This document shows, piece after piece, positions 1 to 64,000 of a stretch of 64,000 bases of DNA. A program made the translations under genes and the position numbers. The notes under the pieces are model-generated. The model was not told where the DNA came from and searched no databases. It worked only from the letters and a program-made list of their open reading frames with translations. The stretch's first letter is position 1; each line of letters opens with the position of its first letter. Origin of the DNA: Peribacillus frigoritolerans (GTDB taxonomy: Bacteria > Bacillota > Bacilli > Bacillales > DSM-1321); the NCBI RefSeq assembly GCF_040250305.1, contig NZ_CP158190.1:4992001-5056000 (forward strand), written 5' to 3'.

Positions 1-82
1 ATCATCATTGCGGATTTTTTTGAATAAAGCATTAGCCGCGTACCATACTACAAACATAGCCTAATTAAAAGGAGATGCCCCC

Positions 83-436
83 ATGAACGGAATCTTTAAG
101 AATATTGCCGTCACCTTCAGTCATGCAGTCGATTATGCAAAAGAAAAAATAACTGCCATTACAGGAACAACTTCTGTTACGATAGTGGAATTGAGTGAGC
201 ACATCATCAATCAGCCTGAAACAAAACTAATCAGGAAAAACCTTTTAGGTATACCTTTTTCTTTTTATCATTTACAAAAAGAAGACGTTACGTACTATTT
301 GGAAATGAAAAGCACACAGGTTCTCCAGTTGGATGTTCAAGCGCACAATCATACAATTGTGTCTTACAGGTCTTATCGAGATAAATCCAGCTTGCCCACG
401 GCCATTAGATTTCCTAAAACCCTTTTATCCGAATGA
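83..436 (+). CDS. Hypothetical protein, 117 aa
   Basis: A complete reading frame with a good ribosome site (AAAAGGAG, followed about 8 nt later by the ATG). The product has no signal peptide, membrane segment or motif I recognise. It is mixed alpha/beta with a lysine-rich middle (around residues 48-70). It ends just before a strong intrinsic terminator that it shares with the convergent regulator gene. I cannot assign a function or family. The Shine-Dalgarno sequence, plausible codon use and terminator make it likely to be a real gene. Confidence 0.7.
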   Translation: MNGIFKNIAVTFSHAVDYAKEKITAITGTTSVTIVELSEHIINQPETKLIRKNLLGIPFSFYHLQKEDVTYYLEMKSTQVLQLDVQAHNHTIVSYRSYRDKSSLPTAIRFPKTLLSE

Positions 437-451
437 CTTCGGTACAAAAAT

Positions 452-496
452 AAAAAAGCTGATATCCCCTGCATATGGGGTTATCAGCTTTTTTTT
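452..496. terminator. Bidirectional intrinsic terminator
   Basis: An inverted repeat (AAAAAGCTGATA ... TTATCAGCTTTTTT with CCCC/GGGG near the loop) flanked by A- and T-runs lies between two convergent genes. It can stop transcription from both sides. Confidence 0.85.
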
Positions 497-500
497 AATC

Positions 501-1283
501 TTATAGGGAGAAAAAACGGTCTCTTTCACTTGAAATCCATTTCTCTGCATCTTCTTCATCCTTTTTAACCAAGCGGTTAACGAGGATATCATGCCAAATG
601 TAATTTTCGAGAAAATTGATATGAATGGGATCATCTGTGTAAAACGCCGTTTCCCTCGTTTCGGGAGAAGGGCCGTAAATCGTCTCCTTGCCATCGATGG
701 ATAAGATGAACCATTTGTTTTCTCCGATATTTTCCACATAGCTTGTTTTGCGATGTATATCTATCCCTGATAATGGGTTTTCAACCTGAAATGCAATCCC
801 CTTGAGAGTGCAATGCCCAGCGACCCCTTTTAGCTCTTGTTCAAGTTTGCCATACATCTCGTCCCATAAGGAAACCACCACCCTTTTCTCGGCTTTGTGA
901 ATCAAAGTACGGCAGAAGGATAGGATGTGCCCTTCACCCTTAAGCGTCATTACACGATTGTCAGACATCGGTTCGATTTTCTCGAATTGCTTTAGTGTAT
1001 GGCTTATGGATTGATAGGTATTGTTCCATTTTGATTGAACCGATTCCAAAAAAACATCGACTGGCAGCGGTGAATATTGTATCGAGTCATTGATTTCCTC
1101 TTTTAAGACGATTCCTTCTTCTTGCAGTCCATTTAATATTTCATAGATGCGGGCCCTTGGAATTCCTGATTCCTTGCTTACTTGATAGGCACTGGTTGGG
1201 CCTTGGCGAACCAAAGAAACATAAGCCTTTGCTTCATATTGACTAAACCCGAGAGACTGTAGTTTTTGAATGATATCTTGCAT
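501..1283 (-). CDS. TrmB family transcriptional regulator
   Basis: A 260-residue DNA-binding protein. The N-terminus (about residues 5-70) is a winged helix of the TrmB type, with the typical start LQSLGFSQYEAKAYVSL and recognition-helix region IPRARIYEILNGL. A helical linker follows (about 80-110), then a C-terminal TrmB effector-like domain (about 110-250). Family members sense sugars or other small molecules; the ligand here is unknown. An AGGAGG site sits 4 nt before the ATG, which is rather close. The gene is transcribed away from the TSUP permease gene, so it could control that gene, but this is inference only. Family call is firm, target is not. Confidence 0.85.
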   Translation of the reverse strand: MQDIIQKLQSLGFSQYEAKAYVSLVRQGPTSAYQVSKESGIPRARIYEILNGLQEEGIVLKEEINDSIQYSPLPVDVFLESVQSKWNNTYQSISHTLKQFEKIEPMSDNRVMTLKGEGHILSFCRTLIHKAEKRVVVSLWDEMYGKLEQELKGVAGHCTLKGIAFQVENPLSGIDIHRKTSYVENIGENKWFILSIDGKETIYGPSPETRETAFYTDDPIHINFLENYIWHDILVNRLVKKDEEDAEKWISSERDRFFSL

Positions 1284-1493
1284 AGTACCTCCTAGTGCTT
1301 TTAGTAAGTTATATGCCTATCATACCAAATGTCTTATCGAAATCTATTCGATATCAGTTGGAATGACTCATAATATTCTTATTTACAGAACGGCTTCAAT
1401 TAGTTACTATTTAAATAGTGACTAACAAAAATGGTTTATGGCTTCAGCAAAACAAGCATTTCAGCCATAATGCCATTGACGGAGGCTTCTTGG

Positions 1494-2264
1494 ATGGAAG
1501 ATATACAAATTTCAACACTTTTGCTGCTGATGTTTTTCGGATTTTTGGCAGCATTCATTGATTCCGTGGTCGGCGGCGGCGGCCTGATTTCGATACCCGC
1601 TTTATTATTTTCAGGACTTTCCCCGTCAGCAGCGATCGCTACAAATAAGTTAGCAAGTTCCATGGGGTCTTTAACAAGCACCATTGCCTTCATTCGCTCA
1701 GGTAAGGTTGATTTTAAATTGGTTTCCAAACTTTTCCCATTGATTTTCATAGGTTCCCTGCTAGGGGCTTGGGTTGTCAATTTCGTCTCGCCTGAATTAT
1801 TAAAGCCAATGATCTTGGTTCTATTAATAGCTATTGCCATTTATACCTTTTTTAAAAAGGACTGGGGCCAGAAATCGACTTACCATACACTCACATGGCA
1901 AAAGGCTGCACTATTTGCGTTCGCTATATTTGCCATTGGTTTTTATGATGGCTTTTTGGGCGCTGGAACGGGATCCTTCATTTTGTTTGCCTTTTTAATG
2001 ATTGGCTTTGATTTTTTGCACTCTGCAGGAAATGCAAAATTTTTGAACTTCGGAAGTAATTTGGCGGCACTGATCATGTTCATATTCCTTGATACCGTCA
2101 ACTTTTCCTATGGAATTCCAATGGGGATCTCCATGATAGCAGGAGCGTTGGCCGGTTCTAAATTTGCCATTAAGAAAGGAGTGGCATATGTAAGAGTATT
2201 ATTTATCATCGTAACCGTCATTCTGATCGTGAAAAATATAATGGATTACTTAATGGGCGGCTAA
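1494..2264 (+). CDS. TSUP (TauE/SafE) family membrane permease
   Basis: A polytopic membrane protein of 256 residues from the start chosen here. I chose the ATG at 1494 because GGAGG lies 8 nt upstream and the protein then begins MEDIQIST, a normal TSUP N-terminus; an upstream in-frame ATG at 1431 has no ribosome site. The signature AFIDSVVGGGGLISIP (first repeat) and GFYDGFLGAGTGSF (second repeat) are the two conserved TSUP half-sites. About eight hydrophobic segments are visible. The family moves sulfite, sulfonates or organic anions across the membrane; substrate unknown. It is divergent from the TrmB-type regulator, a possible controller. Confidence 0.85.
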   Translation: MEDIQISTLLLLMFFGFLAAFIDSVVGGGGLISIPALLFSGLSPSAAIATNKLASSMGSLTSTIAFIRSGKVDFKLVSKLFPLIFIGSLLGAWVVNFVSPELLKPMILVLLIAIAIYTFFKKDWGQKSTYHTLTWQKAALFAFAIFAIGFYDGFLGAGTGSFILFAFLMIGFDFLHSAGNAKFLNFGSNLAALIMFIFLDTVNFSYGIPMGISMIAGALAGSKFAIKKGVAYVRVLFIIVTVILIVKNIMDYLMGG

Positions 2265-2371
2265 TCTTTTAAAAAAATAGACGACAGAACACTGTTCCCC
2301 ACACAGAATGTGACATATAGGAATTATTTGGGTATATGATAGGTAAAGACTGTGTGGAAAGGTGTGGTTGG

Positions 2372-3310
2372 ATGATTGAAAAGTGGAATGGCGAAGAAAT
2401 GGCAGATGTATCGGGGCAAACCATTGTGATTACTGGTGCAAATAGTGGGCTTGGCTTCGAAACGGCTTTTGCACTGGCCGGTAAGGGGGCAGAGATCATC
2501 CTTGCGGTCCGGAATGCTTCAAAGGGTGAAAAGGCGGTCGATAGAATCTTATCGGTCCATCCAAAAGCAAATGTACGAGTAATGGAGCTGGATTTAAGTG
2601 ATTTGAGCAGCATTCGGCATTTTGCCGCTTCCTTTCAGGAAAACTATGAATCTCTCTCCGTCCTCATCAATAACGCAGGTGTGATGATTCCGCCCTACAG
2701 TAGGACGAAGGATGGCTTCGAGCTGCAATTCGGCAGCAATCACCTCGGTCATTTTGCTTTGACAGGCCTCCTTCTTCCGCGTATCCTTTCTACGCCAAAC
2801 TCGCGTGTGGTCACATTGAGCAGCTTGGCCGCCATCAATGGATATATAGACTTCGAAAATCTAAATGGTGAAAACGGTTATAAACCAATGAAATACTATG
2901 GGCAAAGCAAGCTGGCCAATCTACTCTTCGCCCGCGAATTACAGAATAAATTCAACCAGCATGGTGCAACCCCGATCAGTGTTGCCTGTCATCCGGGCCT
3001 TTCCCATACTAATCTCATGTCACGCGGTTCTGGCAAACCCATAAATAAATTCGTGCACTTTCTTTCCAAAACCATCACCCAGCCGGCAAGTATGGGAGCA
3101 TTGCCTACCCTTTATGCCGCAACGGAACCTGCATTGACAGGCGGGGAGTATATCGGACCCGATGGAAAGAAGAGCAGAAAAGGCTTTCCCAGAAAAGACG
3201 AGATCATCGATACCTTATATAATGAAGAAACGTCGAAAAGATTATGGGATATTTCAGAAACCTTGACAGAGGTCAAATATCGTTTCACTGAAAGCACGAT
3301 GCCAAAATGA
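2372..3310 (+). CDS. Short-chain dehydrogenase/reductase (retinol-dehydrogenase-like)
   Basis: A 312-residue NAD(P)-dependent oxidoreductase. The cofactor motif TGANSGLG lies at about residues 21-28, NNAG follows about 80 residues later, and the catalytic pair is in YGQSK. The length and the HPGL segment resemble the SDR subgroup often annotated as retinol or protochlorophyllide dehydrogenase-like. The ATG at 2372 was chosen because an AAAGGTG site precedes it; an upstream in-frame ATG at 2336 lacks one. Substrate unknown. It stands alone, ending before a terminator shared with ppiB. Confidence 0.85.
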   Translation: MIEKWNGEEMADVSGQTIVITGANSGLGFETAFALAGKGAEIILAVRNASKGEKAVDRILSVHPKANVRVMELDLSDLSSIRHFAASFQENYESLSVLINNAGVMIPPYSRTKDGFELQFGSNHLGHFALTGLLLPRILSTPNSRVVTLSSLAAINGYIDFENLNGENGYKPMKYYGQSKLANLLFARELQNKFNQHGATPISVACHPGLSHTNLMSRGSGKPINKFVHFLSKTITQPASMGALPTLYAATEPALTGGEYIGPDGKKSRKGFPRKDEIIDTLYNEETSKRLWDISETLTEVKYRFTESTMPK

Positions 3311-3343
3311 CTTTATATATTTTCGCTCATGAACAGCGCAAAA

Positions 3344-3372
3344 AAAAGAGGGAGCATGATGCCCCCTCTTTT
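3344..3372. terminator. Bidirectional intrinsic terminator
   Basis: AAGAGGGAGC...GCCCCCTCTT with flanking A- and T-runs lies between the convergent SDR and ppiB genes. The stem has one mismatch. Confidence 0.8.
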
Positions 3373-3380
3373 CGCTTTCA

Positions 3381-3821
3381 TCATTCAGCGTCAAAAACTT
3401 CGACTTTTTCCATTTTGTCGCCATTTTTCATAGCTTTGGCTGTTTCAAGTCCAGATGTCACTTTACCGAATACTGTGTGAACACCGTTAAGATGCGGTTG
3501 TGGTTCATGCACGATAAAGAATTGGCTTGAGCCTGTGTCTTTTCCAGCATGTGCCATAGATAGGCTACCTGCCTCATGTTTATGAGGGTTTCCTTCTGTT
3601 TCACATTTGATTTGTGTGCCGCTTCCGCCTGCACCTGTACCTGTTGGATCTCCGCCTTGGCTTACGAAACCAGGGATTACACGGTGAAAGACTACCCCAT
3701 TATAAAATCCTGTGTTTGCCAAGTTTTCGAAGTTAGCCACTGTGTTCGGTGCTTCGTTCGGGAAAAGGTCGAATTCGATTTTTTCCCCATTTGCCATAAG
3801 TATGTATCCTTTTTTAGCCAT
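3381..3821 (-). CDS. ppiB: Cyclophilin-type peptidyl-prolyl isomerase
   Basis: A cytoplasmic cyclophilin of 146 residues, close to the 143 residues of B. subtilis PpiB. It catalyses cis-trans isomerisation of X-Pro bonds. Conserved active-site stretches are [19 protein letters not shown] (catalytic Arg and the Phe/Gln of the binding pocket), [20 protein letters not shown] and [12 protein letters not shown]. The start was set at 3821 (MAKKGYIL) because AAAGGAG lies 9 nt upstream; a longer frame reaching 3893 would begin before this ribosome site and encode an atypical hydrophobic leader. Single-gene unit. Confidence 0.95.
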
Positions 3822-3983
3822 GTAAAACATCTCCTTTAATATGAACTGAATCAAATCTAATAGTACCATTTTTAGAAGCAGAAAGAAAAGCAAGCGCTAC
3901 TTATTTCGAATTGTATCATTATACATTCCTCTAGTTTTTCTTTTATAATGGGGTAGATTCATTATTATAAGGGGGAACGAACC

Positions 3984-4976
3984 ATGATACAGCAATTTGA
4001 TGCATTAGTCGTGAACAAGCAAGATGATCAATTCACCGTTAACATTCAGCAGCTTTCACTTGATGATCTACCTCAAGGCGAAGTGCTCATCCGTGTTCAT
4101 TATTCTGGTGTGAATTATAAAGATAGCCTTGCAGCCATTCCGAATGGTAACATCGTCAGCAGCTATCCGATCGTTCCGGGCATTGATTTGGCTGGTGTTG
4201 TCGTTTCATCTGAGGATTCTCGCTTTAAAGAAGGAGACGAAGTCATTGCGACCTCCTACGGGATTGGCGTTTCCCAATCAGGAGGCTATAGTCAGTTTGC
4301 CCGTGTTCCTGCAGAGTGGATCGTCCCGCTACCTGATGGCCTTACAATGAAAGAGGCGATGATCATCGGAACGGCCGGTTTCACTGCAGCACTATCGGTT
4401 CTGCGATTGGAAGAAAATAACCTCACCCCTGAGCAAGGGAGCGTTCTCGTCACTGGTGCAACTGGCGGGGTCGGCAGTTTCGCTGTCTCGATCCTTTCCA
4501 AACTTGGCTATTCCGTTGAGGCGAGTACAGGAAAAGAATCGGAACATGGATATTTGAAGAAAATCGGTGCGGCGACCATTGTATCGCGAGAAGATGTATA
4601 TGATGGCAAGCTGCGGGCACTGGGCAAGCAGAAGTGGAGCGGGGCGGTAGATCCCGTCGGCGGTGAACCGTTAGCATCGGTCCTTAGCCAAATCAAGTAT
4701 GGCGGGGCTGTGGCGGTCAGTGGATTGACAGCTGGTACAAGCCTTCCTGCCACCGTCTTTCCTTTCATCCTAAGAGGGGTTAATCTACTTGGGATCGATT
4801 CGGTCAATTGCCCGATGGATACAAGATTGAAAGTTTGGCATCGGCTTGCCACCGACTTTAAACTAGTGCATTTGGAACAGCTCGTTCAACAGGAAATTAC
4901 ACTTGAAGAATTGCCTGACGTCCTTCCTACCCTATTAAAAGGGGAAGCAAGAGGCAGAACGATCGTTAAACTATAA
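3984..4976 (+). CDS. YhdH/YhfP family quinone oxidoreductase (acryloyl-CoA reductase-like)
   Basis: A 330-residue zinc-free medium-chain dehydrogenase. The GroES-like N-terminal part contains the family run VNYKDSLAAIP, and a Rossmann part begins at VLVTGATGGVGSFAVSIL. The family (YhdH, YhfP, AcuI) reduces enones such as acryloyl-CoA with NADPH. The ATG follows AAGGGGGA. It ends in GEARGRTIVKL, the normal family C-terminus. It is followed by a strong terminator shared with the convergent kinase gene. Substrate is not determined by sequence. Confidence 0.88.
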   Translation: MIQQFDALVVNKQDDQFTVNIQQLSLDDLPQGEVLIRVHYSGVNYKDSLAAIPNGNIVSSYPIVPGIDLAGVVVSSEDSRFKEGDEVIATSYGIGVSQSGGYSQFARVPAEWIVPLPDGLTMKEAMIIGTAGFTAALSVLRLEENNLTPEQGSVLVTGATGGVGSFAVSILSKLGYSVEASTGKESEHGYLKKIGAATIVSREDVYDGKLRALGKQKWSGAVDPVGGEPLASVLSQIKYGGAVAVSGLTAGTSLPATVFPFILRGVNLLGIDSVNCPMDTRLKVWHRLATDFKLVHLEQLVQQEITLEELPDVLPTLLKGEARGRTIVKL

Positions 4977-4980
4977 ACCA

Positions 4981-5014
4981 AAAAGTGACGAGAGCATGGC
5001 TTCTCGTCACTTTT
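4981..5014. terminator. Bidirectional intrinsic terminator
   Basis: AAAAGTGACGAGA, loop, TCTCGTCACTTTT: a near-perfect hairpin between the convergent oxidoreductase and kinase genes. Confidence 0.85.
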
Positions 5015-6483
5015 CATTGTGAACTTTCATTGATAGGGAGACTGATATCTACAATCGTCCCTTCTCCCACTTCGCTGCTGAAATGAATTTCCCCATTATG
5101 CTCATGGATGATTTTAGTGCTGACCATGAGCCCAAACCCTGTTCCTTTTTCAGATGTGCTATAAAAAGGCTGGCCTAGATGCTTCATACGCTCATTTGTG
5201 ATTCCGCAGCCTTGATCAATGAACCGGATCACTGCAGAGTCACCTTCATGGTTTAACTGTATATGAAGTTTGCCGCCATTGGGCATGGCTTCTATAGCAT
5301 TATTGACGACATTCGTGAATACTTGTTTTAACTGATTCGGTTCGCCAAAGACAGATGCCGAATCCGTATTATATTCCTTGATGATTTCGACATCATTCAA
5401 TATCGCTTGAAACTCAGCTAACGTAATCACACTATCCAAAATATCGTTAAGCTGAATGAATTCACAAACCTTCGCTTCAGGCTCTGCCAAACTTAAAAAC
5501 TCATTGGCCAGGTTTTCGATTTTTTCTACTTCACTGACCATCATTTCAAGATAGTCCTTTTGCTCAGGGTCTTCCCTTAATAATTGTAAAAATCCTTTGA
5601 CCGTAGTTAATGGATTTCTTATTTCATGAGCGATGCCCGCAGCCATCTGTCCTACCGCCGATAACATATTGGATTTACAGAGCAGCTCTTCGGTCTTTTT
5701 ACGCTCCGTAATATCCCTGCAAAATACCTGTATGGCCGGTTGACCTTTATATATAATCGGAAGACCGAGTGTTTCTCCATAAAATACTTGTCCGTCAAGT
5801 CGAATGAACTTTTGTTCCAGTAAACCAACCGCCTGATGATCGTCCCTCATGATCTCGATTCTTTTTTGTACACTTTCCCGGGACTCCAGGTGAACGAACT
5901 GAAAAACCGATTTACCGATAATATCTTCCACACTATCCATCCCAAGCATTTTTGCCCCCATGGGATTCATATACTCTATTATCCCATTGCGATGTACAAA
6001 AATCGCTTCAGGTGACACCTCAACTAAACTGCGATACCTTTGCTCACTTTCCTTCAAGGCAGCTTCAGCAAGTTTTTGATTCGTGATGTCCCGATAAACG
6101 AAAACGAGTGCACACGGCTCATTTTCATCATTACGGATATTGAACAGGGAAATGCTTACATCGATTAACTGGCCATCCTTCCTTAACCTGACCGTTTCAA
6201 AGCCTTTCCTTTGTACCCCTGCCTTAATCTGGTCATGCAATTCATTGACTGACTCCTTCAAGAAATCAGGAATAATTGGAAACGGCATGCCTATGAGCTC
6301 ATCATTCGTCCAACCGAAAAACTCTTCAAAAGCTGCATTCACTTGAAGGGTCTTTCCTTCCAGATCAACAATGGAAATGGCGTCCGGGTTGTTCTCCATG
6401 AAAGACTTAAATTTCTCGGTATTATCCTCCGGCTGTTCCCCCATTTGCCCTTGTCCATAATTAATAAGCCTTTTACTCATCAA
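5014..6483 (-). CDS. PAS-domain sensor histidine kinase, soluble (sporulation-kinase-like)
   Basis: A 489-residue kinase without membrane segments. Two PAS domains lie at about residues 25-135 and 145-262, each followed by a PAC-type ending (VFVYRDITNQK, VFCRDITERKK). The dimerisation domain holds the phospho-accepting histidine at about residue 286 in AAGIAHEIRNPLTTVKGF. The ATPase domain has the N box NVVNNAIEAM, the G1 box DQGCGI and the G2 box KGTGFGL. The arrangement is that of soluble orphan kinases such as KinA and KinE that feed the Spo0 phosphorelay; no response regulator lies beside it, fitting an orphan role. The start is a TTG followed at once by ATG; AAAGGA lies 9 nt before the TTG. 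The phosphorelay role is inference. Confidence 0.85.
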   Translation of the reverse strand: MMSKRLINYGQGQMGEQPEDNTEKFKSFMENNPDAISIVDLEGKTLQVNAAFEEFFGWTNDELIGMPFPIIPDFLKESVNELHDQIKAGVQRKGFETVRLRKDGQLIDVSISLFNIRNDENEPCALVFVYRDITNQKLAEAALKESEQRYRSLVEVSPEAIFVHRNGIIEYMNPMGAKMLGMDSVEDIIGKSVFQFVHLESRESVQKRIEIMRDDHQAVGLLEQKFIRLDGQVFYGETLGLPIIYKGQPAIQVFCRDITERKKTEELLCKSNMLSAVGQMAAGIAHEIRNPLTTVKGFLQLLREDPEQKDYLEMMVSEVEKIENLANEFLSLAEPEAKVCEFIQLNDILDSVITLAEFQAILNDVEIIKEYNTDSASVFGEPNQLKQVFTNVVNNAIEAMPNGGKLHIQLNHEGDSAVIRFIDQGCGITNERMKHLGQPFYSTSEKGTGFGLMVSTKIIHEHNGEIHFSSEVGEGTIVDISLPINESSQ

Positions 6484-6591
6484 TTTTTTTATTCCTTTCT
6501 TATCCGGAAATTTACAGTCTCAATTTTACAGTATCAGTAAATCATTTGCCAGTTTTATCATATGATTTTTCCAAGTTAAGGATTGATGCAC

Positions 6592-6626
6592 AAAGAGGCC
6601 AAACCCCCATAAGGTTCAGCCTCTTT
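6592..6626 (-). terminator. Intrinsic terminator of cwlJ
   Basis: AAAGAGGC...GCCTCTTT stem extended by a partly paired inner arm, directly after the cwlJ stop codon. The T-run on the minus side is short. Confidence 0.6.
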
Positions 6627-6627
6627 C

Positions 6628-7056
6628 TTAAAATGTATTATAAATATTTGGACATTCTGTACCTGTTGGTTCATAAAAGCAATGAAGCTTGAAACGTCCA
6701 ACCAGGGGCTGATTATACCAGGTTGCCGGACAATCTCCCGGTGGCCTGAAGTACCATAGGCTAAATTTCGAGGGCCATATCCTTTCACCATTTACACTGC
6801 GGCGTGCAAGTCTTTTTTCCCTGTCCCTTGCCCGCTGATAAAAATACCCCTTCTGTACAGCTTCAAAGGCATGCTCCTGATAAATCATGTCTGGAATCGT
6901 CCTCAGCCCTTTGAAATCGAAACAATTCGACCTAATCCGATTGATCCCTACATTACCGATCATCAACATGCCCTGATCACCTTCGCCCTCGCCTTCCGCC
7001 CTAAGCAATCTTGCCAATAAGGCTATATCGGCATCAGTGTGCTTTACAACGGCCAT
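6628..7056 (-). CDS. cwlJ: Spore cortex-lytic hydrolase CwlJ
   Basis: The 142-residue length equals that of B. subtilis CwlJ. It belongs to the Hydrolase_2 (SleB-type) fold: LLARLLRAEGEGEGDQGM (containing the catalytic Glu), IGNVGINR, FKGLRTIPDMIYQ and FSLWYFRPPGDCPATWYNQP. CwlJ sits in the spore and is triggered by calcium-dipicolinate to degrade cortex peptidoglycan at germination. It has no signal peptide, as usual. GGAGGTGATGGA precedes the ATG. In B. subtilis cwlJ is co-transcribed with gerQ; no gerQ follows here, so its partner must be elsewhere. Confidence 0.95.
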   Translation of the reverse strand: MAVVKHTDADIALLARLLRAEGEGEGDQGMLMIGNVGINRIRSNCFDFKGLRTIPDMIYQEHAFEAVQKGYFYQRARDREKRLARRSVNGERIWPSKFSLWYFRPPGDCPATWYNQPLVGRFKLHCFYEPTGTECPNIYNTF

Positions 7057-7175
7057 TCCATCACCTCCACTTTTTTTTATCCTATGCCTCAGGGATGGAA
7101 AAATACTCCGTTTATTAACAAAATCTTCATATGGAATACACGTCCTATCAATAATACAACCCTATACTTAAGTAA

Positions 7176-7229
7176 GGCTGGATAGCACGCGTGGCTATCA
7201 TGGTATTTGGCGAAGGCGGGGCCAATACT
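7176..7229 (+). ncRNA. Two-hairpin structured RNA motif, copy A
   Basis: A 54-nt segment identical at 44 positions to 20128-20181. Hairpin 1 pairs GATAGC (7181-7186) with GCTATC (7194-7199) around ACGCGTG. Hairpin 2 pairs GTAT and TGGC (7203-7206, 7208-7211) with GCCAATAC (7221-7228), leaving one bulged base. Differences between the copies keep the pairing: A-T becomes G-C, and T-A becomes T-G, in hairpin 1. A -10-like TATACT (7163-7168) ends 7 nt before the first G, the same spacing as in copy B. No good -35 is visible. The 3' end is unknown; the inverted repeats at 7245-7435 may terminate it. The 7057-7441 stretch has no protein gene. I do not recognise the RNA class with confidence. Confidence 0.6.
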
Positions 7230-7244
7230 TTCTTTATACATATA

Positions 7245-7435
7245 AAAAAGGCGGCACATATTGTGCCTCTCGGACTGTAGACAAACTTGATGAAAGTCGA
7301 GTTTATCTACAGTTTTTTAAGGGTTTGTACAATTTGCCTTCAGGCATTCGCTTAACTCAAAAAGGTTTCGGAATGGTGTCATTCCGAAACCTTTTTGTCT
7401 GCAAACTGAGGCCTCACACAATGTGCCGTCTTTTT
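7245..7435. repeat. Nested inverted repeats (three hairpins) between RNA motif A and a DUF1292 gene
   Basis: An outer inverted repeat, AAAAAGGCGGCACATATTGTG at its left (7246-7265 region) against CACAATGTGCCGTCTTTTT at its right, encloses two further hairpins. Inner hairpin 1 (7274-7318) pairs ACTGTAGACAAACT with AGTTTATCTACAGT, followed by TTTTTT. Inner hairpin 2 (7359-7396) is a perfect 17-bp stem, AAAAAGGTTTCGGAATG with its complement, loop GTGT. The word GACTGTAGACAAA also begins elements near 10702 and, with one change, near 17812. The outer arms probably also form the terminator of the DUF1292 gene on the minus strand. Confidence 0.7.
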
Positions 7436-7441
7436 AACTTG

Positions 7442-7711
7442 TCATTCTTTCGCTTCAAATGCCGCTTCAAACGCCAATGATACCTTTTCGAACTCTTCAT
7501 CCGATTCGATATCGAGCAGTTCACCTTCGCCTTCGACCCTGAAAAAGAAAATATCGATATCTTCATCTGTATCCTCTTCAATATCTTCAAGCAAACCTAC
7601 TGCAACATATTCCGTTCCTTCTACATCCAATGAACCTAAAACCTCAACTTCATGGCCTTCATCACTGTCATCAGTAAGGGTGAAAATTTCACCTTCACGA
7701 ATTTTTCCCAT
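7442..7711 (-). CDS. DUF1292 family protein, 89 aa
   Basis: A small, very acidic cytoplasmic protein of 89 residues with the family layout: a short Gly/Glu N-terminus, the FTLTDDSDEGHEVEVLGSL beta segment, an acidic centre (EDIEEDTDEDIDIFFFRV) and the closing helix SDEEFEKVSLAFEAAF. DUF1292 proteins (B. subtilis YrzB type) are of unknown function. In B. subtilis yrzB sits with yrrK and yrzL; here it stands alone, so it is probably a paralogue. AGGAGAGG precedes the ATG. Confidence 0.8.
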   Translation of the reverse strand: MGKIREGEIFTLTDDSDEGHEVEVLGSLDVEGTEYVAVGLLEDIEEDTDEDIDIFFFRVEGEGELLDIESDEEFEKVSLAFEAAFEAKE

Positions 7712-8032
7712 ACTACCTCTCCTCTCATATCCATTAATAATGGAGTTGTTTCCATAGTATATCTACTATTCCATTTAGAAACAAATTTTTGCCCTGGAAA
7801 ATGTTAAATTTCATTCTTACATTATAAGAATCAATCAATAGATATTATGGAAGAAAAGTATTATCCCGAAAGCCATTCGTCATTTTTCATTATTTACCAA
7901 TACTTTCCCTTTATTAACATCATTTAAAAAATTATCTAAAAACGGTTATAAAAATGTAATTTAATTCCGAATAATCTTATATATACTAATATTAGCAAAT
8001 TGGATCTGGACTTAATGAAGGAGGAAGATTTC

Positions 8033-8419
8033 TTGGCTGTGAAGAGGGTCGATCACGTTGGCGTTGTTGTAAAAGATCTTGAAAAATCCATCGCCTTTTA
8101 TCAAGATGTGCTGGATTTAAAATTAAAAGCACGCATGACTCATACTAATGGGGTAATCGAACTGGCATTCCTGGGTTACGAAGAGTCGGACGAAACAGAA
8201 ATAGAATTGATTCAGGGATATAGCGACACACTGCCATCCGAAGCAACGATCCACCATTTTGCCATTACCGTGGATGATATCGAAGAAGAATATGCCCGGA
8301 TCAAAAGCTTGGATAACACCGAGCTGATTGATGAAGAGATCGTCACCCTTCCAAATGGTTATCGCTATTTCTACGTATATGGACCGGAAAAAGAGTGGAT
8401 TGAATTTTTCCAAAGGTAA
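8033..8419 (+). CDS. VOC (glyoxalase/bleomycin resistance) superfamily protein
   Basis: A 128-residue protein with two beta-alpha-beta modules. Candidate metal ligands are His in KRVDHVGVVVKDLEKSIAFY, Glu in IELAFLGY, His in TIHHFAITVDDIEEEY and Glu in PEKEWIEFFQR. The pattern resembles methylmalonyl-CoA epimerase or glyoxalase I-like small VOC proteins; the substrate is unknown. I chose the TTG at 8033 because AAGGAGG lies 8 nt upstream; the frame opens earlier at 8000 without a ribosome site. The upstream 320 bases (7712-8032) are AT-rich with nothing else recognisable. A terminator follows. Confidence 0.82.
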   Translation: MAVKRVDHVGVVVKDLEKSIAFYQDVLDLKLKARMTHTNGVIELAFLGYEESDETEIELIQGYSDTLPSEATIHHFAITVDDIEEEYARIKSLDNTELIDEEIVTLPNGYRYFYVYGPEKEWIEFFQR

Positions 8420-8430
8420 AAAGCATACTA

Positions 8431-8463
8431 AAAAAGCAGAGTCTTAAAGACTTCTGCTTTTTT
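8431..8463 (+). terminator. Intrinsic terminator of the VOC gene
   Basis: AAAAAGCAGAGTCTT, short loop, AAGACTTCTGCTTTTTT. Confidence 0.85.
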
Positions 8464-8584
8464 AACGCTTCTTCAACATTTTAGCAAAATTTACAGATAA
8501 AAAACCTTTCTTTACTTAACTGAAGTAATTTCTTAATATACTGCATTTATCCTAAAAGTAATAATATTTTTGGAGGTATGCATT

Positions 8585-10237
8585 TTGGGGAAAATGAGCA
8601 AAAAGGTAGCAGGAATTACGTTAGCGGGAGCTGTAGCCATTTCATCACTGGGTATTTCAACAATGAAGGAAGATGTTCAGGCAAAAAACAAGAAAAAAGA
8701 ACCAACAAACGTCATCATGATGGTGATGGATGGGACAAGCACAGGAGCCACAACCCTTTCAAGGTGGTATAAAGGCGGTAATCTAGCCATGGATGAAATG
8801 CTTTCAGGCGGTATGCGTACATATTCTGCTGAATCGGCCATTACAGACTCAGCTCCTGCAGCAACAGCCCTTGCGACAGGAAATAAATCCAATGATAAAT
8901 TTGTCGGTGTCCTGCCAGCCATCGTTAATTCTCCAGGGCTGGATCCGGTTAATCCGAAAAATGCCCATAAACCAGTCGCTAACGTTTTGGAGGGTGCGAA
9001 ACAAGCCGGAAAGGCTACTGGCATCATTTCTACATCTGAAATCCAGCATGCTACACCCGCAGGATTCTCCGCTCACGTGACACATCGAAGCAATTATGGT
9101 GATATTGCGGAACAGCAGGTTTATCAGGGGATTGACGTCGTTTTGGGAGGGGGCAAGGAATCCCTTTTACCAGGTAAAACAAAAAATGCAAGAATTGATG
9201 GAGAAAACCTTTTGGAAGTGCTCGATGAAGACAAATATGATTTTGTTGAAACCCGTGACGAGCTGTTAAACTCCAAATCGAATAAAATTTGGGGAAGCTT
9301 TGCACCAAGTGCCCTGGCATATGATTTAGATCGTAAAACAACAAAGCCAAGTGAACCCACTTTAGCTGAGATGACCAATAAAGCCCTTAAAACCTTGAAA
9401 AAAGATAAAGATGGCTTCTTCTTATTTGTCGAAGGAAGCAAGATTGACTGGGCTGCTCACGGAAACGACACGATTGGAATGATTAGTGATACTTTAGCTT
9501 TTGATGATGCCGTGAACGAAGCCCTTAAGTTTGCAAAAAATGACGGAAACACGATGGTCATTGCTGTAACGGACCACGGGAACAGCGGAATTACAATGGG
9601 TAACGTAAACACGAACTCCTCCTACCCGGAAACACCCGTATCAGCTTATATCGATCCATTAAAGAAAGCGAAGATGACTGTTGAAGGAGCTTTAAGTAAG
9701 TTAAAACCAGATCATTCCAATCTAAAAGAAGTTGCAGCACTGTATGGACTGGATGAACTGACTTCTGAAGAAACAGCAAAACTTACCTCTTCTAAAAACG
9801 TAGGTGCTGAAATGACAAAGCTGCTTGCTAACCGTGCCAACATTGGCTTTACAACTGGCGGTCATACTGGGGAAGACGTATTCCTGTATTCTTATGGCCC
9901 TTCAAAACCGACTGGATTAGTGGAGAATACAGACCTCGCTAAAAAAATGGCCGAATTCATGGGCTTTGATTTACAAAAATTATCGAACAAACTCTACATG
10001 AATGCTAAAGATTCCTTTGAGAAAAAAGGATATTCAACCCGTATTGATGTGACAGACCCGAATAACCCAATTTTCGTAGCGAAAAAGGGGCAGCAAAAAG
10101 TAGAGTTGCCTGCAAATAAGAATATCGTTATCAGCAAGACCCCTAAATCCACTAAACAAAAGAAAATTAATGCTATCACCGTTTACAACGGAAAAGACTT
10201 CTATATATCTGAACAAGCATTAAAGGCAGTCAAGTAA
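8585..10237 (+). CDS. Secreted alkaline phosphatase 1
   Basis: A 550-residue exported phosphomonoesterase. The N-terminus is a signal peptide (KK followed by a hydrophobic stretch ending near AISSLGIST). Family motifs are NVIMMVMDGTSTG (metal Asp), TDSAPAATALATG (nucleophile Ser), EGSKIDWAAHGND (metal ligands), VTDHGNSG and FTTGGHTGEDV. It is about 100 residues longer than the second phosphatase at 16175-17542, because of an insert in the middle and a C-terminal basic extension (about 490-550). The TTG at 8585 was chosen since GGAGG lies 8 nt before it. A possible PhoP site (TTTACA at 8490) lies upstream but without convincing 11-bp repeats. It probably releases phosphate outside the cell under phosphate starvation. 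Confidence 0.92.
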   Translation: MGKMSKKVAGITLAGAVAISSLGISTMKEDVQAKNKKKEPTNVIMMVMDGTSTGATTLSRWYKGGNLAMDEMLSGGMRTYSAESAITDSAPAATALATGNKSNDKFVGVLPAIVNSPGLDPVNPKNAHKPVANVLEGAKQAGKATGIISTSEIQHATPAGFSAHVTHRSNYGDIAEQQVYQGIDVVLGGGKESLLPGKTKNARIDGENLLEVLDEDKYDFVETRDELLNSKSNKIWGSFAPSALAYDLDRKTTKPSEPTLAEMTNKALKTLKKDKDGFFLFVEGSKIDWAAHGNDTIGMISDTLAFDDAVNEALKFAKNDGNTMVIAVTDHGNSGITMGNVNTNSSYPETPVSAYIDPLKKAKMTVEGALSKLKPDHSNLKEVAALYGLDELTSEETAKLTSSKNVGAEMTKLLANRANIGFTTGGHTGEDVFLYSYGPSKPTGLVENTDLAKKMAEFMGFDLQKLSNKLYMNAKDSFEKKGYSTRIDVTDPNNPIFVAKKGQQKVELPANKNIVISKTPKSTKQKKINAITVYNGKDFYISEQALKAVK

Positions 10238-10258
10238 GCAACACATCTTTATAATGAT

Positions 10259-10290
10259 GAAGGAGCCCTTGTTTTAACAAGGGCTCCTTC
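10259..10290 (+). terminator. Terminator of alkaline phosphatase 1
   Basis: A perfect 13-bp stem, GAAGGAGCCCTTG with its complement, loop TTTTAA. The T-run is weak. Confidence 0.8.
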
Positions 10291-10391
10291 CGTCTATCAA
10301 CTCTCATCCTCCCTTTTAAATTTCAGTTTGATAAAGATACAGCAGCTTATTTTAATAAAAATAAAAGTAAAGTTGTAAAATCATTACATCA

Positions 10392-10661
10392 ATTAGAAAA
10401 GTGGAGATTGATGATGCAAGTGATTTAGCTCAATTAAAACTAAATTAAATTCTTTATTACGAGCAGGAGGAGTACCAAGTACATATTCACATGAAGAGAT
10501 GAGAAAAAGAAGTAATTGAAAAATTAAAAGAAAACCTCAAAAAATTAGAACAAGAAATAAACCAAAATAAATATTCCTTTTCAAGTTTTGTACGTGAAAT
10601 CTTATATAGTACACGTGATAAATGGAATTTAGAAATAGAAGAAGAAATTAAAAATAATTAA
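10392..10661 (+). pseudogene. Remnants of two or three decayed genes
   Basis: Three short coding-like stretches in different frames. At 10392-10448 the translation IRKVEIDDASDLAQLKL looks like the first strand and helix of a GNAT acetyltransferase, then stops. At about 10450-10519 another frame reads LLRAGGVPSTYSHEEMRKRSN and stops. At 10503-10661 a third frame reads 52 codons including KLKENLKKLEQEI and FSSFVREILYSTRDKWNLEIEEEI before a stop, with no good start. A/T content is higher than in neighbouring genes. These look like leftovers of acquired DNA. The GNAT assignment rests on one motif. Confidence 0.45.
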
Positions 10662-10714
10662 GCATCTAAAAAGGTCCTTATCTAAGATTAGATAAGAACC
10701 TTCAGACTGTAGAC

Positions 10715-10822
10715 AAATTAATAAAAGTTCCAGTTGATTTCAGAAATCTGCTCACTTTCCGCGACTGTCTGCCAAGCCGCATCAAGCAAGCGCCTGCGGG
10801 GTCTCGGCTAGCCAGTTATTCG
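10715..10822 (-). repeat. Dispersed palindromic repeat, family 1 (minus orientation)
   Basis: Contains GGGGTCTCGGCTAGCCAG and TTATTCGG, found again near 17925 and, inverted, at 25308-25330. The other end carries TTCCAGTTGATTTCAGAAAT, whose complement recurs near 25180 and 25395. It is preceded by GACTGTAGACAAA (10702). It has no coding capacity and probably forms a folded single-strand structure. Confidence 0.7.
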
Positions 10823-10990
10823 GCCGTTCACGCAGTTTTTCGACCTATCCCGTACTTTATTCAACCTACACTGCACTTTATTCGACCTACATTGCACCTT
10901 ATTCGACCGTTCACGAATATTTTCGACCTACACCGCACTTTATTCGGTTCATGAATCTTTTCGGCCTTCTCCTCACTATTCGGACTCCAA
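10815..10990. repeat. Degenerate 20-21-bp tandem repeat array (TATTCGACCTACACTGCACT type)
   Basis: About eight or nine successive units beginning TTCGRCC, for example TTCGACCTACACCGCACTT and TTCAACCTACACTGCACTT, at 20-21-bp steps. It fills the gap between family-1 repeat and rpsN. On the minus strand the unit contains AGGTCGAATA, a core shared with the array at 41139-41325. Not coding. Confidence 0.8.
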
Positions 10991-11026
10991 ACCCCTTTTT
11001 TTATGAATGATTTAGTACTCCCCGCT

Positions 11027-11296
11027 TCACCAGCTTGACTTTTTGACACCCGGCAGTTGCCCTTTATGAGCAAGTTCCCTAAAAACGATACGTGACATGT
11101 TGAATTTGCGCATATATCCACGGGGCCTTCCCGTTACTCCACAACGATTGTGAACCCTTGTCGGCGAAGAGTCACGAGGGAGTTTGGCCAATGCGGCATA
11201 ATCCCCTTTCTCCTTCAATTCCTTTCTAAGTTTTGCATACTTTTCGACCATTGCCAGCTGTTTTTCAGCTTTAATCACCTTTGATTTTTTCGCCAT
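11027..11296 (-). CDS. rpsN: 30S ribosomal protein S14, zinc-independent (C-) paralogue
   Basis: An 89-residue S14 of the long form. The two CxxC pairs of the short zinc-binding S14 are absent; only one Cys remains, in [18 protein letters not shown]. This is the C- type (B. subtilis RpsNB/YhzA) that replaces zinc-containing S14 when zinc is scarce. The C-terminus [11 protein letters not shown] is typical. It is the last gene of a run zagA - rpmG - FAD protein - rpsN, all on the minus strand, and Zur-box-like sites precede the run. AAAGGAGAAT lies before the ATG. Confidence 0.93.
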
Positions 11297-11335
11297 TTAT
11301 ATTCTCCTTTTTTAAAAATCTTGATTTTATAAAAT

Positions 11336-12505
11336 CTATAAACTATTCACAATTCGTTCCGCTGCCTGTCTTGCTCCCGATATATTCCTCGAAATCGGTC
11401 CCATTTCAAGTTCAGCCAATGCACCCGTGACATATAAACCAGGTCCCCACTGCAACGACTGCGATACAATCGGATAACCACATTCCGCGCAGCGTAAATC
11501 ATGCGACCGGATGACTGGAGTCAGCCAATCCTTCCCTGGCATTGATGACTTAAAGCCGGTCGCTAAAAGGATCGTCCCTGTAAGTTGAATGACCTTTTCG
11601 TATTTATTCCTGAGACCAATATGCCCGTCCCTCCACACAGCGCTTATCACTTCTTCATCCATTACACGTAATAATCCCTGTTTAACCTGATTCATCAGCG
11701 CTTTATGTAAGTCAGGTGGTACGGAACCCTTATTACGTGCCTGAATAATGGTCTCGCGTCTTTTTTGATAGCTAGTTATAGCATGGAAAGGACGCTGTTT
11801 TTTCGGCCCCAACCAACCAGGATCACTGTCGAAATCATGAATCCTAAATGGATGCCGCTTTAGTAGCGTTACGTCATTGGGATAGATCTTACTCAGCTTC
11901 AAAGCGAGATGGACAGAAGATATGCCTCCCCCAATGATCGTGATTGGTCCTTTTAATTGTGTCAGCTCCGGAATATTTTCATCGAATATGTGGTAAATGG
12001 AACCCTCATGCTCTTGTTTTAATTGCTGTGCCCAATCAGGCCAATAAGGCTGTTCTCCAATACCAATTGAAATCACAAGCTTTTGTCCCACAAGCCGTCG
12101 CTTGTTTTGCAATTGGATTTCCCAGCCCTGTCCCGTTTTGCAGGCAGAGGTGACTTCCCCTTGCACCCATGCCTTCTTAATGGATAAATCATCAGCCAAG
12201 TGAACACAATGTTCATTGAAGGATTGTAGGGACGGCCGCTTATATTGGCCATAAAAGTTATTGTTCCAGTCTGCCTTTTCCACATATTTCTGCAGGCTGA
12301 AGGGATTCACATCCAGATGGTGTACGGATGGAGAACGTAAATAAGGCATTGAAATGATTTCCGTACAATGCTTCCATCTTGCCAATGGTTCTTCATTTCT
12401 ATCAACAATCGCCAGCTGGTCCACTGTCGTTTTTCCTGACTTAAGTAAAAATGCCGCCATCGTCATACCTTGAATTCCTCCGCCAATAATGATCCATTCC
12501 AACAT
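11336..12505 (-). CDS. FAD/NAD(P)-binding oxidoreductase of the zinc-starvation operon
   Basis: A 389-residue flavoprotein. The N-terminal dinucleotide motif is IIIGGGIQGM and a second, NAD(P)-type motif is ITIIGGGISSVHLALKL near the middle. The C-terminal ATGF segment (ILLATGFKSSMPG) and GLYVTGALAELEMGP are typical of FAD-dependent pyridine nucleotide oxidoreductases and N-hydroxylating monooxygenase relatives. Start set at 12505 because AAAGGAGGGAAGTTC precedes it. A Zur-box-like sequence lies 35 bases upstream, in the gap after rpmG, and rpsN(C-) follows 40 nt downstream. Substrate unknown; the context suggests a role under zinc limitation. Confidence 0.75.
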   Translation of the reverse strand: MLEWIIIGGGIQGMTMAAFLLKSGKTTVDQLAIVDRNEEPLARWKHCTEIISMPYLRSPSVHHLDVNPFSLQKYVEKADWNNNFYGQYKRPSLQSFNEHCVHLADDLSIKKAWVQGEVTSACKTGQGWEIQLQNKRRLVGQKLVISIGIGEQPYWPDWAQQLKQEHEGSIYHIFDENIPELTQLKGPITIIGGGISSVHLALKLSKIYPNDVTLLKRHPFRIHDFDSDPGWLGPKKQRPFHAITSYQKRRETIIQARNKGSVPPDLHKALMNQVKQGLLRVMDEEVISAVWRDGHIGLRNKYEKVIQLTGTILLATGFKSSMPGKDWLTPVIRSHDLRCAECGYPIVSQSLQWGPGLYVTGALAELEMGPISRNISGARQAAERIVNSL

Positions 12506-12539
12506 GAACTTCCCTCCTTTTATATCCATCCTCTTCAAT

Positions 12540-12560
12540 AAAACAAAATCATTACGATTT
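12540..12560. promoter_or_regulatory. Zur-box-like site upstream of the FAD oxidoreductase
   Basis: One strong half site ATTACGATTT with a weaker partner AAACAAAAT, spaced as in the known Bacillus Zur box (TCGTAATNATTACGA core). It lies between rpmG and the FAD gene, so the last two genes may also be repressed by Zur from their own promoter. Confidence 0.7.
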
Positions 12561-12571
12561 AAACTTCATAA

Positions 12572-12721
12572 TTACTTCGTTTCACGGTGAAGCGTGTGTT
12601 TCTTTAATCGTGGGCAGTACTTTTTCAATTCGATCCTGTCCGGATTATTCCGCTTGTTTTTCGTTGTGATATAATTGCGGTCCCCTGATTCTGTGCATGC
12701 TAACGTAATGTTTACTCTCAT
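12572..12721 (-). CDS. rpmG: 50S ribosomal protein L33, zinc-independent variant
   Basis: A 49-residue protein starting [20 protein letters not shown] and ending [10 protein letters not shown], unmistakably L33. In zinc-binding L33 the sequence carries two CxxC pairs; here the positions read CTES and CPRL, so each pair has lost one Cys and zinc cannot be held in the usual way. This is the C- form used when zinc is short. AGGAGGAAATAAAA precedes the ATG. It lies 22 nt downstream of the zagA stop in transcription order and is followed by a Zur-like site. Confidence 0.93.
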
Positions 12722-12743
12722 TTTTATTTCCTCCTAATGTTTT

Positions 12744-13937
12744 TTAATGAACGATTTCCGTAAAAGCAGGCAATCGATCTTCATATAAAGACCAATCCTG
12801 CTGTAACTCAATTTCCGTCAATAAGCATTGATCTAATTCATTTTCGATTTCCTGTTGATTCATTTGAATGCCAATCATCACCAGCTCCGTCATCCTGTCA
12901 CCGTATACTGCATTCCACCGTTCCAATAATTCAGGTGCCTCCTTTAAAATTTGGCCCTGTTCTTCCTCAGGGTAAGCTGCAATCCATTTACCGGCTGCTT
13001 GTAAAGTTAATGACGGTCCCGCCTGCGAAAGCAAGCCTGCCGTATCATTTCTCGATGCCAGCCAAAGGAAGCCCTTTGCCCTCACCACTTGTACGGGCCA
13101 ATTTTCTAACCATTCCATTAGCCTCTCGGGATGAAACGGTATTTCCCTTCTGTAAACGAAGGATGAAATCCCGTACTCCAGGGTCTCCGGGATATGCTCT
13201 TCATTCAATTCCTTTATCCAGCCCGCTCCTTGGCTTGCCTCTTCAAAATCAAATAAATGTGTATTCAATACATCCTTTAGCGGCACCTTGGAATGATTCG
13301 TTTCGATGATCCTCGCATCCGCATTCATTTTATGAAGAACCGCCTTTAATTCCTCAACGGCGTCAGCATCCATTAGATCGATTTTATTTAACAGGATGAC
13401 ATTGGCGAACTCTATCTGATCTATTAGTAGGTCGACCACTTCCCTGCCATCGGCAGCATCAGTTGCCTGCATCCTGTCAATAAGCGTTTCTCCGGAAGTG
13501 AAGTCTTGCCAAAAATTATACCCATCAACAACGGTAACCATCGTATCAAGCCGGCAATATTCCGATAAATCAATTCCCATGCTTTCATCAACATAGGAGA
13601 AGGTTTGGGCTACAGGTACCGGTTCGCTTATCCCAGTCGATTCAATTACGATGTAATCAATGTCCCCTTGTTTCGCCAATTTCTCCACTTCAATCATCAA
13701 ATCCTCACGAAGCGTACAGCAAATGCAGCCATTCTGCATTTCCACCAGTTTTTCATCCGTCCGGGTAAACCCTCCCTGTTTGACCAGCGAAGCATCAATA
13801 TTGATCTCACTCATATCATTAACAATGACGGCAACCTTCAGCTCATCCCGATTTTCAAGAATATGATTCAAGAGCGTCGTCTTTCCCGCACCAAGGTATC
13901 CACTCAATACCGTAACCGGAATTTTCTTCATCTCCAT
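12744..13937 (-). CDS. zagA: Zinc metallochaperone GTPase ZagA (YciC), COG0523 family
   Basis: A 397-residue G3E GTPase. The Walker A motif is [10 protein letters not shown], the metal motif is GCICC, the base-recognition motif is LLNKIDL, and a CobW C-terminal domain follows (about 290-390). B. subtilis ZagA (YciC) delivers zinc to folate enzyme FolE under zinc starvation and is the most strongly Zur-repressed gene there. It is the first gene of the minus-strand run with C- ribosomal proteins, and two Zur-box-like sites lie within 125 bases upstream. AAAGGAGTGG lies before the ATG at 13937. The operon context makes the zinc role convincing. Confidence 0.92.
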
Positions 13938-13975
13938 CCCTTACCACTCCTTTACCTGATTTCTTTACTGTGCGT

Positions 13976-13996
13976 AAATCAAAATCATTACGATTT
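13976..13996. promoter_or_regulatory. Zur-box-like site 1 upstream of zagA
   Basis: Half sites AAATC(AA)AAT and ATTACGATTT around one central C, the same form as at 12540. It lies 39 bases before the zagA start. The 13938-14348 stretch holds no convincing protein gene, only this site, a second site and AT-rich DNA. Confidence 0.75.
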
Positions 13997-14039
13997 AAAT
14001 ACTAAAACCATCTCCCACGCGAAAACACTCTTTAATAAT

Positions 14040-14060
14040 AAAACGTAATCATTACTATTT
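14040..14060. promoter_or_regulatory. Zur-box-like site 2 upstream of zagA
   Basis: ACGTAAT-C-ATTACTATTT: the core CGTAATCATTAC matches 12 of the palindromic bases of the Bacillus Zur box. Two boxes 64 bp apart (about six helical turns) resemble the two-site control known for B. subtilis yciC. Confidence 0.8.
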
Positions 14061-14348
14061 GCAAGTTTTTTTCAAAATTGCCTCCGAATACTTCTCCTGA
14101 ACCAATGTAATCACGATTGCTCCGACACACGGATAAATGAAAGGTGCCGTCATACAATTTAAAACAAAAAAATTAAATGGAAGCCCAATCACACATTACA
14201 ACATGTGTATGGAACCTCCATTGCAGGTTTATCATTTAATGTACTTCCATATTGACAAGCAGCTGATCATTAACACAACGCTTCATTATCCAATACATTT
14301 TTCTTTTTCTTTGTTGCAAATCGAGAAAAAACTTATTGGGTACTGAGC

Positions 14349-14519
14349 TTATTCCGCCATTTCCCACCCTGAAGATGTTACTGTCTTTTGTTCAAAAGTT
14401 TCAATTTCTCTCTGTTTCGCCAGTTTAGAAGCTTGTGACATGGACCACGTTAAATTCCCAAAGGCAATCACTGTCCCGATCGAGATAACTAACACCTTTT
14501 TACAAAGTATTTTCTTCAA
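14349..14519 (-). CDS. Small membrane or secreted protein, 56 aa
   Basis: Found by eye. AGGAGG lies 6 nt before a TTG start. The protein opens with a basic end and hydrophobic helix (MKKILCKKVLVISIGTVIAF), then a charged tail KLAKQREIETFEQKTVTSSG and stop. This is the shape of a signal-anchored or exported small protein; the family is unknown to me. It lies upstream of, and in the same direction as, the Zur operon, but 289 bases separate it from the nearest Zur-like site, so co-regulation is doubtful. Confidence 0.6.
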   Translation of the reverse strand: MKKILCKKVLVISIGTVIAFGNLTWSMSQASKLAKQREIETFEQKTVTSSGWEMAE

Positions 14520-14630
14520 TAGCTTCCTCCTGAGAATGTATTGGAATACTCTAAATATAAACCAACATTGTTAACCTAACATGTAGCTGCTGTAAATGTA
14601 CGAAATTATTTTTGTACATATGTAAACACA

Positions 14631-14661
14631 AAAAAGCTGAGTGCATACGCAGTCAGCTTTT
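14631..14661 (-). terminator. Terminator of the GIY-YIG gene
   Basis: AAAAAGCTGA ... TCAGCTTTT hairpin just after the minus-strand stop. Confidence 0.7.
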
Positions 14662-14673
14662 CATAGGTGTTTC

Positions 14674-15048
14674 TTATTTATAAAATACTTTGTCGACGTT
14701 GTATTTAGCATGAAGTTTATTGATCATGTACGTTTCATAGATTTCACGTTCCATAGCGTCTTCGACTATAAGAATGTCAATTTTCTTGACTTCATTACGA
14801 TGATCTTTAATCGGAGAAACATTATCCTCGAAATGCTTCTTGACCCTTGGTCTTAATTTACGAGCTTTACCGACAAAAATCAGCTCATCGTTTTCATTGT
14901 AAAACAAGATGATGCCGCCTTTATCACGGGGAATCAAATGAAAATCGATAAACCCGTAAATTTCAGGAATGACAGGCTCGTCTCCTTCAATAACTTGCTT
15001 TCTTTGTTTGATGCTTATATCCGCTGCAGGGATTTCAATTTTAATCAT
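14674..15048 (-). CDS. GIY-YIG-like nuclease domain protein
   Basis: A 124-residue protein with a GIY-YIG fold signature at residues about 44-75: GGIILFYNENDELIFVGKARKLRPRVKKHF. The usual GIY tripeptide reads GII and YIG reads FVG, while the Arg-containing helix and a later Glu (AMEREIYETYMINKLHAKYN) are kept. Such stand-alone GIY-YIG proteins are common in Bacillus; their DNA role is undefined. With the Tyr residues replaced, catalytic activity is uncertain. Followed by a terminator. Confidence 0.7.
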   Translation of the reverse strand: MIKIEIPAADISIKQRKQVIEGDEPVIPEIYGFIDFHLIPRDKGGIILFYNENDELIFVGKARKLRPRVKKHFEDNVSPIKDHRNEVKKIDILIVEDAMEREIYETYMINKLHAKYNVDKVFYK

Positions 15049-15203
15049 TACAATTCACGTCCTCTATTTGTATAAGGTGAAACTTTCAATCGGAATCATG
15101 GTTTCACGTCAAGCCAATCACTATAATCTTAAAGGTAAATGGTATCATAATTATGAATGAAAAGCCATGTATGCCTTGATTGGTTTAAGATGATTCTAAA
15201 TAT

Positions 15204-15236
15204 AAAGAAGAAGACTCGCTGGGAGCCTCCTTCTTT
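15204..15236 (-). terminator. Probable terminator of the YpzG-like gene
   Basis: AAAGAAG...CTTCTTT with an inner GAGTC/GGCTC pairing; moderate quality. Confidence 0.45.
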
Positions 15237-15250
15237 ATCGGAAATATCCG

Positions 15251-15403
15251 TTACCACCTGTGAGCCTTTGCATTGCTTCTTAGTATAATGTTTGTTTGCG
15301 ATTCTTGCGTATGGCCATTAACTTGAGATTTTGAACGCTTAGGTCTTGTCCAATTATGGTGAAACTTTTGAGAATGTGGATCTAATTGATCTTTATAGCT
15401 CAT
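15251..15403 (-). CDS. YpzG-like small protein, 50 aa
   Basis: Found by eye. The ATG at 15403 follows GAGGTGACACAGA. The product is basic and His-rich, with the central run KRSKSQVNGHTQESQTNIIL, which resembles the YpzG-like family of small Bacillus proteins of unknown function as I remember it. No membrane segment. It is probably expressed on its own, with a modest terminator downstream. The family name is tentative; that it is a gene is supported by the ribosome site and the conserved-looking core. Confidence 0.6.
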   Translation of the reverse strand: MSYKDQLDPHSQKFHHNWTRPKRSKSQVNGHTQESQTNIILRSNAKAHRW

Positions 15404-15506
15404 TCTGTGTCACCTCATCATTAGGATTTGGATATTCCGTTCAGTGATAGTAATCCCCATCACTTGTTCTAGTATTTTATTTTTCCAAGGCATTTATACA
15501 TATCCT

Positions 15507-16154
15507 TTAAAAAGCGAATTCAGCTGACTTGCCTTTTGCAAGGACTTCCCCTTCTTCATCCACCGCATCACTTGTCATTAGGGATATGCCCTTTATGTTT
15601 CCATCATTTAGAATGAAACCAATGTTTCCGCTTTTTGAACCGTTTCCTTCTATTTCACCAGTAAGTTCTTCCAAGTAGATCTCATCTTCCCATGTCAGAT
15701 GTTCTCCTCTGTCCGTTTCGAGGAAAGCAACTGGGGAAAACTTAATTTTTTTATCCGTATTGTTTTTGATTTCCACGTTCACTTTTACGATATCGAAATC
15801 TTCATCATGCGTATAGCCGTGGAAGAAATCAATCATGCTGTAATCCGGAGTGGCATGCATCACTTTCATTTCTTTGACTTTAACCTCGATCGGGCCAACA
15901 TCCAGCGTTTCATTCACTTTTTTATAGGCCTTCAAAGTTAATTCGCCTTTGGCATCGGAAACGTTCTGTCCGATCTGGTTCAAGTTTATATCATCAGGAA
16001 GCTGCGGATTCGGAACATAGACATCCTTTTTTTCCAGTGGTCGTGCAATTTCCTCTGTTTTTTCTTTAGCTGTCGTTTCTTCTTCGTAAGCTGGTTGGGT
16101 ATTAAGAGCACCAAATGCCGTTAATAACAGGGCACCAATCATCAGTCTGTTCAT
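15507..16154 (-). CDS. Exported DUF4352-like protein next to alkaline phosphatase
   Basis: A 215-residue secreted protein. The start at 16154 (MNRLMIGALLLTAFGALN) gives a clear signal peptide and is preceded by GGGAGGGATTCA. The mature part begins acidic (about 25-60) and continues with a beta-rich domain: LDVGPIEVKVKEMKVM, FDIVKVNVEIKNNTDKKI, FLETDRGEHLTWEDE, the pattern of DUF4352 (telokin-like) extracellular domains. It begins 20 bases after the stop codon of alkaline phosphatase 2 and is probably in one operon with it. Function unknown; a phosphate-starvation role is inferred from position. Confidence 0.7.
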   Translation of the reverse strand: MNRLMIGALLLTAFGALNTQPAYEEETTAKEKTEEIARPLEKKDVYVPNPQLPDDINLNQIGQNVSDAKGELTLKAYKKVNETLDVGPIEVKVKEMKVMHATPDYSMIDFFHGYTHDEDFDIVKVNVEIKNNTDKKIKFSPVAFLETDRGEHLTWEDEIYLEELTGEIEGNGSKSGNIGFILNDGNIKGISLMTSDAVDEEGEVLAKGKSAEFAF

Positions 16155-16174
16155 TGAATCCCTCCCTGAAGTCA

Positions 16175-17542
16175 TTATTTCTTTAATAGCTCAAAAATGA
16201 TTTTGGCTTGATCCGTGTTATCGACCTGCCCGGCAAAACGTTCTTTATATGGCCCGTATGCGTAGACTGGAACATCTTCACCCGTATGTCCCCCAGTAGT
16301 CCAGGCAGTATTGGTCCGGTTATCGAATATGGCTTCGATGGCATTATCGACATTCGTCACATTTTTTGATTTGGCAGCTTCAGTTACCGTTTTGATTTCA
16401 CCGTCAGTTAGCTTCACAACATTTTGGTTAATATATTGCTTTAACGTCTTTTCGACATCAGCGCCTTTGACGATGGCATCCGCCATGAAGTCAGGAGTGC
16501 GTTTGGCTGCCTTGATTGGCTCGCCGTACCAGTTATATATTCCTTTTGCTCCGATCGAGAATCCTCCTGTAGAGTGATCCGCAGTAGCCACCACTAAAGT
16601 ATGTTTGTCTTTCTTCGCAAATTCCATGGCCGCTTTGTATGCTTTTTCAAAGTCTTCCATTTCACTCATTGCACCTACGATATCATTATCATGTCCAGCC
16701 CAATCGACTTGGCTTCCCTCGACCATAAGGAAGAATCCATCTTTATCTTTATTCAAGCGCTGGATCGCCGAACTTGTCATGTCTGCCAAAGAAGGCGTTT
16801 CACTTGGGCGGTCAATCATTTTCGGGAGTCCTTCAGATGCGAATAAACCAAGGACCTGCTCATTTTTGTCCTTAAGCATTTGATTTTTATCAGTCACATA
16901 ACTGTAACCGTCTTTTTCAAAGGCTTTCGCCAAATTGACATCAGGCCGGACAAAATTGGACTTTCCACCGCCCAATAGGACGTCAATTTTATGTTTGCCT
17001 TTGATTAATTCGTTATAATAATCGTCTGCGATTGAATTCATGTTTTTCCGATTTTCATCATGGGCGCCAAAAGATGCAGGTGTAGCATGAGTGATTTCCG
17101 AAGTGGCAACCAATCCCGTCGCTTTTCCTTTTTCCTTTGCTGCTTCCAATACGGTTTTGACTTCCGATTTATCATTATCCACTGCAATGGCAGCGTTATA
17201 AGTCTTCACTCCGGCAGACATTGCCGTTGCAGCTGAAGCTGAATCCGTTATATTTTGTGCAGAGTCTTCTGGGTAAGTCATCTGCTGGCCAACCAAGTAT
17301 TTATCAAACTCTGTCCGTTCTGCCGCCTTCGTACCAGGATTATCTTTTAAATACCGGTAAGCGGAGGTATAGGAAACACCCATGCCGTCACCAATCAGGA
17401 AAATCACGTTCTTGATTTCCGGTTCTTTATTTGGGTTACCCTTTGCCGAAACACGATCCGCACCGGACCATGATAAACTTCCAAATGCCAATGCCGAAAC
17501 GAGTGTAATGGGTAAAACCTTTTTACTCCATGTGCGATTCAA
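16175..17542 (-). CDS. Secreted alkaline phosphatase 2 (PhoA/PhoB-like)
   Basis: A 455-residue exported alkaline phosphatase, the same size class as B. subtilis PhoA and PhoB (about 460). It has a signal peptide (KKVLPITLVSALAFGSLSW), the metal-binding NVIFLIGDGMG, nucleophile motif ITDSASAATAMSAG, MVEGSQVDWAGHDND, ATADHSTGGF and TTGGHTGEDVPVYAYGP. Start is TTG with GGAGG 8 nt upstream. A good PhoP-box-like array lies 75-113 bases upstream. It is followed directly by the DUF4352-like gene. It shares family motifs with the phosphatase at 8585 but is not a recent duplicate: the two differ in length and in most non-motif residues. Confidence 0.95.
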   Translation of the reverse strand: MNRTWSKKVLPITLVSALAFGSLSWSGADRVSAKGNPNKEPEIKNVIFLIGDGMGVSYTSAYRYLKDNPGTKAAERTEFDKYLVGQQMTYPEDSAQNITDSASAATAMSAGVKTYNAAIAVDNDKSEVKTVLEAAKEKGKATGLVATSEITHATPASFGAHDENRKNMNSIADDYYNELIKGKHKIDVLLGGGKSNFVRPDVNLAKAFEKDGYSYVTDKNQMLKDKNEQVLGLFASEGLPKMIDRPSETPSLADMTSSAIQRLNKDKDGFFLMVEGSQVDWAGHDNDIVGAMSEMEDFEKAYKAAMEFAKKDKHTLVVATADHSTGGFSIGAKGIYNWYGEPIKAAKRTPDFMADAIVKGADVEKTLKQYINQNVVKLTDGEIKTVTEAAKSKNVTNVDNAIEAIFDNRTNTAWTTGGHTGEDVPVYAYGPYKERFAGQVDNTDQAKIIFELLKK

Positions 17543-17616
17543 ATGAATGACCTCCCGTTAATCTTTTCTATTTAATTTAACTATAGGTGAAGAAAATGAA
17601 CTCAATGTCAAGGCTA

Positions 17617-17655
17617 TGTAAAAAAGCGACAGGATAATTGTTAAGACAAAGTAAA
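17617..17655 (-). promoter_or_regulatory. PhoP-box-like direct repeats upstream of alkaline phosphatase 2
   Basis: Read on the minus strand, TTTACT, TTAACA, CCTGTC and TTTACA occur at exact 11-bp steps. Three of the four fit the B. subtilis PhoP hexamer TT(A/C/T)A(C/T)A well. Four such hexamers at 5-bp spacing are the classic Pho box. Confidence 0.7.
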
Positions 17656-17807
17656 GACAGCATGTGGAATTGGTTATTCAGGGAAATCATCAGTAGCTGG
17701 GGTATATTACAGGCCATTCAACGTCTTCAAATCGGGTGATTGTCAGGAGTTTAAAGTGCTATTAATGGAGTAAAGAAATAAAGCATCCGAATAAGGATGC
17801 TTCAGAG

Positions 17808-17955
17808 TCAGACTGCAGACAAATTCGATACCTACAGTTTTTTCTTTGAGGAACGTTACATTTTTTTCGGAAATCCGCTTTTTTTCGCCGACACTGTCAA
17901 GCCTCCTGTCGCAAGCATCTAGCTGAGTCTCGGCTAGCCAGTTATTCGGCAGGAA
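17808..17955 (-). repeat. Dispersed palindromic repeat, family 1 (minus orientation)
   Basis: Begins AGACTGCAGACAAA and CTACAGTTTTTT, then ends GTCTCGGCTAGCCAGTTATT, as at 10715-10822. The middle is more degraded (GTCAAGCCTCCTGTCGCAAG). The 17543-18231 gap holds this repeat, the Pho box, a family-2 repeat and the purT terminator, and no protein gene. Confidence 0.7.
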
Positions 17956-18019
17956 AATCATGAAGTATAAACTATTCTTAAACCGTTCGGGATGAGGCCA
18001 GCCTACGTTTTACTTTAAA

Positions 18020-18160
18020 AACCATTCCAGTTGGTTGGAATGGAAGGTACGAGACTCCTGCGGGAAAAACGTGTCCAAGGGAGACCCCACAGGCGCAAAT
18101 GGCGCCGAGGAGGCTTCCGGACCGCACGCGGAAAGCGAGTACCTGGAGTGAAGATCATGT
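18020..18160 (+). repeat. Dispersed palindromic repeat, family 2 (plus orientation)
   Basis: Contains ACGAGACTCCTGCGGG, GAGACCCCACAGGCG, GCGCCGAGGAGGCT and CGCGGAAAGCGAG in order. The inverted copy lies at 63000-63125. The core GAGACCCCACAGGCG/CGCCGAGGAGGCT is also inside family 1. This resembles the short repeats scattered through Bacillaceae intergenic regions. Confidence 0.8.
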
Positions 18161-18194
18161 TCCATTTGATTTAAGAAATCCGCTCCCTTTGTCG

Positions 18195-18223
18195 AAAAAC
18201 TGAAGCGCTCCATTCAAGAGCGC
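18195..18223 (-). terminator. Terminator of purT
   Basis: GCGCTC, loop, GAGCGC followed on the minus strand by TTCAGTTTTT. Confidence 0.7.
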
Positions 18224-18231
18224 GTTTTTCA

Positions 18232-19392
18232 CTATTCTTTCTCTACAACTAAACATTCCAAAGCACGGGCCGCATTCACTCTCGCCACCTCGATTGAATC
18301 GGCAGATGACAGGGCGACTGCCACCCTTCTGCCTGCCTTTGTAACAGGTTTTCCGAAAAGACGCACTTGTGTATTAGGTAAAGCCAAAGCCTTTTCAACA
18401 CCAACTATAGAATATTCCGATAACTCTTCTTGAGCTTTTAATGGACGGCTGGCACCTGGGCTGATCAGCTTGATTTCTGGGATGGGGAATCCTAGAATCG
18501 CCCGAATATGAAGGGCAAACTCGGACAAATTCTGAGTCACTAATGTCACTAGCCCCGTATCATGCGGACGTGGGGAAACTTCACTGAAATAGACTTTATC
18601 CCCTGAGAGGAAAAGCTCAACCCCGAATAATCCGTACCCACCAAGTTCATCCGTAATGGCATGGGCAATTTTTTTCGCTTCCATTATTTGCGCGTCTGTC
18701 ATATTATGCGGCTGCCAGGATTCAATATAATCCCCGCCCTGCTGAATATGGCCGATGGGAGCACAAAACATGGTACCATTTACAGCCCGGACAGTAAGCA
18801 GCGTGATTTCCGAATCAAAACGGATAAATTCTTCAATGATCACCCGTCCATTTTGAACCCGGCCGCCTTCCATCGCGATTTTCCAGCAATCCTCCAGGTC
18901 ACCTTCCGTGCGGCACACACTTTGTCCTTTACCTGAAGAACTCATCAGCGGTTTGACGACATTAGGAAAGCCAACTTCCTTGGCAGCTTGAACAAATTCT
19001 TCATATGTATCGGCGAATTTGTAGGCTGCGGTCGGAATCTCCAGAGTTTCAGAAGCCAATCTCCTGATTCCTTCACGATCCATAGTCAATTTAGCCGCTC
19101 TTGCCGTCGGAATGACATGAAAGCCTTCCTCTTCCAACTTGACTAATTCGGATGTAGCGATGGCCTCGATTTCCGGCACAATCAAATCGGGTTGTTCTTT
19201 TTCTACAACTCCCCTTAGTTGTTCCGCATCCAGCATATCGATCACATAACTGCGATGAGCGACTTGCATGGCAGGGGCATGTTCATAGCGGTCTACAGCA
19301 ACGGTCTCGACACCAAGCCGCTGTGCTTCAAGTATGACCTCTTTCCCCAATTCACCTGAGCCCAATAATAAAATCTTTTTTGATTTATACAT
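18232..19392 (-). CDS. purT: Formate-dependent phosphoribosylglycinamide formyltransferase
   Basis: A 386-residue ATP-grasp enzyme. It forms formyl-GAR from GAR, formate and ATP in purine synthesis, bypassing the folate-dependent PurN step. Visible features are the N-terminal nucleotide fold [15 protein letters not shown], the region PEIEAIAT, the ATP-grasp signature [32 protein letters not shown], and the metal-binding [16 protein letters not shown]. Length fits the family (about 385-395). The ATG is preceded by AAGGAGGAGA. A PurR-type inverted repeat lies 50-73 bases upstream, so purine supply probably controls it. Confidence 0.96.
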
Positions 19393-19441
19393 TCAGTCTC
19401 TCCTCCTTAATTCCTCAAAATCATTATATACGAACTATAAA

Positions 19442-19465
19442 CGAATAAACATAAATATTTATTCG
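19442..19465. promoter_or_regulatory. PurR-box pair upstream of purT
   Basis: CGAATAAA and TTTATTCG form a perfect inverted repeat with an 8-base spacer. The CGAA and TTCG cores are separated by exactly 16 bases, the spacing of the two PurBoxes recognised by B. subtilis PurR. Confidence 0.7.
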
Positions 19466-19608
19466 TATTTTCAATCAATTCACTCAGAAAATATAAAATA
19501 AACATACATATTTTAAGCATTATAAATACCAACTTGACAAATTGGATTAATATGTTTTATGCTACTTTTATATAAGGAAAATATATAAGCTGACTAGTTC
19601 ACTGGAGG

Positions 19609-19638
19609 CTCTCTATTCAACAGGATAGGGGTTTTTTT
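19609..19638 (+). terminator. Possible leader terminator upstream of the 19668 gene
   Basis: CTCTCTAT, loop TCAACAGG, ATAGGGG then seven T. It lies between a likely promoter region and the gene start, 30 bases before its ATG, so it may act as an attenuator. It may instead end a short upstream transcript. Confidence 0.4.
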
Positions 19639-19667
19639 CGTTTTTATCAATGAGGGAGGATTACACT

Positions 19668-19994
19668 ATGCAAAAGGAATCGCTACGGATTATTTCCCCT
19701 ATCATGAATGAGAAGCAAAATGGGGGCTTAGAAAATATAGAGTACCTTAATCTGCCGGACAGAATATTTTTCCATTGGTGCCAGCAGCAATATCGACTGA
19801 ATAGAGGGATTTACAACACGATCGATCATTGGTTCTATGAGTATGGCATTGTCCATATCCTTTACCGCCGGATCAACCTTTTAGCCTTTTTGGAATTCGT
19901 TTCTACCCCTGAACAAGATACCGGAAAAACAAAGTTCATTAAATTCGGCAATGGTGGTCTAAAGCAAAAGTTGCAGGAATTCATTGCAGATTAA
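19668..19994 (+). CDS. Hypothetical protein, 108 aa
   Basis: GGGAGG lies 8 nt before the ATG chosen at 19668. The product is soluble and rich in aromatic residues, with the run FFHWCQQQYRLNRGIYNTIDHWFYEYGIVHILYR split over residues about 37-70 and a C-terminal amphipathic helix. No family recognised. It is preceded by a hairpin with a T-run, which may mean conditional expression. Divergent from purT. Confidence 0.65.
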   Translation: MQKESLRIISPIMNEKQNGGLENIEYLNLPDRIFFHWCQQQYRLNRGIYNTIDHWFYEYGIVHILYRRINLLAFLEFVSTPEQDTGKTKFIKFGNGGLKQKLQEFIAD

Positions 19995-20091
19995 CCTGAA
20001 TCTTATAAGACCCTTATCAGTAATATGCCCGTTCTCCTCCTACTGGTAAGGGACACTTATGCGAATGTCGAAATTTGCAATACGATTACTT

Positions 20092-20120
20092 TTGAAAATG
20101 TAAGCGCTTTCTAATATAAT
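20092..20120 (+). promoter_or_regulatory. Sigma-A promoter with overlapping cre site, driving structured RNA B
   Basis: TTGAAA (20092-20097), a 17-base spacer, then TATAAT (20115-20120). The spacer holds TGTAAGCGCTTTCT (20099-20112), which matches the CcpA cre consensus TGWNANCGNTNWCA at 13 of 14 positions. A CcpA complex here would block the promoter, so the RNA is probably repressed by rich carbon sources. Confidence 0.75.
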
Positions 20121-20127
20121 GAAATTA

Positions 20128-20340
20128 GGTTGGATGGCATGCGTGGCCGTCAAAGTATCTGGCGTAGGTGGGGCCAATACTAGCGCTAAGGAAGTTAATC
20201 TTCTTTACCGCAAAACTATTAGAATTCCTTTTGGCAGGGGCTGCAATATTACTGGGACATGGAGAATGTCCGTTAATTTTAGGCTAAAAAGCGAGTTAAT
20301 CATGCAATCGATAAGTAAAGCATAACTTTACTTATTTTTT
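20128..20340 (+). ncRNA. Structured small RNA, copy B of the two-hairpin motif (about 213 nt)
   Basis: Starts 8 bases after a perfect -10 box. The first 54 nt match 7176-7229 at 44 positions with pairing kept: GATGGC/GCCGTC in hairpin 1, and GTAT-TGGC/GCCAATAC with one bulged base in hairpin 2. Further 3', GGACAT/ATGTCC forms a third hairpin near 20262-20277. The transcript ends at an intrinsic terminator, AAGTAAAG, loop, CTTTACTT, ATTTTTT (20313-20340). GGGGCTGC (about 20237) could also pair with GCAGCAGCCC just past the terminator. A 68-codon frame over this region has no ribosome site and probably is not translated. The 19995-20434 gap is otherwise empty. Class not recognised with confidence. 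Confidence 0.65.
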
Positions 20341-20382
20341 GCAGCAGCCCTCATCGTTTCAAGTCTAATAGTTTATAAGACT

Positions 20383-20420
20383 AAAAAGCTCTACCCCATG
20401 GAAACGGAGTTGAGCTTTTT
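20383..20420 (-). terminator. Terminator of the LysM-M14 peptidase gene
   Basis: AAAAAGCTC ... GAGCTTTTT stem just past the minus-strand stop. Confidence 0.75.
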
Positions 20421-20434
20421 CATTTGTTCAAATT

Positions 20435-21628
20435 TCACATATATAACCCTGCCAAGAAAATCCCAAGCGACTTCTGATAAATCTCATCGAACTGTGATAT
20501 TGGGAGGGGATTCGTTCCTTTGCCCAGCTCCACGGTAAATCCCGGCCTGCGCCAATCCTGAATGTACCAATCCTTATACCCTGCGTAACTATTGGCGGAT
20601 TTGACAGGCTCATATCCACTGACCCTCGCAAACTCATTGACTATCGTTTCCGACTCGGGTGGTTCCAAATCTTCAAATCCCCAAAAAATGACCTCTCCTT
20701 GGGTGTGGAACGCAAGGACTTTGCCAAAATCACGTTTTTTTGTCAACTCTGACATTGCAATAGCCTCTGGCTGTGTAAGCGGCCCTTCCCCTGGATAATT
20801 CGCCGGACCTGGCTCCGTTACATTATTGCGGGCTTGTTCCAGTTCCCATTTGGCGGGAAATTGATCATTCAGATCCACCCCATTAATATTGGCTTTCCAG
20901 CCAGAGAAGTCTTCGCTGCCATTATTCCATTCGATGAGCCGTCCTCTCAATGACTCATCTGCAGGCGGTCCTTTCAGAACCAACTCCACTCCGTCCGGAT
21001 TCACCATTGGGACGATCGACAGCATCGTCTGTTGATAAAAGGGAAACATAGCTAGACCGCGGATGTCAGCCTGATTCGTGACTGCGAGTAAATAATCATT
21101 TAAAAAGGTCATGATCACAGGCGTCGTTATCCACTCATTCGCATGAAAGGAACCATTATAGTGAACTCGTTTGTTGCCATTTCCAATCAGAACTTCGGGG
21201 ATATCCCTTTCAAGCACCGAGTCCCCGATGGGGGAGGTTTTTATAAATGGATAGATTGTTTTCAAACGTCTAACATCGGTCATCATCGTCTCATAATCAT
21301 ATTCCCGATTTCCTTGAATTAGCCTCCACGTAATCCTCAATGGCACAGAAATTGTCTGACCGACTTGCAAGGCATTCGGGTTGAGATTGGGATTAACTAA
21401 AAATAGGGCATCCAATGAAAGATTACGTGACCTGGCAATTGCCCATAACGAATCACCTTGCTTGATGCTATAGCCGGTAGTCGTAAAGCCAGGAATTTTG
21501 ATTTGTTGGCCAATCATAAGTGCAAGTGGGTCAATCCCACTATTGGAATCAATGATAAGTTGGTAATTCACCTTGAATAATTGGCTATAATACCACAAGG
21601 AATCATTCTGCCGCACAAAAACGTCCAT
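20435..21628 (-). CDS. LysM-containing M14 carboxypeptidase (gamma-D-glutamyl-diaminopimelate peptidase-like)
   Basis: A 397-residue cell-wall peptidase. Two LysM modules occupy about residues 1-95 (QNDSLWYYSQLF, QQIKIPGF; then KQGDSLWAIARSRNL, GQTISVPL). The M14 zinc carboxypeptidase domain follows: zinc ligands HANEW (His and Glu) and His in AFHTQGE, with the catalytic Glu in FTVELGKG. The architecture matches endopeptidase I of Lysinibacillus sphaericus, which cleaves D-Glu-mesoDAP in peptidoglycan stems. No signal peptide, so it may act in the spore or forespore. The ATG at 21628 is preceded by GAGGAGGTGCAGT. Sporulation role is inference. Confidence 0.85.
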   Translation of the reverse strand: MDVFVRQNDSLWYYSQLFKVNYQLIIDSNSGIDPLALMIGQQIKIPGFTTTGYSIKQGDSLWAIARSRNLSLDALFLVNPNLNPNALQVGQTISVPLRITWRLIQGNREYDYETMMTDVRRLKTIYPFIKTSPIGDSVLERDIPEVLIGNGNKRVHYNGSFHANEWITTPVIMTFLNDYLLAVTNQADIRGLAMFPFYQQTMLSIVPMVNPDGVELVLKGPPADESLRGRLIEWNNGSEDFSGWKANINGVDLNDQFPAKWELEQARNNVTEPGPANYPGEGPLTQPEAIAMSELTKKRDFGKVLAFHTQGEVIFWGFEDLEPPESETIVNEFARVSGYEPVKSANSYAGYKDWYIQDWRRPGFTVELGKGTNPLPISQFDEIYQKSLGIFLAGLYM

Positions 21629-21719
21629 ACTGCACCTCCTCTTAACCAAATGTATGCTGACTCAATTTAATTATTGCCAACGCACCCTGACCTTTCTGGA
21701 CTTTATGATTATAGAAAAG

Positions 21720-21941
21720 TCACTCCTCAAAACGAACCAAATTGGGGGCATCATCCAGAATGCTTAGGTATCGCTCAGTGCTTCCATACGTACCTTCTGG
21801 GTCTAATTCCCGATAACTTTTGAATTTCGCCATCCGCCCCTTCTTCTTGATCCAGTCCAGATGCTCCAAGGGAATGTCGGATAACTTGTTATGCAATTAA
21901 ATTGGACTGCCTACTTTATCCCGATTCTTTTTACTAGTCAT
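21720..21941 (-). pseudogene. Small gene interrupted by one nonsense codon
   Basis: AAGGGTGG precedes an ATG at 21941, then 14 codons (MTSKKNRDKVGSPI), a TAA at 21897-21899, and 58 further sense codons in the same frame including LEHLDWIKKKGRMAKFKSYR and GTYGSTERYLSILDDAPNLV to a TGA. A single CAA-to-TAA change would explain the stop. The intact product would have 73 residues; I do not recognise it. The other bases between 21650 and 22142 hold only the katA-side palindrome. Confidence 0.55.
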
Positions 21942-22074
21942 TAATTCCACCCTTTACCGATAATCCAAGCAACTGGCCCAACTAATCTGACAGCATGACT
22001 TCCTTACAAACCATTTATAACTATATATTCTTACCGAACTTGTCGGGTGTCATTCATATAATGGAGCCCTGCAT

Positions 22075-22120
22075 AAATGCAAACAGGCATCCATTCATGA
22101 ATGGATGCCTGTTTGCATTT
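22075..22120. terminator. Perfect 46-bp palindrome after katA
   Basis: AAATGCAAACAGGCATCCATTCA and its exact complement with no loop bases. It lies just beyond the katA stop and probably ends transcription, although no long T-run follows. Confidence 0.7.
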
Positions 22121-22142
22121 ACTAGATTGGTAGTCCCATATT

Positions 22143-23597
22143 TTACGCTTCTTGCGGTACAGGTAAACCTAAACCTTCGGCTATGCGCGTTCCGTATTCC
22201 GGATCAGCTTTGTAAAAATGGCCGATTTGACGAAGCTTGATTTCTTCCAATTCCACAGGATTCATTGCGCCCACGATCGTGTCAACAAGGCGAGTTTTCT
22301 CTTCGGCACTTAATAGACGGTATAAGTCACCTGCTTGGGTGTAGTGATCATCACTATTATGACCGACTTGTGCAGCTTGCCCAGTCACCTCGAAAGGAGT
22401 GACTTTATTTTCCGTTGATTCGGCAGGGCCTCCAAAACTATTCGGCTCATAATAAACAGATCCCTTGCCATTGTCATCTGCACGCATGAAACCATCACGC
22501 TGATAGTTATTCGCTTCCACTTTCGGACGGTTAACCGGAAGCTGGTTGTGATTCGAGCCCACACGGTAACGGTGTGCATCTCCATATGCGAATAGGCGTC
22601 CTTGAAGCATCTTGTCTGGGGAAGCTTCAATTCCCGGTACGAATGTTCCCGGTGAGAACGTGGCTTGCTCCACTTCAGCAAAGTAGTTTTCAGGATTTCT
22701 GTTCAATACCATACGACCAAGCTCGATCAGCGGATAATCTTTTTGAGACCATACCTTCGTCACATCGAATGGATCGAAACGGTATGTATCCGCATCTTCC
22801 AGAGGCATGATCTGAACATACAATTTCCATGCAGGGAAGTCCCCTTTTTCAATGGCATTGAAAAGATCTTCCGTATGGTAATCAGGGTTTTCACCTGCTA
22901 GTTTTGCAGCTAGATCCACATCAAGGTTTTTGATGCCCTGTTCTGTTTTGAAGTGGTATTTCACCCAAACGCCTTTTCCTTCAGCATTCACCCATTTAAA
23001 TGTGTGGCTTCCGAAACCATGTGTATGACGGAGTGTAGCAGGAATGCCCCGGTCGGACATCAGGATCGTCACTTGGTGCAGAGATTCCGGTGAATGTGAC
23101 CAGAAATCCCAAACTGCCGTAGGGTTTTTCAAATGTGTTCTAGGATCCCTTTTTTGTGTATGGATGAAGTCGGGGAATTTAATCGCATCGCGAATAAAGA
23201 ATACAGGCGTATTATTACCGACGATATCGTAGTTTCCTTCTTCCGTGTAGAATTTAACAGCAAATCCACGCGGGTCACGGACTGTATCAGCAGAACCCAA
23301 TTCACCTGCAACTGTGGAGAAACGGATAAAAAGATCTGTCTTCTTGCCCACACCATTGAAAAGTTTAGCTTTCGTGTACTGAGAAAGGTCGTTCGTTACT
23401 TCGAAAGTTCCGAATGCACCGGCACCCTTCGCATGAACTACACGTTCAGGCACACGTTCACGGTTGAAGTGGGCTAGTTTTTCCAATAAGTGTACATCTT
23501 GAATGAGCACCGGGCCGCGTTCGCCGGCAGTGATCGAGTTTTGATTATCTCCAACTGGTGCTCCCCAGCTTGTAGTAAGGTTTTTCTTATTTGTCAT
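22143..23597 (-). CDS. katA: Vegetative-type heme catalase
   Basis: A 484-residue clade-3 monofunctional catalase, the size of B. subtilis KatA (483). It converts hydrogen peroxide to water and oxygen in the cytoplasm. Seen are the catalytic His in [12 protein letters not shown], the Asn in [15 protein letters not shown], and the heme-ligand Tyr motif [14 protein letters not shown]. The N-terminus [18 protein letters not shown] is typical. AAAGGTGG lies before the ATG. A PerR-box match lies 72 bases upstream, so peroxide stress should induce it. Confidence 0.97.
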
Positions 23598-23668
23598 AAT
23601 TGAACCACCTTTTCATTATTATTTATGTATATAATGATAAAGCTTCTCAGAAAAAAATCAATACTTAT

Positions 23669-23683
23669 TTATAATAATTTTAA
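23669..23683. promoter_or_regulatory. PerR box upstream of katA
   Basis: TTATAATAATTTTAA matches the Bacillus PerR consensus TTATAATNATTATAA at all but one position. Confidence 0.8.
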
Positions 23684-23822
23684 TATAACAATCAATCCAT
23701 TGTAATTTCAAATTAATATTACGCCTTTACCAACTCCTAACATATGGAAAAGTATAATGGTATACACCGTTGAAGGAACATCATGTTTCCATAATCACAT
23801 TCCTAATAATGGTATACGACCC

Positions 23823-24002
23823 TTATATCCAATATTCCTTCACGACAAGTGATTTTATCATTTCTCCTACCAATGGGTTAGTAATCGAGAATGTCGCCGA
23901 ATATTCATAGATACTTTGCGCTACTTCACCCATCTCCTTCTATTTATCTTATAACAAACCGAAGAGTTCTCCTGTGACTTTGTTCACTTCATCTGCCTTT
24001 AT
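23823..24002 (-). pseudogene. Possible decayed gene fragment
   Basis: On the minus strand one frame reads IKADEVNKVTGELFGLL, two stops, then KEMGEVAQSIYEYSATFSI and TNPLVGEMIKSLVVKEYWI and a stop. The helical, coding-like composition in a single frame suggests a broken gene. Family unknown. The rest of 23598-24214 holds the PerR box and AT-rich DNA. Confidence 0.3.
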
Positions 24003-24214
24003 TTACATGGTGAATAGAAGGATGCATAGAAACTGAATTTTTCATTGCCTTTGTGAACCCTATCTTCAGCAGAACACTTCATGAATTGACTGAATCAAGA
24101 GGCCTTCAACCTTATTTTGCTAGAGCAATTGTAAACATACTGGTTTGTGTTCGTTTAAAAAATAAGATACTATTACGTTAAAATGACCGTCCAATAAGAG
24201 TAAGGGTGATATAT

Positions 24215-25105
24215 ATGAATGAGCGCAAACAATTGGTAGTTAAATATGCACACCAATTATTTATTGAAAAGGGATATCAAGCAACTTCCATTCAGGATAT
24301 TTTAGATTATAGCGGCATTTCAAAAGGAACATTTTATAACTATTTTTCTTCTAAAAGCGAATTGCTTAAGGCAGTCTTCCTAACTTCGCAAGAAAAATTC
24401 GAAAAAGAGCGGAATGAATTGCTGATTGGGCAAAACCTTGCAGATATTGAGATATTCATCAAACAATCAGAATTACAAATGCACTCCAACAAAAACAATA
24501 AAATCTTTTTCTTATATGAAGAAGTAATGATTTCAAATGATACCGAACTTAAGAACTTCATCACACATGCTAAATTCCAGCATATCCATTGGCTATCAAA
24601 ACGGTTTCTGGACATTTTCGGTGCTGATAAAAAACCCTATATTTTGGACTGTGCCATTCTTTACTCGGGAATGATGCATCAAACGATTCATTTTAATGCT
24701 TTGGCTAAAGAGCCCGATTTCAACCCTACTGAAATTATCCGTTATTGCGTCGATAGGATTAAATCGATTTTCGAAGATGTCAGCCAGTCAAATGCACAGC
24801 TTTTGGAACCCGACCTCATCAAGCAATGGCTGCCAGAGTGCTTCCATTCACAGCAGGATTTTCATACTGCACTCCTGCACTCTGCAAACGACCTAAAAAA
24901 GATGATCCTAAGGCTATGCCAAGATGATGAAGCAGAACGAGTTAAAAACCTAAAATTGATTCACTTTATCCAAGAGGAATTATTACAAAACGTTGAACCG
25001 CGAACCTTTCTCATTGAAAGTGCCCTGCTTTCCTTAAACACCAATCCAAAATTGAAAAACACATTGGAATTAACTGAATTCGAAAAAATCATTGCCCATA
25101 ACTAA
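24215..25105 (+). CDS. TetR/AcrR family regulator with long C-terminal domain
   Basis: A 296-residue repressor-type protein. The helix-turn-helix is at about residues 5-50: LFIEKGYQATSIQDILDYS, SKGTFYNYFSSKSELLKAVF. The ligand-binding part is about 100 residues longer than in ordinary TetR proteins (about 200 residues). The ATG at 24215 follows AAGGGTGATATAT. No transporter or enzyme lies next to it in a clear operon, so its target may be itself or a distant gene. Confidence 0.85.
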   Translation: MNERKQLVVKYAHQLFIEKGYQATSIQDILDYSGISKGTFYNYFSSKSELLKAVFLTSQEKFEKERNELLIGQNLADIEIFIKQSELQMHSNKNNKIFFLYEEVMISNDTELKNFITHAKFQHIHWLSKRFLDIFGADKKPYILDCAILYSGMMHQTIHFNALAKEPDFNPTEIIRYCVDRIKSIFEDVSQSNAQLLEPDLIKQWLPECFHSQQDFHTALLHSANDLKKMILRLCQDDEAERVKNLKLIHFIQEELLQNVEPRTFLIESALLSLNTNPKLKNTLELTEFEKIIAHN

Positions 25106-25149
25106 TGAGAACCTAATGAATCCCATTTTCTAGACAAATGGGGTTTTTT

Positions 25150-25208
25150 CGGCGGAAAGGGAGCGGATTTCTGAAATCGACTGGACCTTTTTAAATGAAA
25201 AGACTGTA
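25150..25208 (+). repeat. Partial family-1 dispersed repeat
   Basis: GGCGGAAAGGGAGCGGATT, TCTGAAATCGACTGGACC and AAAAGACTGTAG; the first two pieces recur 230 bases downstream. Confidence 0.7.
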
Positions 25209-25300
25209 GCCGAACCGTATTTTTAAAACAAGACTTGCTTACCTTCCTGTTTTACTTTTATATTGGATGAAACCTATATTGGATTGAAGAAATTTGCGGC

Positions 25301-25420
25301 ACTCCTGCCGAATAACTGGCTAGCCGAGACCCCACAGGCGCTTGCGCCGAGGAGGCTTGGCAGACAGTCGGCGGAAAGGGAGCGGATTACTGAAATCGAC
25401 TGGACCTTTTAAGTAAAAAG
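25301..25420 (+). repeat. Family-1 dispersed repeat, plus orientation
   Basis: Contains CCGAATAACTGGCTAGCC, GAGACCCCACAGGCGCTTGC, GCCGAGGAGGCTTGGCAGAC, then the GGCGGAAAGGGAGCGGATT and CTGAAATCGACTGGACC ends. It is the best preserved family-1 copy in the window. The 25106-25552 gap holds only these repeats and the yvlD promoter region. Confidence 0.75.
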
Positions 25421-25552
25421 CGTCTATTCCATTCTGGGGGAATACATATCGTATTCCTCTTTTTTTGTGACAATTCTGCAAACATATAACTGAAATTCAT
25501 GAAATTTTAGTATAATGACTTGTAGTAAAGGTGACTTCAGGAGGAGTTTTTC

Positions 25553-25900
25553 ATGAACATAATAATGCGTTTTCTTATCAACGGGCTGGTATTGCTCGTT
25601 ATTGATTGGCTTCTCGACTCCATCACGATTAAATCTTACGGAACAGCCTTGCTGGCGGTTTTTATATTATCAATCATGAACTTGCTGGTTAGGCCCATTC
25701 TCCAGCTTATCACATTGCCGATCACCATCCTGACGTTCGGGTTGTTTTCTTTCATTATCAATGCCTTCACATTCCAAATCACTTCCTATGTTGTCAGTGG
25801 CTTTGTAATAGATTCTTTTTGGGGGGCTTTAATCGGATCATTGTTATTGAGTTTCATTCAAAGTCTTCTTATAAAACAGAGTAAAAAAAACCGTCAGTAG
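25553..25900 (+). CDS. yvlD: Phage_holin_4_2-like membrane protein YvlD
   Basis: A 115-residue protein with four hydrophobic helices. The sequence IMRFLINGLVLLVIDWLL, LLVRPILQLITLPITILTFGL and FWGALIGSLLLSF matches the YvlD family. In B. subtilis yvlD ends a cell-envelope-stress operon (yvlA-D); here it is alone, so expression may differ. It is not evidence of a prophage. AGGAGG lies before the ATG and a strong terminator follows. Confidence 0.82.
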   Translation: MNIIMRFLINGLVLLVIDWLLDSITIKSYGTALLAVFILSIMNLLVRPILQLITLPITILTFGLFSFIINAFTFQITSYVVSGFVIDSFWGALIGSLLLSFIQSLLIKQSKKNRQ

Positions 25901-25915
25901 CATGCTGACGGTTTT
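25886..25915 (+). terminator. Terminator of yvlD
   Basis: AAAAACCGTCAG, loop, CTGACGGTTTTT. Confidence 0.9.
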
Positions 25916-26100
25916 TCGTGTCATTTCCATGACACCCTTCGATATTTCCCGGGCTATTTCCCTAAATTCCGCTAAGCTTCACTAGCTGTATTCTCTCATT
26001 TTTGACAAGGCAGAAGGAGAAAGCGACTCAAATCCATAACTTTACATATACATGCCGATTTCTCTCGAAATGGGTATGAATCGATTTATGGAGGAATGAC

Positions 26101-27255
26101 ATGTTCACAAAACATGAACCAAGATTCGCCCTGACCATTTTACTCGTGCTTGCTTTCTTTATTCCCACTTTTTTCACCCCATCATTAGCCGCGGCTGGAG
26201 ATGGCAGCTTGTCATCTCCTTACTCCGTTTCCCAAGCCATTGCGAATCAAGACAGCACGGTTAAAACGGTCAGTGGCTATGTGACGGGACAGCCCACTTC
26301 AGCCAATACCGTCGTCACGAGCGGCTATGCGAATGATTATGCCATAGCATTGGCGGACAGCTCATCGGAAACAAACAATGCCAAAATGGTATATGTTCAG
26401 ATTCCATCCTCCTTCCGCTCTGAATTTGGCTTAAAAACAAATCCTTCTTTAAAAGGAAAAAAAATCACCGTAACTGGCACACTGAGTGCATATTTCACCC
26501 ATCCAGGCTTAAAAGATGTTTCTGCCATGTTTTCAGGGAATGATTCACCAGAACCGGAGACACCAGGTGTTGGCTCATACTATGATTCAGCCAGCGGAAA
26601 ATCAGGGTTGGCGCTAAAAAATGCACTCCATCAAATCATTGATGACCATTCGGAAATATCGTATTCAAATGTATGGGACGCTTTACGGAAAACCGATGAG
26701 GACCCGAATAACACGAATAATGTCATTCTTCTTTATACAGGGCGTTCCCAAGGAAAAACGATGAACGGATCCGGCGTTAATGATTGGAATCGCGAGCATG
26801 TATGGGCAAAATCACATGGTGATTTTGGTACCACTTTAGGTCCCGGCACCGATCTGCACCATCTTCGGCCGACTGATGTCTCTGTCAACAGTACAAGAAA
26901 CAACCTGGACTTTGATAATGGAGGTTCTGAACATTCCGAAGCGATAGGAAATTACTATGATTCGGATTCATGGGAACCTCGCGATAGTTTCAAAGGTGAT
27001 GTCGCCCGGATGCTGTTTTATATGGCGGTTCGGTACGAGGGTGATGCAGGGGAAGTCGATTTAGAATTAAATAATCAAGTGAACAATGGTACCGCCCCAT
27101 ATCATGGTAAATTGACTGTTTTACTGGAATGGAATGAACAGGATCCTGTAGATGCCTTCGAGCGTAACCGGAATGAGATCATTTATAATGAATATCAGCA
27201 TAATCGCAACCCTTTCATAGATCATCCTGAATGGGCCTCCGCCATCTGGCAATGA
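26101..27255 (+). CDS. Secreted endonuclease I family nuclease with N-terminal OB-like domain
   Basis: A 384-residue exported nuclease. A signal peptide (LTILLVLAFFIPTFF, cleavage near SLAAAG) is followed by an OB-like/DUF6359 domain (about 35-145; YSVSQAIANQDSTVKTVSGY), a short linker, and an endonuclease I domain (about 155-380). The His-Asn motif is DWNREHVWAKSHGDFG, followed by DLHHLRPTDVSVNSTRNNLDF. B. subtilis YurI (Bsn) has the same catalytic domain and degrades RNA or DNA outside the cell. GGAGGAATGAC precedes the ATG. It could scavenge nucleotides together with the secreted phosphatases and YfkN; that link is inference. Confidence 0.88.
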   Translation: MFTKHEPRFALTILLVLAFFIPTFFTPSLAAAGDGSLSSPYSVSQAIANQDSTVKTVSGYVTGQPTSANTVVTSGYANDYAIALADSSSETNNAKMVYVQIPSSFRSEFGLKTNPSLKGKKITVTGTLSAYFTHPGLKDVSAMFSGNDSPEPETPGVGSYYDSASGKSGLALKNALHQIIDDHSEISYSNVWDALRKTDEDPNNTNNVILLYTGRSQGKTMNGSGVNDWNREHVWAKSHGDFGTTLGPGTDLHHLRPTDVSVNSTRNNLDFDNGGSEHSEAIGNYYDSDSWEPRDSFKGDVARMLFYMAVRYEGDAGEVDLELNNQVNNGTAPYHGKLTVLLEWNEQDPVDAFERNRNEIIYNEYQHNRNPFIDHPEWASAIWQ

Positions 27256-27265
27256 TAATACGAAC

Positions 27266-27295
27266 AAGCTGTTCCTTATTTTTGGGACAGCTTTT
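27266..27295 (+). terminator. Terminator of the secreted nuclease gene
   Basis: AAGCTGTTCC ... GGGACAGCTTTT hairpin 11 bases after the stop. Confidence 0.75.
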
Positions 27296-27411
27296 CCACT
27301 GTTAAATATCTAAATTTTTAGAAAAATCACATAATTTTATTTTGGTTGAATAGCATTCCAATTAGTTTTGAAAGTTTGTTATACGAAGCTAAAAGATAGG
27401 ATCACTTTAAT

Positions 27412-27425
27412 GGTAAGCGTTTTCA
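27412..27425. promoter_or_regulatory. cre-like site upstream of the amino acid permease
   Basis: GGTAAGCGTTTTCA matches the CcpA consensus at 13 of 14 positions. It lies about 145 bases before the permease start and upstream of its likely TATATT region, so CcpA may act on this gene. The 27256-27571 gap holds nothing else. Confidence 0.6.
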
Positions 27426-27571
27426 TTTTTCTCTTTACATTCTTCCTATTAAAATATATTATTTAGTTGTAATATTATGTGAAAAATCAATAAATAATAT
27501 GTATTCTCCTCTACTAGTGATAAAATGCTAGATAGAGAAAATTAAACTCCAACATAGAAAAGGGGAAAATT

Positions 27572-28939
27572 ATGCAAAACTCCAAAGAATCTCAACTGCA
27601 TAGAGGTTTGGAAGAAAGACATATCGCATTAATGTCTCTTGGCGCAGCCATTGGAGTCGGTCTATTTCTCGGCTCGGCATCTGCGATTAAATTAGCCGGC
27701 CCAGCCATCATCATTTCTTATGCCATCGGCGGGCTTATGATCTATCTTATCATGCGTGCACTAGGTGAAATGGCGATAAAAAATCCTGTCGCAGGCTCTT
27801 TCAGTCGCTATGCAAGCGAATTTGTCGGTCCTCTTGCCGGGTATATAACCGGATGGAATTACTGGTTCGTTTGGATCGCCACCTGTATGGCTGAAATTAC
27901 GGCAGTAGGAATCTATATGCAATTTTGGTTCCCTGATACTCCGCAATGGGCTTGGGCGTTAGCCGCACTTGCCATCATGACAACGATTAACTTTCTTGCT
28001 GTAAAAGCATACGGTGAATTGGAGTTTTGGTTCGCCCTTATTAAAATCGTAACGATCATCCTTATGATCGTCCTTGGCTTCGGAATGATCATCTTTGGAC
28101 TGGGGAACGGCGGAATCGCGGTCGGATTCGGCAACCTTGTTGAAAATGGAGGATTTTTCCCGAATGGGATTTCTGGTGTCATCCTCTCATTCCAAATGGT
28201 CATGTTCGCCTATTTGGGAATTGAAATGCTCGGTGTAACCGCAGGTGAAGTTAAAAACCCTGAAAAATCTTTAAAAAGAGCCATCGATACCGTTTTTTAT
28301 CGAATTTTACTTTTTTACGTTTTAGCTCTGACAGTCATTTTATCAATCACTCCATGGGATGAAATGAATGGAGAAAACAGCCCATTCGTTATGATGTTTG
28401 ATAAAATCGGTATTCCAGGCGCAGCAGGGATCATTCAGTTTGTCGTACTGACAGCAGCCCTTTCATCTTGTAACAGCGGGATCTTCAGTACAGGAAGAAT
28501 GTTATTCAACCTAGCGCAGCAAGGTGAATCACCAAAAAGTTTCGAACGTACAACAAAGTCAGGCGTTCCTGGCGTTGCCATTATCGTTTCGGCTATCGTG
28601 CTTCTTTTCGGTGTTTACCTTAACTACATGGAAGCGGATAAAGTTTTCACTTACGTCACAAGTGTCGCCACATTCGGTGCACTCTGGACATGGGGAACCA
28701 TACTTGTCACGCAGATCATGTCTAGACGAAAAATGAGTCAGGGAGAAAAACAAGGCTTGTCTTACAAGATGCCTCTTTTCCCATTCACTTCTTATTTCAC
28801 TTTAGCCTTTTTAGTATTCGTAATGGTAGTACTCGGTTTTTCAGCAGATACGAGAATCGCTTTAATCGTTGGTCCGATTTGGATCTTACTGTTGGTAGCC
28901 CTGTATTATGTGACCGGCTTGCATAAACGGAAAAGATAA
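27572..28939 (+). CDS. Amino acid permease, APC family (AapA/ProY/HutM-like)
   Basis: A 455-residue transporter with about 12 membrane helices. The amino acid-polyamine-organocation signature is HIALMSLGAAIGVGLFLGSA with the later GEMAIKNPVAGSFSRYASEFVG split across helices 2 and 3, and ENSPFVMMFDKIGIPGAA. It resembles proton-coupled permeases for D-serine/D-alanine/glycine, proline or histidine; the exact substrate cannot be read. AAAGGGGAAAATT lies before the ATG. A cre-like site upstream suggests carbon control, and a strong terminator follows. Confidence 0.87.
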   Translation: MQNSKESQLHRGLEERHIALMSLGAAIGVGLFLGSASAIKLAGPAIIISYAIGGLMIYLIMRALGEMAIKNPVAGSFSRYASEFVGPLAGYITGWNYWFVWIATCMAEITAVGIYMQFWFPDTPQWAWALAALAIMTTINFLAVKAYGELEFWFALIKIVTIILMIVLGFGMIIFGLGNGGIAVGFGNLVENGGFFPNGISGVILSFQMVMFAYLGIEMLGVTAGEVKNPEKSLKRAIDTVFYRILLFYVLALTVILSITPWDEMNGENSPFVMMFDKIGIPGAAGIIQFVVLTAALSSCNSGIFSTGRMLFNLAQQGESPKSFERTTKSGVPGVAIIVSAIVLLFGVYLNYMEADKVFTYVTSVATFGALWTWGTILVTQIMSRRKMSQGEKQGLSYKMPLFPFTSYFTLAFLVFVMVVLGFSADTRIALIVGPIWILLLVALYYVTGLHKRKR

Positions 28940-28945
28940 ATGTCA

Positions 28946-28978
28946 GAGGGTGCCAATCTAATTGGCACCCTCTCTTTC
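28946..28978 (+). terminator. Terminator between permease and DUF4349 genes
   Basis: GAGGGTGCCAAT, loop CTA, ATTGGCACCCTC, then TCTTTCT. Confidence 0.88.
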
Positions 28979-28983
28979 TGCCT

Positions 28984-29847
28984 TCACCTTTTACCCCTTC
29001 TTTTGATCACCCAATGGATCATCGCACCAGCTCCGCCTAAAATAATGAGGATAGGCAAGTTTCCTATTATAAAAACAATGATTCCTGAACCCGCTTTAAG
29101 TAATAGATTCGCACTTGTTGCAAGTTGTTTCTTCGTTCTTTCCCATGTATTCAATTCCTTATTATCAATGCCCGGCACAACTATCTGGTCCTGTGATAAC
29201 GTGATGGTAACCGTCGAATAAGAGGTCTGGTTCTCAAGATACTTCATTTGCCCGGTCAGCTGCTCTATTTCTTCTTGCACCACGGCAAGATCGGATGATA
29301 TTTTCAGCAAATCTTCCGTCTTCTCAGCATCCTTCATGAATGCAAGCAACCTTTCCTCTACTGCTCTCTTTGACTTCAATCTTGCTTTTAAATCTACATA
29401 TTGTTCCGTTACATCCTGCCCTGTCACATTCCTTCCGACCACTTCTGAAGCCTCGCCCTCGCTATCGGCTAGAAAATCCTGAAAATGGGCTTCAGGGACC
29501 CGAACAGTGATCGTTCCTTCCACCAGTTCTTCATCTTCCCTGAATACATTGGACTCGACAACATATCCGCCATATTCAGCCACCTTATTCTCAATCTTCA
29601 TTTGTGCCTTTTCGAGGTTCTTCACCTTCAACTCAAGCTGGGCTTGATGGATGACCTTTCTTTCATCCGTCACCCCTTCCTTTTCCGCCGCTTCTTCCTG
29701 CACCATATTCCCGGAAATTGAAGCGTCCATTTTACTTTCCGCCTTTTCATCCTGTGATTTCGATGCTGAATCATCTTTTTCATTACTGCTGCATCCAGCA
29801 AGTAAAAGGAACAAACTGAACATAAACATCATTGTTTTACGGTTCAT
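28984..29847 (-). CDS. DUF4349 domain lipoprotein
   Basis: A 287-residue lipoprotein. The lipobox LLLAGC lies at about residues 14-19. The DUF4349 region has HQAQLELKVKNLEKAQMKIE, YGGYVVESNVF and VRVPEAHFQDFL, followed by a coiled-coil helix (about 180-215) and a final membrane helix (IIVFIIGNLPILIILGGAGA) with a basic tail. So both ends are membrane-linked. Function unknown. The ATG is preceded by AAAAGGGGGA. It stands alone between two plus-strand genes. Confidence 0.85.
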   Translation of the reverse strand: MNRKTMMFMFSLFLLLAGCSSNEKDDSASKSQDEKAESKMDASISGNMVQEEAAEKEGVTDERKVIHQAQLELKVKNLEKAQMKIENKVAEYGGYVVESNVFREDEELVEGTITVRVPEAHFQDFLADSEGEASEVVGRNVTGQDVTEQYVDLKARLKSKRAVEERLLAFMKDAEKTEDLLKISSDLAVVQEEIEQLTGQMKYLENQTSYSTVTITLSQDQIVVPGIDNKELNTWERTKKQLATSANLLLKAGSGIIVFIIGNLPILIILGGAGAMIHWVIKRRGKR

Positions 29848-29990
29848 CGGTATTCCCCCTTTTCTTAATAGTACCGACGTAAAGTTTGGAAGAAAGTTAC
29901 ACTTCTTGATTAAAGGGCATGTTTTATTTACAGATAAGAAGGTAAAAGTATAAGAACATCCAAATAATGAAGAAAGAAGAGGATCCCATT

Positions 29991-30449
29991 ATGAACTACG
30001 GAAAATTAGCTAAAAGTGTATTGGTACCTGTGGTCGGAGGCTCACTTGTGGGGATATTCGCCACAAGGAATTCAAAAGAAATTTATGACAAACTCAAGAA
30101 ACCTGCTTTTGCTCCTCCTTCCTGGACTTTCCCCGTTGCCTGGACCAGCCTTTATACGATCATGGGAATAGCGAAATATCGCATAGCATCCAAAGAAAAA
30201 GAATCGAAGTCCGCTGAACTCCTCTATGATACTCAACTAGGGTTGAATTTCTTATGGTCTTTTTTATTCTTCAAATGGGGCTTGCGCGGAACAGCCTTTA
30301 TAGAAATGGCTGCACTGCTGACCTTGATTACATTAACGGCATTCGAGTTTTATAAAATAGACCGTACATCCGGTTTAGCGATGGTTCCCTATATTGCATG
30401 GGTCACATTTGCATTGGGATTGAACTTTTCCATCTTCAGGAATAATTAA
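29991..30449 (+). CDS. tspO: TspO/MBR family membrane protein
   Basis: A 152-residue protein with five membrane helices. Conserved stretches are LKKPAFAPPSWTFPVAWTSLYTIMG divided over helices 1-2, then FLWSFLFFKWG and VPYIAWVTFALGLNFSI. TspO proteins bind or break down porphyrins and take part in stress responses. The start at 29991 has AGAGGATCCC upstream; an earlier in-frame ATG at 29967 has no such site. A terminator follows, then a short tandem array. Confidence 0.9.
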   Translation: MNYGKLAKSVLVPVVGGSLVGIFATRNSKEIYDKLKKPAFAPPSWTFPVAWTSLYTIMGIAKYRIASKEKESKSAELLYDTQLGLNFLWSFLFFKWGLRGTAFIEMAALLTLITLTAFEFYKIDRTSGLAMVPYIAWVTFALGLNFSIFRNN

Positions 30450-30460
30450 TCACAAAAAAG

Positions 30461-30495
30461 GAAGCGCCCCTTCTTTTAAGGAGCGCTCTCTTTTA
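30461..30495 (+). terminator. Terminator of tspO
   Basis: GAAGCGCCCCTT, loop, AAGGAGCGCTCTC, then TTTT. Confidence 0.75.
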
Positions 30496-30499
30496 GTGT

Positions 30500-30577
30500 T
30501 TCACGAGTAAATGTTGAAAACTCACGAGTAAATGTGCAATTTTCACGAGTAAACCCGCTAAACTCACGAGTAAACCT
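30500..30577. repeat. Four-unit 21-bp tandem array (CACGAGTAAA type)
   Basis: CACGAGTAAA starts at 30502, 30523, 30544 and 30565, exactly 21 bases apart. The 11 bases between vary. The same core makes the long array at 60821-61345. It lies between the convergent tspO and yfkN genes. Confidence 0.9.
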
Positions 30578-30580
30578 CAA

Positions 30581-33500
30581 TTAATTATTGATATTCGTAA
30601 TTCTTCCTTCAATTTCTGCCATGATCTTCCCGCCTTTAAACGTTTCTTTTACATAGTTAACGAATGCTTCCAGGTCAGCATGTCCAAACACACGCTCTTT
30701 TCCTTTCAGGACGGTATAGTTATCACCGCCGCTTGCCATGAAATCATTGACAGCCACCGTGTATGTTTCGGTATCCTTGATAGGTGTTCCGTCCGCTTTC
30801 TTCAATAAGGTGACACGTTCCGTGACGGGTTTACTGAAGTCGGCTGTATAGCTCAGTCCAGAAATTTGCAAAGTTTTCGGAGATCCTTCAACGATCCATT
30901 GCTGTTGAAGCAGCGTTTTCACTTCCGCTCCAGTCAGTTCCAGCTTAACCAATACGTTTCCGAATGGCTGGATTTTCGCTAAATCGGAAAAAGTGACTTC
31001 CCCCTTTGGAATATCTGCACGAATTCCGCCTGGATTCATAAAGGCAAAATCGGAATTCAAATCTGCCTTCATCGAATCGGCAATTAAATTCCCAAGACCC
31101 GTTTCCTGCGTATAGGCATTGGTTCTTAAAATTTTCTCATCCGTTGTCCCAAGCGGGGCTTTCAACTCGGGGAACATGCCCAGGTAGTCGTTAATGAATT
31201 TCGTCGTCCCGGCATCCGGTGTGATGCCACCTTGTGTAACCGTGACAATCTCAGCTGACTTTTTGACAATATCCTTTGTGTTTGGATCGATTTCCAAATC
31301 CACATCTTCAAAAGCCGTTCCATAAGAGTAAGCTTGTACAATCAACTTATTATCCACATAGTTGTTGACCTTTGCATGATTATCTCCTGCTAAGATCACA
31401 TCTACTTCATCATCCACGCTATTGGCAAGATCAGCCACTTCGCCTGTGATGACCCCTTCCTTTTCAGTGCCTGGGTCATGTGAGATGATCACAATCGATT
31501 TGACGCCTTTTTCCTTCAACTCGTTAACCGCCTTATTTACGGCAGGTGCCTGTTCTATGAACTCCACATTCTTAATGCCATCCGGACTTACTTTTTGAGG
31601 TGTGGCATTCGTGACTACACCTATGAACCCAATATCAACCCCGCCGACCTTTTTTATGACGTAAGGGTCCAAAATCGGTTTTTTCGTGTCTTTATATACG
31701 ACATTGGCAACTACATATGGAAAGTTCAATTTATCGAATACAACATCGGACGTTGGCGACTTTCCGCCATTGATTTGAGCCATCAGGGTTTCTACCCCTT
31801 TGTCGAACTCATGGTTCCCGACAGTTCCGACATCGAATTTCATATTATTCAAAAACTGAAGAGTCGGTTTGTCCTGGATCAAAGAAGAAACGGGGGCACT
31901 TGCCCCAACAGCATCCCCTGCCGAAAGTAAAAGTGTATTTTCAGGGTTTTCAGCTTTACGCTGCTTCAAGTGCGCAGCTAAATAATCGGCACGCCCTTGT
32001 TTGATACCGCCAAAATCGGAAGTGGTATCAAGCTGGCCGTGAAGATCATTGATCCCGAGCAGTTGCACCTTAACGTTTTCTTTCCCCAAATTATATCTGT
32101 AAATGCCAAAGCCTTTATCATCCTTTTTGCCTGTATAGGAAATCGGGCTGTCTTCATTTAAATATTCCGCACCTTTTGGTGATGAGGTGAAAGTAACGTC
32201 CACCTTGCCTGAAATCGGGGCAATCGACCAGTTATTATCAGCAGTTGGATTGATCTCACCCTCTTGTGTGATGTAATCCATCAAGATCTGGCGATTTTCA
32301 TCCGCAGAGTCAACTACATATTCGCTGCCCTTGACTCCCGGGAAGTTCCCCCCGCCCGAAGCACGGTAATTATTCGTCACGACGATGAAATCTTGATTCG
32401 GGTCCACTGGTTCACCATTATATTTCAAATCTGCAATCCTGCTTGAATCCGACACTTTTATCCCTTTTTCATCATAGCGGGGAGCCTTGGTGACATCGAT
32501 TTGATACGTAACGCCGTCAATCACATCAAAATTATAGACGGCAAACTTTCCATTAAGCAGCTCCTGTTCCTCAGACTTGGCAGGATTGATTGTATTATAT
32601 TTCCCTGCAGACATTTCTAGCCACTCTTTAACAACTGACCCTTTGATCTTGATTGCCTTCAAGGTATTATCGTATAAATATAAATCACCGGCGCTGCGAA
32701 TGGTCAGTCCGCCTTCCTTGATTTCGGTGAATTCCTCGACTCCATTGCGACCCGCTTTGAAAGGGGCTCCTACAGAGAGAATCGGCAAGTCCTTGTATTC
32801 AGGCCGGTTGCTTTGGATGTATTTTTCTACATACCATTTCTGTGCGCTCGTCACGACCTGTACGGAAGGATCGTCTTGCACAAGGGCGAAATAACTATGA
32901 ATTGGAGCTGTAGTCGTTCCAATTGGCGTGTTGACATACTTGATCGTTCCTTCGTGATCCTTCTTCACGGCTTTGACGACAGATGCATCTTCAGCTGCTT
33001 TTTTTCCTGTTATTTTATCGTTGATTGCCCGTGTTGATGATTCGGAATTGACGACTTTCCAATTCCCCTTGATATTCTGGATATCAAGATCGATGATGCC
33101 GAGATTACTGCCCCCATATCCTGCTTGAACGGCTGCTACACCATTGATGGTACCCTTTTTATTATCCACGCCTTTAAGGACTTTTCCTTGGCTATCTTTG
33201 AATAGGCTGTCTAAAGATGCCTCATCTTGTGCTGGAAAGACCTTATGCGTGTGGGAGAACGTGATGGCATCGATGCCGGATACCTTGCTTAATGAATAGA
33301 TGACATCCTCGGTATTCTTGGTATCGCCATTAAATCCGGAATGCGTGAGCGCAACGATGACATCCGCGCCCTTTTTCTTCATTTCAGGGACATATTTTTT
33401 TGCAGTCGTGATGATTTCTTTTGTAATGACCTTACCTTCAAGGTTCGCTTTATCCCAATCCATGATTTGCGGAGGGGTAAATCCAATGTAGCCTATTTTT

Positions 33501-34399
33501 ACTGATTTTTCTTTTCCATTGATGTCCTTTACTTTCTTTGTGACGATTTTATAAGGTGTATATTTATTTTTATCATTCTTTGAATTATTGTCTTTATCTT
33601 TTTTGTAAACATTGGCATTGACATAAGGGAAATTCGCATCGTTGATGGCCTCGTCCAAATAAGCTAAACCATAATTGAATTCATGATTGCCGAATGTGGC
33701 CACATCATAGTCAAGCAAGTTCATCGCTTTATATACGGGATGGACTTCACCTTTTTTCAGTGGGGCTATTTTTGCTTTGTACGTACCTAGCGGTGTCCCT
33801 TGAATAAGGTCGCCGTTATCCACTAAAACGCTATTTTTCACTTCTTTTCGTGCCTGTTTAATTAAAGAAGCCGTTCGGGAAAAGCCGACAGAGTCCGATA
33901 CGGCATCCTTATAATAATCATAGCTCACCAGATTAGTGTGTATATCTGTCGTTTCCATGATCCTTAGTTCAAAAGGTGCATCCGATACGGAAGCTGCCAG
34001 GCTGTTGCCGAAGTTACTCGTATTGCCGTTATACTTGGAGACAACTGATACTTTGATCCAATAACCCGATTTGTACGAGTTGAAGTACGCAGAGAACTTT
34101 TGGGCCGATTTAATATCCGCCTCAATGGCTGACTGTGAAATGACCTTCGTCCCATTCATTAATTGGAAGACAACGGTTTCATTTCCTTTGTTCCCTTTTT
34201 TCGGTGTGACCGTTACAGTCGCTTTGGTGCCTTTTGAGTAATTAACAGTAGGAGTTGAAATGGTAAATGGTTCAGTCTTGACCGGTTTCTTATTAGACTC
34301 TTTGGCGGATGTCTCCCCCGGTACGGTAATTGGGGCTGTAATCAAACTGACAGCAAGAATCGGAGCGAGCATCTTATTAACATGCATTTTGAACGACAT
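30581..34399 (-). CDS. yfkN: Secreted bifunctional 2',3'-cyclic-nucleotide phosphodiesterase / 5'-nucleotidase (YfkN-like)
   Basis: A 1272-residue exported enzyme with two complete nucleotidase units in tandem. A signal peptide (KMLAPILAVSLITAPIT) is followed by a domain of unknown type (about 40-140). Unit 1 has RIMETTDIHTNL, NGDLIQGTPLG, FGNHEFNYG and SHTHKVFP, then a 5'-nucleotidase C-terminal domain. Unit 2 has LLGINDLHGQL, SAGDAVGASAP, VGNHEFDKG and AGDNHAKV, then NPGGIRADIPKGEVTFSDL. B. subtilis YfkN (1462 residues) releases phosphate and nucleosides from extracellular nucleotides. Unlike that protein, no sorting motif or membrane anchor is seen at the C-terminus (AEIEGRITNINN), so it is probably fully secreted. 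AAGGG lies 11 nt before the ATG. Confidence 0.92.
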   Translation of the reverse strand: MSFKMHVNKMLAPILAVSLITAPITVPGETSAKESNKKPVKTEPFTISTPTVNYSKGTKATVTVTPKKGNKGNETVVFQLMNGTKVISQSAIEADIKSAQKFSAYFNSYKSGYWIKVSVVSKYNGNTSNFGNSLAASVSDAPFELRIMETTDIHTNLVSYDYYKDAVSDSVGFSRTASLIKQARKEVKNSVLVDNGDLIQGTPLGTYKAKIAPLKKGEVHPVYKAMNLLDYDVATFGNHEFNYGLAYLDEAINDANFPYVNANVYKKDKDNNSKNDKNKYTPYKIVTKKVKDINGKEKSVKIGYIGFTPPQIMDWDKANLEGKVITKEIITTAKKYVPEMKKKGADVIVALTHSGFNGDTKNTEDVIYSLSKVSGIDAITFSHTHKVFPAQDEASLDSLFKDSQGKVLKGVDNKKGTINGVAAVQAGYGGSNLGIIDLDIQNIKGNWKVVNSESSTRAINDKITGKKAAEDASVVKAVKKDHEGTIKYVNTPIGTTTAPIHSYFALVQDDPSVQVVTSAQKWYVEKYIQSNRPEYKDLPILSVGAPFKAGRNGVEEFTEIKEGGLTIRSAGDLYLYDNTLKAIKIKGSVVKEWLEMSAGKYNTINPAKSEEQELLNGKFAVYNFDVIDGVTYQIDVTKAPRYDEKGIKVSDSSRIADLKYNGEPVDPNQDFIVVTNNYRASGGGNFPGVKGSEYVVDSADENRQILMDYITQEGEINPTADNNWSIAPISGKVDVTFTSSPKGAEYLNEDSPISYTGKKDDKGFGIYRYNLGKENVKVQLLGINDLHGQLDTTSDFGGIKQGRADYLAAHLKQRKAENPENTLLLSAGDAVGASAPVSSLIQDKPTLQFLNNMKFDVGTVGNHEFDKGVETLMAQINGGKSPTSDVVFDKLNFPYVVANVVYKDTKKPILDPYVIKKVGGVDIGFIGVVTNATPQKVSPDGIKNVEFIEQAPAVNKAVNELKEKGVKSIVIISHDPGTEKEGVITGEVADLANSVDDEVDVILAGDNHAKVNNYVDNKLIVQAYSYGTAFEDVDLEIDPNTKDIVKKSAEIVTVTQGGITPDAGTTKFINDYLGMFPELKAPLGTTDEKILRTNAYTQETGLGNLIADSMKADLNSDFAFMNPGGIRADIPKGEVTFSDLAKIQPFGNVLVKLELTGAEVKTLLQQQWIVEGSPKTLQISGLSYTADFSKPVTERVTLLKKADGTPIKDTETYTVAVNDFMASGGDNYTVLKGKERVFGHADLEAFVNYVKETFKGGKIMAEIEGRITNINN

Positions 34400-34595
34400 A
34401 CTTCACAACCCTTCTATTTTTGTAAAATGCTAGAATAATATATCATGATTTTGTCGAATAAACGCCAAAATTTACCGTAATATTACTAATTTTGAATAAA
34501 TGGTACTTTTTATCTATTTTCATCCACTGAACATGGACCGTTTTTCCTTCAAATATATATATAAAAGGCTGGCCTATGCACATGAGCCCGCCTGC

Positions 34596-34739
34596 TTACA
34601 CCGCATGGATTTCAAGATCGTTCCTTCTTTCTTCGACACTCTCTACTTCAGTGAAACCGTTTGATAATAATAAGACCAAGGCAATCACCCCAGCGTACTC
34701 CCAATCGATAATGAAATGCTTACTGAAGAATCTAATAAA
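34596..34739 (-). pseudogene. Possible remnant of a small membrane protein gene
   Basis: One minus-strand frame reads FIRFFSKHFIIDWEYAGVIA, then LVLLLSNGFTEVESVEERRN and DLEIHAV before a stop, with a stop and no start codon at its head. It looks like the end of a small gene with one membrane helix. The rest of 34400-34937 is AT-rich promoter DNA for the genes on either side. Confidence 0.3.
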
Positions 34740-34937
34740 TCATCAATACCATTGAAACAAATTAAATTCGTTAATTTTTCTCATTCGTTTTTTTGCAAAG
34801 TCTCTATTAACAAGATTTCATCAAAACAAAAGTGTAATTTAACCTAACTCACAATAAAAGTCATAAAAATGTCACTTATGTAAAAATTTCTTGGCATATA
34901 TAATTACATTTATGCTTAAAAGAAAGGATGTTTTTAT

Positions 34938-35423
34938 TTGCCTAGTAATAAAAAGGAAGGCATAATCTTTGGACTTTTTATGTGTTTTGGTATGGTCCTT
35001 ATTATGTCAGTTTACAACACAGCTTTACACGGCATTTCATCGTTTACAGTAGGGAGTGCAGTGATTCAATTTGCGGTGACATTTATCGTCGCTTTTATTG
35101 CAGAGTCAATAGTTGAACCGAAGGCACGTAAACTTGCATTATCACTACCTTATGATAAGTCGAAAGAAATCAAATTTATTATTGCAATTGCCTTTTGTAT
35201 GGTCCCTGGAATGGTCCTTATTATGTCAGTATATGGGCTTATTTTAACTAATTTAATGATAGGGATTGAGGGTTCAATTTTCATAGCTTACCTTAAAACG
35301 GTTGGTCTAAACTTTATCGTGGCGCTACCATCACAGTTACTAATTGTTGGACCAATCTCACGCTGGTTATTAACTAAATACATTAAACCAGCGACACAAA
35401 AGCCAAAATTAAAAAATGTTTGA
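34938..35423 (+). CDS. DUF2798 family membrane protein with internal duplication
   Basis: A 161-residue protein with four membrane helices. It is a tandem duplication: the stretch CFGMVLIMSVYNTAL near residue 16 returns as MVPGMVLIMSVYGLI near residue 93, each followed by a second helix and a basic end (EPKARKLA and SRWLLTKYI). This is the two-repeat form of DUF2798. Function unknown. Start is TTG, preceded by AAAGGATG. It ends in a good terminator. Base composition is slightly more A/T-rich than neighbours. Confidence 0.8.
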   Translation: MPSNKKEGIIFGLFMCFGMVLIMSVYNTALHGISSFTVGSAVIQFAVTFIVAFIAESIVEPKARKLALSLPYDKSKEIKFIIAIAFCMVPGMVLIMSVYGLILTNLMIGIEGSIFIAYLKTVGLNFIVALPSQLLIVGPISRWLLTKYIKPATQKPKLKNV

Positions 35424-35456
35424 GTGCGTAAATATTAATATATATGACAAATAAAT

Positions 35457-35490
35457 AAAAAGGATTAAGCTAATACGCTAATCCTTTTTA
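35457..35490 (+). terminator. Terminator of the DUF2798 gene
   Basis: AAAAAGGATTA, loop, TAATCCTTTTT. Confidence 0.85.
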
Positions 35491-35660
35491 TTTAATATGT
35501 TATAACCTACTGCGTTAAGACGAAAAATTCCTTATATTATGAATAAAACTGTCCAAGGCGTTTTCCTGTGAAGCGACCATTATACCCAATATGGATTCCC
35601 TGCTTGTCCTCCCTCCATAATCCCCTTTTTTAAAAAAATCTGCCGAATTCCTTGCAAAAT

Positions 35661-35694
35661 AAAAACTGGCAAAGCAAGTTGCATTACCAGTTTT
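35661..35694 (-). terminator. Terminator of the dinB-like gene
   Basis: AAACTGG ... CCAGTTTTTATTTT on the minus strand, right after the stop. Confidence 0.7.
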
Positions 35695-35706
35695 AAAAGT
35701 TAAAGC

Positions 35707-36165
35707 CTATAAATCCCGATCTATTAAACTAGCGGATACCGGTTCGATGCCCATCTCCCTCGACCAGATGGACAGCTGGCCTATATGGTGGATTTCGTGC
35801 GCTATGAGATGGCGCAGTATCCTGCCTTTTTCGTATGTTCCCCCCATCCAAGATGGCTGAATCATTTCATTCTCTTCTTCAATTGCATGCGAGTTCAAAT
35901 AGTCAATGACCTCAGAATGATAACATATGGATAAATCCTCCACTTTTTCGATCGTATCATAAGCTTCCAAATCGATCGCGACATCAGGCTTCCCTTGTAT
36001 GGCCCTGATCCAGCTGCATTCGACATCGATAATATGGGCGAGTGTCTTCAATATATTCCCCATCCCTCCTATGCGCTGCCGTTTCAGCTCCTCACATGGT
36101 AGGGAACGGCACCACTTGAACCACTCACTTCGCACCTGCCAGTTATACTTGAATAAGATCAACAT
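35707..36165 (-). CDS. DinB family protein
   Basis: A 152-residue four-helix-bundle protein of the DinB/YfiT type. Three His that would bind one metal are in LAHIIDVECSWIRA and LIAHEIHHIGQLSIWSREMG. Members include thiol-transferases such as BstA; the reaction here is unknown. I chose the ATG at 36165 because AGGGGG lies upstream and because earlier starts would overlap the end of the GNAT gene. It follows the GNAT gene in the same direction at 41 bases and is probably co-transcribed. Confidence 0.85.
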   Translation of the reverse strand: MLILFKYNWQVRSEWFKWCRSLPCEELKRQRIGGMGNILKTLAHIIDVECSWIRAIQGKPDVAIDLEAYDTIEKVEDLSICYHSEVIDYLNSHAIEEENEMIQPSWMGGTYEKGRILRHLIAHEIHHIGQLSIWSREMGIEPVSASLIDRDL

Positions 36166-36205
36166 CCATCCCAGCCCCCTAACACTATTTGTCGTCAAAT
36201 ACCCT

Positions 36206-37045
36206 TCAGCCTTTGTATTGATGATACTCCTGTCTTTGAATCGTTTTGAAGCCACAAGATTCATAGAGTCTTAAAGCATGCTCATTAGTCGCCTCGACCT
36301 CGAGAAAAATGTCATATCCCAGCTGGCATTGTTCGGCTACGATCTTTTTCAATGCCTTTCTGCCAAGTCCTTTTCCCTGGTATTTTGGCAAAATGGAAAA
36401 TCCATAAATCCACGCTTCCCGACCTGAGTGATCAACACGGATCTTACCGACTGCAAGGCCACCCTTTTCAATCATCATGGTTTTCAGAGTATCCTCATAT
36501 AGGATGCGCTGATAATAATCCTTCGCCTCTTGTTCCGTAAATTGGAAACATTGAATATCCAGCTGAATTTCCGTTTCCTCATCATCTCTCCGTGAAGGGC
36601 GAACGACTGCATCATCATAATCATCAAGCACCGTTTCGGACCATTTCATTTGAAACTCAGAAAAAGCAAACTCACATGGGAGCTGTTTCAAAAATTCTGT
36701 CCCTGAATCGGATTGAGCAGGTGAGTTCAAGAGAATCAACTTATAGTTGCGCTCCACGGCACTTCTTATCGCCTCTTCCAGCAGCTTTGTAAAAATGCCT
36801 TGCCTCCGGTAATCAGGATGTACCATCCCGCATATCTCCACTTTGTTCCCAAAATCGTATAAACCAAGAAAACCAACAAGCTTCAATCCATCATAGTGAA
36901 AAAAGTCATTCTTATGCACACCATTTCGACTGCGAAGCGTTTCCCAGTTCAGCTTTAAAGTAAAACCTTCCCGTTCACATTCATGCTGCAGGATCCGAAT
37001 ATCTTCTAGCTGTTGACTCTTCAATTCATTCCACCCCTTTTCCAT
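36206..37045 (-). CDS. Tandem-domain GNAT N-acetyltransferase
   Basis: A 279-residue protein with two GNAT folds. The first (about 1-140) has the acetyl-CoA motif VHPDYRRQGIFTKLL; the second (about 145-279) has ILPKYQGKGLGRKALKKIV and ends ALRLYESCGFK. Both pyrophosphate-binding loops (RRQGI, QGKGLG) are intact. Twin-GNAT proteins of this kind are found in many Bacilli; the acceptor is unknown. It is followed by the DinB gene. Confidence 0.87.
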   Translation of the reverse strand: MEKGWNELKSQQLEDIRILQHECEREGFTLKLNWETLRSRNGVHKNDFFHYDGLKLVGFLGLYDFGNKVEICGMVHPDYRRQGIFTKLLEEAIRSAVERNYKLILLNSPAQSDSGTEFLKQLPCEFAFSEFQMKWSETVLDDYDDAVVRPSRRDDEETEIQLDIQCFQFTEQEAKDYYQRILYEDTLKTMMIEKGGLAVGKIRVDHSGREAWIYGFSILPKYQGKGLGRKALKKIVAEQCQLGYDIFLEVEATNEHALRLYESCGFKTIQRQEYHQYKG

Positions 37046-37366
37046 ATTATCAGTTTATTACCAAACAATAAGAAAAGCAGCACCCTTTTACTCGGATGCC
37101 GCATACTTCTATAAGTTTATTGATGAATGTTGTTTTTTTAAAAGTATTTTCACTTTAATCCATAAAACTAAAATCGTACGAGGGGAGGATTTCCTATCTA
37201 ATTCCATTGACGGATGAATTATAGTAGTAAAATGATTCCAAATGACGATTATTTTTTACCTATTTTGTGCTATATTCCAAATAATGGTTTATCATTTTTA
37301 TTATTTGAGTTTAAGGGAGGGGTTTAGCAAAGTCTTGATTTTCAGATAGTACCCATTTCTTTATAC

Positions 37367-37407
37367 CCGAATTCCGGACCCTTTTTTGAATAGAATCCGA
37401 AATTCGG
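37367..37407 (-). terminator. Inverted repeat after yvrJ
   Basis: CCGAATTCCGGA and TCCGAAATTCGG pair with one mismatch. It lies 30 bases beyond the yvrJ stop and may end its transcript, although there is no strong T-run. The 37046-37437 gap holds nothing else recognisable. Confidence 0.5.
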
Positions 37408-37437
37408 TGTTTATCACCTGGCACATAAGTCCTGAGG

Positions 37438-37602
37438 TTATCGTTTTTTCGTTTTATGAGCGGACTTTTTTAAGTTCTCTACGTCCGTTGTCAGTTCTTT
37501 TAATTGTTTACCGAAGCGGAAGAGCAAAAACATAGAAACGACGAATGGATAGCCAAATTCGCTAACTAATGAAACCCACATAGTAGCATCCTCAATCATC
37601 AT
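37438..37602 (-). CDS. yvrJ: YvrJ family small membrane protein
   Basis: Found by eye, 54 residues from the first of two consecutive ATG codons. AAGGGGTGAAGAGG lies upstream. The product has one membrane helix (SEFGYPFVVSMFLLFRFG) and a basic cytoplasmic tail (KQLKELTTDVENLKKSAHK), the pattern of YvrJ. In B. subtilis yvrJ belongs to the SigO regulon and lies beside yvrI (sigO). Here it is divergent from sigO, with 156 bases between them, which strengthens the call. A sigma-O promoter for it is expected in that gap but I could not define one. Confidence 0.75.
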   Translation of the reverse strand: MMIEDATMWVSLVSEFGYPFVVSMFLLFRFGKQLKELTTDVENLKKSAHKTKKR

Positions 37603-37758
37603 CCTCTTCACCCCTTTTCTTGTATCTGATATCTAAAGTGAAACTTGTTTAAAAAAAACAATCTAGCACTATTGATTCATGGAAAAAAGAACGAATGTTC
37701 GTATATAATTGATTTATTCCCCTTGTCTATCACTTTATTAATTAAAGGAGGGATAACA

Positions 37759-38382
37759 ATGAACCAATTAACTTCTCATTTTTTTTCTCATTCATTGGAG
37801 TTTCTGCAGCAACAGTACTCATCTTTCTTTGAACAACCGATCATTCAAGTATTTTTACAGAACCCAGAGCATTTAAAGATTTTCACTGAAACTCTTGATT
37901 CCCCTTCTTCCCACAACATTTGCCATCTCAACGAGACTTTCAAAATTTTCTATTACCGGGCTAAAGTATACAAATACATGTGCTCCTTAATTTACTTTTT
38001 CTCTGTTGATTTTGATAAAAGGGCACGGAAACAGCGGGAACGCTATCGAATGGTACTTGATGCGGCACCAAGGGATACTGGCGGATTGATCGATCGAGTC
38101 GGCACTATGGATGTTCAACTTGAAAAGATGGGGGAAACGAATGAACTCGCTTCACACATAAGTGATGAAGAGATGATAAAAGCCTTGAAAAAGTTAACAG
38201 CCAAACAAAACCTGGTGCTCACCATGATCTTTTCCTACGGCCTATCCAACAAGGAAATTGCTGCCTATTTCCATGAGTCGCCACAGAATATCTCAAGCAT
38301 CCGTAAACAAGCTCTAAAAAAACTTCGAAAGCACTATATGGATGAGGTATATGTTAGAAAGGAGAAAAGCCATTGTGGATAA
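37759..38382 (+). CDS. sigO: RNA polymerase sigma factor SigO-like
   Basis: A 207-residue protein, close to B. subtilis SigO (YvrI). The C-terminal part is a sigma region 4: ALKKLTAKQNLVLTMIFSYG, LSNKEIAAYFHESPQNISSI and RKQALKKLRKHY form the helix-turn-helix that reads the -35 element. The N-terminal half lacks a normal region 2, which is supplied by RsoA. The ATG at 37759 follows AAAGGAGGG at good spacing; the frame is open further upstream without a ribosome site. rsoA follows with an 8-base overlap. In B. subtilis the pair drives oxdC and yvrJ under acid and wall stress. Confidence 0.85.
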   Translation: MNQLTSHFFSHSLEFLQQQYSSFFEQPIIQVFLQNPEHLKIFTETLDSPSSHNICHLNETFKIFYYRAKVYKYMCSLIYFFSVDFDKRARKQRERYRMVLDAAPRDTGGLIDRVGTMDVQLEKMGETNELASHISDEEMIKALKKLTAKQNLVLTMIFSYGLSNKEIAAYFHESPQNISSIRKQALKKLRKHYMDEVYVRKEKSHCG

Positions 38383-38593
38383 AAAACTGTCAAAAGAAGA
38401 ATTGATGGATCTAATCGACTCTTTGAATCCTAAAATAAAAAAATCGTTAAAAAACACGAACTATCAAGACCGGAATGATCTGGAGCAAGAAATTAAACTC
38501 AAGATCATTGAATCATATGAAAAAATCGCAGCAATCGAAGCCCCTAATTTTGAGGAGTTCCTTGCAGAATTCCTTACTAAGCAAAAACAATGA
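38375..38593 (+). CDS. rsoA: Sigma-O co-factor RsoA-like protein
   Basis: A 72-residue protein with a sigma region 2-like stretch: SLNPKIKKSLKNTNYQDRND and LEQEIKLKIIESYEKIAA. B. subtilis RsoA (YvrHa, 79 residues) supplies region 2 to SigO so that the two make one sigma factor. The GTG at 38375 was chosen because AAAGGAG precedes it and it overlaps the sigO stop region by 8 bases, which suggests translational coupling and equal amounts of both subunits. A strong terminator follows. Confidence 0.82.
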   Translation: MDKKLSKEELMDLIDSLNPKIKKSLKNTNYQDRNDLEQEIKLKIIESYEKIAAIEAPNFEEFLAEFLTKQKQ

Positions 38594-38640
38594 AAAAGTA
38601 CCAAGTCCAGAGCAAGGATGCTGGACTTGGTACTTTTTTT
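38593..38640. terminator. Strong bidirectional terminator
   Basis: AAAAAGTACCAAGTCCAG and its complement around a 10-base loop, then seven T. It serves rsoA and the convergent acylase gene. Confidence 0.92.
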
Positions 38641-38647
38641 CTGAATA

Positions 38648-41017
38648 TCAGTATGATGGTTTCAATGTCAGCGTGTCACCTATTGGGTCATCTAAAGTGG
38701 TTTTATGATAAGTACCTTCTGCCCAATCTTCAAGCTGATCATGGTACCACTCACTTTTCACGTTACCTGATTGACCCGGGCCAACGAGGTGATATCCTTG
38801 ATTCATGTCGGCTAGGTCGATGACAAATCTCCAGGAGCCGCCATGATTAACGGTTCCATCATCTAAAAATGCCGCCGCCTGTACGGTGACACTGCTGCCG
38901 CCTACCGGCATTCCGCCGCCGCTGTTAAATAAATAATTTAATGGGGCGACACTCGATAGCGGGTGGTTAAACCTGACCTGATGATAGTCTCCCCATTCCC
39001 AATCAGCTATATCATCCCCTTGTAATTCTTCCAGTTCCGTTAAGGTCTCCTGCAGCGACTTGGCAAGCACCTGCTCAAGTCCGCCTGCCTCTTCAATCCA
39101 AGGGCCCGGCTTACCGTCCAGTGCCCGCCTTAGTAGTTCATCGACGGCCGAACGCCTCCCATTAAAGAGGTTGAGGGTTTCCTCCGGTATTTCTTCCTTA
39201 AGCAGTACATCACCTATTTTTCTCATCCAGACATTAAAAATCATAGGTGCGGCTTCGTCAACGGAATCAATATGATTCCATTTTTCCAGAATCGTCAGTG
39301 CCTGGTCTTCCTGTTTCCCCCATGGACCTTTCAATACATCCACGAATTGAGGAACAAACTCCTTAGCTTGCAAATTCACTGTATCCATCTGCAGGCTTTG
39401 CATATCCTCGGCCGTAAGCTTTTTATTGGCTTTTAAAAACTCCTGTATCCTCATCTGACGGTACGGCTGTGCCCAGTTATTGCTGATGTGGTAAGGATAA
39501 TCGTCTGAGATGACCTTATTATTCGCTGTCGAAATGAATCCCTCTTCCGGATTCACCGTTTTTGGAAGTTCATCAAAGGGAATATAGCCTTTCCACTCAA
39601 ATTCATCCGTCCAGCCAGGTACAGGCAGCATACTATCGCCTTTTTTCCTGATTGGGATTTTCCCATTCGCCTTATAGGCAATGGTACCGTCGACTGAGGC
39701 AAAGACGAAATTCTGGGCCGGCGTTTCGAATTGCAAGAGTGCCTTTTCGAATTCTTTCCAGCTTCCCGCTTTATTCATATTCAGTACCGCTTCAAGCTCG
39801 GCAGATGGATCAAGTGCCGTCCACCTTAATGCAAGCACGGTATCTTTTCCGCTTTTCCCGGCAAACTCTGAGACAACCGGTCCATGGCGGGTAACCGTCA
39901 CTTTATAGTCGAGTGTTTTACCATCCTTCACCTTGATGGGTTCGTCCAAGATTTCAGCTTTTTCCCATTTACCTTTGTAGGAGAATTCTTTCTCGTTTTC
40001 CGGGTTTCTCCTCTCAATATACAGATCCTGTACATCCGGACCGGTATTGGTCACACCCCAAGCCACCTTTTCGTTATGACCAAGGATGATTCCCGGAATC
40101 CCGGCAAAAATAACACCGCTCACATTGACCGACGGGGCCTCCAAATGCATTTGATACCACACGGACGGTGTAGCTAATCCCAGATGGGGATCATCGGCCA
40201 ATAACGGCTGACCGGAATCCGTTTTCTTGCCTGAAACTACCCAGTTATTGCTGCCGTTGAATTCATAAGGAATAACGGCCCCTGCAAAACTTTTTTCAAT
40301 ATCCAGTTCTTCCTTACTGATGATATATGGAGCGTTCTTTGGATAATCAGGAAATAAATCATATGCTTTTTCCTTTGGGAACGTTTGCAGCAAATACTGC
40401 CTAAACGCCTGATCTTCCCAGTTCCCGCCTAAATCAAAGGCCATATATTTACCGATGGTCAGCGAATCGACGGGTGTCCACGGCTCTGGTTCGTATCCAA
40501 GCAGAGTGAACTCCGCCGGCCATTTCCCATTCTCCTTCAATTCATTGATATAAAGATTTACCCCCTCGGCAAACACATCCAAGGCTTCTTTCCCTTCACT
40601 TGTATATGCTGCATAAGAGGCTTCAGCCGCCCGCCTCAACCCAAGTGTACGGAAATACTTATCGTTTTTGACGGTTTTCTCACCAATCACTTCACTCAAT
40701 CTTCCTGAAGCCTGACGCCTGCTTAAATCCATTTGAAATAAACGATCCTGTGCTTGGATATACCCTTGGGCTAAATACAAATCATGTTCATTCGCTGCGT
40801 TGATATGCGGGACCCCACTTGAATCCCTCACGACCGTAACCGGTTTCAAAAGACCTGGAAGCGATATTTCCCCCTTCGTTTCCGGCAAGGATCTTGAAAG
40901 AAATACATTTGCAGCAATCAAGACAGACAGCAAAAGTATAATCACGATTCCAAAACTCCATAGCACCCGCTTTCTCCACTTCCGTTTTGGCTTTTGCTGA
41001 GGTACGGCAACTTCCAT
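38648..41017 (-). CDS. Penicillin acylase family Ntn-hydrolase
   Basis: A 789-residue acylase precursor. An N-terminal signal anchor (VLWSFGIVIILLLSVLIAANVF) puts it outside the membrane. The alpha part contains GVPHINAANEHDLYLAQGYI. The likely self-cleavage site is before Ser in NGSNNWVVSGKKTDSG, where Ser becomes the N-terminal nucleophile of the beta chain; downstream Asn and Arg segments are present (PGIILGHNEKVAWGVTNTGP). Family members split amide bonds of penicillin G, acyl-homoserine lactones or other acyl amides; substrate unknown. It could take part in signal quenching, which is inference. Confidence 0.88.
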   Translation of the reverse strand: MEVAVPQQKPKRKWRKRVLWSFGIVIILLLSVLIAANVFLSRSLPETKGEISLPGLLKPVTVVRDSSGVPHINAANEHDLYLAQGYIQAQDRLFQMDLSRRQASGRLSEVIGEKTVKNDKYFRTLGLRRAAEASYAAYTSEGKEALDVFAEGVNLYINELKENGKWPAEFTLLGYEPEPWTPVDSLTIGKYMAFDLGGNWEDQAFRQYLLQTFPKEKAYDLFPDYPKNAPYIISKEELDIEKSFAGAVIPYEFNGSNNWVVSGKKTDSGQPLLADDPHLGLATPSVWYQMHLEAPSVNVSGVIFAGIPGIILGHNEKVAWGVTNTGPDVQDLYIERRNPENEKEFSYKGKWEKAEILDEPIKVKDGKTLDYKVTVTRHGPVVSEFAGKSGKDTVLALRWTALDPSAELEAVLNMNKAGSWKEFEKALLQFETPAQNFVFASVDGTIAYKANGKIPIRKKGDSMLPVPGWTDEFEWKGYIPFDELPKTVNPEEGFISTANNKVISDDYPYHISNNWAQPYRQMRIQEFLKANKKLTAEDMQSLQMDTVNLQAKEFVPQFVDVLKGPWGKQEDQALTILEKWNHIDSVDEAAPMIFNVWMRKIGDVLLKEEIPEETLNLFNGRRSAVDELLRRALDGKPGPWIEEAGGLEQVLAKSLQETLTELEELQGDDIADWEWGDYHQVRFNHPLSSVAPLNYLFNSGGGMPVGGSSVTVQAAAFLDDGTVNHGGSWRFVIDLADMNQGYHLVGPGQSGNVKSEWYHDQLEDWAEGTYHKTTLDDPIGDTLTLKPSY

Positions 41018-41138
41018 CGATTCATCTCCCTCTCTCTCCCCATAAAACTCTCTTTCTTTCTATTTAAGATATTCCGCGTTTCCACCCATCTTTCCTACCA
41101 ACATGCTTACATTCTCTCTTTTTATTTCAGTAAGGTTG

Positions 41139-41325
41139 GAAAGGTTCAAGGACGGATTTTTCCTGCGCAAGGTCGAATTATTAACGTGCAAGGTCGAATT
41201 ATTACCGCTTAAGGACGGATTATACTCGTACAAGGTCGGAATTATTCCGCTCAACGTCGGATTACTACCGCGAAAGGTCAAATCGTTACCGTACAAGGTC
41301 GATTTACTACCGCGAAATTGCTCCG
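41139..41325. repeat. Degenerate 20-21-bp tandem array (CAAGGTCGAATTATTACCG type)
   Basis: About eight units: CAAGGACGGATTTTTCCTGC, CAAGGTCGAATTATTAACGT, CAAGGTCGAATTATTACCGC, then more diverged copies to CAAGGTCGATTTACTACCGC. The AGGTCGAAT core also occurs, inverted, in the array at 10815-10990. It lies upstream of the acylase gene and downstream of the 41384 gene. The 41018-41383 gap holds nothing else. Confidence 0.85.
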
Positions 41326-41383
41326 ATAAACATTAAATCAAATGCAAAAACACCGATACAATGTATCGATGTGGCAGGGAATG

Positions 41384-41821
41384 CTAGCTATTTGCAATAA
41401 TGTATTCAATCACTTTATCTGCATCGTCTGTATAAAAGAGAGCTTTATCAAAGTCATGGGCCGCCTTCGTCTCCGCTTCCATGTATTCAATCGGGGAGAG
41501 GAGACCGAAGATTCTCTTCCATTTATGAGTTTTCTCCAAAAGTTTTCTTTCTTTTTTTATATCCTCTGGTATGAATTCATTAATGATAAAACATGGGTCG
41601 GAAAATGAAGGGTCCCCAAAACGTTCATTCAAGGCTCGCAATTTATCCCGATCCCATTCCACCCTTACCAAGTCCGATATGACCGAGACATTTTGGACCG
41701 AGTCGAGGATCCGTTTGGACAAAACATCATATTCTTCATCCTCCAGCCCATTATCCGTCATGATTCCTACACAATACCATTTTTCGTAATGTTCTGGTTC
41801 TTCATTTTTCTTGAAAAACAC
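41384..41821 (-). CDS. Hypothetical protein, 145 aa
   Basis: A soluble, acidic protein with a GTG start after AAGGTGG. It begins FFKKNEEPEHYEKWYCVGIM and contains a long charged middle (DLVRVEWDRDKLRALNERFG) and ILDSVQNV. No membrane segment or known motif. It ends just beside a 20-bp tandem array. I cannot name a family; the good ribosome site and consistent coding composition make it a likely gene. Confidence 0.7.
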   Translation of the reverse strand: MFFKKNEEPEHYEKWYCVGIMTDNGLEDEEYDVLSKRILDSVQNVSVISDLVRVEWDRDKLRALNERFGDPSFSDPCFIINEFIPEDIKKERKLLEKTHKWKRIFGLLSPIEYMEAETKAAHDFDKALFYTDDADKVIEYIIANS

Positions 41822-42002
41822 TCTTCAACCACCTTCCTTACAACGCTTTACATGTCCTATTTAATTTAAATCAAAAACAACATGTCCGTCCACGTCACTT
41901 CACTATAACATGTAGAAATATCGATGGGCGATTAAATATGGGAGCTGCAGGAATGTTAGCCTGACATAGAAAAAAAGATACCCTAAAAAAAGGATACCTC
42001 CA

Positions 42003-42866
42003 TCATACTGGCTGAAGTGCCAGCCCTCTTTGATTAAACAGATATTCCAAGGCCTGCCTGAACGATAGAAAGGCTTTTACCTGATTTGCGAAATCAAGTT
42101 TGACGATCTCTTTCACGACATCAGGGGTAAAACCGACAAACATCGTCTCCGTTCCCATCAACGCCAGTGCCCCCACTAATTGATCCAGCAGGGAGAGCAT
42201 ATTGCCTTCCTTCGTAAAGGTAATTCCCGAGAAATCCATGATCAATACTTCCGAATGCAGATCTGCACATTTTTGCAGCACCGTCGATTGCATCGACTCC
42301 ATTCTCCAATCGTCAATGCGTCCGATCAACGGTAAGAGCAGCACATCCTTTAATACGGTCTGAACGATCGGGGTGGACAATTCTTCCATGACTTCTTGGT
42401 TTTCTTTTATCTTCTGCAAAGAATCGTTTGCCATTTTCGCCATTTTTTTATAATGATTCACGTAACTGATACTTACACAGTGTATGAACTGGTCCAGGAT
42501 TGCATCAATTATCGAGCTTGCCTTTAACAGAATTTCAATGGAGTAATAGCGATTGCTCACCTCTTCTTCAATGAAACTCCAGAAGAGGTTCCGCACAAGC
42601 TGTGCTTCCTCAATATTCTTATCTAAAGGAATGCCCATATCCACGATGCGCTTACCTATTTCCATACCCGTTATTTTCATACTTTCCATTGCTTGTGCCT
42701 TTCCATGAATCAAGGCATCTGCATGAATTTGAATAAGCTTTGACCGTACCTCTTTACTGGTTTCAAAATCATAGAGCGGTTCCTCTTCTTCAAACAACTC
42801 GATATGCTCCACTAAGATATATTTAAATTTTTCAATTTTTTCACCGATCATTCTTAATTCTTCCAT
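42003..42866 (-). CDS. RsbR-like STAS domain protein
   Basis: A 287-residue protein of the stressosome co-antagonist type. The N-terminal half (about 1-140) is an all-helical sensor region. The C-terminal STAS domain (about 165-280) starts VLLLPLIGRIDDWRMESM and continues VLIMDFSGITFTKEG and LLDQLVGALALMG. In B. subtilis RsbR the two phosphorylated Thr (171 and 205) lie in the segments that here read RIDD and TFTKEG; by my alignment they are Asp and Glu. The ATG at 42866 follows GGGAGGTCTAC. No rsbS or rsbT lies beside it, so it would be an orphan RsbR paralogue. Confidence 0.8.
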   Translation of the reverse strand: MEELRMIGEKIEKFKYILVEHIELFEEEEPLYDFETSKEVRSKLIQIHADALIHGKAQAMESMKITGMEIGKRIVDMGIPLDKNIEEAQLVRNLFWSFIEEEVSNRYYSIEILLKASSIIDAILDQFIHCVSISYVNHYKKMAKMANDSLQKIKENQEVMEELSTPIVQTVLKDVLLLPLIGRIDDWRMESMQSTVLQKCADLHSEVLIMDFSGITFTKEGNMLSLLDQLVGALALMGTETMFVGFTPDVVKEIVKLDFANQVKAFLSFRQALEYLFNQRGLALQPV

Positions 42867-43011
42867 GTAGACCTCCCATACAGGGCTTTTATCACATTTT
42901 ATCAAATAATGAATGGTTAAGGATATAAAATCCTTCTATTACCAATATGATAATAGACGTTTACCCTTTTCTTTATAAGGGTATTATGATATATGACTTG
43001 GAGGGATTATC

Positions 43012-43155
43012 ATGAAAAAAGATCAACAGGACTTCGAATCTGAAAACATGAGCGATTTAGTCGAACTCATAAACAGTAAAAATAACAGCCGCAGAGTCTT
43101 GGATGTACTTCGGCGTAATAAAAAGGATAAAAGTAAAAGCAAAGATAAAAAATGA
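43012..43155 (+). CDS. Small basic protein, 47 aa
   Basis: Found by eye. GGAGGGATTATC leads to an ATG, then 47 codons and a TGA, directly followed by a strong terminator, so it is a complete gene unit. The N-terminal half is acidic (QQDFESENMSDLVELINSKN) and the C-terminal half strongly basic (RRNKKDKSKSKDKK). The size and basic tail bring to mind small regulatory proteins such as the Fbp group, but only half of a Fur-like site (TGATAAT near 42949) is visible upstream. Family not recognised. Confidence 0.65.
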   Translation: MKKDQQDFESENMSDLVELINSKNNSRRVLDVLRRNKKDKSKSKDKK

Positions 43156-43188
43156 AAAAACCCAGTCCAAAATGGTCTGGGTTTTTTC
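43155..43188 (+). terminator. Terminator of the 47-aa gene
   Basis: AAAAAACCCAG, loop, CTGGGTTTTTT. Confidence 0.92.
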
Positions 43189-43205
43189 ATTGGATAAAAT
43201 AAAAG

Positions 43206-43237
43206 TGCTGAGTTTGTTTATTAAGCAAACTCAGCTC
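43206..43237 (-). terminator. Terminator of the 43264 gene
   Basis: CTGAGTTTG, loop, CAAACTCAG with CACTTTTATTTT on the minus side. Confidence 0.75.
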
Positions 43238-43263
43238 TCCCGTCATTAACTATTGAAAAGCCA

Positions 43264-43593
43264 CTACCTTTTTCTCCTGATTTCCTTCACATGGTTTCCT
43301 TCAGTGGTAATATAGACTGTTTCATCAATTTTGTATGTTAAATAACGGTCACAATCAATTTCCAATGTTTTCCCATTGCTGAATTTCATTGCGCAATTGG
43401 ATCCCTCTTCGGTTTCCGTAACATCAATGACTTCGTTCGTCTTAAAACCGACTGCCTTGCCATCGGAGAAATGAGGATAGTATTTTTCAACAATCTCCAC
43501 CTTTTCCAATCTGCCCGGACTTGTTAAGTATACAACGAATAATATAATTAAAACGGCTATTAACCCAATGAGAATTACTGCTTTTCGATTCAC
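43264..43593 (-). CDS. Membrane-anchored hypothetical protein, 109 aa
   Basis: An N-terminal membrane helix (AVILIGLIAVLIILFVVYL) is followed by a small beta-rich outside or cytoplasmic domain with two Cys (GSNCAMKF and EIDCDRY) that could form a disulfide. GTG start with AGAGGG about 11 nt upstream. It is followed by a terminator and lies 99 bases upstream of nothing on its own strand, so it is a single-gene unit. No family recognised. Confidence 0.7.
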   Translation of the reverse strand: MNRKAVILIGLIAVLIILFVVYLTSPGRLEKVEIVEKYYPHFSDGKAVGFKTNEVIDVTETEEGSNCAMKFSNGKTLEIDCDRYLTYKIDETVYITTEGNHVKEIRRKR

Positions 43594-43692
43594 TCTATCT
43601 ATTACCCTCTTCTCTTATCAATCTATTATTCAATATCCATTTTCACTAGATTATATTCAGCATTCCGGAAAAACATGATAGAAAAGATCATT

Positions 43693-44883
43693 TTATTTAA
43701 CGATTTTCTTTTCAACCATCATCACACAAGCGGCAGCAAGGATGATCAGGATCGACACAGCCGAGATGACCCCTCCCCAGCCGAACTTCATCAGGAATAA
43801 ACCGCCTGATGCCCCCACTATACTTGATCCCGCATAGTAAAACAGGAGATATAAAGCGGATGCTTGTGCCTTTTCACTCTTATCAGCCAAGCTTCCGACC
43901 CAGCTGCTCGCAATTGAATGAGCTCCAAAAAAGCCAAATGTAAACAGTGCAAGCCCCATTATTTTCAGCAATAGCGGATCCAATAAGGTTAAAAGGGCGC
44001 CCATCAGCATGATAGCGATTCCGGTAAGAAGTACAATCCTTCGAGTATATTGATCGGCGAGCTTTCCCATCCATGTAGAACTAAATGTCCCCACAAGATA
44101 GATTATGAAAATGAAGCCAATCAATGTTTGTGATAAATGATATGGCGGTCCCATTAAAGGTATACCCACAAAGTTATAAACGGTAACGAACGAGCCCATT
44201 AATAGGAAGGCCATGCCGAATAAGAGTACTAGTCGGCTATTCCTTAAGTTATTGATAAGGGAGGTTTTGATTCTCGACAATGAGACTCCTGCGCGGACGG
44301 CATGCTGCGAAGGCGGAAGCATCCACCAAAAAGCCAGACTGATGATCAAACTTAAAGCCCCAAGGCTTCCAATCGCTATGTTCCATGAGAAATGGTCTGT
44401 CAGCACCCCGACAATCAGCCTGCCAGCCAATCCGCCGATACTCGAACCGCTCACATAGATTCCCATCACATAGCCAAGGCTTTTCGGATGAAACTCTTCA
44501 TTGATATAGGCCATCGCAATGGCCGGGAAACCTGCAAGCACCGCTCCTTGAATCGCCCGTATTGCAATCAGGATGTATAGATCATCCTGTATGAAGCTGA
44601 CACATATGGATAACAATGCAGACAGAGTGAGCGCCGTCCCCATTATTTTTTTCCTATCGATATTTTCTGAGAAAAAAGAAACAAGCAATAAACAGAGTGC
44701 AAGCGTTCCTGTTGCGAAAGATAATGTAAGGCTTGCCATTGCAGGAGAGACTCCGAATTGCTTTGCGAAAACCGGAATGACCGGTTGGGTACTATACAGA
44801 TCCGCAAACGTTACAAAGCTACCAAGAAATAAAGCCAAGATTGTTTTCCTGAATGATTTACCAGCAGGCTCGATATAATTCAC
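43693..44883 (-). CDS. MFS transporter (YnfM/YgaY-like)
   Basis: A 396-residue permease with 12 hydrophobic helices. The start FVTFADLYSTQPVIPVFAKQ and the loop SENIDRKKIMG (MFS motif A form) and RAIQGAVLAGFPAIAMAYI are typical of the YnfM/YgaY branch, which includes arabinose or drug exporters. Substrate unknown. Start is GTG with AAGGG about 11 nt before it. It is a single-gene unit. Confidence 0.85.
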   Translation of the reverse strand: MNYIEPAGKSFRKTILALFLGSFVTFADLYSTQPVIPVFAKQFGVSPAMASLTLSFATGTLALCLLLVSFFSENIDRKKIMGTALTLSALLSICVSFIQDDLYILIAIRAIQGAVLAGFPAIAMAYINEEFHPKSLGYVMGIYVSGSSIGGLAGRLIVGVLTDHFSWNIAIGSLGALSLIISLAFWWMLPPSQHAVRAGVSLSRIKTSLINNLRNSRLVLLFGMAFLLMGSFVTVYNFVGIPLMGPPYHLSQTLIGFIFIIYLVGTFSSTWMGKLADQYTRRIVLLTGIAIMLMGALLTLLDPLLLKIMGLALFTFGFFGAHSIASSWVGSLADKSEKAQASALYLLFYYAGSSIVGASGGLFLMKFGWGGVISAVSILIILAAACVMMVEKKIVK

Positions 44884-44994
44884 TTTTGTTCAGACCCTTC
44901 ACTATTTAACTTTCCCCCTATGTTAATACGAACTTCCCGAGTTGTCTATTTCGTCACTTTTGTCCAACGGGAAAATTTCATTCCAGCAACTTAT

Positions 44995-45030
44995 AAAAAA
45001 AACCTTCACTGCATGCAGTGAAGGTTTTTT
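44995..45030 (-). terminator. Terminator of the SteT-like gene
   Basis: AAAAAACCTTCACTGCATGC and its exact complement: a perfect hairpin with flanking T-run. Confidence 0.92.
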
Positions 45031-45032
45031 CA

Positions 45033-46355
45033 TTAATTTGAACGTTTACCATCCCGCTCACTTTTCTTCAGGAGCCAGTACACTGGCATACCGATAATGA
45101 GGATGATCACTGAGTACAGGGCATTTAAAGGTGTTTGGATTAATGTGCTTAAAACAATATATATTGCACCAGCAATCGCCACGATGGGGATGAATGGGTA
45201 AAACGGCACTTTATACGTTTTTGCATCCGGATCTTTTCTGCGTAAGATGAAGACCGCAAAGAAGGCTAATCCATAAAAACAGAAGACAGAGAAAACAGCC
45301 ATATTGGTAAGTTTGTCAGGGTCTGTTGCAACCATCATGATGATTGCAATGATCACTTGCAATACCGTCGCATTTATAGGCGTTTTAAACTTGGGCGATA
45401 TTTTTCCGATTTGTTTATGGCCTGGTATCATTTTATCAGTCGCCATCGCCAAGGTAATGCGCGGAAAGGTCAAAAGCTTTCCGTTCAAGCAACCGAAGAT
45501 TGAAATTGCTATTCCGATCGATATCAATTTCCCGCCCAATTCACCGAATAAAAGCGTTGCTGCAACATTCGCTGCATTCGTACCATGCGCAATGACTCCC
45601 TCTGCCCCCAATACATGAAGCATGGCAAGGTTCACAGCCAAGTAAGCGACCATGACCACGACTAATCCCGTTATGATTGCCCGCGGCAATGTTTTCTGTG
45701 GGTTTTTCATTTCCCCTGCCATGAAGCCGACATTCATCCAGCCATCATACGCCCAAAGCGTAGCCAAAATCGCACCGGCCATACTGATTTTCATTGAACT
45801 TTCACTATTCATATTGAATACAGGCATATCACCTTGTGCGATACCGAACACCGCTATGAAAATGATTGGGATCAATTTAGCAACGGTCGATAAGGTTTGG
45901 ATGATACCGCCGTATTTTGTCCCCAGAAGATTCATGCCTGCTATAAATACGATCGTAAAAATCCCTATCGCCAAAGTGTAGCCTGGAGCGATCTTAAATA
46001 TTCCTGCAACTAATATCCCGAAGTATAAGCTGAGTGCGCCCATGACTGCAGGTCCGTATACCAATGTCTGAACCCAGCCGCATAGGAATCCCCATGCTTT
46101 TCCGTACACTTCTTCCATATAGACATATAAGCCGCCAGTTTTAGGAATCCGTGTACTCACTTCCGCAATCGTCAACCCACTTGCAAGGGTAATCAGACCG
46201 CCTATCAGCCAAGCTAACAAGGCCATGGTTGAATTACCGCTTAACTCAAGCACGTCACCAGGTCTCATGAAAATACCAGAACCGATAACTGTACCAACTA
46301 CAATAGATGTTCCAACCCAAAAGCCAATCGTTTTCTTCAATTGGTCATTTCCCAT
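45033..46355 (-). CDS. steT: Amino acid permease, LAT type (SteT-like serine/threonine exchanger)
   Basis: A 440-residue APC transporter with 12 helices, nearly the length of B. subtilis SteT (438). Signature sequences are VGTVIGSGIFMRPGDVL, STRIPKTGGLYVYMEEVYG and LWAYDGWMNVGFMAGEMKNP. SteT exchanges serine and threonine and some aromatic amino acids. The ATG at 46355 follows GGGGAGGACAAC; an earlier GTG-type start lacks a ribosome site. The 46380-46730 gap holds its promoter region and the uppP terminator. The symbol rests on family resemblance. Confidence 0.85.
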   Translation of the reverse strand: MGNDQLKKTIGFWVGTSIVVGTVIGSGIFMRPGDVLELSGNSTMALLAWLIGGLITLASGLTIAEVSTRIPKTGGLYVYMEEVYGKAWGFLCGWVQTLVYGPAVMGALSLYFGILVAGIFKIAPGYTLAIGIFTIVFIAGMNLLGTKYGGIIQTLSTVAKLIPIIFIAVFGIAQGDMPVFNMNSESSMKISMAGAILATLWAYDGWMNVGFMAGEMKNPQKTLPRAIITGLVVVMVAYLAVNLAMLHVLGAEGVIAHGTNAANVAATLLFGELGGKLISIGIAISIFGCLNGKLLTFPRITLAMATDKMIPGHKQIGKISPKFKTPINATVLQVIIAIIMMVATDPDKLTNMAVFSVFCFYGLAFFAVFILRRKDPDAKTYKVPFYPFIPIVAIAGAIYIVLSTLIQTPLNALYSVIILIIGMPVYWLLKKSERDGKRSN

Positions 46356-46671
46356 GTTGTCCTCCCCAGGTGTACACATGTACTTTATTTATACTAAAAT
46401 TATATCATATAAATTATACGGAAATAGTTTATGTAATCATTTGAATATTACAATAAATATCCAAACACGTTGGTGTCATTACGCTCAGGCAGCTTTATTT
46501 CATTTATATTTTTTTTACTAATTATGTCTGAAACTGCACTAAAAACCGAATATTTTTTTATTATAAAAAGATTTATTGAGTTTTTACTCAATAATTACGA
46601 ATTAAAAACTACAGAATTCAATTATCATTCGTCATGAATTTGATGGGAATCCTGATTATTTTCGGACACAC

Positions 46672-46702
46672 AAAAAAACCACCCCGAATCAACGGGGTGG
46701 TT
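46672..46702 (-). terminator. Terminator of uppP
   Basis: AACCACCCC, loop, CGGGGTGGTT followed by a T-run on the minus strand. Confidence 0.88.
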
Positions 46703-46730
46703 CCTCTCCTCTTTCAAGCTTCATTTCGCA

Positions 46731-47558
46731 TTACCAAATAATGAATAGAAGCACAACCGCCAAGACGATCCGGTAAATGGCAAAAGGAGTCAATTTAACT
46801 TTATTGATTAAAATCAGGAAAAAGCGGATACAGAATAATGCAAAGATAAATGCACTGATGAAACCTGCAATAAAGAATGGCAGAACTTCAGGTGTGAAGT
46901 GTTCCCAGTATTTCACGATTTTCAACAAACTGGCACCAGCCATGATCGGCACTGCCATGATGAACGTGAAATCGGAAGCCGCCCGGTAGCTCATTCCCAA
47001 TAGCACTCCACCGGAAATGGTCGAGCCTGAACGCGAGAATCCCGGCCATAGTGACAAACATTGAATTAACCCTACACCGAAGGCTTGTTTATAAGTGATT
47101 TGGTCAACCGTTTCTGCAGTCAGCTTTGGACGGAATTTATCCGCAGCAATCATCAAAAACGCACCCAAGAACAAGCCGACGATAACCGTCTTCATCGTAA
47201 ATAAATGATCATCAATGTAATCTTCGAATAATAGACCTAAAACGCCAGCCGGTAACAAGCCGACGATAACCTGCAATAGGTTAAGCTTTGGACCGTTCAC
47301 AGCAGATGTGCCTTTCAGCTTCCTTAAACCAAGCAAGTCCATGAATCGTCCCCAGAAGAGCACGACTACAGCTAGTATCGAACCAAGTTGGATGACTACC
47401 TTGAAGGCATTGGCCACTTCACTCCCGAAAAGCTCTTTCGAATTCAGCCATAAATCATCGACGATAATCATATGCCCTGTAGACGATACAGGAGCAAATT
47501 CAGTTAATCCTTCTACAAGACCAAGAATAACTGCAACAAAAATTTCCCACATATTCAT
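46731..47558 (-). CDS. uppP: Undecaprenyl-diphosphatase UppP (BacA)
   Basis: A 275-residue membrane enzyme with eight helices. It removes a phosphate from undecaprenyl diphosphate, recycling the lipid carrier for cell-wall synthesis, and gives bacitracin tolerance. The two catalytic motifs are GLVEGLTEFAPVSSTGHM and WPGFSRSGSTISGG. The ATG at 47558 follows GAGGTGAATAAA. B. subtilis has more than one such enzyme, so this may be one of several paralogues. Confidence 0.94.
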   Translation of the reverse strand: MNMWEIFVAVILGLVEGLTEFAPVSSTGHMIIVDDLWLNSKELFGSEVANAFKVVIQLGSILAVVVLFWGRFMDLLGLRKLKGTSAVNGPKLNLLQVIVGLLPAGVLGLLFEDYIDDHLFTMKTVIVGLFLGAFLMIAADKFRPKLTAETVDQITYKQAFGVGLIQCLSLWPGFSRSGSTISGGVLLGMSYRAASDFTFIMAVPIMAGASLLKIVKYWEHFTPEVLPFFIAGFISAFIFALFCIRFFLILINKVKLTPFAIYRIVLAVVLLFIIW

Positions 47559-47705
47559 TTTATTCACCTCATAATTCGAACACCTATTTATGGAAATATC
47601 ATATGTATTTTACTCGTTGTTTAAAATATTGTCTATTAAACATTGCTGAAACAATTTACGGGTACATGTATGATAGGGTTCAAGATAAAGTTTAAAGGGG
47701 AAGTG

Positions 47706-48455
47706 ATGATTTTGCAAAACATACTGATTTTCGCTCATAGAGGTTCCAAGGGGACGCATCCTGAAAATACCATGGCTGCATTTCAAAAGGCGGCAGAAAT
47801 CGGTGCCGAGGGGATCGAGTTCGACGTCCATCTCAGTTCTGATGGTGAATTGGTCATCATCCATGATGAAACATTAGATCGAACGACCACCCTTACTGGT
47901 TATGTAAAGGATCATTCGGGACAAAAACTGAAAACGGCTGATGCCGGGAGTAAATTTTCCAATGAATTCCTTGGGGAGCAGATCCCTTTTTTAATGGACG
48001 TTTTCGACTGGGCTATAGGAAATGCTTTATTGATGAATATCGAAATCAAAACGGATAAACTCGCTTACGAAGGAATTGAACAGAAGATAATTGATTTAAT
48101 TCGTCAATATGGAATGGAAAATCGGGTGATCCTCTCTTCCTTCAACCATAAATCCATTGAAAAAGTGAAGATACTTGCCCCAGATCTTGAACGTGCATTA
48201 TTGTTCGAGGGACTACCTGAAAACTTCGAAGAAATCTTACGTGATAAAAAGGAATCGGGTTTTCATCCAGATAAAAACAGCCTGACTCCAGCAGTTAGAG
48301 AAAAAGCGAAAAAACTTGGATATAAAATCCGGCCTTGGGTCGCCAATGATGAAGCCGACATCGTCAGGCTGGCAGAGTTGGGAGTCGACGTCATCATGAC
48401 CGATTTCCCTGAAAAGGCAATCAAGATTTTAAAAGCTTGGCAGTCACATGGCTGA
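47706..48455 (+). CDS. Glycerophosphodiester phosphodiesterase, cytoplasmic type
   Basis: A 249-residue TIM-barrel enzyme. Catalytic and metal residues are in FAHRGSKGTHPENT (His, Arg, Glu), EFDVHLSSDGELVIIHDETLD (Glu, Asp, His) and NIEIKTD. It hydrolyses glycerophosphodiesters to glycerol-3-phosphate and an alcohol. No signal peptide, so it is of the YhdW/UgpQ type and not the secreted GlpQ. The ATG at 47706 follows AAAGGGG. A terminator shared with the convergent SASP gene follows. Confidence 0.92.
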   Translation: MILQNILIFAHRGSKGTHPENTMAAFQKAAEIGAEGIEFDVHLSSDGELVIIHDETLDRTTTLTGYVKDHSGQKLKTADAGSKFSNEFLGEQIPFLMDVFDWAIGNALLMNIEIKTDKLAYEGIEQKIIDLIRQYGMENRVILSSFNHKSIEKVKILAPDLERALLFEGLPENFEEILRDKKESGFHPDKNSLTPAVREKAKKLGYKIRPWVANDEADIVRLAELGVDVIMTDFPEKAIKILKAWQSHG

Positions 48456-48460
48456 ACGCG

Positions 48461-48489
48461 AAAGAGAAGGAGCGATGCCCCTTCTCTTT
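48461..48489. terminator. Bidirectional terminator
   Basis: AAAGAGAAGG, loop, CCTTCTCTTT between the GDPD gene and the SASP gene. Confidence 0.8.
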
Positions 48490-48512
48490 CAAATCCATAT
48501 TTATTCAATTAA

Positions 48513-48722
48513 TTAACGAGAAAAGTTTGAACCGCCTAGTTGTTGTTCAGCCATTTGAACCAAACGTTTTGTGATTTCCCCACCAACAGATCCGTTAGCG
48601 CGAGAAGTAGTGTCAGCACCTAGGTTTACACCAAATTCACTAGCGATTTCATTTTTCATTTGTTGTAGAGCTTGTTCTGCACCAGATACTAAAAGTTGAT
48701 TGCTGTTATTGTTGTTTGCCAT
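48513..48722 (-). CDS. Alpha/beta-type small acid-soluble spore protein
   Basis: A 69-residue SASP. It coats and protects spore DNA and supplies amino acids after germination. Key stretches are the GPR protease site region [12 protein letters not shown] and DNA-contacting residues in [20 protein letters not shown]. The N-terminus is Asn-rich, as usual. AGGAGGTG lies before the ATG. The upstream region should hold a sigma-G promoter; I see only an imperfect candidate. Confidence 0.95.
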
Positions 48723-48888
48723 GTGTTTTCACCTCCTACTAATATTAATTAGCATTTTAAGCTTAAATTATTATTGCCAATTTATTGTATTTTTTCATCT
48801 GTGTTTCTCACAATCCTAAGCTCTTTATCATGAATTTCTTTTTATGCTCATAAACTGTTAGGAAACTTTCAGTAGGAGGGAAAAGAAA

Positions 48889-50175
48889 TTGCAAATACAT
48901 GTGGTTAGGCCAGGCCAGACGTTATATGGCATCGCCCAGACGTACAGCGTAACCGTTGACAGGCTAGTTGAATCAAATAAGATCCCTAACCCAAATAATC
49001 TTGTTTCGGGGCAGGCCCTTGTCATTCCAATCGTCGGCAGTTATTATTTCGTTCAACCGGGTGATAGTCTTTATTCCATTTCCCAAAGGGTTGATGTCCC
49101 TGTTCAAGAATTGGCAAATATAAATGGCATTTCCGAAAATCAAATCCTATCAGTTGGATACCGGCTCTATATTCCGGCACGGAGGAAAAGGACCGCCGAA
49201 TTTAACGGCTATGTCGAGCCGAGGGGTACGACGGTTGCACCGGCCCTTGAAACGGCTGCCAGGGAAGCTGCGCCCTATTTAACCTACCTAGCCCCTTTCA
49301 GCTTCCAGGCGCTGCGAGACGGCTCCTTAAAAGAGCCATTACTCAATGACTTCCCTGCCATCGCCAGAGAAAATAAAAATGTCCTGATGATGGTGATCAC
49401 GAATCAGGAGAATGACCAATTCAGCGATGAGCTCGGGCGAATCATCTTAACGAATACTTCCGTTCAGAATAAGTTCCTGAACAATATTGTTACAACGGCT
49501 AAGAAATATGGTTTCCGCGATATCCACTTTGACTTTGAGTATTTACGGCCGGCCGACAGAGAAGCCTATAATCAATTTCTCCGAAAAGCCAGGGATCGCT
49601 TCAAGAAGGAAGGATGGTTCATTTCCACGGCACTGGCCCCTAAAACAAGTGCTGAGCAAAAAGGCCGCTGGTATGAAGCCCATGACTATAAAGCACATGG
49701 TGAAATCGTCGACTTCGTCATCATCATGACATATGAATGGGGATATAGCGGCGGACCCCCAATGGCAGTTTCACCTATTGGACCTGTTCGGGATGTTCTC
49801 GAATATGCCGTCACCGATATTCCTTCCAACAAGATCCTGATGGGGCAAAATCTATATGGCTATGATTGGACCCTGCCTTTTGTACAGGGAACCACTGCCA
49901 GGGCCGTGAGTCCGCAGCAGGCCATCCAGCTTGCGGCGGACAATGATGTTTCCATCGAGTATGATGAAACCGCACAGGCGCCGCACTTCAATTATACCGA
50001 TATTGAGGATAGGCAGCATGAGGTGTGGTTTGAAGATGCCAGATCCATTCAGGCAAAATTCGATTTACTCAAAGAATTGAACCTAAGGGGAATGAGTTAT
50101 TGGAAGCTCGGCCTAGCCTTCCCTCAAAACTGGCTGCTCATCAGTGATAACTTCAACGTACGGAGAAGGGTTTAA
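48889..50175 (+). CDS. sleL: Spore cortex-lytic N-acetylglucosaminidase SleL (YaaH)
   Basis: A 428-residue protein. Two LysM modules (about 1-95: RPGQTLYGIAQTYSV and QPGDSLYSISQRVDV) bind peptidoglycan. The glycoside hydrolase 18 barrel (about 105-425) has the catalytic DxxDxDxE motif as FRDIHFDFEYLRP, and MTYEWGYSGGPPMAVSP. SleL degrades cortex fragments during germination after CwlJ and SleB act. Length equals B. subtilis YaaH (427). Start is TTG with AGGAGGG upstream. Confidence 0.94.
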   Translation: MQIHVVRPGQTLYGIAQTYSVTVDRLVESNKIPNPNNLVSGQALVIPIVGSYYFVQPGDSLYSISQRVDVPVQELANINGISENQILSVGYRLYIPARRKRTAEFNGYVEPRGTTVAPALETAAREAAPYLTYLAPFSFQALRDGSLKEPLLNDFPAIARENKNVLMMVITNQENDQFSDELGRIILTNTSVQNKFLNNIVTTAKKYGFRDIHFDFEYLRPADREAYNQFLRKARDRFKKEGWFISTALAPKTSAEQKGRWYEAHDYKAHGEIVDFVIIMTYEWGYSGGPPMAVSPIGPVRDVLEYAVTDIPSNKILMGQNLYGYDWTLPFVQGTTARAVSPQQAIQLAADNDVSIEYDETAQAPHFNYTDIEDRQHEVWFEDARSIQAKFDLLKELNLRGMSYWKLGLAFPQNWLLISDNFNVRRRV

Positions 50176-50261
50176 CAAAAGATAAAGGAATACCGAAGCT
50201 GAAACGGGCATATAATCAATCATCGAGCATGAAGTCCATTCAGGATACGTGACTCAGCACC

Positions 50262-50293
50262 AAAAGCCTTCCGACATCTTCCGGAGGGCTTTT
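50262..50293 (+). terminator. Terminator of sleL
   Basis: AAAAGCCTTCCG ... CCGGAGGGCTTTT. It lies between sleL and the true start of yugO, which argues against a yugO start further upstream. Confidence 0.75.
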
Positions 50294-50419
50294 ATCATTT
50301 ACCGTAATTCGATAGTCAATATGCCGATATTCATCATTGAAAGTTTGTCTGTCCGGACCCTTATGAGCCAAGCCTTTTTTGACCATACTATAAGGAACAG
50401 CTCAAAGGGTGTGAAAAAA

Positions 50420-51412
50420 ATGATTCGAATCGGTCCATACATCAGTACCGTTCCCAGATTCCCGCGTTTCATCAGATTGCTTTCCATCATCGCATTATTT
50501 TTACTTTCATTCGGGGTCTTGATCCACATTGTGGAGCCGAAGAGATTCCCCACCTTACTTGATGGCATCTGGTGGGCAATCGTGACGATGTCAACGGTCG
50601 GTTATGGAGATTTCACTCCCGTGACCAATCTTGGTAAAATCATTGGGATGGTCCTCATTTTGTCAGGCGCTGGCCTGATTACCTCTTATTTTGCGTACAT
50701 CGCTAAAATTTCCATATCCAATGAACAGCAATTTCTAACAGGAAAGAAAGTATTCAGCGGCGGCGGACATATTATCATTGTGGGCTGGAATGGCCGTTCC
50801 AAGAGAATCATCCAAAACATTCATGATCGTAAGCACCATCAATCCATTGTCCTTATCGATGATACACTGCAAAAGCACCCGCTTCCAAGAACGAATATCC
50901 ACTTTATCCAAGGAAAAGCTACATTGGATTCCGTTTTACAGAAAGCCAATATTAAACAAGCCATGCGCGTCCTGATCACGGCTGATCTTAAACAAGACGA
51001 GCTGCAAACGGATATGTTCTCGATATTAACGTTACTGGCAGTCAAAGGGCTGAATCCGCATGTGTATTGTCTCGTGGAAATATTGACACATGAACAAAAG
51101 GAAAATGCTTTACGGGCTGGGGCGGACGGTATAGTCGAAACGAATAAATTCGCGAGTGAATATATGCAGGATTGCTTATCGAAGGGGATCATGACGGAAG
51201 CCAGAGAACAAAATGAGCGGGATGGATTGAGCCTCAAACAGCTGCCCATCCAGGATGACTGGGTGGAATTGACGTTCAAACAGTTGAACGTTAAGCTATT
51301 CGATCAAGACATTTTATTGGTTGGCATTATTTCAGGAGGCAAGACCTTAATCAAGCCCCCCGGAGATGTAATCATACATCGTGATGACACCCTGCTCATC
51401 ATTGAAGATTAA
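50420..51412 (+). CDS. yugO: Potassium channel YugO
   Basis: A 330-residue channel, the size of B. subtilis YugO (328). Two membrane helices flank the pore loop with selectivity filter MSTVGYGDF (residues about 60-70). A RCK/TrkA-N domain follows (GHIIIVGWNGRSKRII, then LIDDTL) and a TrkA-C-like part. YugO releases potassium for electrical signalling in biofilms. The ATG at 50420 follows AAAGGGTG; upstream frame starts at 50249 lie inside the sleL terminator. Its stop overlaps the yugN stop by 4 bases, tail to tail. Confidence 0.9.
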   Translation: MIRIGPYISTVPRFPRFIRLLSIIALFLLSFGVLIHIVEPKRFPTLLDGIWWAIVTMSTVGYGDFTPVTNLGKIIGMVLILSGAGLITSYFAYIAKISISNEQQFLTGKKVFSGGGHIIIVGWNGRSKRIIQNIHDRKHHQSIVLIDDTLQKHPLPRTNIHFIQGKATLDSVLQKANIKQAMRVLITADLKQDELQTDMFSILTLLAVKGLNPHVYCLVEILTHEQKENALRAGADGIVETNKFASEYMQDCLSKGIMTEAREQNERDGLSLKQLPIQDDWVELTFKQLNVKLFDQDILLVGIISGGKTLIKPPGDVIIHRDDTLLIIED

Positions 51413-51813
51413 TGTAATAAAAGCTTTTCCAAATCACGGACAAGCGTTTTTCCTAATGAGATATAGTTTTCCGGAAATTCAGCATCCGGATTTTCAGGCT
51501 CGGCAAACTGATTGAAGGAAGCGGAGAGGTTTCCGATATTTCCTTCATCGTCGATCCCGTCCTCGTACTTATGAGATAACAAAAACGGTTGTAAGAGTTC
51601 GACCATTACCCCGTCCTGATCGAGTGAACCATCAACAGCCTTGAAAGGGACTCTCAAGAATTGGTAGCCATCACTGTCATCAATCTTATAATCAAAAGAC
51701 CCGTGGTCATAATCCCATCCTCCGCCAATCGCATATCCTACCGGTTTTAACTTCGTCTCCAGATCGAACAAACCGAATGTTTTCCCTTCCAATTGAGAAG
51801 AAATTTTAATCAT
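51409..51813 (-). CDS. yugN: YugN-like family protein
   Basis: A 134-residue cytoplasmic protein: SQLEGKTFGLFDLETKLKPV, YAIGGGWDYDHGSFDYKID and FLLSHKYEDGIDDEGN are typical of YugN. Function unknown. It is next to yugO, in tail-to-tail overlap, and downstream of pgi in the same direction, as in B. subtilis. AGAGG lies before the ATG. Confidence 0.88.
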   Translation of the reverse strand: MIKISSQLEGKTFGLFDLETKLKPVGYAIGGGWDYDHGSFDYKIDDSDGYQFLRVPFKAVDGSLDQDGVMVELLQPFLLSHKYEDGIDDEGNIGNLSASFNQFAEPENPDAEFPENYISLGKTLVRDLEKLLLH

Positions 51814-51990
51814 TGTATAAAACCTCTTTCGCTAATTTTCTATTAGCTTAACCAAAGTGCCTTAAAAAAAACCTGGCCTGGCCTATTGTTCCTTCAATTG
51901 GAAAAAGGAATGGGAGTTCCAAGCTCCCCTTACGCTTTTGTGAAGTTTCCTTCTCTTCGCCTGACACTACTTTAGCTTTTCAAACAGAAA

Positions 51991-52036
51991 AAAAAGGCAC
52001 AAAGCTGGATGTAATTCCAGCTTGATGCCTTTTTTA
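51991..52036 (-). terminator. Terminator of pgi
   Basis: AAAAAGGCA, AGCTGG ... CCAGCT, TGCCTTTTTT: a two-part stem just after the pgi stop. Confidence 0.85.
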
Positions 52037-53383
52037 TTATAAGCGCTGTTCGAGCTCAGCTTTTTTCTTTTCATAACCAGGCTTGCCTAAAAGAGCAAAC
52101 ATGTTCACCTTATAGGCTTCCACTCCAGGCTGATCAAATGGATTTACACCCAGTAAGTAACCGCTCATTGCACAAGCTTTCTCGAAGAAATATACCAGGT
52201 AGCCAAAAGTATAAGCATCGAGTTGCGGAACCGTTACGATCAGGTTTGGAACGCCACCGTCCGTATGGGCTAACAGCGTACCCTCAAATGCTTTATTATT
52301 CACGAATTGTACCGTTTCACCTGATAGGTAATTCAGGCCGTCCAAGTCATTGGCCGCTTCTTCAACCAATATTTCATGACGGGCCTTTTCCACCTTGATG
52401 ACTGTTTCAAAAAGGTCACGCCGTCCTTCCTGAACATACTGCCCTAATGAATGAAGGTCGGTCGAGAAGTTAGCCGATGAAGGAAATATCCCTTTTTGAT
52501 CCTTTCCTTCACTTTCTCCAAATAACTGTTTCCACCACTCAGAGAAGTATTGAAGTCCAGGCTCATAGTTTATCAGCATTTCAATCGTTTTCCCTTTATT
52601 GTAAAGGATATTCCGAACCGCCGCATATTGGTAAGCCTGATTCTCACCTAGCTCGGAAGAACTGAAGTCCGCCCTAGCACGCTCGGCTCCCTCCATGATT
52701 TGATCGATATCCGCCCCGCTGACCGCAATCGGAAGCAGTCCTACAGCCGTTAAGACCGAGTAACGTCCGCCAACATCATCAGGAATGACGAAAGTTTGGA
52801 AACCTTCCTCCGTTGCTACCGTTTTTAATGCGCCCTTTTCTTTATCAGTGGTCGCATAAATGCGGCTCTTAGCTTCTTCAACACCGTATTTTTGTTCCAG
52901 CAGTTTCCGGAAAATCCTGAAGGCCAGAGCAGGCTCCGTGGTCGTACCGGATTTAGAGATGACATTGATCGAGAAATCCCTATTTTCCAATAGGTCCATT
53001 ACGTCCTGCATATATGTAGAGCTTATATTATTACCCACAAATAAAATTTGCGGTGCATTTCTTTTATCCGACGGTAAAATGTTATAAAAACTATGTTGAA
53101 GCATCTCAACTGCCGCTCGTGCTCCCAGGTATGATCCGCCGATACCGATAACCAGCAGCACATCTGAATCTTCTTTTATTTTAGCTGCCGCTTTCTTGAT
53201 CCTTGAGAACTCTTCTTTATCATAATTGGCGGGTAAATCAAGCCAGCCAAGATATTCATTGCCTGCCCCTGTCTGCTCATGCAGGGAATGGTGTGCCACT
53301 TTTACAGCATCCTGTAAATAAGTAATTTCATGCTCCCCGAAAAACGGCAGGGCTTTTGAATAATCGAAACGAATATGGGCCAT
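52037..53383 (-). CDS. pgi: Glucose-6-phosphate isomerase
   Basis: A 448-residue enzyme (B. subtilis Pgi, 450), interconverting glucose-6-phosphate and fructose-6-phosphate. Conserved regions are [18 protein letters not shown], the sugar-phosphate loop [34 protein letters not shown] and [34 protein letters not shown] precedes the ATG. Its terminator follows at once. Confidence 0.97.
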
Positions 53384-53489
53384 TCAAATTCCTCCTTGAA
53401 TTCTTTAGTTTCCCTTTCACTTTATCTGATGTAATTCTCATAATCAAGAAATCGATCATGTAAATAACGAATTATGCATATAAAGCAAT

Positions 53490-53511
53490 CTCCCACCCGG
53501 CAAGGTGGGAG
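53490..53511 (-). terminator. Hairpin after the butanol dehydrogenase gene
   Basis: CTCCCACC, loop, GGTGGGAG just past the stop codon; only a short T-rich tail. Confidence 0.6.
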
Positions 53512-53530
53512 AGCGGATCATATCACTTGT

Positions 53531-54694
53531 TTATAATGAAGCCCGTAAAATGGCAAGGACATCTTCACGGTTCAGGACCTTGAATCGTCCAAATTCCCCT
53601 CTGCTCATTGCTTTATCAGCCATGACTTCCAATTGTGAGTCATCGATGCCATAATTCGAAAGATTGGTCGGCGCCCCTAAGCTGCTCCAAAATGACCTAA
53701 GTCTTTCAATTCCTTCAAGGGCCGCTTCCTCATCCGTTTTACCTTCCGGATCTACATGGAATACACGGACTGCAACTTGCTTAAAGCGTGCGACATTTTC
53801 TTGGAGCACATGCTTCATCCAATTTGGGAATAAGATGGCCAATCCCCCTGCATGCGGGATATCATAAACAGCTGAAACGGCATGTTCAATGTTATGCGTT
53901 GCCCAATCACCGCTGTAACCAACCCCAAGCGACCCATTCAAGGCTAGGTTTCCGGCATACAGGATAGTGGCCCGGTGCTCATAATCCTCCAGGTCTTCCA
54001 ATAGTTTAGGTGCTGTTTCAATCACCGTAGATAACAGCGATTCACAAAAACGGTCTTGCAGCGGTGCATGCGTTTCCGGGTGGAAGTACGTTTCGAACAC
54101 ATGTGACATCATATCGACCATTCCGTATACCGTCTGGTCTTTCGGTACTGAAAAAGTATTTTCAGGATCCAAAATGGAGAATTGCGGAAATACCAATGGA
54201 CTTCCCCATCCGTATTTCTCTTTCGTTTCCCAGTTTGTTATGACAGATCCGGAATTCGCCTCAGAGCCTGTTGCAGCTAAAGTCAGCACCGTTCCAAATG
54301 GAAGGGCCTCTTCGACTGGTGCCTTCTTGATGACAAGATCCCATGGATCCCCCTCATATTTAGCACCCGCAACGATGGCCTTTGTAGCGTCTATAACGCT
54401 TCCTCCTCCAACAGCAAGGACAAAGTCGATACCATTTTCTTTACAAAGGTCAACACCTTTCCGGACTGTCGAGATGCGTGGATTCGGTTCAACTCCGGAA
54501 AGTTCGTGCACCTCTGCATTGATCTCTTTCAAGGCATTGACCACTTTTTCATATAAACCATTTTTCTTTATGCTTCCTCCACCGTATACAAGTAAAACTT
54601 TATCGCCATACGCAGGAATTTCAGTTTTTAAGCTTTCAAGCTGACCTTTCCCGAAAATTACTTTAGTAGGATTCTTATATGTGAAATTCTCCAA
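53531..54694 (-). CDS. yugJ: Iron-containing alcohol (butanol) dehydrogenase YugJ
   Basis: A 387-residue group III dehydrogenase, equal in length to B. subtilis YugJ. It reduces aldehydes with NAD(P)H. Seen are the NAD(P) site [27 protein letters not shown], and metal ligands in [37 protein letters not shown]. The TTG at 54694 was chosen because AAAGGAG lies 8 nt upstream, giving the normal N-terminus [17 protein letters not shown]; the frame is open to 54751 without a ribosome site. Confidence 0.92.
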
Positions 54695-54895
54695 TGGTAT
54701 CTCTCCTTTAATGCCACATTGACTCCGTTTTTGAATTATCGACAGTGCCAAGTGCTAGTTTTTCTTTTATTCATTATGACCAATGTTCCATTTAAATACA
54801 AAATATCCGCCCGGAACTTTTGAGTGGATGTATATTTACATGATGAAAAAGCATGATAGTAAAGAACTGATTTTTTCAAAAAAGGAGGCTGTACA

Positions 54896-55129
54896 ATGAG
54901 TGGAATACAAAGAACTGCACTTGTTCTTACAATAATCGGGGCAATCAACTGGGGATTAATAGGTTTTTTCCAATTTGACTTGGTCGCTTCGATTTTCGGA
55001 GGGCAAGATGCTGGATTGGCCCGTATCGTTTATGGATTGGTTGGAATCGCCGGTCTCATTAATCTTGGTCTTCTCTTTAAACCAAGTCCTGAAATTTCCA
55101 GGGAGCCTGAAACCAAACCGACTCGTTGA
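54896..55129 (+). CDS. yuzA: DUF378 family small membrane protein YuzA
   Basis: A 77-residue protein with two membrane helices. The DUF378 run TALVLTIIGAINWGLIGFFQ and RIVYGLVGIAGLINLGLLF is clear. Function unknown. AAAAAAGGAGGCTGTACA precedes the ATG. In B. subtilis yuzA lies between yugI and yugJ exactly as here. Confidence 0.9.
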   Translation: MSGIQRTALVLTIIGAINWGLIGFFQFDLVASIFGGQDAGLARIVYGLVGIAGLINLGLLFKPSPEISREPETKPTR

Positions 55130-55166
55130 GGTCTTGACCATGGATAATGTTTATGTTCTATAAAAT

Positions 55167-55201
55167 AAAGCCGGACCATGGAAAACACATGACCCGGCTT
55201 T
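55167..55201 (+). terminator. Terminator of yuzA
   Basis: AAAGCCGG ... CCGGCTTT with CATG pairs inside. Confidence 0.75.
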
Positions 55202-55223
55202 ATTTCATTCATATGCCCCTGGA

Positions 55224-55258
55224 CAAAAAAAACCGGCTGATCGAAGGATCTGCCGGTT
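55224..55258 (-). terminator. Terminator of yugI
   Basis: AACCGGC, loop, GCCGGTTTTTTTT on the minus strand. Confidence 0.85.
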
Positions 55259-55266
55259 CCAAAAAA

Positions 55267-55671
55267 TTATTTTTTGATTAAGTCTTCGCGTTGAGATTGT
55301 TCAATCCACTCTTGAAGTTTGTCTTTCAATGTGTTGAAACCTTCAGTAGATTCGATGTGAGATGTCGCTTTAACAGATGCTTGGCGTTTTTTCGGAGCTT
55401 TTTTCGGAGCTTCAGTACGCTCAGGAGCTTCTTCTGTAGCGCGGATCGATAAGCCGATTTTTCCAGCAGCTGAATCGATGGAAAGAACTTTAACTTTCAC
55501 TTCATCGCCCACTTTTAAATGTTCGTTGATATCTTTAACGAAGCCGTGAGTAATTTCAGAAATATGAACTAAACCTTGAGTTGAATCATCTAGAGCAACA
55601 AATGCACCGTATGGTTGAATACCAGTAACTTTACCAGCAACTACCGCACCAATTTCGAATTTTTCAGACAT
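55267..55671 (-). CDS. yugI: S1-domain general stress protein 13
   Basis: A 134-residue RNA-binding protein. An S1 domain fills residues about 5-78: VVAGKVTGIQPYGAFVALDD, TQGLVHISEITHGFV, KVLSIDSAAGKIGLSI. A Lys/Ala-rich linker (APKKAPKKRQ) and a helical tail follow. YugI (GSP13) associates with ribosomes in B. subtilis. AGGAG lies before the ATG. The 55672-56016 gap holds the promoters of the two divergent genes and AT-rich DNA only. Confidence 0.9.
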   Translation of the reverse strand: MSEKFEIGAVVAGKVTGIQPYGAFVALDDSTQGLVHISEITHGFVKDINEHLKVGDEVKVKVLSIDSAAGKIGLSIRATEEAPERTEAPKKAPKKRQASVKATSHIESTEGFNTLKDKLQEWIEQSQREDLIKK

Positions 55672-56016
55672 GGTAACACTCCTATTTTATATATATTTTT
55701 TCGTCTTTTCACGCAATAAAAAATTATATCACATAATTGGAAAATAATCAAAGTTAAGTATACCATACTTTTTAGGATTTTACTCATTAAAAATGTTTGT
55801 TTTTTGGAAATAATAAATATTATAAGATCTTTATTTATAACTTATCCTAATAATTTGCAAATAACCTCTATTCCCCTTAATATATTTACTCATTTTTCTA
55901 AAGATTGTAATATTAAAACACTATTCAATTCCGCATAATCATAGTAAGATGAGAAAATGTTTTAAAAATGTAATATGCAGCTAGATATTTTTTACATCTA
56001 AAGGAGTTTTTCCATC

Positions 56017-57360
56017 ATGTCAAAACAAGATCAATGGACTTCAAAACTTGGGTTCATCCTGGCAGCCGCAGGATCCGCTATTGGATTGGGCGCCATTTGG
56101 AAGCTCCCATATATGACTGGGCTAAATGGAGGAGGGGTCTTTTTCCTGCTCTTCATTTTATTCACCCTGCTTATCGGGGCACCGATATTAATAGCCGAAT
56201 TCACGATTGGCCGCAATGCACAGAAAGATGCCATTAGCGCATATAAACATATCGCCCCGGGGAAGCCTTGGGCATTGATCGGATATGGCGGTGTCGTCGC
56301 TTCCATCATTCTGCTTTCCTTCTTCAGTGTTGTTGGAGGCTGGATCATCTCTTATTTAGCCAGAAGCTTTACAGGTTCCCTCTCAAACTTGACGCAAGAA
56401 GAATATGGAAACTTCTTCAATAAGATAATCAGTAATCCTTATGAAACGGTCATCGCTCAGTTATTATTCATGGTCTTTACCATTTGGGTCGTGCAAGGCG
56501 GCGTTTCCAAGGGAATTGAAAAGGCGAATAAATATATGATGCCTTCCTTGTTCATCCTTTTCATCATTCTTCTTATCCGTTCCTTGACTCTGGATGGAGC
56601 GATGGAGGGTGTTAAATTCTTCTTGAAGCCGGACTTTTCCGCATTAACAGGGGAAACGATCCTATTGGCACTGGGCCAATCCTTCTTTGCACTAAGTGTC
56701 GGTGTTTCCGTGATGGTAACCTACGCATCCTATTTAAGCAAAAAAGAAGATATTACAAAATCGGCCTTTTCGGTAGTTGGACTGAATATCTTCATTTCCT
56801 TGCTGGCTGGTTTGGTCATCTTCCCGGCTGTTTTCGCACTAGGCTTCAGTCCTTCAAGCGGGCCTGGATTAGTATTTGTCGTGTTGCCAGCCGTTTTCAA
56901 TGAAATGGCGCTTGGCGGGATTTTCATGTTCATTTTCTTCATATTATTATTATTTGCCACCCTTACGACGGCATTCTCCATTCTTGAAATCGTCGTTGCC
57001 GCCATGATCAAGGGTGATGCTGCAAAGCGTAAGAAGGCTTCTTGGATAGCTGGTATCACCGTTTTCTTAATTGGGATTCCAAGCGCATTATCATTCGGGG
57101 TGCTTTCGGATGTGAAGATTTTCAATTTATCCATATTCGATTTCGCTGATTATCTGACAAGCAATATCGCGCTGCCAGTCGGCGCATTGTTCATATCCCT
57201 TTTCATCGGCTATCAAATGAAAAGGATCGAGGTACAAAAAGAGTTCGAATCCGGCGCTGATTCAGGCCGATCACTTTTTAAACTTTGGTACTTCCTGATT
57301 CGCTACATCGTGCCGATCATGATCATACTCGTATTCCTTAAGTCAACTAATCTCATTTAA
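56017..57360 (+). CDS. Sodium-dependent transporter, SNF (NSS) family
   Basis: A 447-residue symporter with 11-12 helices, like LeuT, YhdH and YocR. The family start is WTSKLGFILAAAGSAIGLGA followed by IWKLPYMTGLNGGG, which holds the first sodium and substrate site. GQSFFALSVGVSVMVTYASY is the helix-6/7 region. It probably imports an amino acid with sodium; substrate unknown. AAAGGAG lies 9 bases or so before the ATG. Confidence 0.9.
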   Translation: MSKQDQWTSKLGFILAAAGSAIGLGAIWKLPYMTGLNGGGVFFLLFILFTLLIGAPILIAEFTIGRNAQKDAISAYKHIAPGKPWALIGYGGVVASIILLSFFSVVGGWIISYLARSFTGSLSNLTQEEYGNFFNKIISNPYETVIAQLLFMVFTIWVVQGGVSKGIEKANKYMMPSLFILFIILLIRSLTLDGAMEGVKFFLKPDFSALTGETILLALGQSFFALSVGVSVMVTYASYLSKKEDITKSAFSVVGLNIFISLLAGLVIFPAVFALGFSPSSGPGLVFVVLPAVFNEMALGGIFMFIFFILLLFATLTTAFSILEIVVAAMIKGDAAKRKKASWIAGITVFLIGIPSALSFGVLSDVKIFNLSIFDFADYLTSNIALPVGALFISLFIGYQMKRIEVQKEFESGADSGRSLFKLWYFLIRYIVPIMIILVFLKSTNLI

Positions 57361-57369
57361 CATTCAACG

Positions 57370-57403
57370 TGCCGTTTCGATATTTCTCGATGCGGCATTT
57401 TTT
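57370..57403 (+). terminator. Terminator of the SNF transporter gene
   Basis: TGCCG ... CGGCATTTTTT with a partly paired inside (TCGAT/ATTTCTCGA). Confidence 0.7.
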
Positions 57404-57501
57404 CACAAAACCTACATATATTCCATTACTTCCCTTAAGTAATAATATGGTAAAATAATTACATAAAGAAAATATATTTCCTGAAAAAGGAGTGTCTGAC
57501 T

Positions 57502-57855
57502 ATGTCAAATATCGCGAAGAATATCCGGCAATACCGAGAAGATCACAACCTCACTCAACAGGAACTGGCTTTGAAATTACGAATCGGCACGAAGAAAATC
57601 GAAAAGTATGAATCAGGTGAATCGGTTCCTGATACACAAACCATTTTACGGCTTTCCACCGTTCTTGACATTCCGGCTTCAGAATTCCTGAAGGATGCCC
57701 AGACCGGTAACGCCGCTGGTATCGACGAGGACATAAAAAAATTGATTGAAGAAATCGGAACCAAAAAAGCGGAGCTCATTCTAAGAACAGCTAAGGACTT
57801 TAGCGAAGAACAAATTCTGAAAGTTATGCATACTTTATATAATACACAAGCTTAA
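57502..57855 (+). CDS. XRE family helix-turn-helix regulator
   Basis: A 117-residue protein. The helix-turn-helix is at about residues 4-60: IRQYREDHNLTQQELALKLR, KKIEKYESGESVPDTQTILR. The tail (about 75-117) is a helical region IDEDIKKLIEEIGTKKAELI that may bind a partner. The target is unknown. AAAAAGGAGTG precedes the ATG. It lies between the SNF transporter and the alaT gene; it might regulate either. Confidence 0.85.
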   Translation: MSNIAKNIRQYREDHNLTQQELALKLRIGTKKIEKYESGESVPDTQTILRLSTVLDIPASEFLKDAQTGNAAGIDEDIKKLIEEIGTKKAELILRTAKDFSEEQILKVMHTLYNTQA

Positions 57856-57972
57856 TTCAAAAAATGGGTCGTAGTATGTGTATTTTTTTTCAAGGTACTG
57901 GATATACTATGATTAACACTTTCTATGTTAATCCATTAGATTAACTCTTTTTTCTAATTCCCCCTATGGAAA

Positions 57973-58009
57973 GGGATCCGGCTGTTAAAGGCCGGATCCC
58001 TATTTTTTT
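57973..58009. terminator. Bidirectional terminator before alaT
   Basis: GGGATCCGGC, loop TGTTAAAG, GCCGGATCCC, then TATTTTTTT. It ends the XRE gene or alaT. Confidence 0.85.
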
Positions 58010-58013
58010 GCTT

Positions 58014-59183
58014 TTATTGGCAATGATTCTTCATGAAACGTTCCATTCTTCTAAGCGCCTCTTGAAGCTGTTCCATGGAGGATGCATAAGAACAGCGGAT
58101 ATGACCTTCACCGCTTTCCCCGAACACATCTCCCGGTACAACGGCAACAAGTTCTTCCGTCAGAAGTTTCTCAGCAAATTCCATAGAAGTCATCCCCGTC
58201 TTCTCGATTGATGGAAAAGCATAAAAAGCCCCGCCAGGATTATGGCAATCCAGACCCATATCGTTAAATGATTTCACGATATAATTTCGTCTTCTCCGGT
58301 AACTCCGACGCATTTCTTCCACATCCTGCATACCGTTCTTCAATGCTTCCAATGCAGCATGCTGCGCAACGGTCGGCGCGCACATCATCGCATATTGGTG
58401 AAGCTTAAGCATCGCTTCGGAAATTTCCTTAGGTGCACAAACGAACCCAAGACGCCATCCAGTCATCGCAAACCCTTTCGAAAACCCATTGATGACAATT
58501 GTCCGCTCAAGCATGCCATCAATGGCAGCAAAAGAAGTGAATTCCTCATCATAAGCAAGTTCGGCATAGATTTCATCGGAAATCACCAGCAAGTCATGCT
58601 TTTTAATGATGTCAGCAAGCATCACTAATTCTTCCTGCCCAAGCTGGGTTCCCGTCGGGTTATTCGGTGAACAGATTAAAACGGCCTTCGTTTTAGGCGT
58701 GATCGCCGCTTCGAGTTGTTGGGGAGTCAACTTAAAGTCATCTTCCTTGGATGTTTGGACCGTGACCGGTATCCCCCCTGCCATGGTCACAAGCGGTGCA
58801 TAGGCGACGAAACAAGGTTCGACGACAATGACTTCTTCACCTGGATTCAAGATGGTCCTCAGGGCAATATCCAGGGCCTGGCTTGCTCCGACCGTGACAA
58901 TGATTTGATCGTCCGGTCTATACGAAACATGGAACTGCTTCTCCATATATCGGCTGATTTCCGACCTTAATTCAAATAATCCGGCATTTGCCGTATATGA
59001 GGTATATCCTTCTTCCAATGAGTTGATCGCCGCTTCCCTTACTGCCCAAGATGTTACAAAATCCGGTTCACCCACACCAAGAGATACGACCCCTTCCAAA
59101 TTGGCTGCCAAGTCGAAAAAGCGGCGGATGCCTGATGGTTTAAGCTCTGCAATCGTTTTTGAAACATAACTCGTTTTAATCAT
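58014..59183 (-). CDS. alaT: Alanine aminotransferase AlaT (YugH)
   Basis: A 389-residue PLP aminotransferase of fold type I. The Schiff-base Lys is in NGFSKGFAMTGWRLGF; other contacts are in SPNNPTGTQ and ISDEIYAELAYDE, and the Arg in EGHIRCSYA binds the carboxylate. In B. subtilis alaR-alaT makes alanine from pyruvate. Here the ATG overlaps the alaR stop by 4 bases (ATGA), so the genes are coupled. The order matches B. subtilis. Confidence 0.92.
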   Translation of the reverse strand: MIKTSYVSKTIAELKPSGIRRFFDLAANLEGVVSLGVGEPDFVTSWAVREAAINSLEEGYTSYTANAGLFELRSEISRYMEKQFHVSYRPDDQIIVTVGASQALDIALRTILNPGEEVIVVEPCFVAYAPLVTMAGGIPVTVQTSKEDDFKLTPQQLEAAITPKTKAVLICSPNNPTGTQLGQEELVMLADIIKKHDLLVISDEIYAELAYDEEFTSFAAIDGMLERTIVINGFSKGFAMTGWRLGFVCAPKEISEAMLKLHQYAMMCAPTVAQHAALEALKNGMQDVEEMRRSYRRRRNYIVKSFNDMGLDCHNPGGAFYAFPSIEKTGMTSMEFAEKLLTEELVAVVPGDVFGESGEGHIRCSYASSMEQLQEALRRMERFMKNHCQ

Positions 59184-59680
59184 GGTGACACCACTATCCG
59201 CTTATCTTCTTCAGTTTGATCAAAAATGGTGCCATCATGCTTGTATTTTTTCATGATGAAGTGAGTCGTCGTAGAAATGACGGAATCCAGTGTCGAAAGT
59301 TTTTCCGAAACGAAGCTTGCCACTTCATTCATCGAACGTCCTTCGACAATGACCGAAAGATCATAAGCCCCTGACATTAAATAAACGGACTGGACTTCTT
59401 TGAATTTGTAAATCCTTTTTGCGACATCATCGAAACCGACACCGCGTTTTGGAGTGACTTTTACATCGATCATCGCTGTGACACCATGATATTCATCCAC
59501 TTTTGCCCAGTTAATGACTGTTAAGTAACGTACAATGACCCGCATATCTTCTAATTTCTTCAATGTTATTTCTATGTCCGCTTCTGATTGATCGGTCATT
59601 TTAGCCAAATCCTTCAGATCAATCCGGCTGTTATTTTCAATGATTCTCAAGACTTCCAATTCCTCTTCATTCAAGTGCAT
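59180..59680 (-). CDS. alaR: Lrp/AsnC family regulator AlaR (YugG)
   Basis: A 166-residue regulator. A helix-turn-helix (about 5-50: LRIIENNSRIDLKDLAKMTD) is followed by a RAM ligand-binding domain (about 75-150: ATAMIDVKVTPKRG-like AMIDVKVTPKRGVGFDDVAK, VYLMSGAYDLSVIVEGRSMN). B. subtilis AlaR activates alaT. Overlap with alaT by 4 bases supports joint control. AAAAGGGGGG precedes the ATG. Confidence 0.92.
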   Translation of the reverse strand: MHLNEEELEVLRIIENNSRIDLKDLAKMTDQSEADIEITLKKLEDMRVIVRYLTVINWAKVDEYHGVTAMIDVKVTPKRGVGFDDVAKRIYKFKEVQSVYLMSGAYDLSVIVEGRSMNEVASFVSEKLSTLDSVISTTTHFIMKKYKHDGTIFDQTEEDKRIVVSP

Positions 59681-59977
59681 TGGAAAACCCCCCTTTTGGA
59701 ATTCACTAATTTAGATGTGATGGTTCGGCTGGCAGATAGTCTCACGAATTACCTTATTAGACTCTTTTAAAAATCCTATATGACAATATAATTTAATAAG
59801 TCCTATGCTGTCAGGATAAACTTACACTATTATATCAAAATTGGTTGGGGACCTGTTATAGTAATTGTATTTTTTCATCGTTATTATTACAATTACTGTT
59901 ATGCAACAGTATTAAAGGACCTTTTTTGGAATATTCAGGGTAACACAGGTTTGACCAATAACGGAGGAGGAGCTTTT

Positions 59978-60820
59978 ATGGAAAGTCATACAATCAAAGG
60001 TGTCGAACGGGTGGGTAATATCGAAATCTATTTTGAATATGACCGAATCGATGATTCCCTCCCCAACCTTGTCCTGCTTCACGGATTTTTGTCATCGAGC
60101 TTCAGTTTCCGTAAATTAGTCCCCTATTTAATCAAGGAATACAATGTGATCTCCATAGACCTCCCGCCATTCGGGCAAAGCGGAAAAGATTATCGATATA
60201 CATATTCATTCCGAAACATCGCTAAATCCGTCGTTATGTTCTTGGAGGGGAAAGGCATCAGGAAATTCAGTATCATTGGCCATTCCATGGGCGGGCAGAT
60301 TTCCCTGCAGCTCATCAAGTCATATCCTGATCTTGTCGACCATGCCATTCTACTTGCCGGTTCAGGCTATCAGCCCGGCTATTCGGAAAAAATGAAGATG
60401 GTCAGTTACCTGCCTTTCTTTTCATACGGGATAAAACGATATCTGCAAAAATCAGGTATCGAAAAGAATTTGAAAAATGTCGTCCATGACCCGGCGATGA
60501 TTGACGATGAAATGCGACAGGGATATCTAGGACCATTCATAAAGAAGCATGATATTTTCCGGGCATTGGGGAGGATGCTTCGAGATAAGGAAATCGATTT
60601 GTTGAAGGAGGACCTTAGTGAAATTCATACACCCTGCCTGCTTATTTGGGGAAGACATGATCGAGTGGTGCCATTGAATATCGGCGAAAGGCTCCATGAA
60701 GACCTGCCTAATTCCGAGCTTGTTATCATTGAGGATTCCGGGCACCTTCTTCCAGAGGAGAAACCGGAAGAAGTGTATCAACTAATTAAGGGGTTTATTG
60801 GAGTGGCCACCCCAACGTAA
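59978..60820 (+). CDS. yugF: Alpha/beta hydrolase YugF
   Basis: A 280-residue hydrolase. The nucleophile elbow is GHSMGG, the oxyanion region is LVLLHGFLSSSFSF, the acid is in WGRHDRVVP and the His is in EDSGHLLPEEKPEEV. Substrate unknown. The ATG at 59978 was chosen because GGAGGAGG lies just before; a TTG 27 bases earlier would start before the ribosome site. It ends at the beginning of the long tandem array and has no other terminator in view. Confidence 0.88.
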   Translation: MESHTIKGVERVGNIEIYFEYDRIDDSLPNLVLLHGFLSSSFSFRKLVPYLIKEYNVISIDLPPFGQSGKDYRYTYSFRNIAKSVVMFLEGKGIRKFSIIGHSMGGQISLQLIKSYPDLVDHAILLAGSGYQPGYSEKMKMVSYLPFFSYGIKRYLQKSGIEKNLKNVVHDPAMIDDEMRQGYLGPFIKKHDIFRALGRMLRDKEIDLLKEDLSEIHTPCLLIWGRHDRVVPLNIGERLHEDLPNSELVIIEDSGHLLPEEKPEEVYQLIKGFIGVATPT

Positions 60821-61345
60821 ACTCACGAGTAAATTGCTGTAATTCGAGAGTAAAAGCACAATTCACGAGTAAATAACCGAAAATCACGAGTAAATGCCTG
60901 TAATTCACGAGTAAATCACTGAAAATCACGAGTAAATGCCTGTAATTCACGAGTAAATCACTGAAACTCACGAGTTAATCACTGAAACTCACGAGTAAAT
61001 CACTGAAACTCACGAGTATATCGCCGAAACTTACGAGTATACTGCACAAACTTACGAGTAAAAGCACAATTCTCCAGTATATCGCCAAAACTCACGAGTA
61101 AACTTCACAAACTTACGAGTATACTGCACAAACTTGCGAGTAAAAGCACAATTCACGAGTAAATCGCTGAAACTCACGAGTAAATCACGTAAACTCACGA
61201 GTAAACTTCACAAACTCACGAGTATACTGCACAAACTTGCGAGTAAAAGCACAATTCACGAGTATATCGCCGAATCTCACGAGTAAATGACTGTAATTCA
61301 CGAGGATACTGCACAAACCACGAGTTAACTGAACAAACTATGAGT
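60821..61345. repeat. Long 20-21-bp tandem array (CACGAGTAAATCACTGAAACT type), about 26 units
   Basis: The core ACGAGTAAA or ACGAGTATA recurs about 26 times, roughly three per 60 bases. The 9-11 bases between cores come in a few kinds: ATCACTGAAACTC, ATGCCTGTAATTC, ACTGCACAAACTT, AGCACAATTC, and groups of these repeat in blocks. The same core forms the 30500-30577 array. It fills the space between the convergent yugF and yugE genes. Frames running through it are artefacts. Confidence 0.95.
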
Positions 61346-61365
61346 ATAGAGCAAAAAAACAACGT

Positions 61366-61401
61366 AAAAAAGGTGCCCCTGATTTCCGGGTACACCTTTT
61401 T
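61366..61401 (-). terminator. Terminator of yugE
   Basis: AAAAAGGTG, partly paired inner arm, CACCTTTTT just past the yugE stop. Confidence 0.75.
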
Positions 61402-61406
61402 CACCT

Positions 61407-61667
61407 TTATATCGAACAGCTGGCTTCATTTTTTATGATGAGCAGCTTTCGTGCAACTTCCAGGCACTTTTCCATCTGAATGGATTCATCGAACGCGAAC
61501 TCGTAAATGGATTTTATTTTTTCCGCCAGTTCCTTTGGGTCATCTATATCCCGGATTGCTACGACCGTATCGGCAATTTCCGGCTCATATAGATCCCACC
61601 CTATCTTGAAAGGGTCCCATTCTTGCAAAACGGCAACCAACGCTAAATTCATTTGCTGTGTATCCAT
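61407..61667 (-). CDS. yugE: DUF1871 family protein YugE
   Basis: An 86-residue helical protein. The DUF1871 sequence ALVAVLQEWDPFKIGWDLYE, EIADTVVAIRDIDDPKELAE, KIKSIYEFAFDESI is clear. Function unknown. AGGTGATGATTTT precedes the ATG. Position between yugF and patB matches B. subtilis. Confidence 0.9.
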   Translation of the reverse strand: MDTQQMNLALVAVLQEWDPFKIGWDLYEPEIADTVVAIRDIDDPKELAEKIKSIYEFAFDESIQMEKCLEVARKLLIIKNEASCSI

Positions 61668-61757
61668 AAAATCATCACCTGCTCAATATTTTCAAAGAAC
61701 ATGATATCATAGTATCATAACAACAGGCTTTTCGCGAAGACGACAAATTTTTATTCG

Positions 61758-62945
61758 GTGGTGGATATTTTGAACAAGTCAATATTTGAAGAACAAATTA
61801 ACAGGGAAAATTCAGGGTCTGCAAAATGGGATAAAAACTTCCTTACATCCTTATATGGGCGCGAGGATGTTCTGCCAATGTGGGTTGCCGATATGGACTT
61901 CCCATCTCCTGAGGGCATTCAAAAGGCATTGATGGAACGCTTGAATCATCCAATTTTCGGCTATACCGTCCCTTCTGAAACGGTTTTCACTGAAATTCAA
62001 AGCTGGCTTAAAGACCGGCACTCCTGGCAAATCGATAAGAAGTGGATTTCATTCAGCTCCGGCGTCGTTTCCGCAATCGGTACAACGATCCAAGCATTCA
62101 CGAACCCGGGCGATAAAATACTGTTACAATCTCCCGTCTATACCCCATTTTTTGATATGATCAAAAATAATGACCGGGAAGTGGTCAATAGTCCCCTTAT
62201 CATAGAAAAGGACCGCTTTGAGATTGATTTCACTGATTTTGAGGACAAGCTGAAAAGCGGAGTGAAATTATTCCTTTTTTGCAGTCCGCATAACCCTGGC
62301 GGACGCGTTTGGACAAAGGACGAACTCTTACGGATCGGGGAGCTATGTGAAAAATATGATGTAGTCATCGTCAGTGATGAGATACATGCTGACTTATTCC
62401 ATACAACATCAAGGCATTATCCGATCGGCTCGCTTTCAGAAAAATTAGCGGATATGACCGTTACATTGATGGCGCCAAGCAAAACATTCAATATTGCCGG
62501 CCTTCAGGCTTCATTCCTGATCACAAGTAATGAAAAATTGCAGAAGCAATTGCAAAAGGCGCAAACGAAACTGGCCTTCCATGGTCTTAACATCTTTGCT
62601 TTAACAGCAATGGAAGCCGCATATCGGGAGGGCTTGGAATGGCTTGAAAACATGATCGGCTACATTGAGGAGAATATAAAAGTGGCAGAGGAATTCATTG
62701 CAGCCGAAATTCCTTCACTGCATGTCATGCATCCGGAAGCCTCTTACCTTTTATGGATTGACTGCCGTGACCTTGGATTGACCGACAAGGAAATCAAGGA
62801 TCGACTTATCCATCAAGGGAAGCTCGCATTGGAGCCTGGTTCTAAATACGGACCTGGCGGAGAAGGTTTCGTCCGAATGAATCTCGGTTGTTCACGCAGC
62901 GTCATGATGGATGGGCTAAACCGTTTGAAATTGGCTTTTTCTTAA
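61758..62945 (+). CDS. patB: Cystathionine beta-lyase / aminotransferase PatB
   Basis: A PLP enzyme of the MalY/PatB group, 395 residues from the GTG at 61758 or 391 from a TTG at 61770; the GGTGG region could serve either, so the exact start is open. Family sequences are LPMWVADMDFPSPEGI, FGYTVPSE, CSPHNPGGRVWTKDELLRIG, VSDEIHADLF and the PLP Lys in MAPSKTFNIAGLQASF. PatB cleaves C-S bonds of cystathionine and related compounds. It is followed by a family-2 repeat. Confidence 0.92.
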   Translation: MVDILNKSIFEEQINRENSGSAKWDKNFLTSLYGREDVLPMWVADMDFPSPEGIQKALMERLNHPIFGYTVPSETVFTEIQSWLKDRHSWQIDKKWISFSSGVVSAIGTTIQAFTNPGDKILLQSPVYTPFFDMIKNNDREVVNSPLIIEKDRFEIDFTDFEDKLKSGVKLFLFCSPHNPGGRVWTKDELLRIGELCEKYDVVIVSDEIHADLFHTTSRHYPIGSLSEKLADMTVTLMAPSKTFNIAGLQASFLITSNEKLQKQLQKAQTKLAFHGLNIFALTAMEAAYREGLEWLENMIGYIEENIKVAEEFIAAEIPSLHVMHPEASYLLWIDCRDLGLTDKEIKDRLIHQGKLALEPGSKYGPGGEGFVRMNLGCSRSVMMDGLNRLKLAFS

Positions 62946-62999
62946 ATAAAAGCTGTTTTCGCATACTTTGTTGCTATTTACTAAGTAGTGCGGTGTGGT

Positions 63000-63125
63000 T
63001 GATTTCCCCTCCAGATGCTCGCTTTCCGCGGGGCGGGCGGTGAGCCTCCTCGGCGTAAACGCCTGTGGGGTCTCACCTGTCCCGCTGCTCCCGCAGGAGT
63101 CTCGCACTTCCGCTCCAATCAACCT
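63000..63125 (-). repeat. Dispersed palindromic repeat, family 2 (minus orientation)
   Basis: Inverted copy of the element at 18020-18160: CTCGCTTTCCGCGGGG, AGCCTCCTCGGCGTAAACGC, CTGTGGGGTCTCACC and CCGCAGGAGTCTCGCACTTC in order. Confidence 0.85.
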
Positions 63126-63175
63126 TAAATAGTTTCGTTTTAAAAACAACAATCTTTACGAAAAGAGCCTAAATA

Positions 63176-63215
63176 AAAGAAGAACCAGGCTTAGAATCCT
63201 GGTTCTTCTTTTTTC
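63176..63215. terminator. Strong bidirectional terminator
   Basis: AAAAGAAGAACCAGG and its complement around a short loop, then TTTTTT. It ends the yteA-like gene. Confidence 0.92.
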
Positions 63216-63969
63216 AATCTTTTTCATCATCCACATAAGGATCATGCTCATATCGGGGCAAATCCCCAAATGAGGTTTGAATATTCTCCTCAAAAAGTTC
63301 TTCCTTCAATTCTTCATATTGCGAGTTCGGATAAACCGTTATTTCCTTACCGTACATATCCACACCAACGAAATTTTCATAATTCTCGACATATCCCACA
63401 TTTTCTTCGGACTCGACATACATATCTTCATAATCGTTTGGCGGATTTACAAAATCGGAAGGCGATTCAGATGTTCCATAACTGGCAACATCCTGCCAAG
63501 AATCTTCCGCATCGTACGCAACCGATTCATGCCGGTCATCATAATCAAACTTTCCAAATGGAGGACCGAGCACTTCCTCTTCCACCGGCCGATTGTCCGA
63601 AGTTTCCTGTGATGGGGTATGCTCGACACAATAAGTCGTTGTAGGGATTGCTTTCAAACGTTCAAGAGGTATTTCCTTGGAACAGACCTCGCATTTTCCA
63701 TACTCACCTGCCTCGATCGCAGAAAGCGCTCGTTCAATATCCCTTATTTCATCCCGATCATGCTCGGAAAGGGCCAAATCCTTTTCCCGTTCATATAACT
63801 CGGTTCCTTCATCTCCGGGATGATTATCGTAACTTGATAACTCACCAGTAGAATCCTCCAGGCTTCTTCTTAAATCGTGGTTGCCTGAATCATTTAATCG
63901 CTCTTCCAACTCTTGCTTCGTTTGCTGCAATTGCTGTTGAAATTCTTTTAGCTGCTGATTGGATAGCAT
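63214..63969 (-). CDS. yteA: DksA/TraR-type zinc finger protein (YteA-like)
   Basis: A 251-residue protein. An N-terminal coiled coil (about 1-70: LKEFQQQLQQTKQELEERLN) leads to a DksA/TraR zinc finger: CEVC and, 17 residues later, CVEH (about residues 95-118). A long acidic C-terminal region follows (about 120-251) with PFGKFDYDDRHESVAYDAEDSW divided across conserved segments, typical of Bacillus YteA. The role is unknown; relatives bind RNA polymerase. The ATG at 63969 has AAAGGA 8 nt upstream, while ATG at 63978 overlaps that site. The remaining bases to 64000 are its leader. Confidence 0.85.
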   Translation of the reverse strand: MLSNQQLKEFQQQLQQTKQELEERLNDSGNHDLRRSLEDSTGELSSYDNHPGDEGTELYEREKDLALSEHDRDEIRDIERALSAIEAGEYGKCEVCSKEIPLERLKAIPTTTYCVEHTPSQETSDNRPVEEEVLGPPFGKFDYDDRHESVAYDAEDSWQDVASYGTSESPSDFVNPPNDYEDMYVESEENVGYVENYENFVGVDMYGKEITVYPNSQYEELKEELFEENIQTSFGDLPRYEHDPYVDDEKD

Positions 63970-64000
63970 GTGCAACATCCTTTCAAAATCGTTCTTCCCT

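Follow-up and report, generated by a model that had tools for sequence, protein, structure and literature searches.

Decoy RNAs of the CsrB/RsmZ type carry several hairpins that display a repeated G-rich loop motif, ANGGA. In Bacillus subtilis, RosA is described as a CcpA-controlled, stand-alone RNA of ~225 nt whose three G-rich regions pair with RoxS and FsrA (PMC8464778), titrating C-rich sRNAs (PMC8216469, PMC8464778). SR1 is a CcpA-linked Bacillus sRNA (PMC8464778), and a further study lists Bacillaceae-1 as a structured RNA of Bacillaceae that is not cis-regulatory (PMC2864571).

Here we analysed a 64-kb stretch of DNA from the soil bacterium Peribacillus frigoritolerans (the window; contig NZ_CP158190.1), which holds two copies of a two-hairpin RNA. 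The family to which they belong resembles RosA in being small, G-rich, apparently stand-alone and under predicted CcpA control, but the passages on RosA consulted mention no comparable two-hairpin core (PMC8464778, PMC8216469); this comparison is by description, not by sequence. A CcpA link is also shared with SR1 (RF02376), whose own model reached just 16.9 bits at copy 2, partly via the cre region, where the gathering score is 45. Several copies, and several hairpins with G-rich loops, recall CsrB/RsmZ, but the family loops read GNAGGNGGR and ANNNGUG, not ANGGA. Bacillaceae-1, listed as not cis-regulatory, is likewise a structured Bacillaceae RNA, and the original prediction had named it as a candidate; nowhere in the window did RF01690 reach its gathering score, and it is absent from the lists at E ≤ 10 for 7100-7460 and 20050-20420.

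The two 54-nt segments are identical at 44 positions, as predicted, whereas the next best ungapped match of that length in the window reaches 28/54 on the same strand and 30/54 on the other. Their 50-nt flanks are unrelated, at chance-level identity (13/50 upstream, 12/50 downstream), and a genome-wide blastn search with copy 1 as query recovered copy 2 (E 7.9e-10). Model R1 gave 80.4 bits for copy 1 and 73.5 bits for copy 2, and found four copies in the source genome where two had been claimed: the third lies at G000:C1:943082, and the fourth, at 337445, is weak and apparently decayed. The interval 7163-20340, originally drawn as one element, is instead two separate loci ~13 kb apart. Each has the expected TATAMT box 7 bases before its start (Table 1). 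Two paired changes had been proposed for hairpin 1; at model columns 9/21 both bases differ (A-U to G-C), a true double change, but at columns 8/22 the change from U-A to U-G is one-sided and keeps the pairing.

Table 1. Features of the two RNA loci, in window coordinates.
Feature	Position	Strand	Basis
Copy 1, two-hairpin RNA	7176..7229	+	R1 score and pair covariation
Copy 1 stem 1 arms	7181-7186/7194-7199	+	
Copy 1 stem 2 arms	7203-7211/7221-7228	+	
Copy 1 loops ACGCGTG and GAAGGCGGG	within 7176..7229	+	
PhoP-box-like array, four TTAACA-like hexamers (7115, 7126, 7137, 7148), 11-bp spacing	7115..7153	+	upstream of copy 1
-10 box TATACT of copy 1	7163..7168	+	sequence; ends 7 nt before GG start
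U-rich run directly after copy 1 stem 2, possible terminator tail	7229..7235	+	sequence
Copy 2, two-hairpin RNA	20128..20181	+	R1 score and covariation
Spo0A-box core TGTCGAA upstream of copy 2	20066..20072	+	weak alone; supported by recurrence
-35 box TTGAAA of copy 2	20092..20097	+	sequence
cre (CcpA) site of copy 2, in the -35/-10 spacer	20098..20114	+	14/15 consensus positions
-10 box TATAAT of copy 2	20115..20120	+	sequence; ends 7 nt before GG start
Hairpin then T run, candidate terminator	20313..20341	+	predicted from sequence and fold

Folding of the single sequences gave z values of -0.67 and -1.24 for the two copies, which is weak support alone; comparative evidence decides the structure. 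Among 81 distinct sequences, 12 of the 14 base pairs showed compensatory double changes, with 98.1% of cells paired and 170 double-change cells. Neither the covariation score nor the double-change cell count was matched by any of 500 shuffles, and the number of covarying pairs was matched by one. Sliding the partners by 1-3 columns gave far lower covariation, and the ten pairs with the highest corrected mutual information were all modelled pairs. In alignment A3, for which homologues were collected with a pattern that left the 5′ arm of stem 1 free, four of six stem-1 pairs changed on both sides. The loops ANNNGUG and GNAGGNGGR set invariant purines among freely varying positions: A39, G40, G41, G43 and G44 of loop 2 are invariant and position 45 is G (0.75) or A (0.21), while positions 38, 42 and 13-15 vary freely. 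The covariation and the homologues found across the order bear out the proposed conserved two-hairpin RNA, and we regard it as virtually certain that this is a real structured RNA family.

Matches at E ≤ 0.01, the source genome included, were found by models built from homologues in 32/36 genomes of the genus, 77/397 of the order, 27/398 of the class and 3/398 of the phylum. Because the searches of the order, class and phylum applied strict filters to samples, the absences beyond the genus set a lower bound on presence. Within the order, 27 of 135 genera yielded homologues. Family matches also occur in 54 plasmid records, and a copy lies on a 10.6-kb plasmid of Priestia megaterium ATCC 14581; blastn of copy 2 against phages gave no match. 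The R1 alignment left out 8 of 36 distinct 54-mers, namely seven close variants of retained rows and L053, in which a deletion breaks stem 2. R2 was built on 80 of 119 stretches, and it matched all 84 loci that were hand-picked for diversity for A4 and R3. Rfam 15 (4227 families) gave no match at gathering score in the whole window, and strict and permissive scans found nothing real at copy 1 or copy 2; at seven homologous loci it found only a SAM riboswitch and a Bacillus-plasmid RNA, both elsewhere in those loci. No description of the family was found in the open-access literature as judged by titles and abstract beginnings. The two copies belong to an apparently uncatalogued and undescribed family spread through many Bacillus relatives (class Bacilli).

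PhoP boxes consist of TTAACA-like direct repeats with 11-bp spacing. The putative repeats upstream of the copy 1 promoter have this spacing and fit 21/24 consensus positions. Nothing else on either strand of the window scores as high, the runners-up being two places at 20/24; on motif, this agrees with membership of the PhoP regulon. Promoters were compared for 116 homologues (the 119 stretches minus L125 and L176, with <90 nt upstream, and the duplicate L183). PhoP-box-like arrays (score ≥19, allowing shifts of the register by multiples of 11) precede 54 of them. A score of at least 21 was reached by 39 of these 54 PhoP-type copies versus 0.3% of shuffles, and the threshold of 19 by 5.6% of shuffles and by none of the 52 cre-type copies. 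The latter carry a cre site by the promoter at the same position as copy 2, although in L188 and L210 it scores only 12, a value reached by 11-26 of 100 shuffles. The predicted site of copy 2 overlaps its promoter, as would suit a member of the CcpA regulon; five distinct places in the window attain its score.

TGTCGAA, given as the Spo0A-box core motif in a published study (PMC3485338), occurs 14 times on the two strands of the window, and the box of copy 2 fits only 8/10 positions of the longer TTTGTCGAAA. The 7-mer was nevertheless present in 24/52 cre-type copies against a shuffle mean of 0.25 (22 of these at -61 to -63) and in 0/54 PhoP-type copies. This fixed place of the predicted core is compatible with membership of the Spo0A regulon. 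Phosphate starvation probably turns on copy 1 via PhoP; CcpA probably represses copy 2 while sugar is abundant, and Spo0A probably acts on it as cells enter stationary phase. As read from the DNA, these promoter switches suggest that cells make the RNAs when phosphate or sugar runs out.

Promoter type was mirrored in the core. A 5′ GNGGGG was found in 43/54 PhoP-type versus 0/52 cre-type copies, and adenine at offset 45 in 45/54 versus 1/52. Since copy 1 combines a PhoP-like promoter with a cre-type-like core, the link is not strict. Ten of the 116 copies belong to neither promoter type, some of them cre-like by eye, and many of the copies tested outside the order have neither a PhoP-like nor a cre promoter. 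The first reading of this DNA contained neither the two promoter types nor the further copies.

The best explanation, to which we assign a probability of about one half as a whole, is that these are starvation-controlled two-hairpin RNAs whose loops capture a protein. Each segment would form the 5′ end of a small regulatory RNA, and the members of this one family would mostly stand alone; the transcript would start at GG, fold into the two hairpins and stop at an intrinsic terminator. Between +50 and +150, terminator-like signals were present in 32/51 PhoP-type and 32/52 cre-type copies, but also in about one third of control windows, and the distal hairpin in Table 1 is a candidate end for a copy 2 transcript of ~210 nt. 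For some PhoP-type copies, the terminator may be stem 2 itself with its U run; U-runs follow stem 2 in 17/54 of these copies and in ~7% of control windows. The loops and the G-rich 5′ end would capture the partner, which is most likely an RNA-binding protein with a preference for AGGNGG sites resembling Shine-Dalgarno sequences, and starvation would thereby relieve or redirect the control of mRNAs by this protein. That the RNAs act as a protein decoy rather than by base-pairing is a preference that we hold at slightly less than even odds.

A base-pairing sRNA or sponge that binds C-rich sRNAs or mRNAs through its G-rich 5′ end and loops, as RosA does with RoxS and FsrA, is possible but rather unlikely. 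The source genome does encode RoxS (98.1 bits), next to which lies a weaker match (59.1 bits, below the cut-off). However, a search at E ≤ 1e-3, whose filters miss some weak matches, detected RoxS/RsaE in just 32 of the 64 genomes that carry the RNA, and RoxS was rejected as the common partner since its co-occurrence is not universal among carriers. In six duplex tests of three source-genome copies with the two RoxS-like hits, 88-273 of 300 composition-preserving shuffles paired at least as well, with a tool that ignores internal structure; for two weak model hits that are probably unrelated, six further tests gave 25-194/300. Moreover, the freedom of positions 38, 42 and 13-15 breaks up the invariant loop bases, which argues against one contiguous pairing seed.

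An improbable alternative is that the RNA is a 5′ untranslated module, moved about with its promoter, that stabilises or regulates a downstream mRNA. Several copies, including several on plasmids, do lie ahead of transporter genes or small ORFs and show no obvious terminator, and the weak fourth genomic copy precedes a peptide-transporter ORF. Since some copies precede genes and others are followed by shorter ORFs, leader RNAs may make up part of the family. For copies 1 and 2, however, the next gene-like ORFs (7442-7711 and 20435-21649) are on the minus strand, in line with the claim that neither copy lies directly before a same-strand gene. Across the family, the next ORF of at least 80 aa was on the same strand in 16/43 PhoP-type and 17/31 cre-type copies, about the level of chance (27 and 14 opposite), and the ORFs seen downstream are not the same from one locus to the next. 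With ORFs of at least 100 aa the same/opposite counts were 17/25 and 19/18. These counts come from a crude ORF caller that left 11/54 PhoP-type and 21/52 cre-type copies uncounted; within 400 nt, 11/43 and 2/31 of the counted copies had an ORF of at least 80 aa on their own strand. By this ORF calling, the family does not show the consistent placement before same-strand, functionally related genes that is typical of a riboswitch or cis-acting leader. A recurrent small protein (pattern DF..DRFELNSYLTYL) stands behind some copies, but 24 of 25 homologous loci had no model match, and it was rejected as a fixed partner because elsewhere it occurs mostly without the RNA. The protein had no match in Pfam (three tested) or NCBIfam (two tested). 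One of the 24 unmatched loci, L291, holds a degenerate remnant by eye. As downstream genes occur on either strand, most copies are probably stand-alone, trans-acting RNAs, as originally proposed over a riboswitch; for the family at large we consider this quite likely.

A CsrB/RsmZ-like decoy for CsrA would suit the several copies per genome, the G-rich loops and the starvation-type promoters, but it is very unlikely: the loops do not conserve GGA, and of 64 genomes that carry the RNA 18 are without a CsrA match (46/64 have one at E ≤ 1e-3). A short encoded peptide can be dismissed: an ATG open frame spans the core of copy 2 (by eye), but one-base deletions in the stem-2 bulge of L026, L027, L028 and L034 would shift any frame while keeping the stem, and the covarying stems also count against it.

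Taken together, if these readings are true, the two loci represent a family of regulatory RNAs, widespread in Bacilli, multi-copy and missing from Rfam 15, with likely inputs readable from its promoters: phosphate (PhoP), carbon (CcpA) and sporulation entry (Spo0A). Its expression, partner and function are open to direct test because copies are present in cultured bacteria such as Priestia megaterium. More speculatively, and with doubt, the family may be a new nutrient-starvation class of decoy RNAs in Bacilli, with PhoP and CcpA/Spo0A subtypes and plasmid copies, that would feed phosphate and carbon status into one putative protein binding AGGNGG loops. That the same conserved RNA core lies under two starvation regulons suggests that the responses are linked through a common post-transcriptional target.

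The two segments, each with two hairpins, agree at 44 of their 54 positions, and the next best match elsewhere in the window reaches 28/54 on the same strand and 30/54 on the other. As the original prediction had stated, the similarity of their flanks is at chance level, a -10 box (TATACT / TATAAT) stands 7 nt before each RNA start, and the adjacent downstream gene-like ORFs occupy the other strand, such that no same-strand gene follows directly. It had also proposed two paired changes; one is a true double change, but the other is one-sided. Folding of the single sequences was unremarkable for both copies, so comparison with homologues was needed.

Coordinates of the RNA copies and associated features
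Feature	Sequence	Position	Strand	R1 match in genome
Copy 1	window	7176-7229	+	4999176
Copy 2	window	20128-20181	+	5012128
Third copy				943082
Fourth copy, weak	L268	1500-1800		337445 (G000:C1)
PhoP-like array	window	7115-7153
Predicted cre	window	20098
TGTCGAA	window	20066
Alkaline phosphatase ORF	window	16175-17542	-
PhoP-like registers ahead of it	window	17584-17677
Phosphatase ORF	window	8570-10237
Hairpin after copy 1	window	7253-7267
GTGCCGTCTTTTT	window	7424-7434
MQSISKA frame	window	20302-20325
RF01691 RNA	L228	4648-4703
Spo0E-family phosphatase gene	L233	3554-3757
Spo0E-family phosphatase gene	L234	991-1173
Small protein DF..DRFELNSYLTYL	L031, L044, L047, L097, L130, L144, L154, L171, L226, L229

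Of 61 related genomes searched at the DNA level with copy 1, 31 gave matches (E<=0.1). Two of these are weak single matches (E 0.06 and 0.09), one of which falls in another genus; every other match belongs to the genus of the window. The covariance-model search for homologues that the prediction had proposed was performed with a first model, R1, built from 28 of 36 distinct segments, and matched 32 of the 36 genomes of the genus (E<=0.01); four genomes were without a match, one had weak matches only, and the search table sums to 106 copies with at most eight per genome. Both predicted copies were recovered, but the genome holds four. Counting the window's own genome at every level from genus to phylum, matches extended to 77/397 genomes and 27/135 genera of the order (R1), 27/398 genomes of the class (the successor model R2) and 3/398 of the phylum (R3), the last made up of the window's genome itself, another genome of the order and a weak match (E 1.6e-4). 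A pattern scan of named genomes yielded at least 119 stretches, and the genera among the 80 matches listed by title are Peribacillus, Neobacillus, Domibacillus, Lederbergia, Mesobacillus, Metabacillus, Cytobacillus, Gottfriedia, Ectobacillus, Paenisporosarcina and others. By blastn, copy 2 matched 54 plasmid records (E<=0.01), 44 of them from Priestia, and no phage record searched. One 10.6-kb Priestia megaterium plasmid on which a copy of the RNA lies also encodes the Bacillus-plasmid RNA, and Spo0E-family phosphatase genes lie less than ~2 kb from RNA copies on two plasmids, possibly by chance.

Covariation was assessed mainly in an alignment of 84 selected matches that give 81 distinct rows. 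In this alignment, which leans towards the model because it was fitted to it, 98.1% of cells pair and 12 of 14 pairs show both-side changes (170 cells, 32 further pair types). Double-change cells, pair types and covariation score all lay above 500/500 shuffles, while the pair count of 12 was reached by 1/500 (shuffled mean 9.0); slid partners gave at most 66.6% pairing and 15 double-change cells. The MAFFT alignment A2 gave the same picture, with both-side changes in 6/14 pairs (19 cells). In A3, also fitted to the model, with homologues collected by a pattern that puts no constraint on the stem-1 5′ arm, 4/6 stem-1 pairs changed on both sides and the whole-structure pair count was reached by 13/500 shuffles. 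The ten top-ranked pairs by corrected mutual information are modelled pairs. Among unpaired bases (model columns), G16, G18, A39, G40, G41, G43 and G44 are invariant or nearly so; positions 13-15, 38 and 42 change freely. Copies from the high-GC bacterial family f53 have, by eye, a longer stem 2 and mostly lack the bulge.

No Rfam 15 family matched the RNA at gathering score, in the window or in the tested homologous loci, and a search of open-access papers found no description of this family. We class it as new among a kind of RNA already known, the small regulatory RNA.

Promoters were scored in 116 of the 119 stretches (one duplicate and two with <90 nt upstream were dropped), against the PhoP hexamer and the cre (CcpA) consensus. 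A PhoP-like array (four TTHAYA-like hexamers, 11-bp spacing, score >=19/24) was detected in 54 copies and a predicted cre site (score >=12/15) at -27 to -33 in 52; 10 had neither at these limits, a few of which (e.g. loci L142 and L208) resemble cre-type copies by eye and fail the position or score limit. The PhoP-like threshold of 19 is attained by 5.6% of shuffles, and scores >=21 by 39/54 copies versus 0.3% of shuffles. Array registers are offset among copies by roughly multiples of 11; PMC4415409 supports 11-nt direct repeats for PhoP boxes. The cre score is >=13 in 50/52 cre-type copies, the other two (L188, L210) scoring 12, a level that 11-26 of 100 shuffles attain, and no cre-type copy has a PhoP-like array at >=19. 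TGTCGAA, the Spo0A core according to PMC3485338, occurs in 0/54 PhoP-type copies and in 24/52 of the cre type (shuffle mean 0.25); in 22 of these 24 it stands at -61 to -63. Outside the order, family f53 retains PhoP-like arrays (L245 21, L239 20, L248 19, L251 19; 0/300 shuffles each) and L243 retains cre (15/15), as does L242 from another family of the order; many of the outside-order copies tested showed neither promoter type.

The best PhoP-like array of the whole window lies upstream of copy 1, and copy 2 is preceded by a predicted cre and TGTCGAA. As the window contains this 7-mer 14 times, the weight of the copy-2 site rests on its fixed place in homologues. Several overlapping PhoP-like registers (score 18-19) ahead of the alkaline phosphatase ORF would fit the expectation for a Pho promoter, a soft control only, because single scores of 18 and 19 occur at 57 and 23 places in the window and the second phosphatase ORF reaches 18 at best.

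With crude ORF calling, restricted to copies with a clear downstream ORF (43/54 PhoP-type, 31/52 cre-type), the next ORF of >=80 aa lies on the same/opposite strand in 16/27 PhoP-type and 17/14 cre-type copies; at >=100 aa the counts are 17/25 and 19/18. A U run directly 3′ of stem 2 is present in 17/54 PhoP-type and 3/52 cre-type copies (controls 7%), terminator-like signals at +50 to +150 in 32/51 and 32/52 (control windows about one third), and some copies, including the weak fourth, precede a gene. From these strands, U runs, terminator-like signals and downstream genes, we conclude that most copies probably stand alone and leaders are a minority. The fourth copy has a cre-like site and lies ~150 nt ahead of an ORF whose sequence, judged by eye, is that of a POT-type peptide transporter; genome G023 (locus L041) holds its equivalent.

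Many relatives carry after copy 1 a hairpin GGCACA..TGTGCC followed directly by GTCTTTT; the window has such a hairpin, then ~150 nt with two further hairpins before GTGCCGTCTTTTT. Copy 2 is followed by a 7-codon frame, and at the matching place in a relative (locus L111) there is a 33-codon open frame that includes a hydrophobic stretch. A recurrent small protein (~40-55 aa, DF..DRFELNSYLTYL) behind some copies matched no Pfam or NCBIfam family in the members tested. Elsewhere, several of its homologues are preceded by a cre-like site yet lack an RNA match, and the locus of one (L291) holds, by eye, a degenerate RNA remnant.

A pairing RNA would have its best precedent in RosA, described in PMC8216469 and PMC8464778 as a CcpA-controlled sponge of RoxS, but RoxS was found in only 32/64 genomes carrying the RNA and its predicted pairing is not special. 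CsrA is ruled out as a universal partner because only 46/64 carriers encode it. With one core shared by two regulons, multiple copies, and invariant purines that free positions interrupt, the family appears to resemble decoy RNAs more closely than pairing sRNAs, and we infer that the RNA may act as a decoy that captures its partner.
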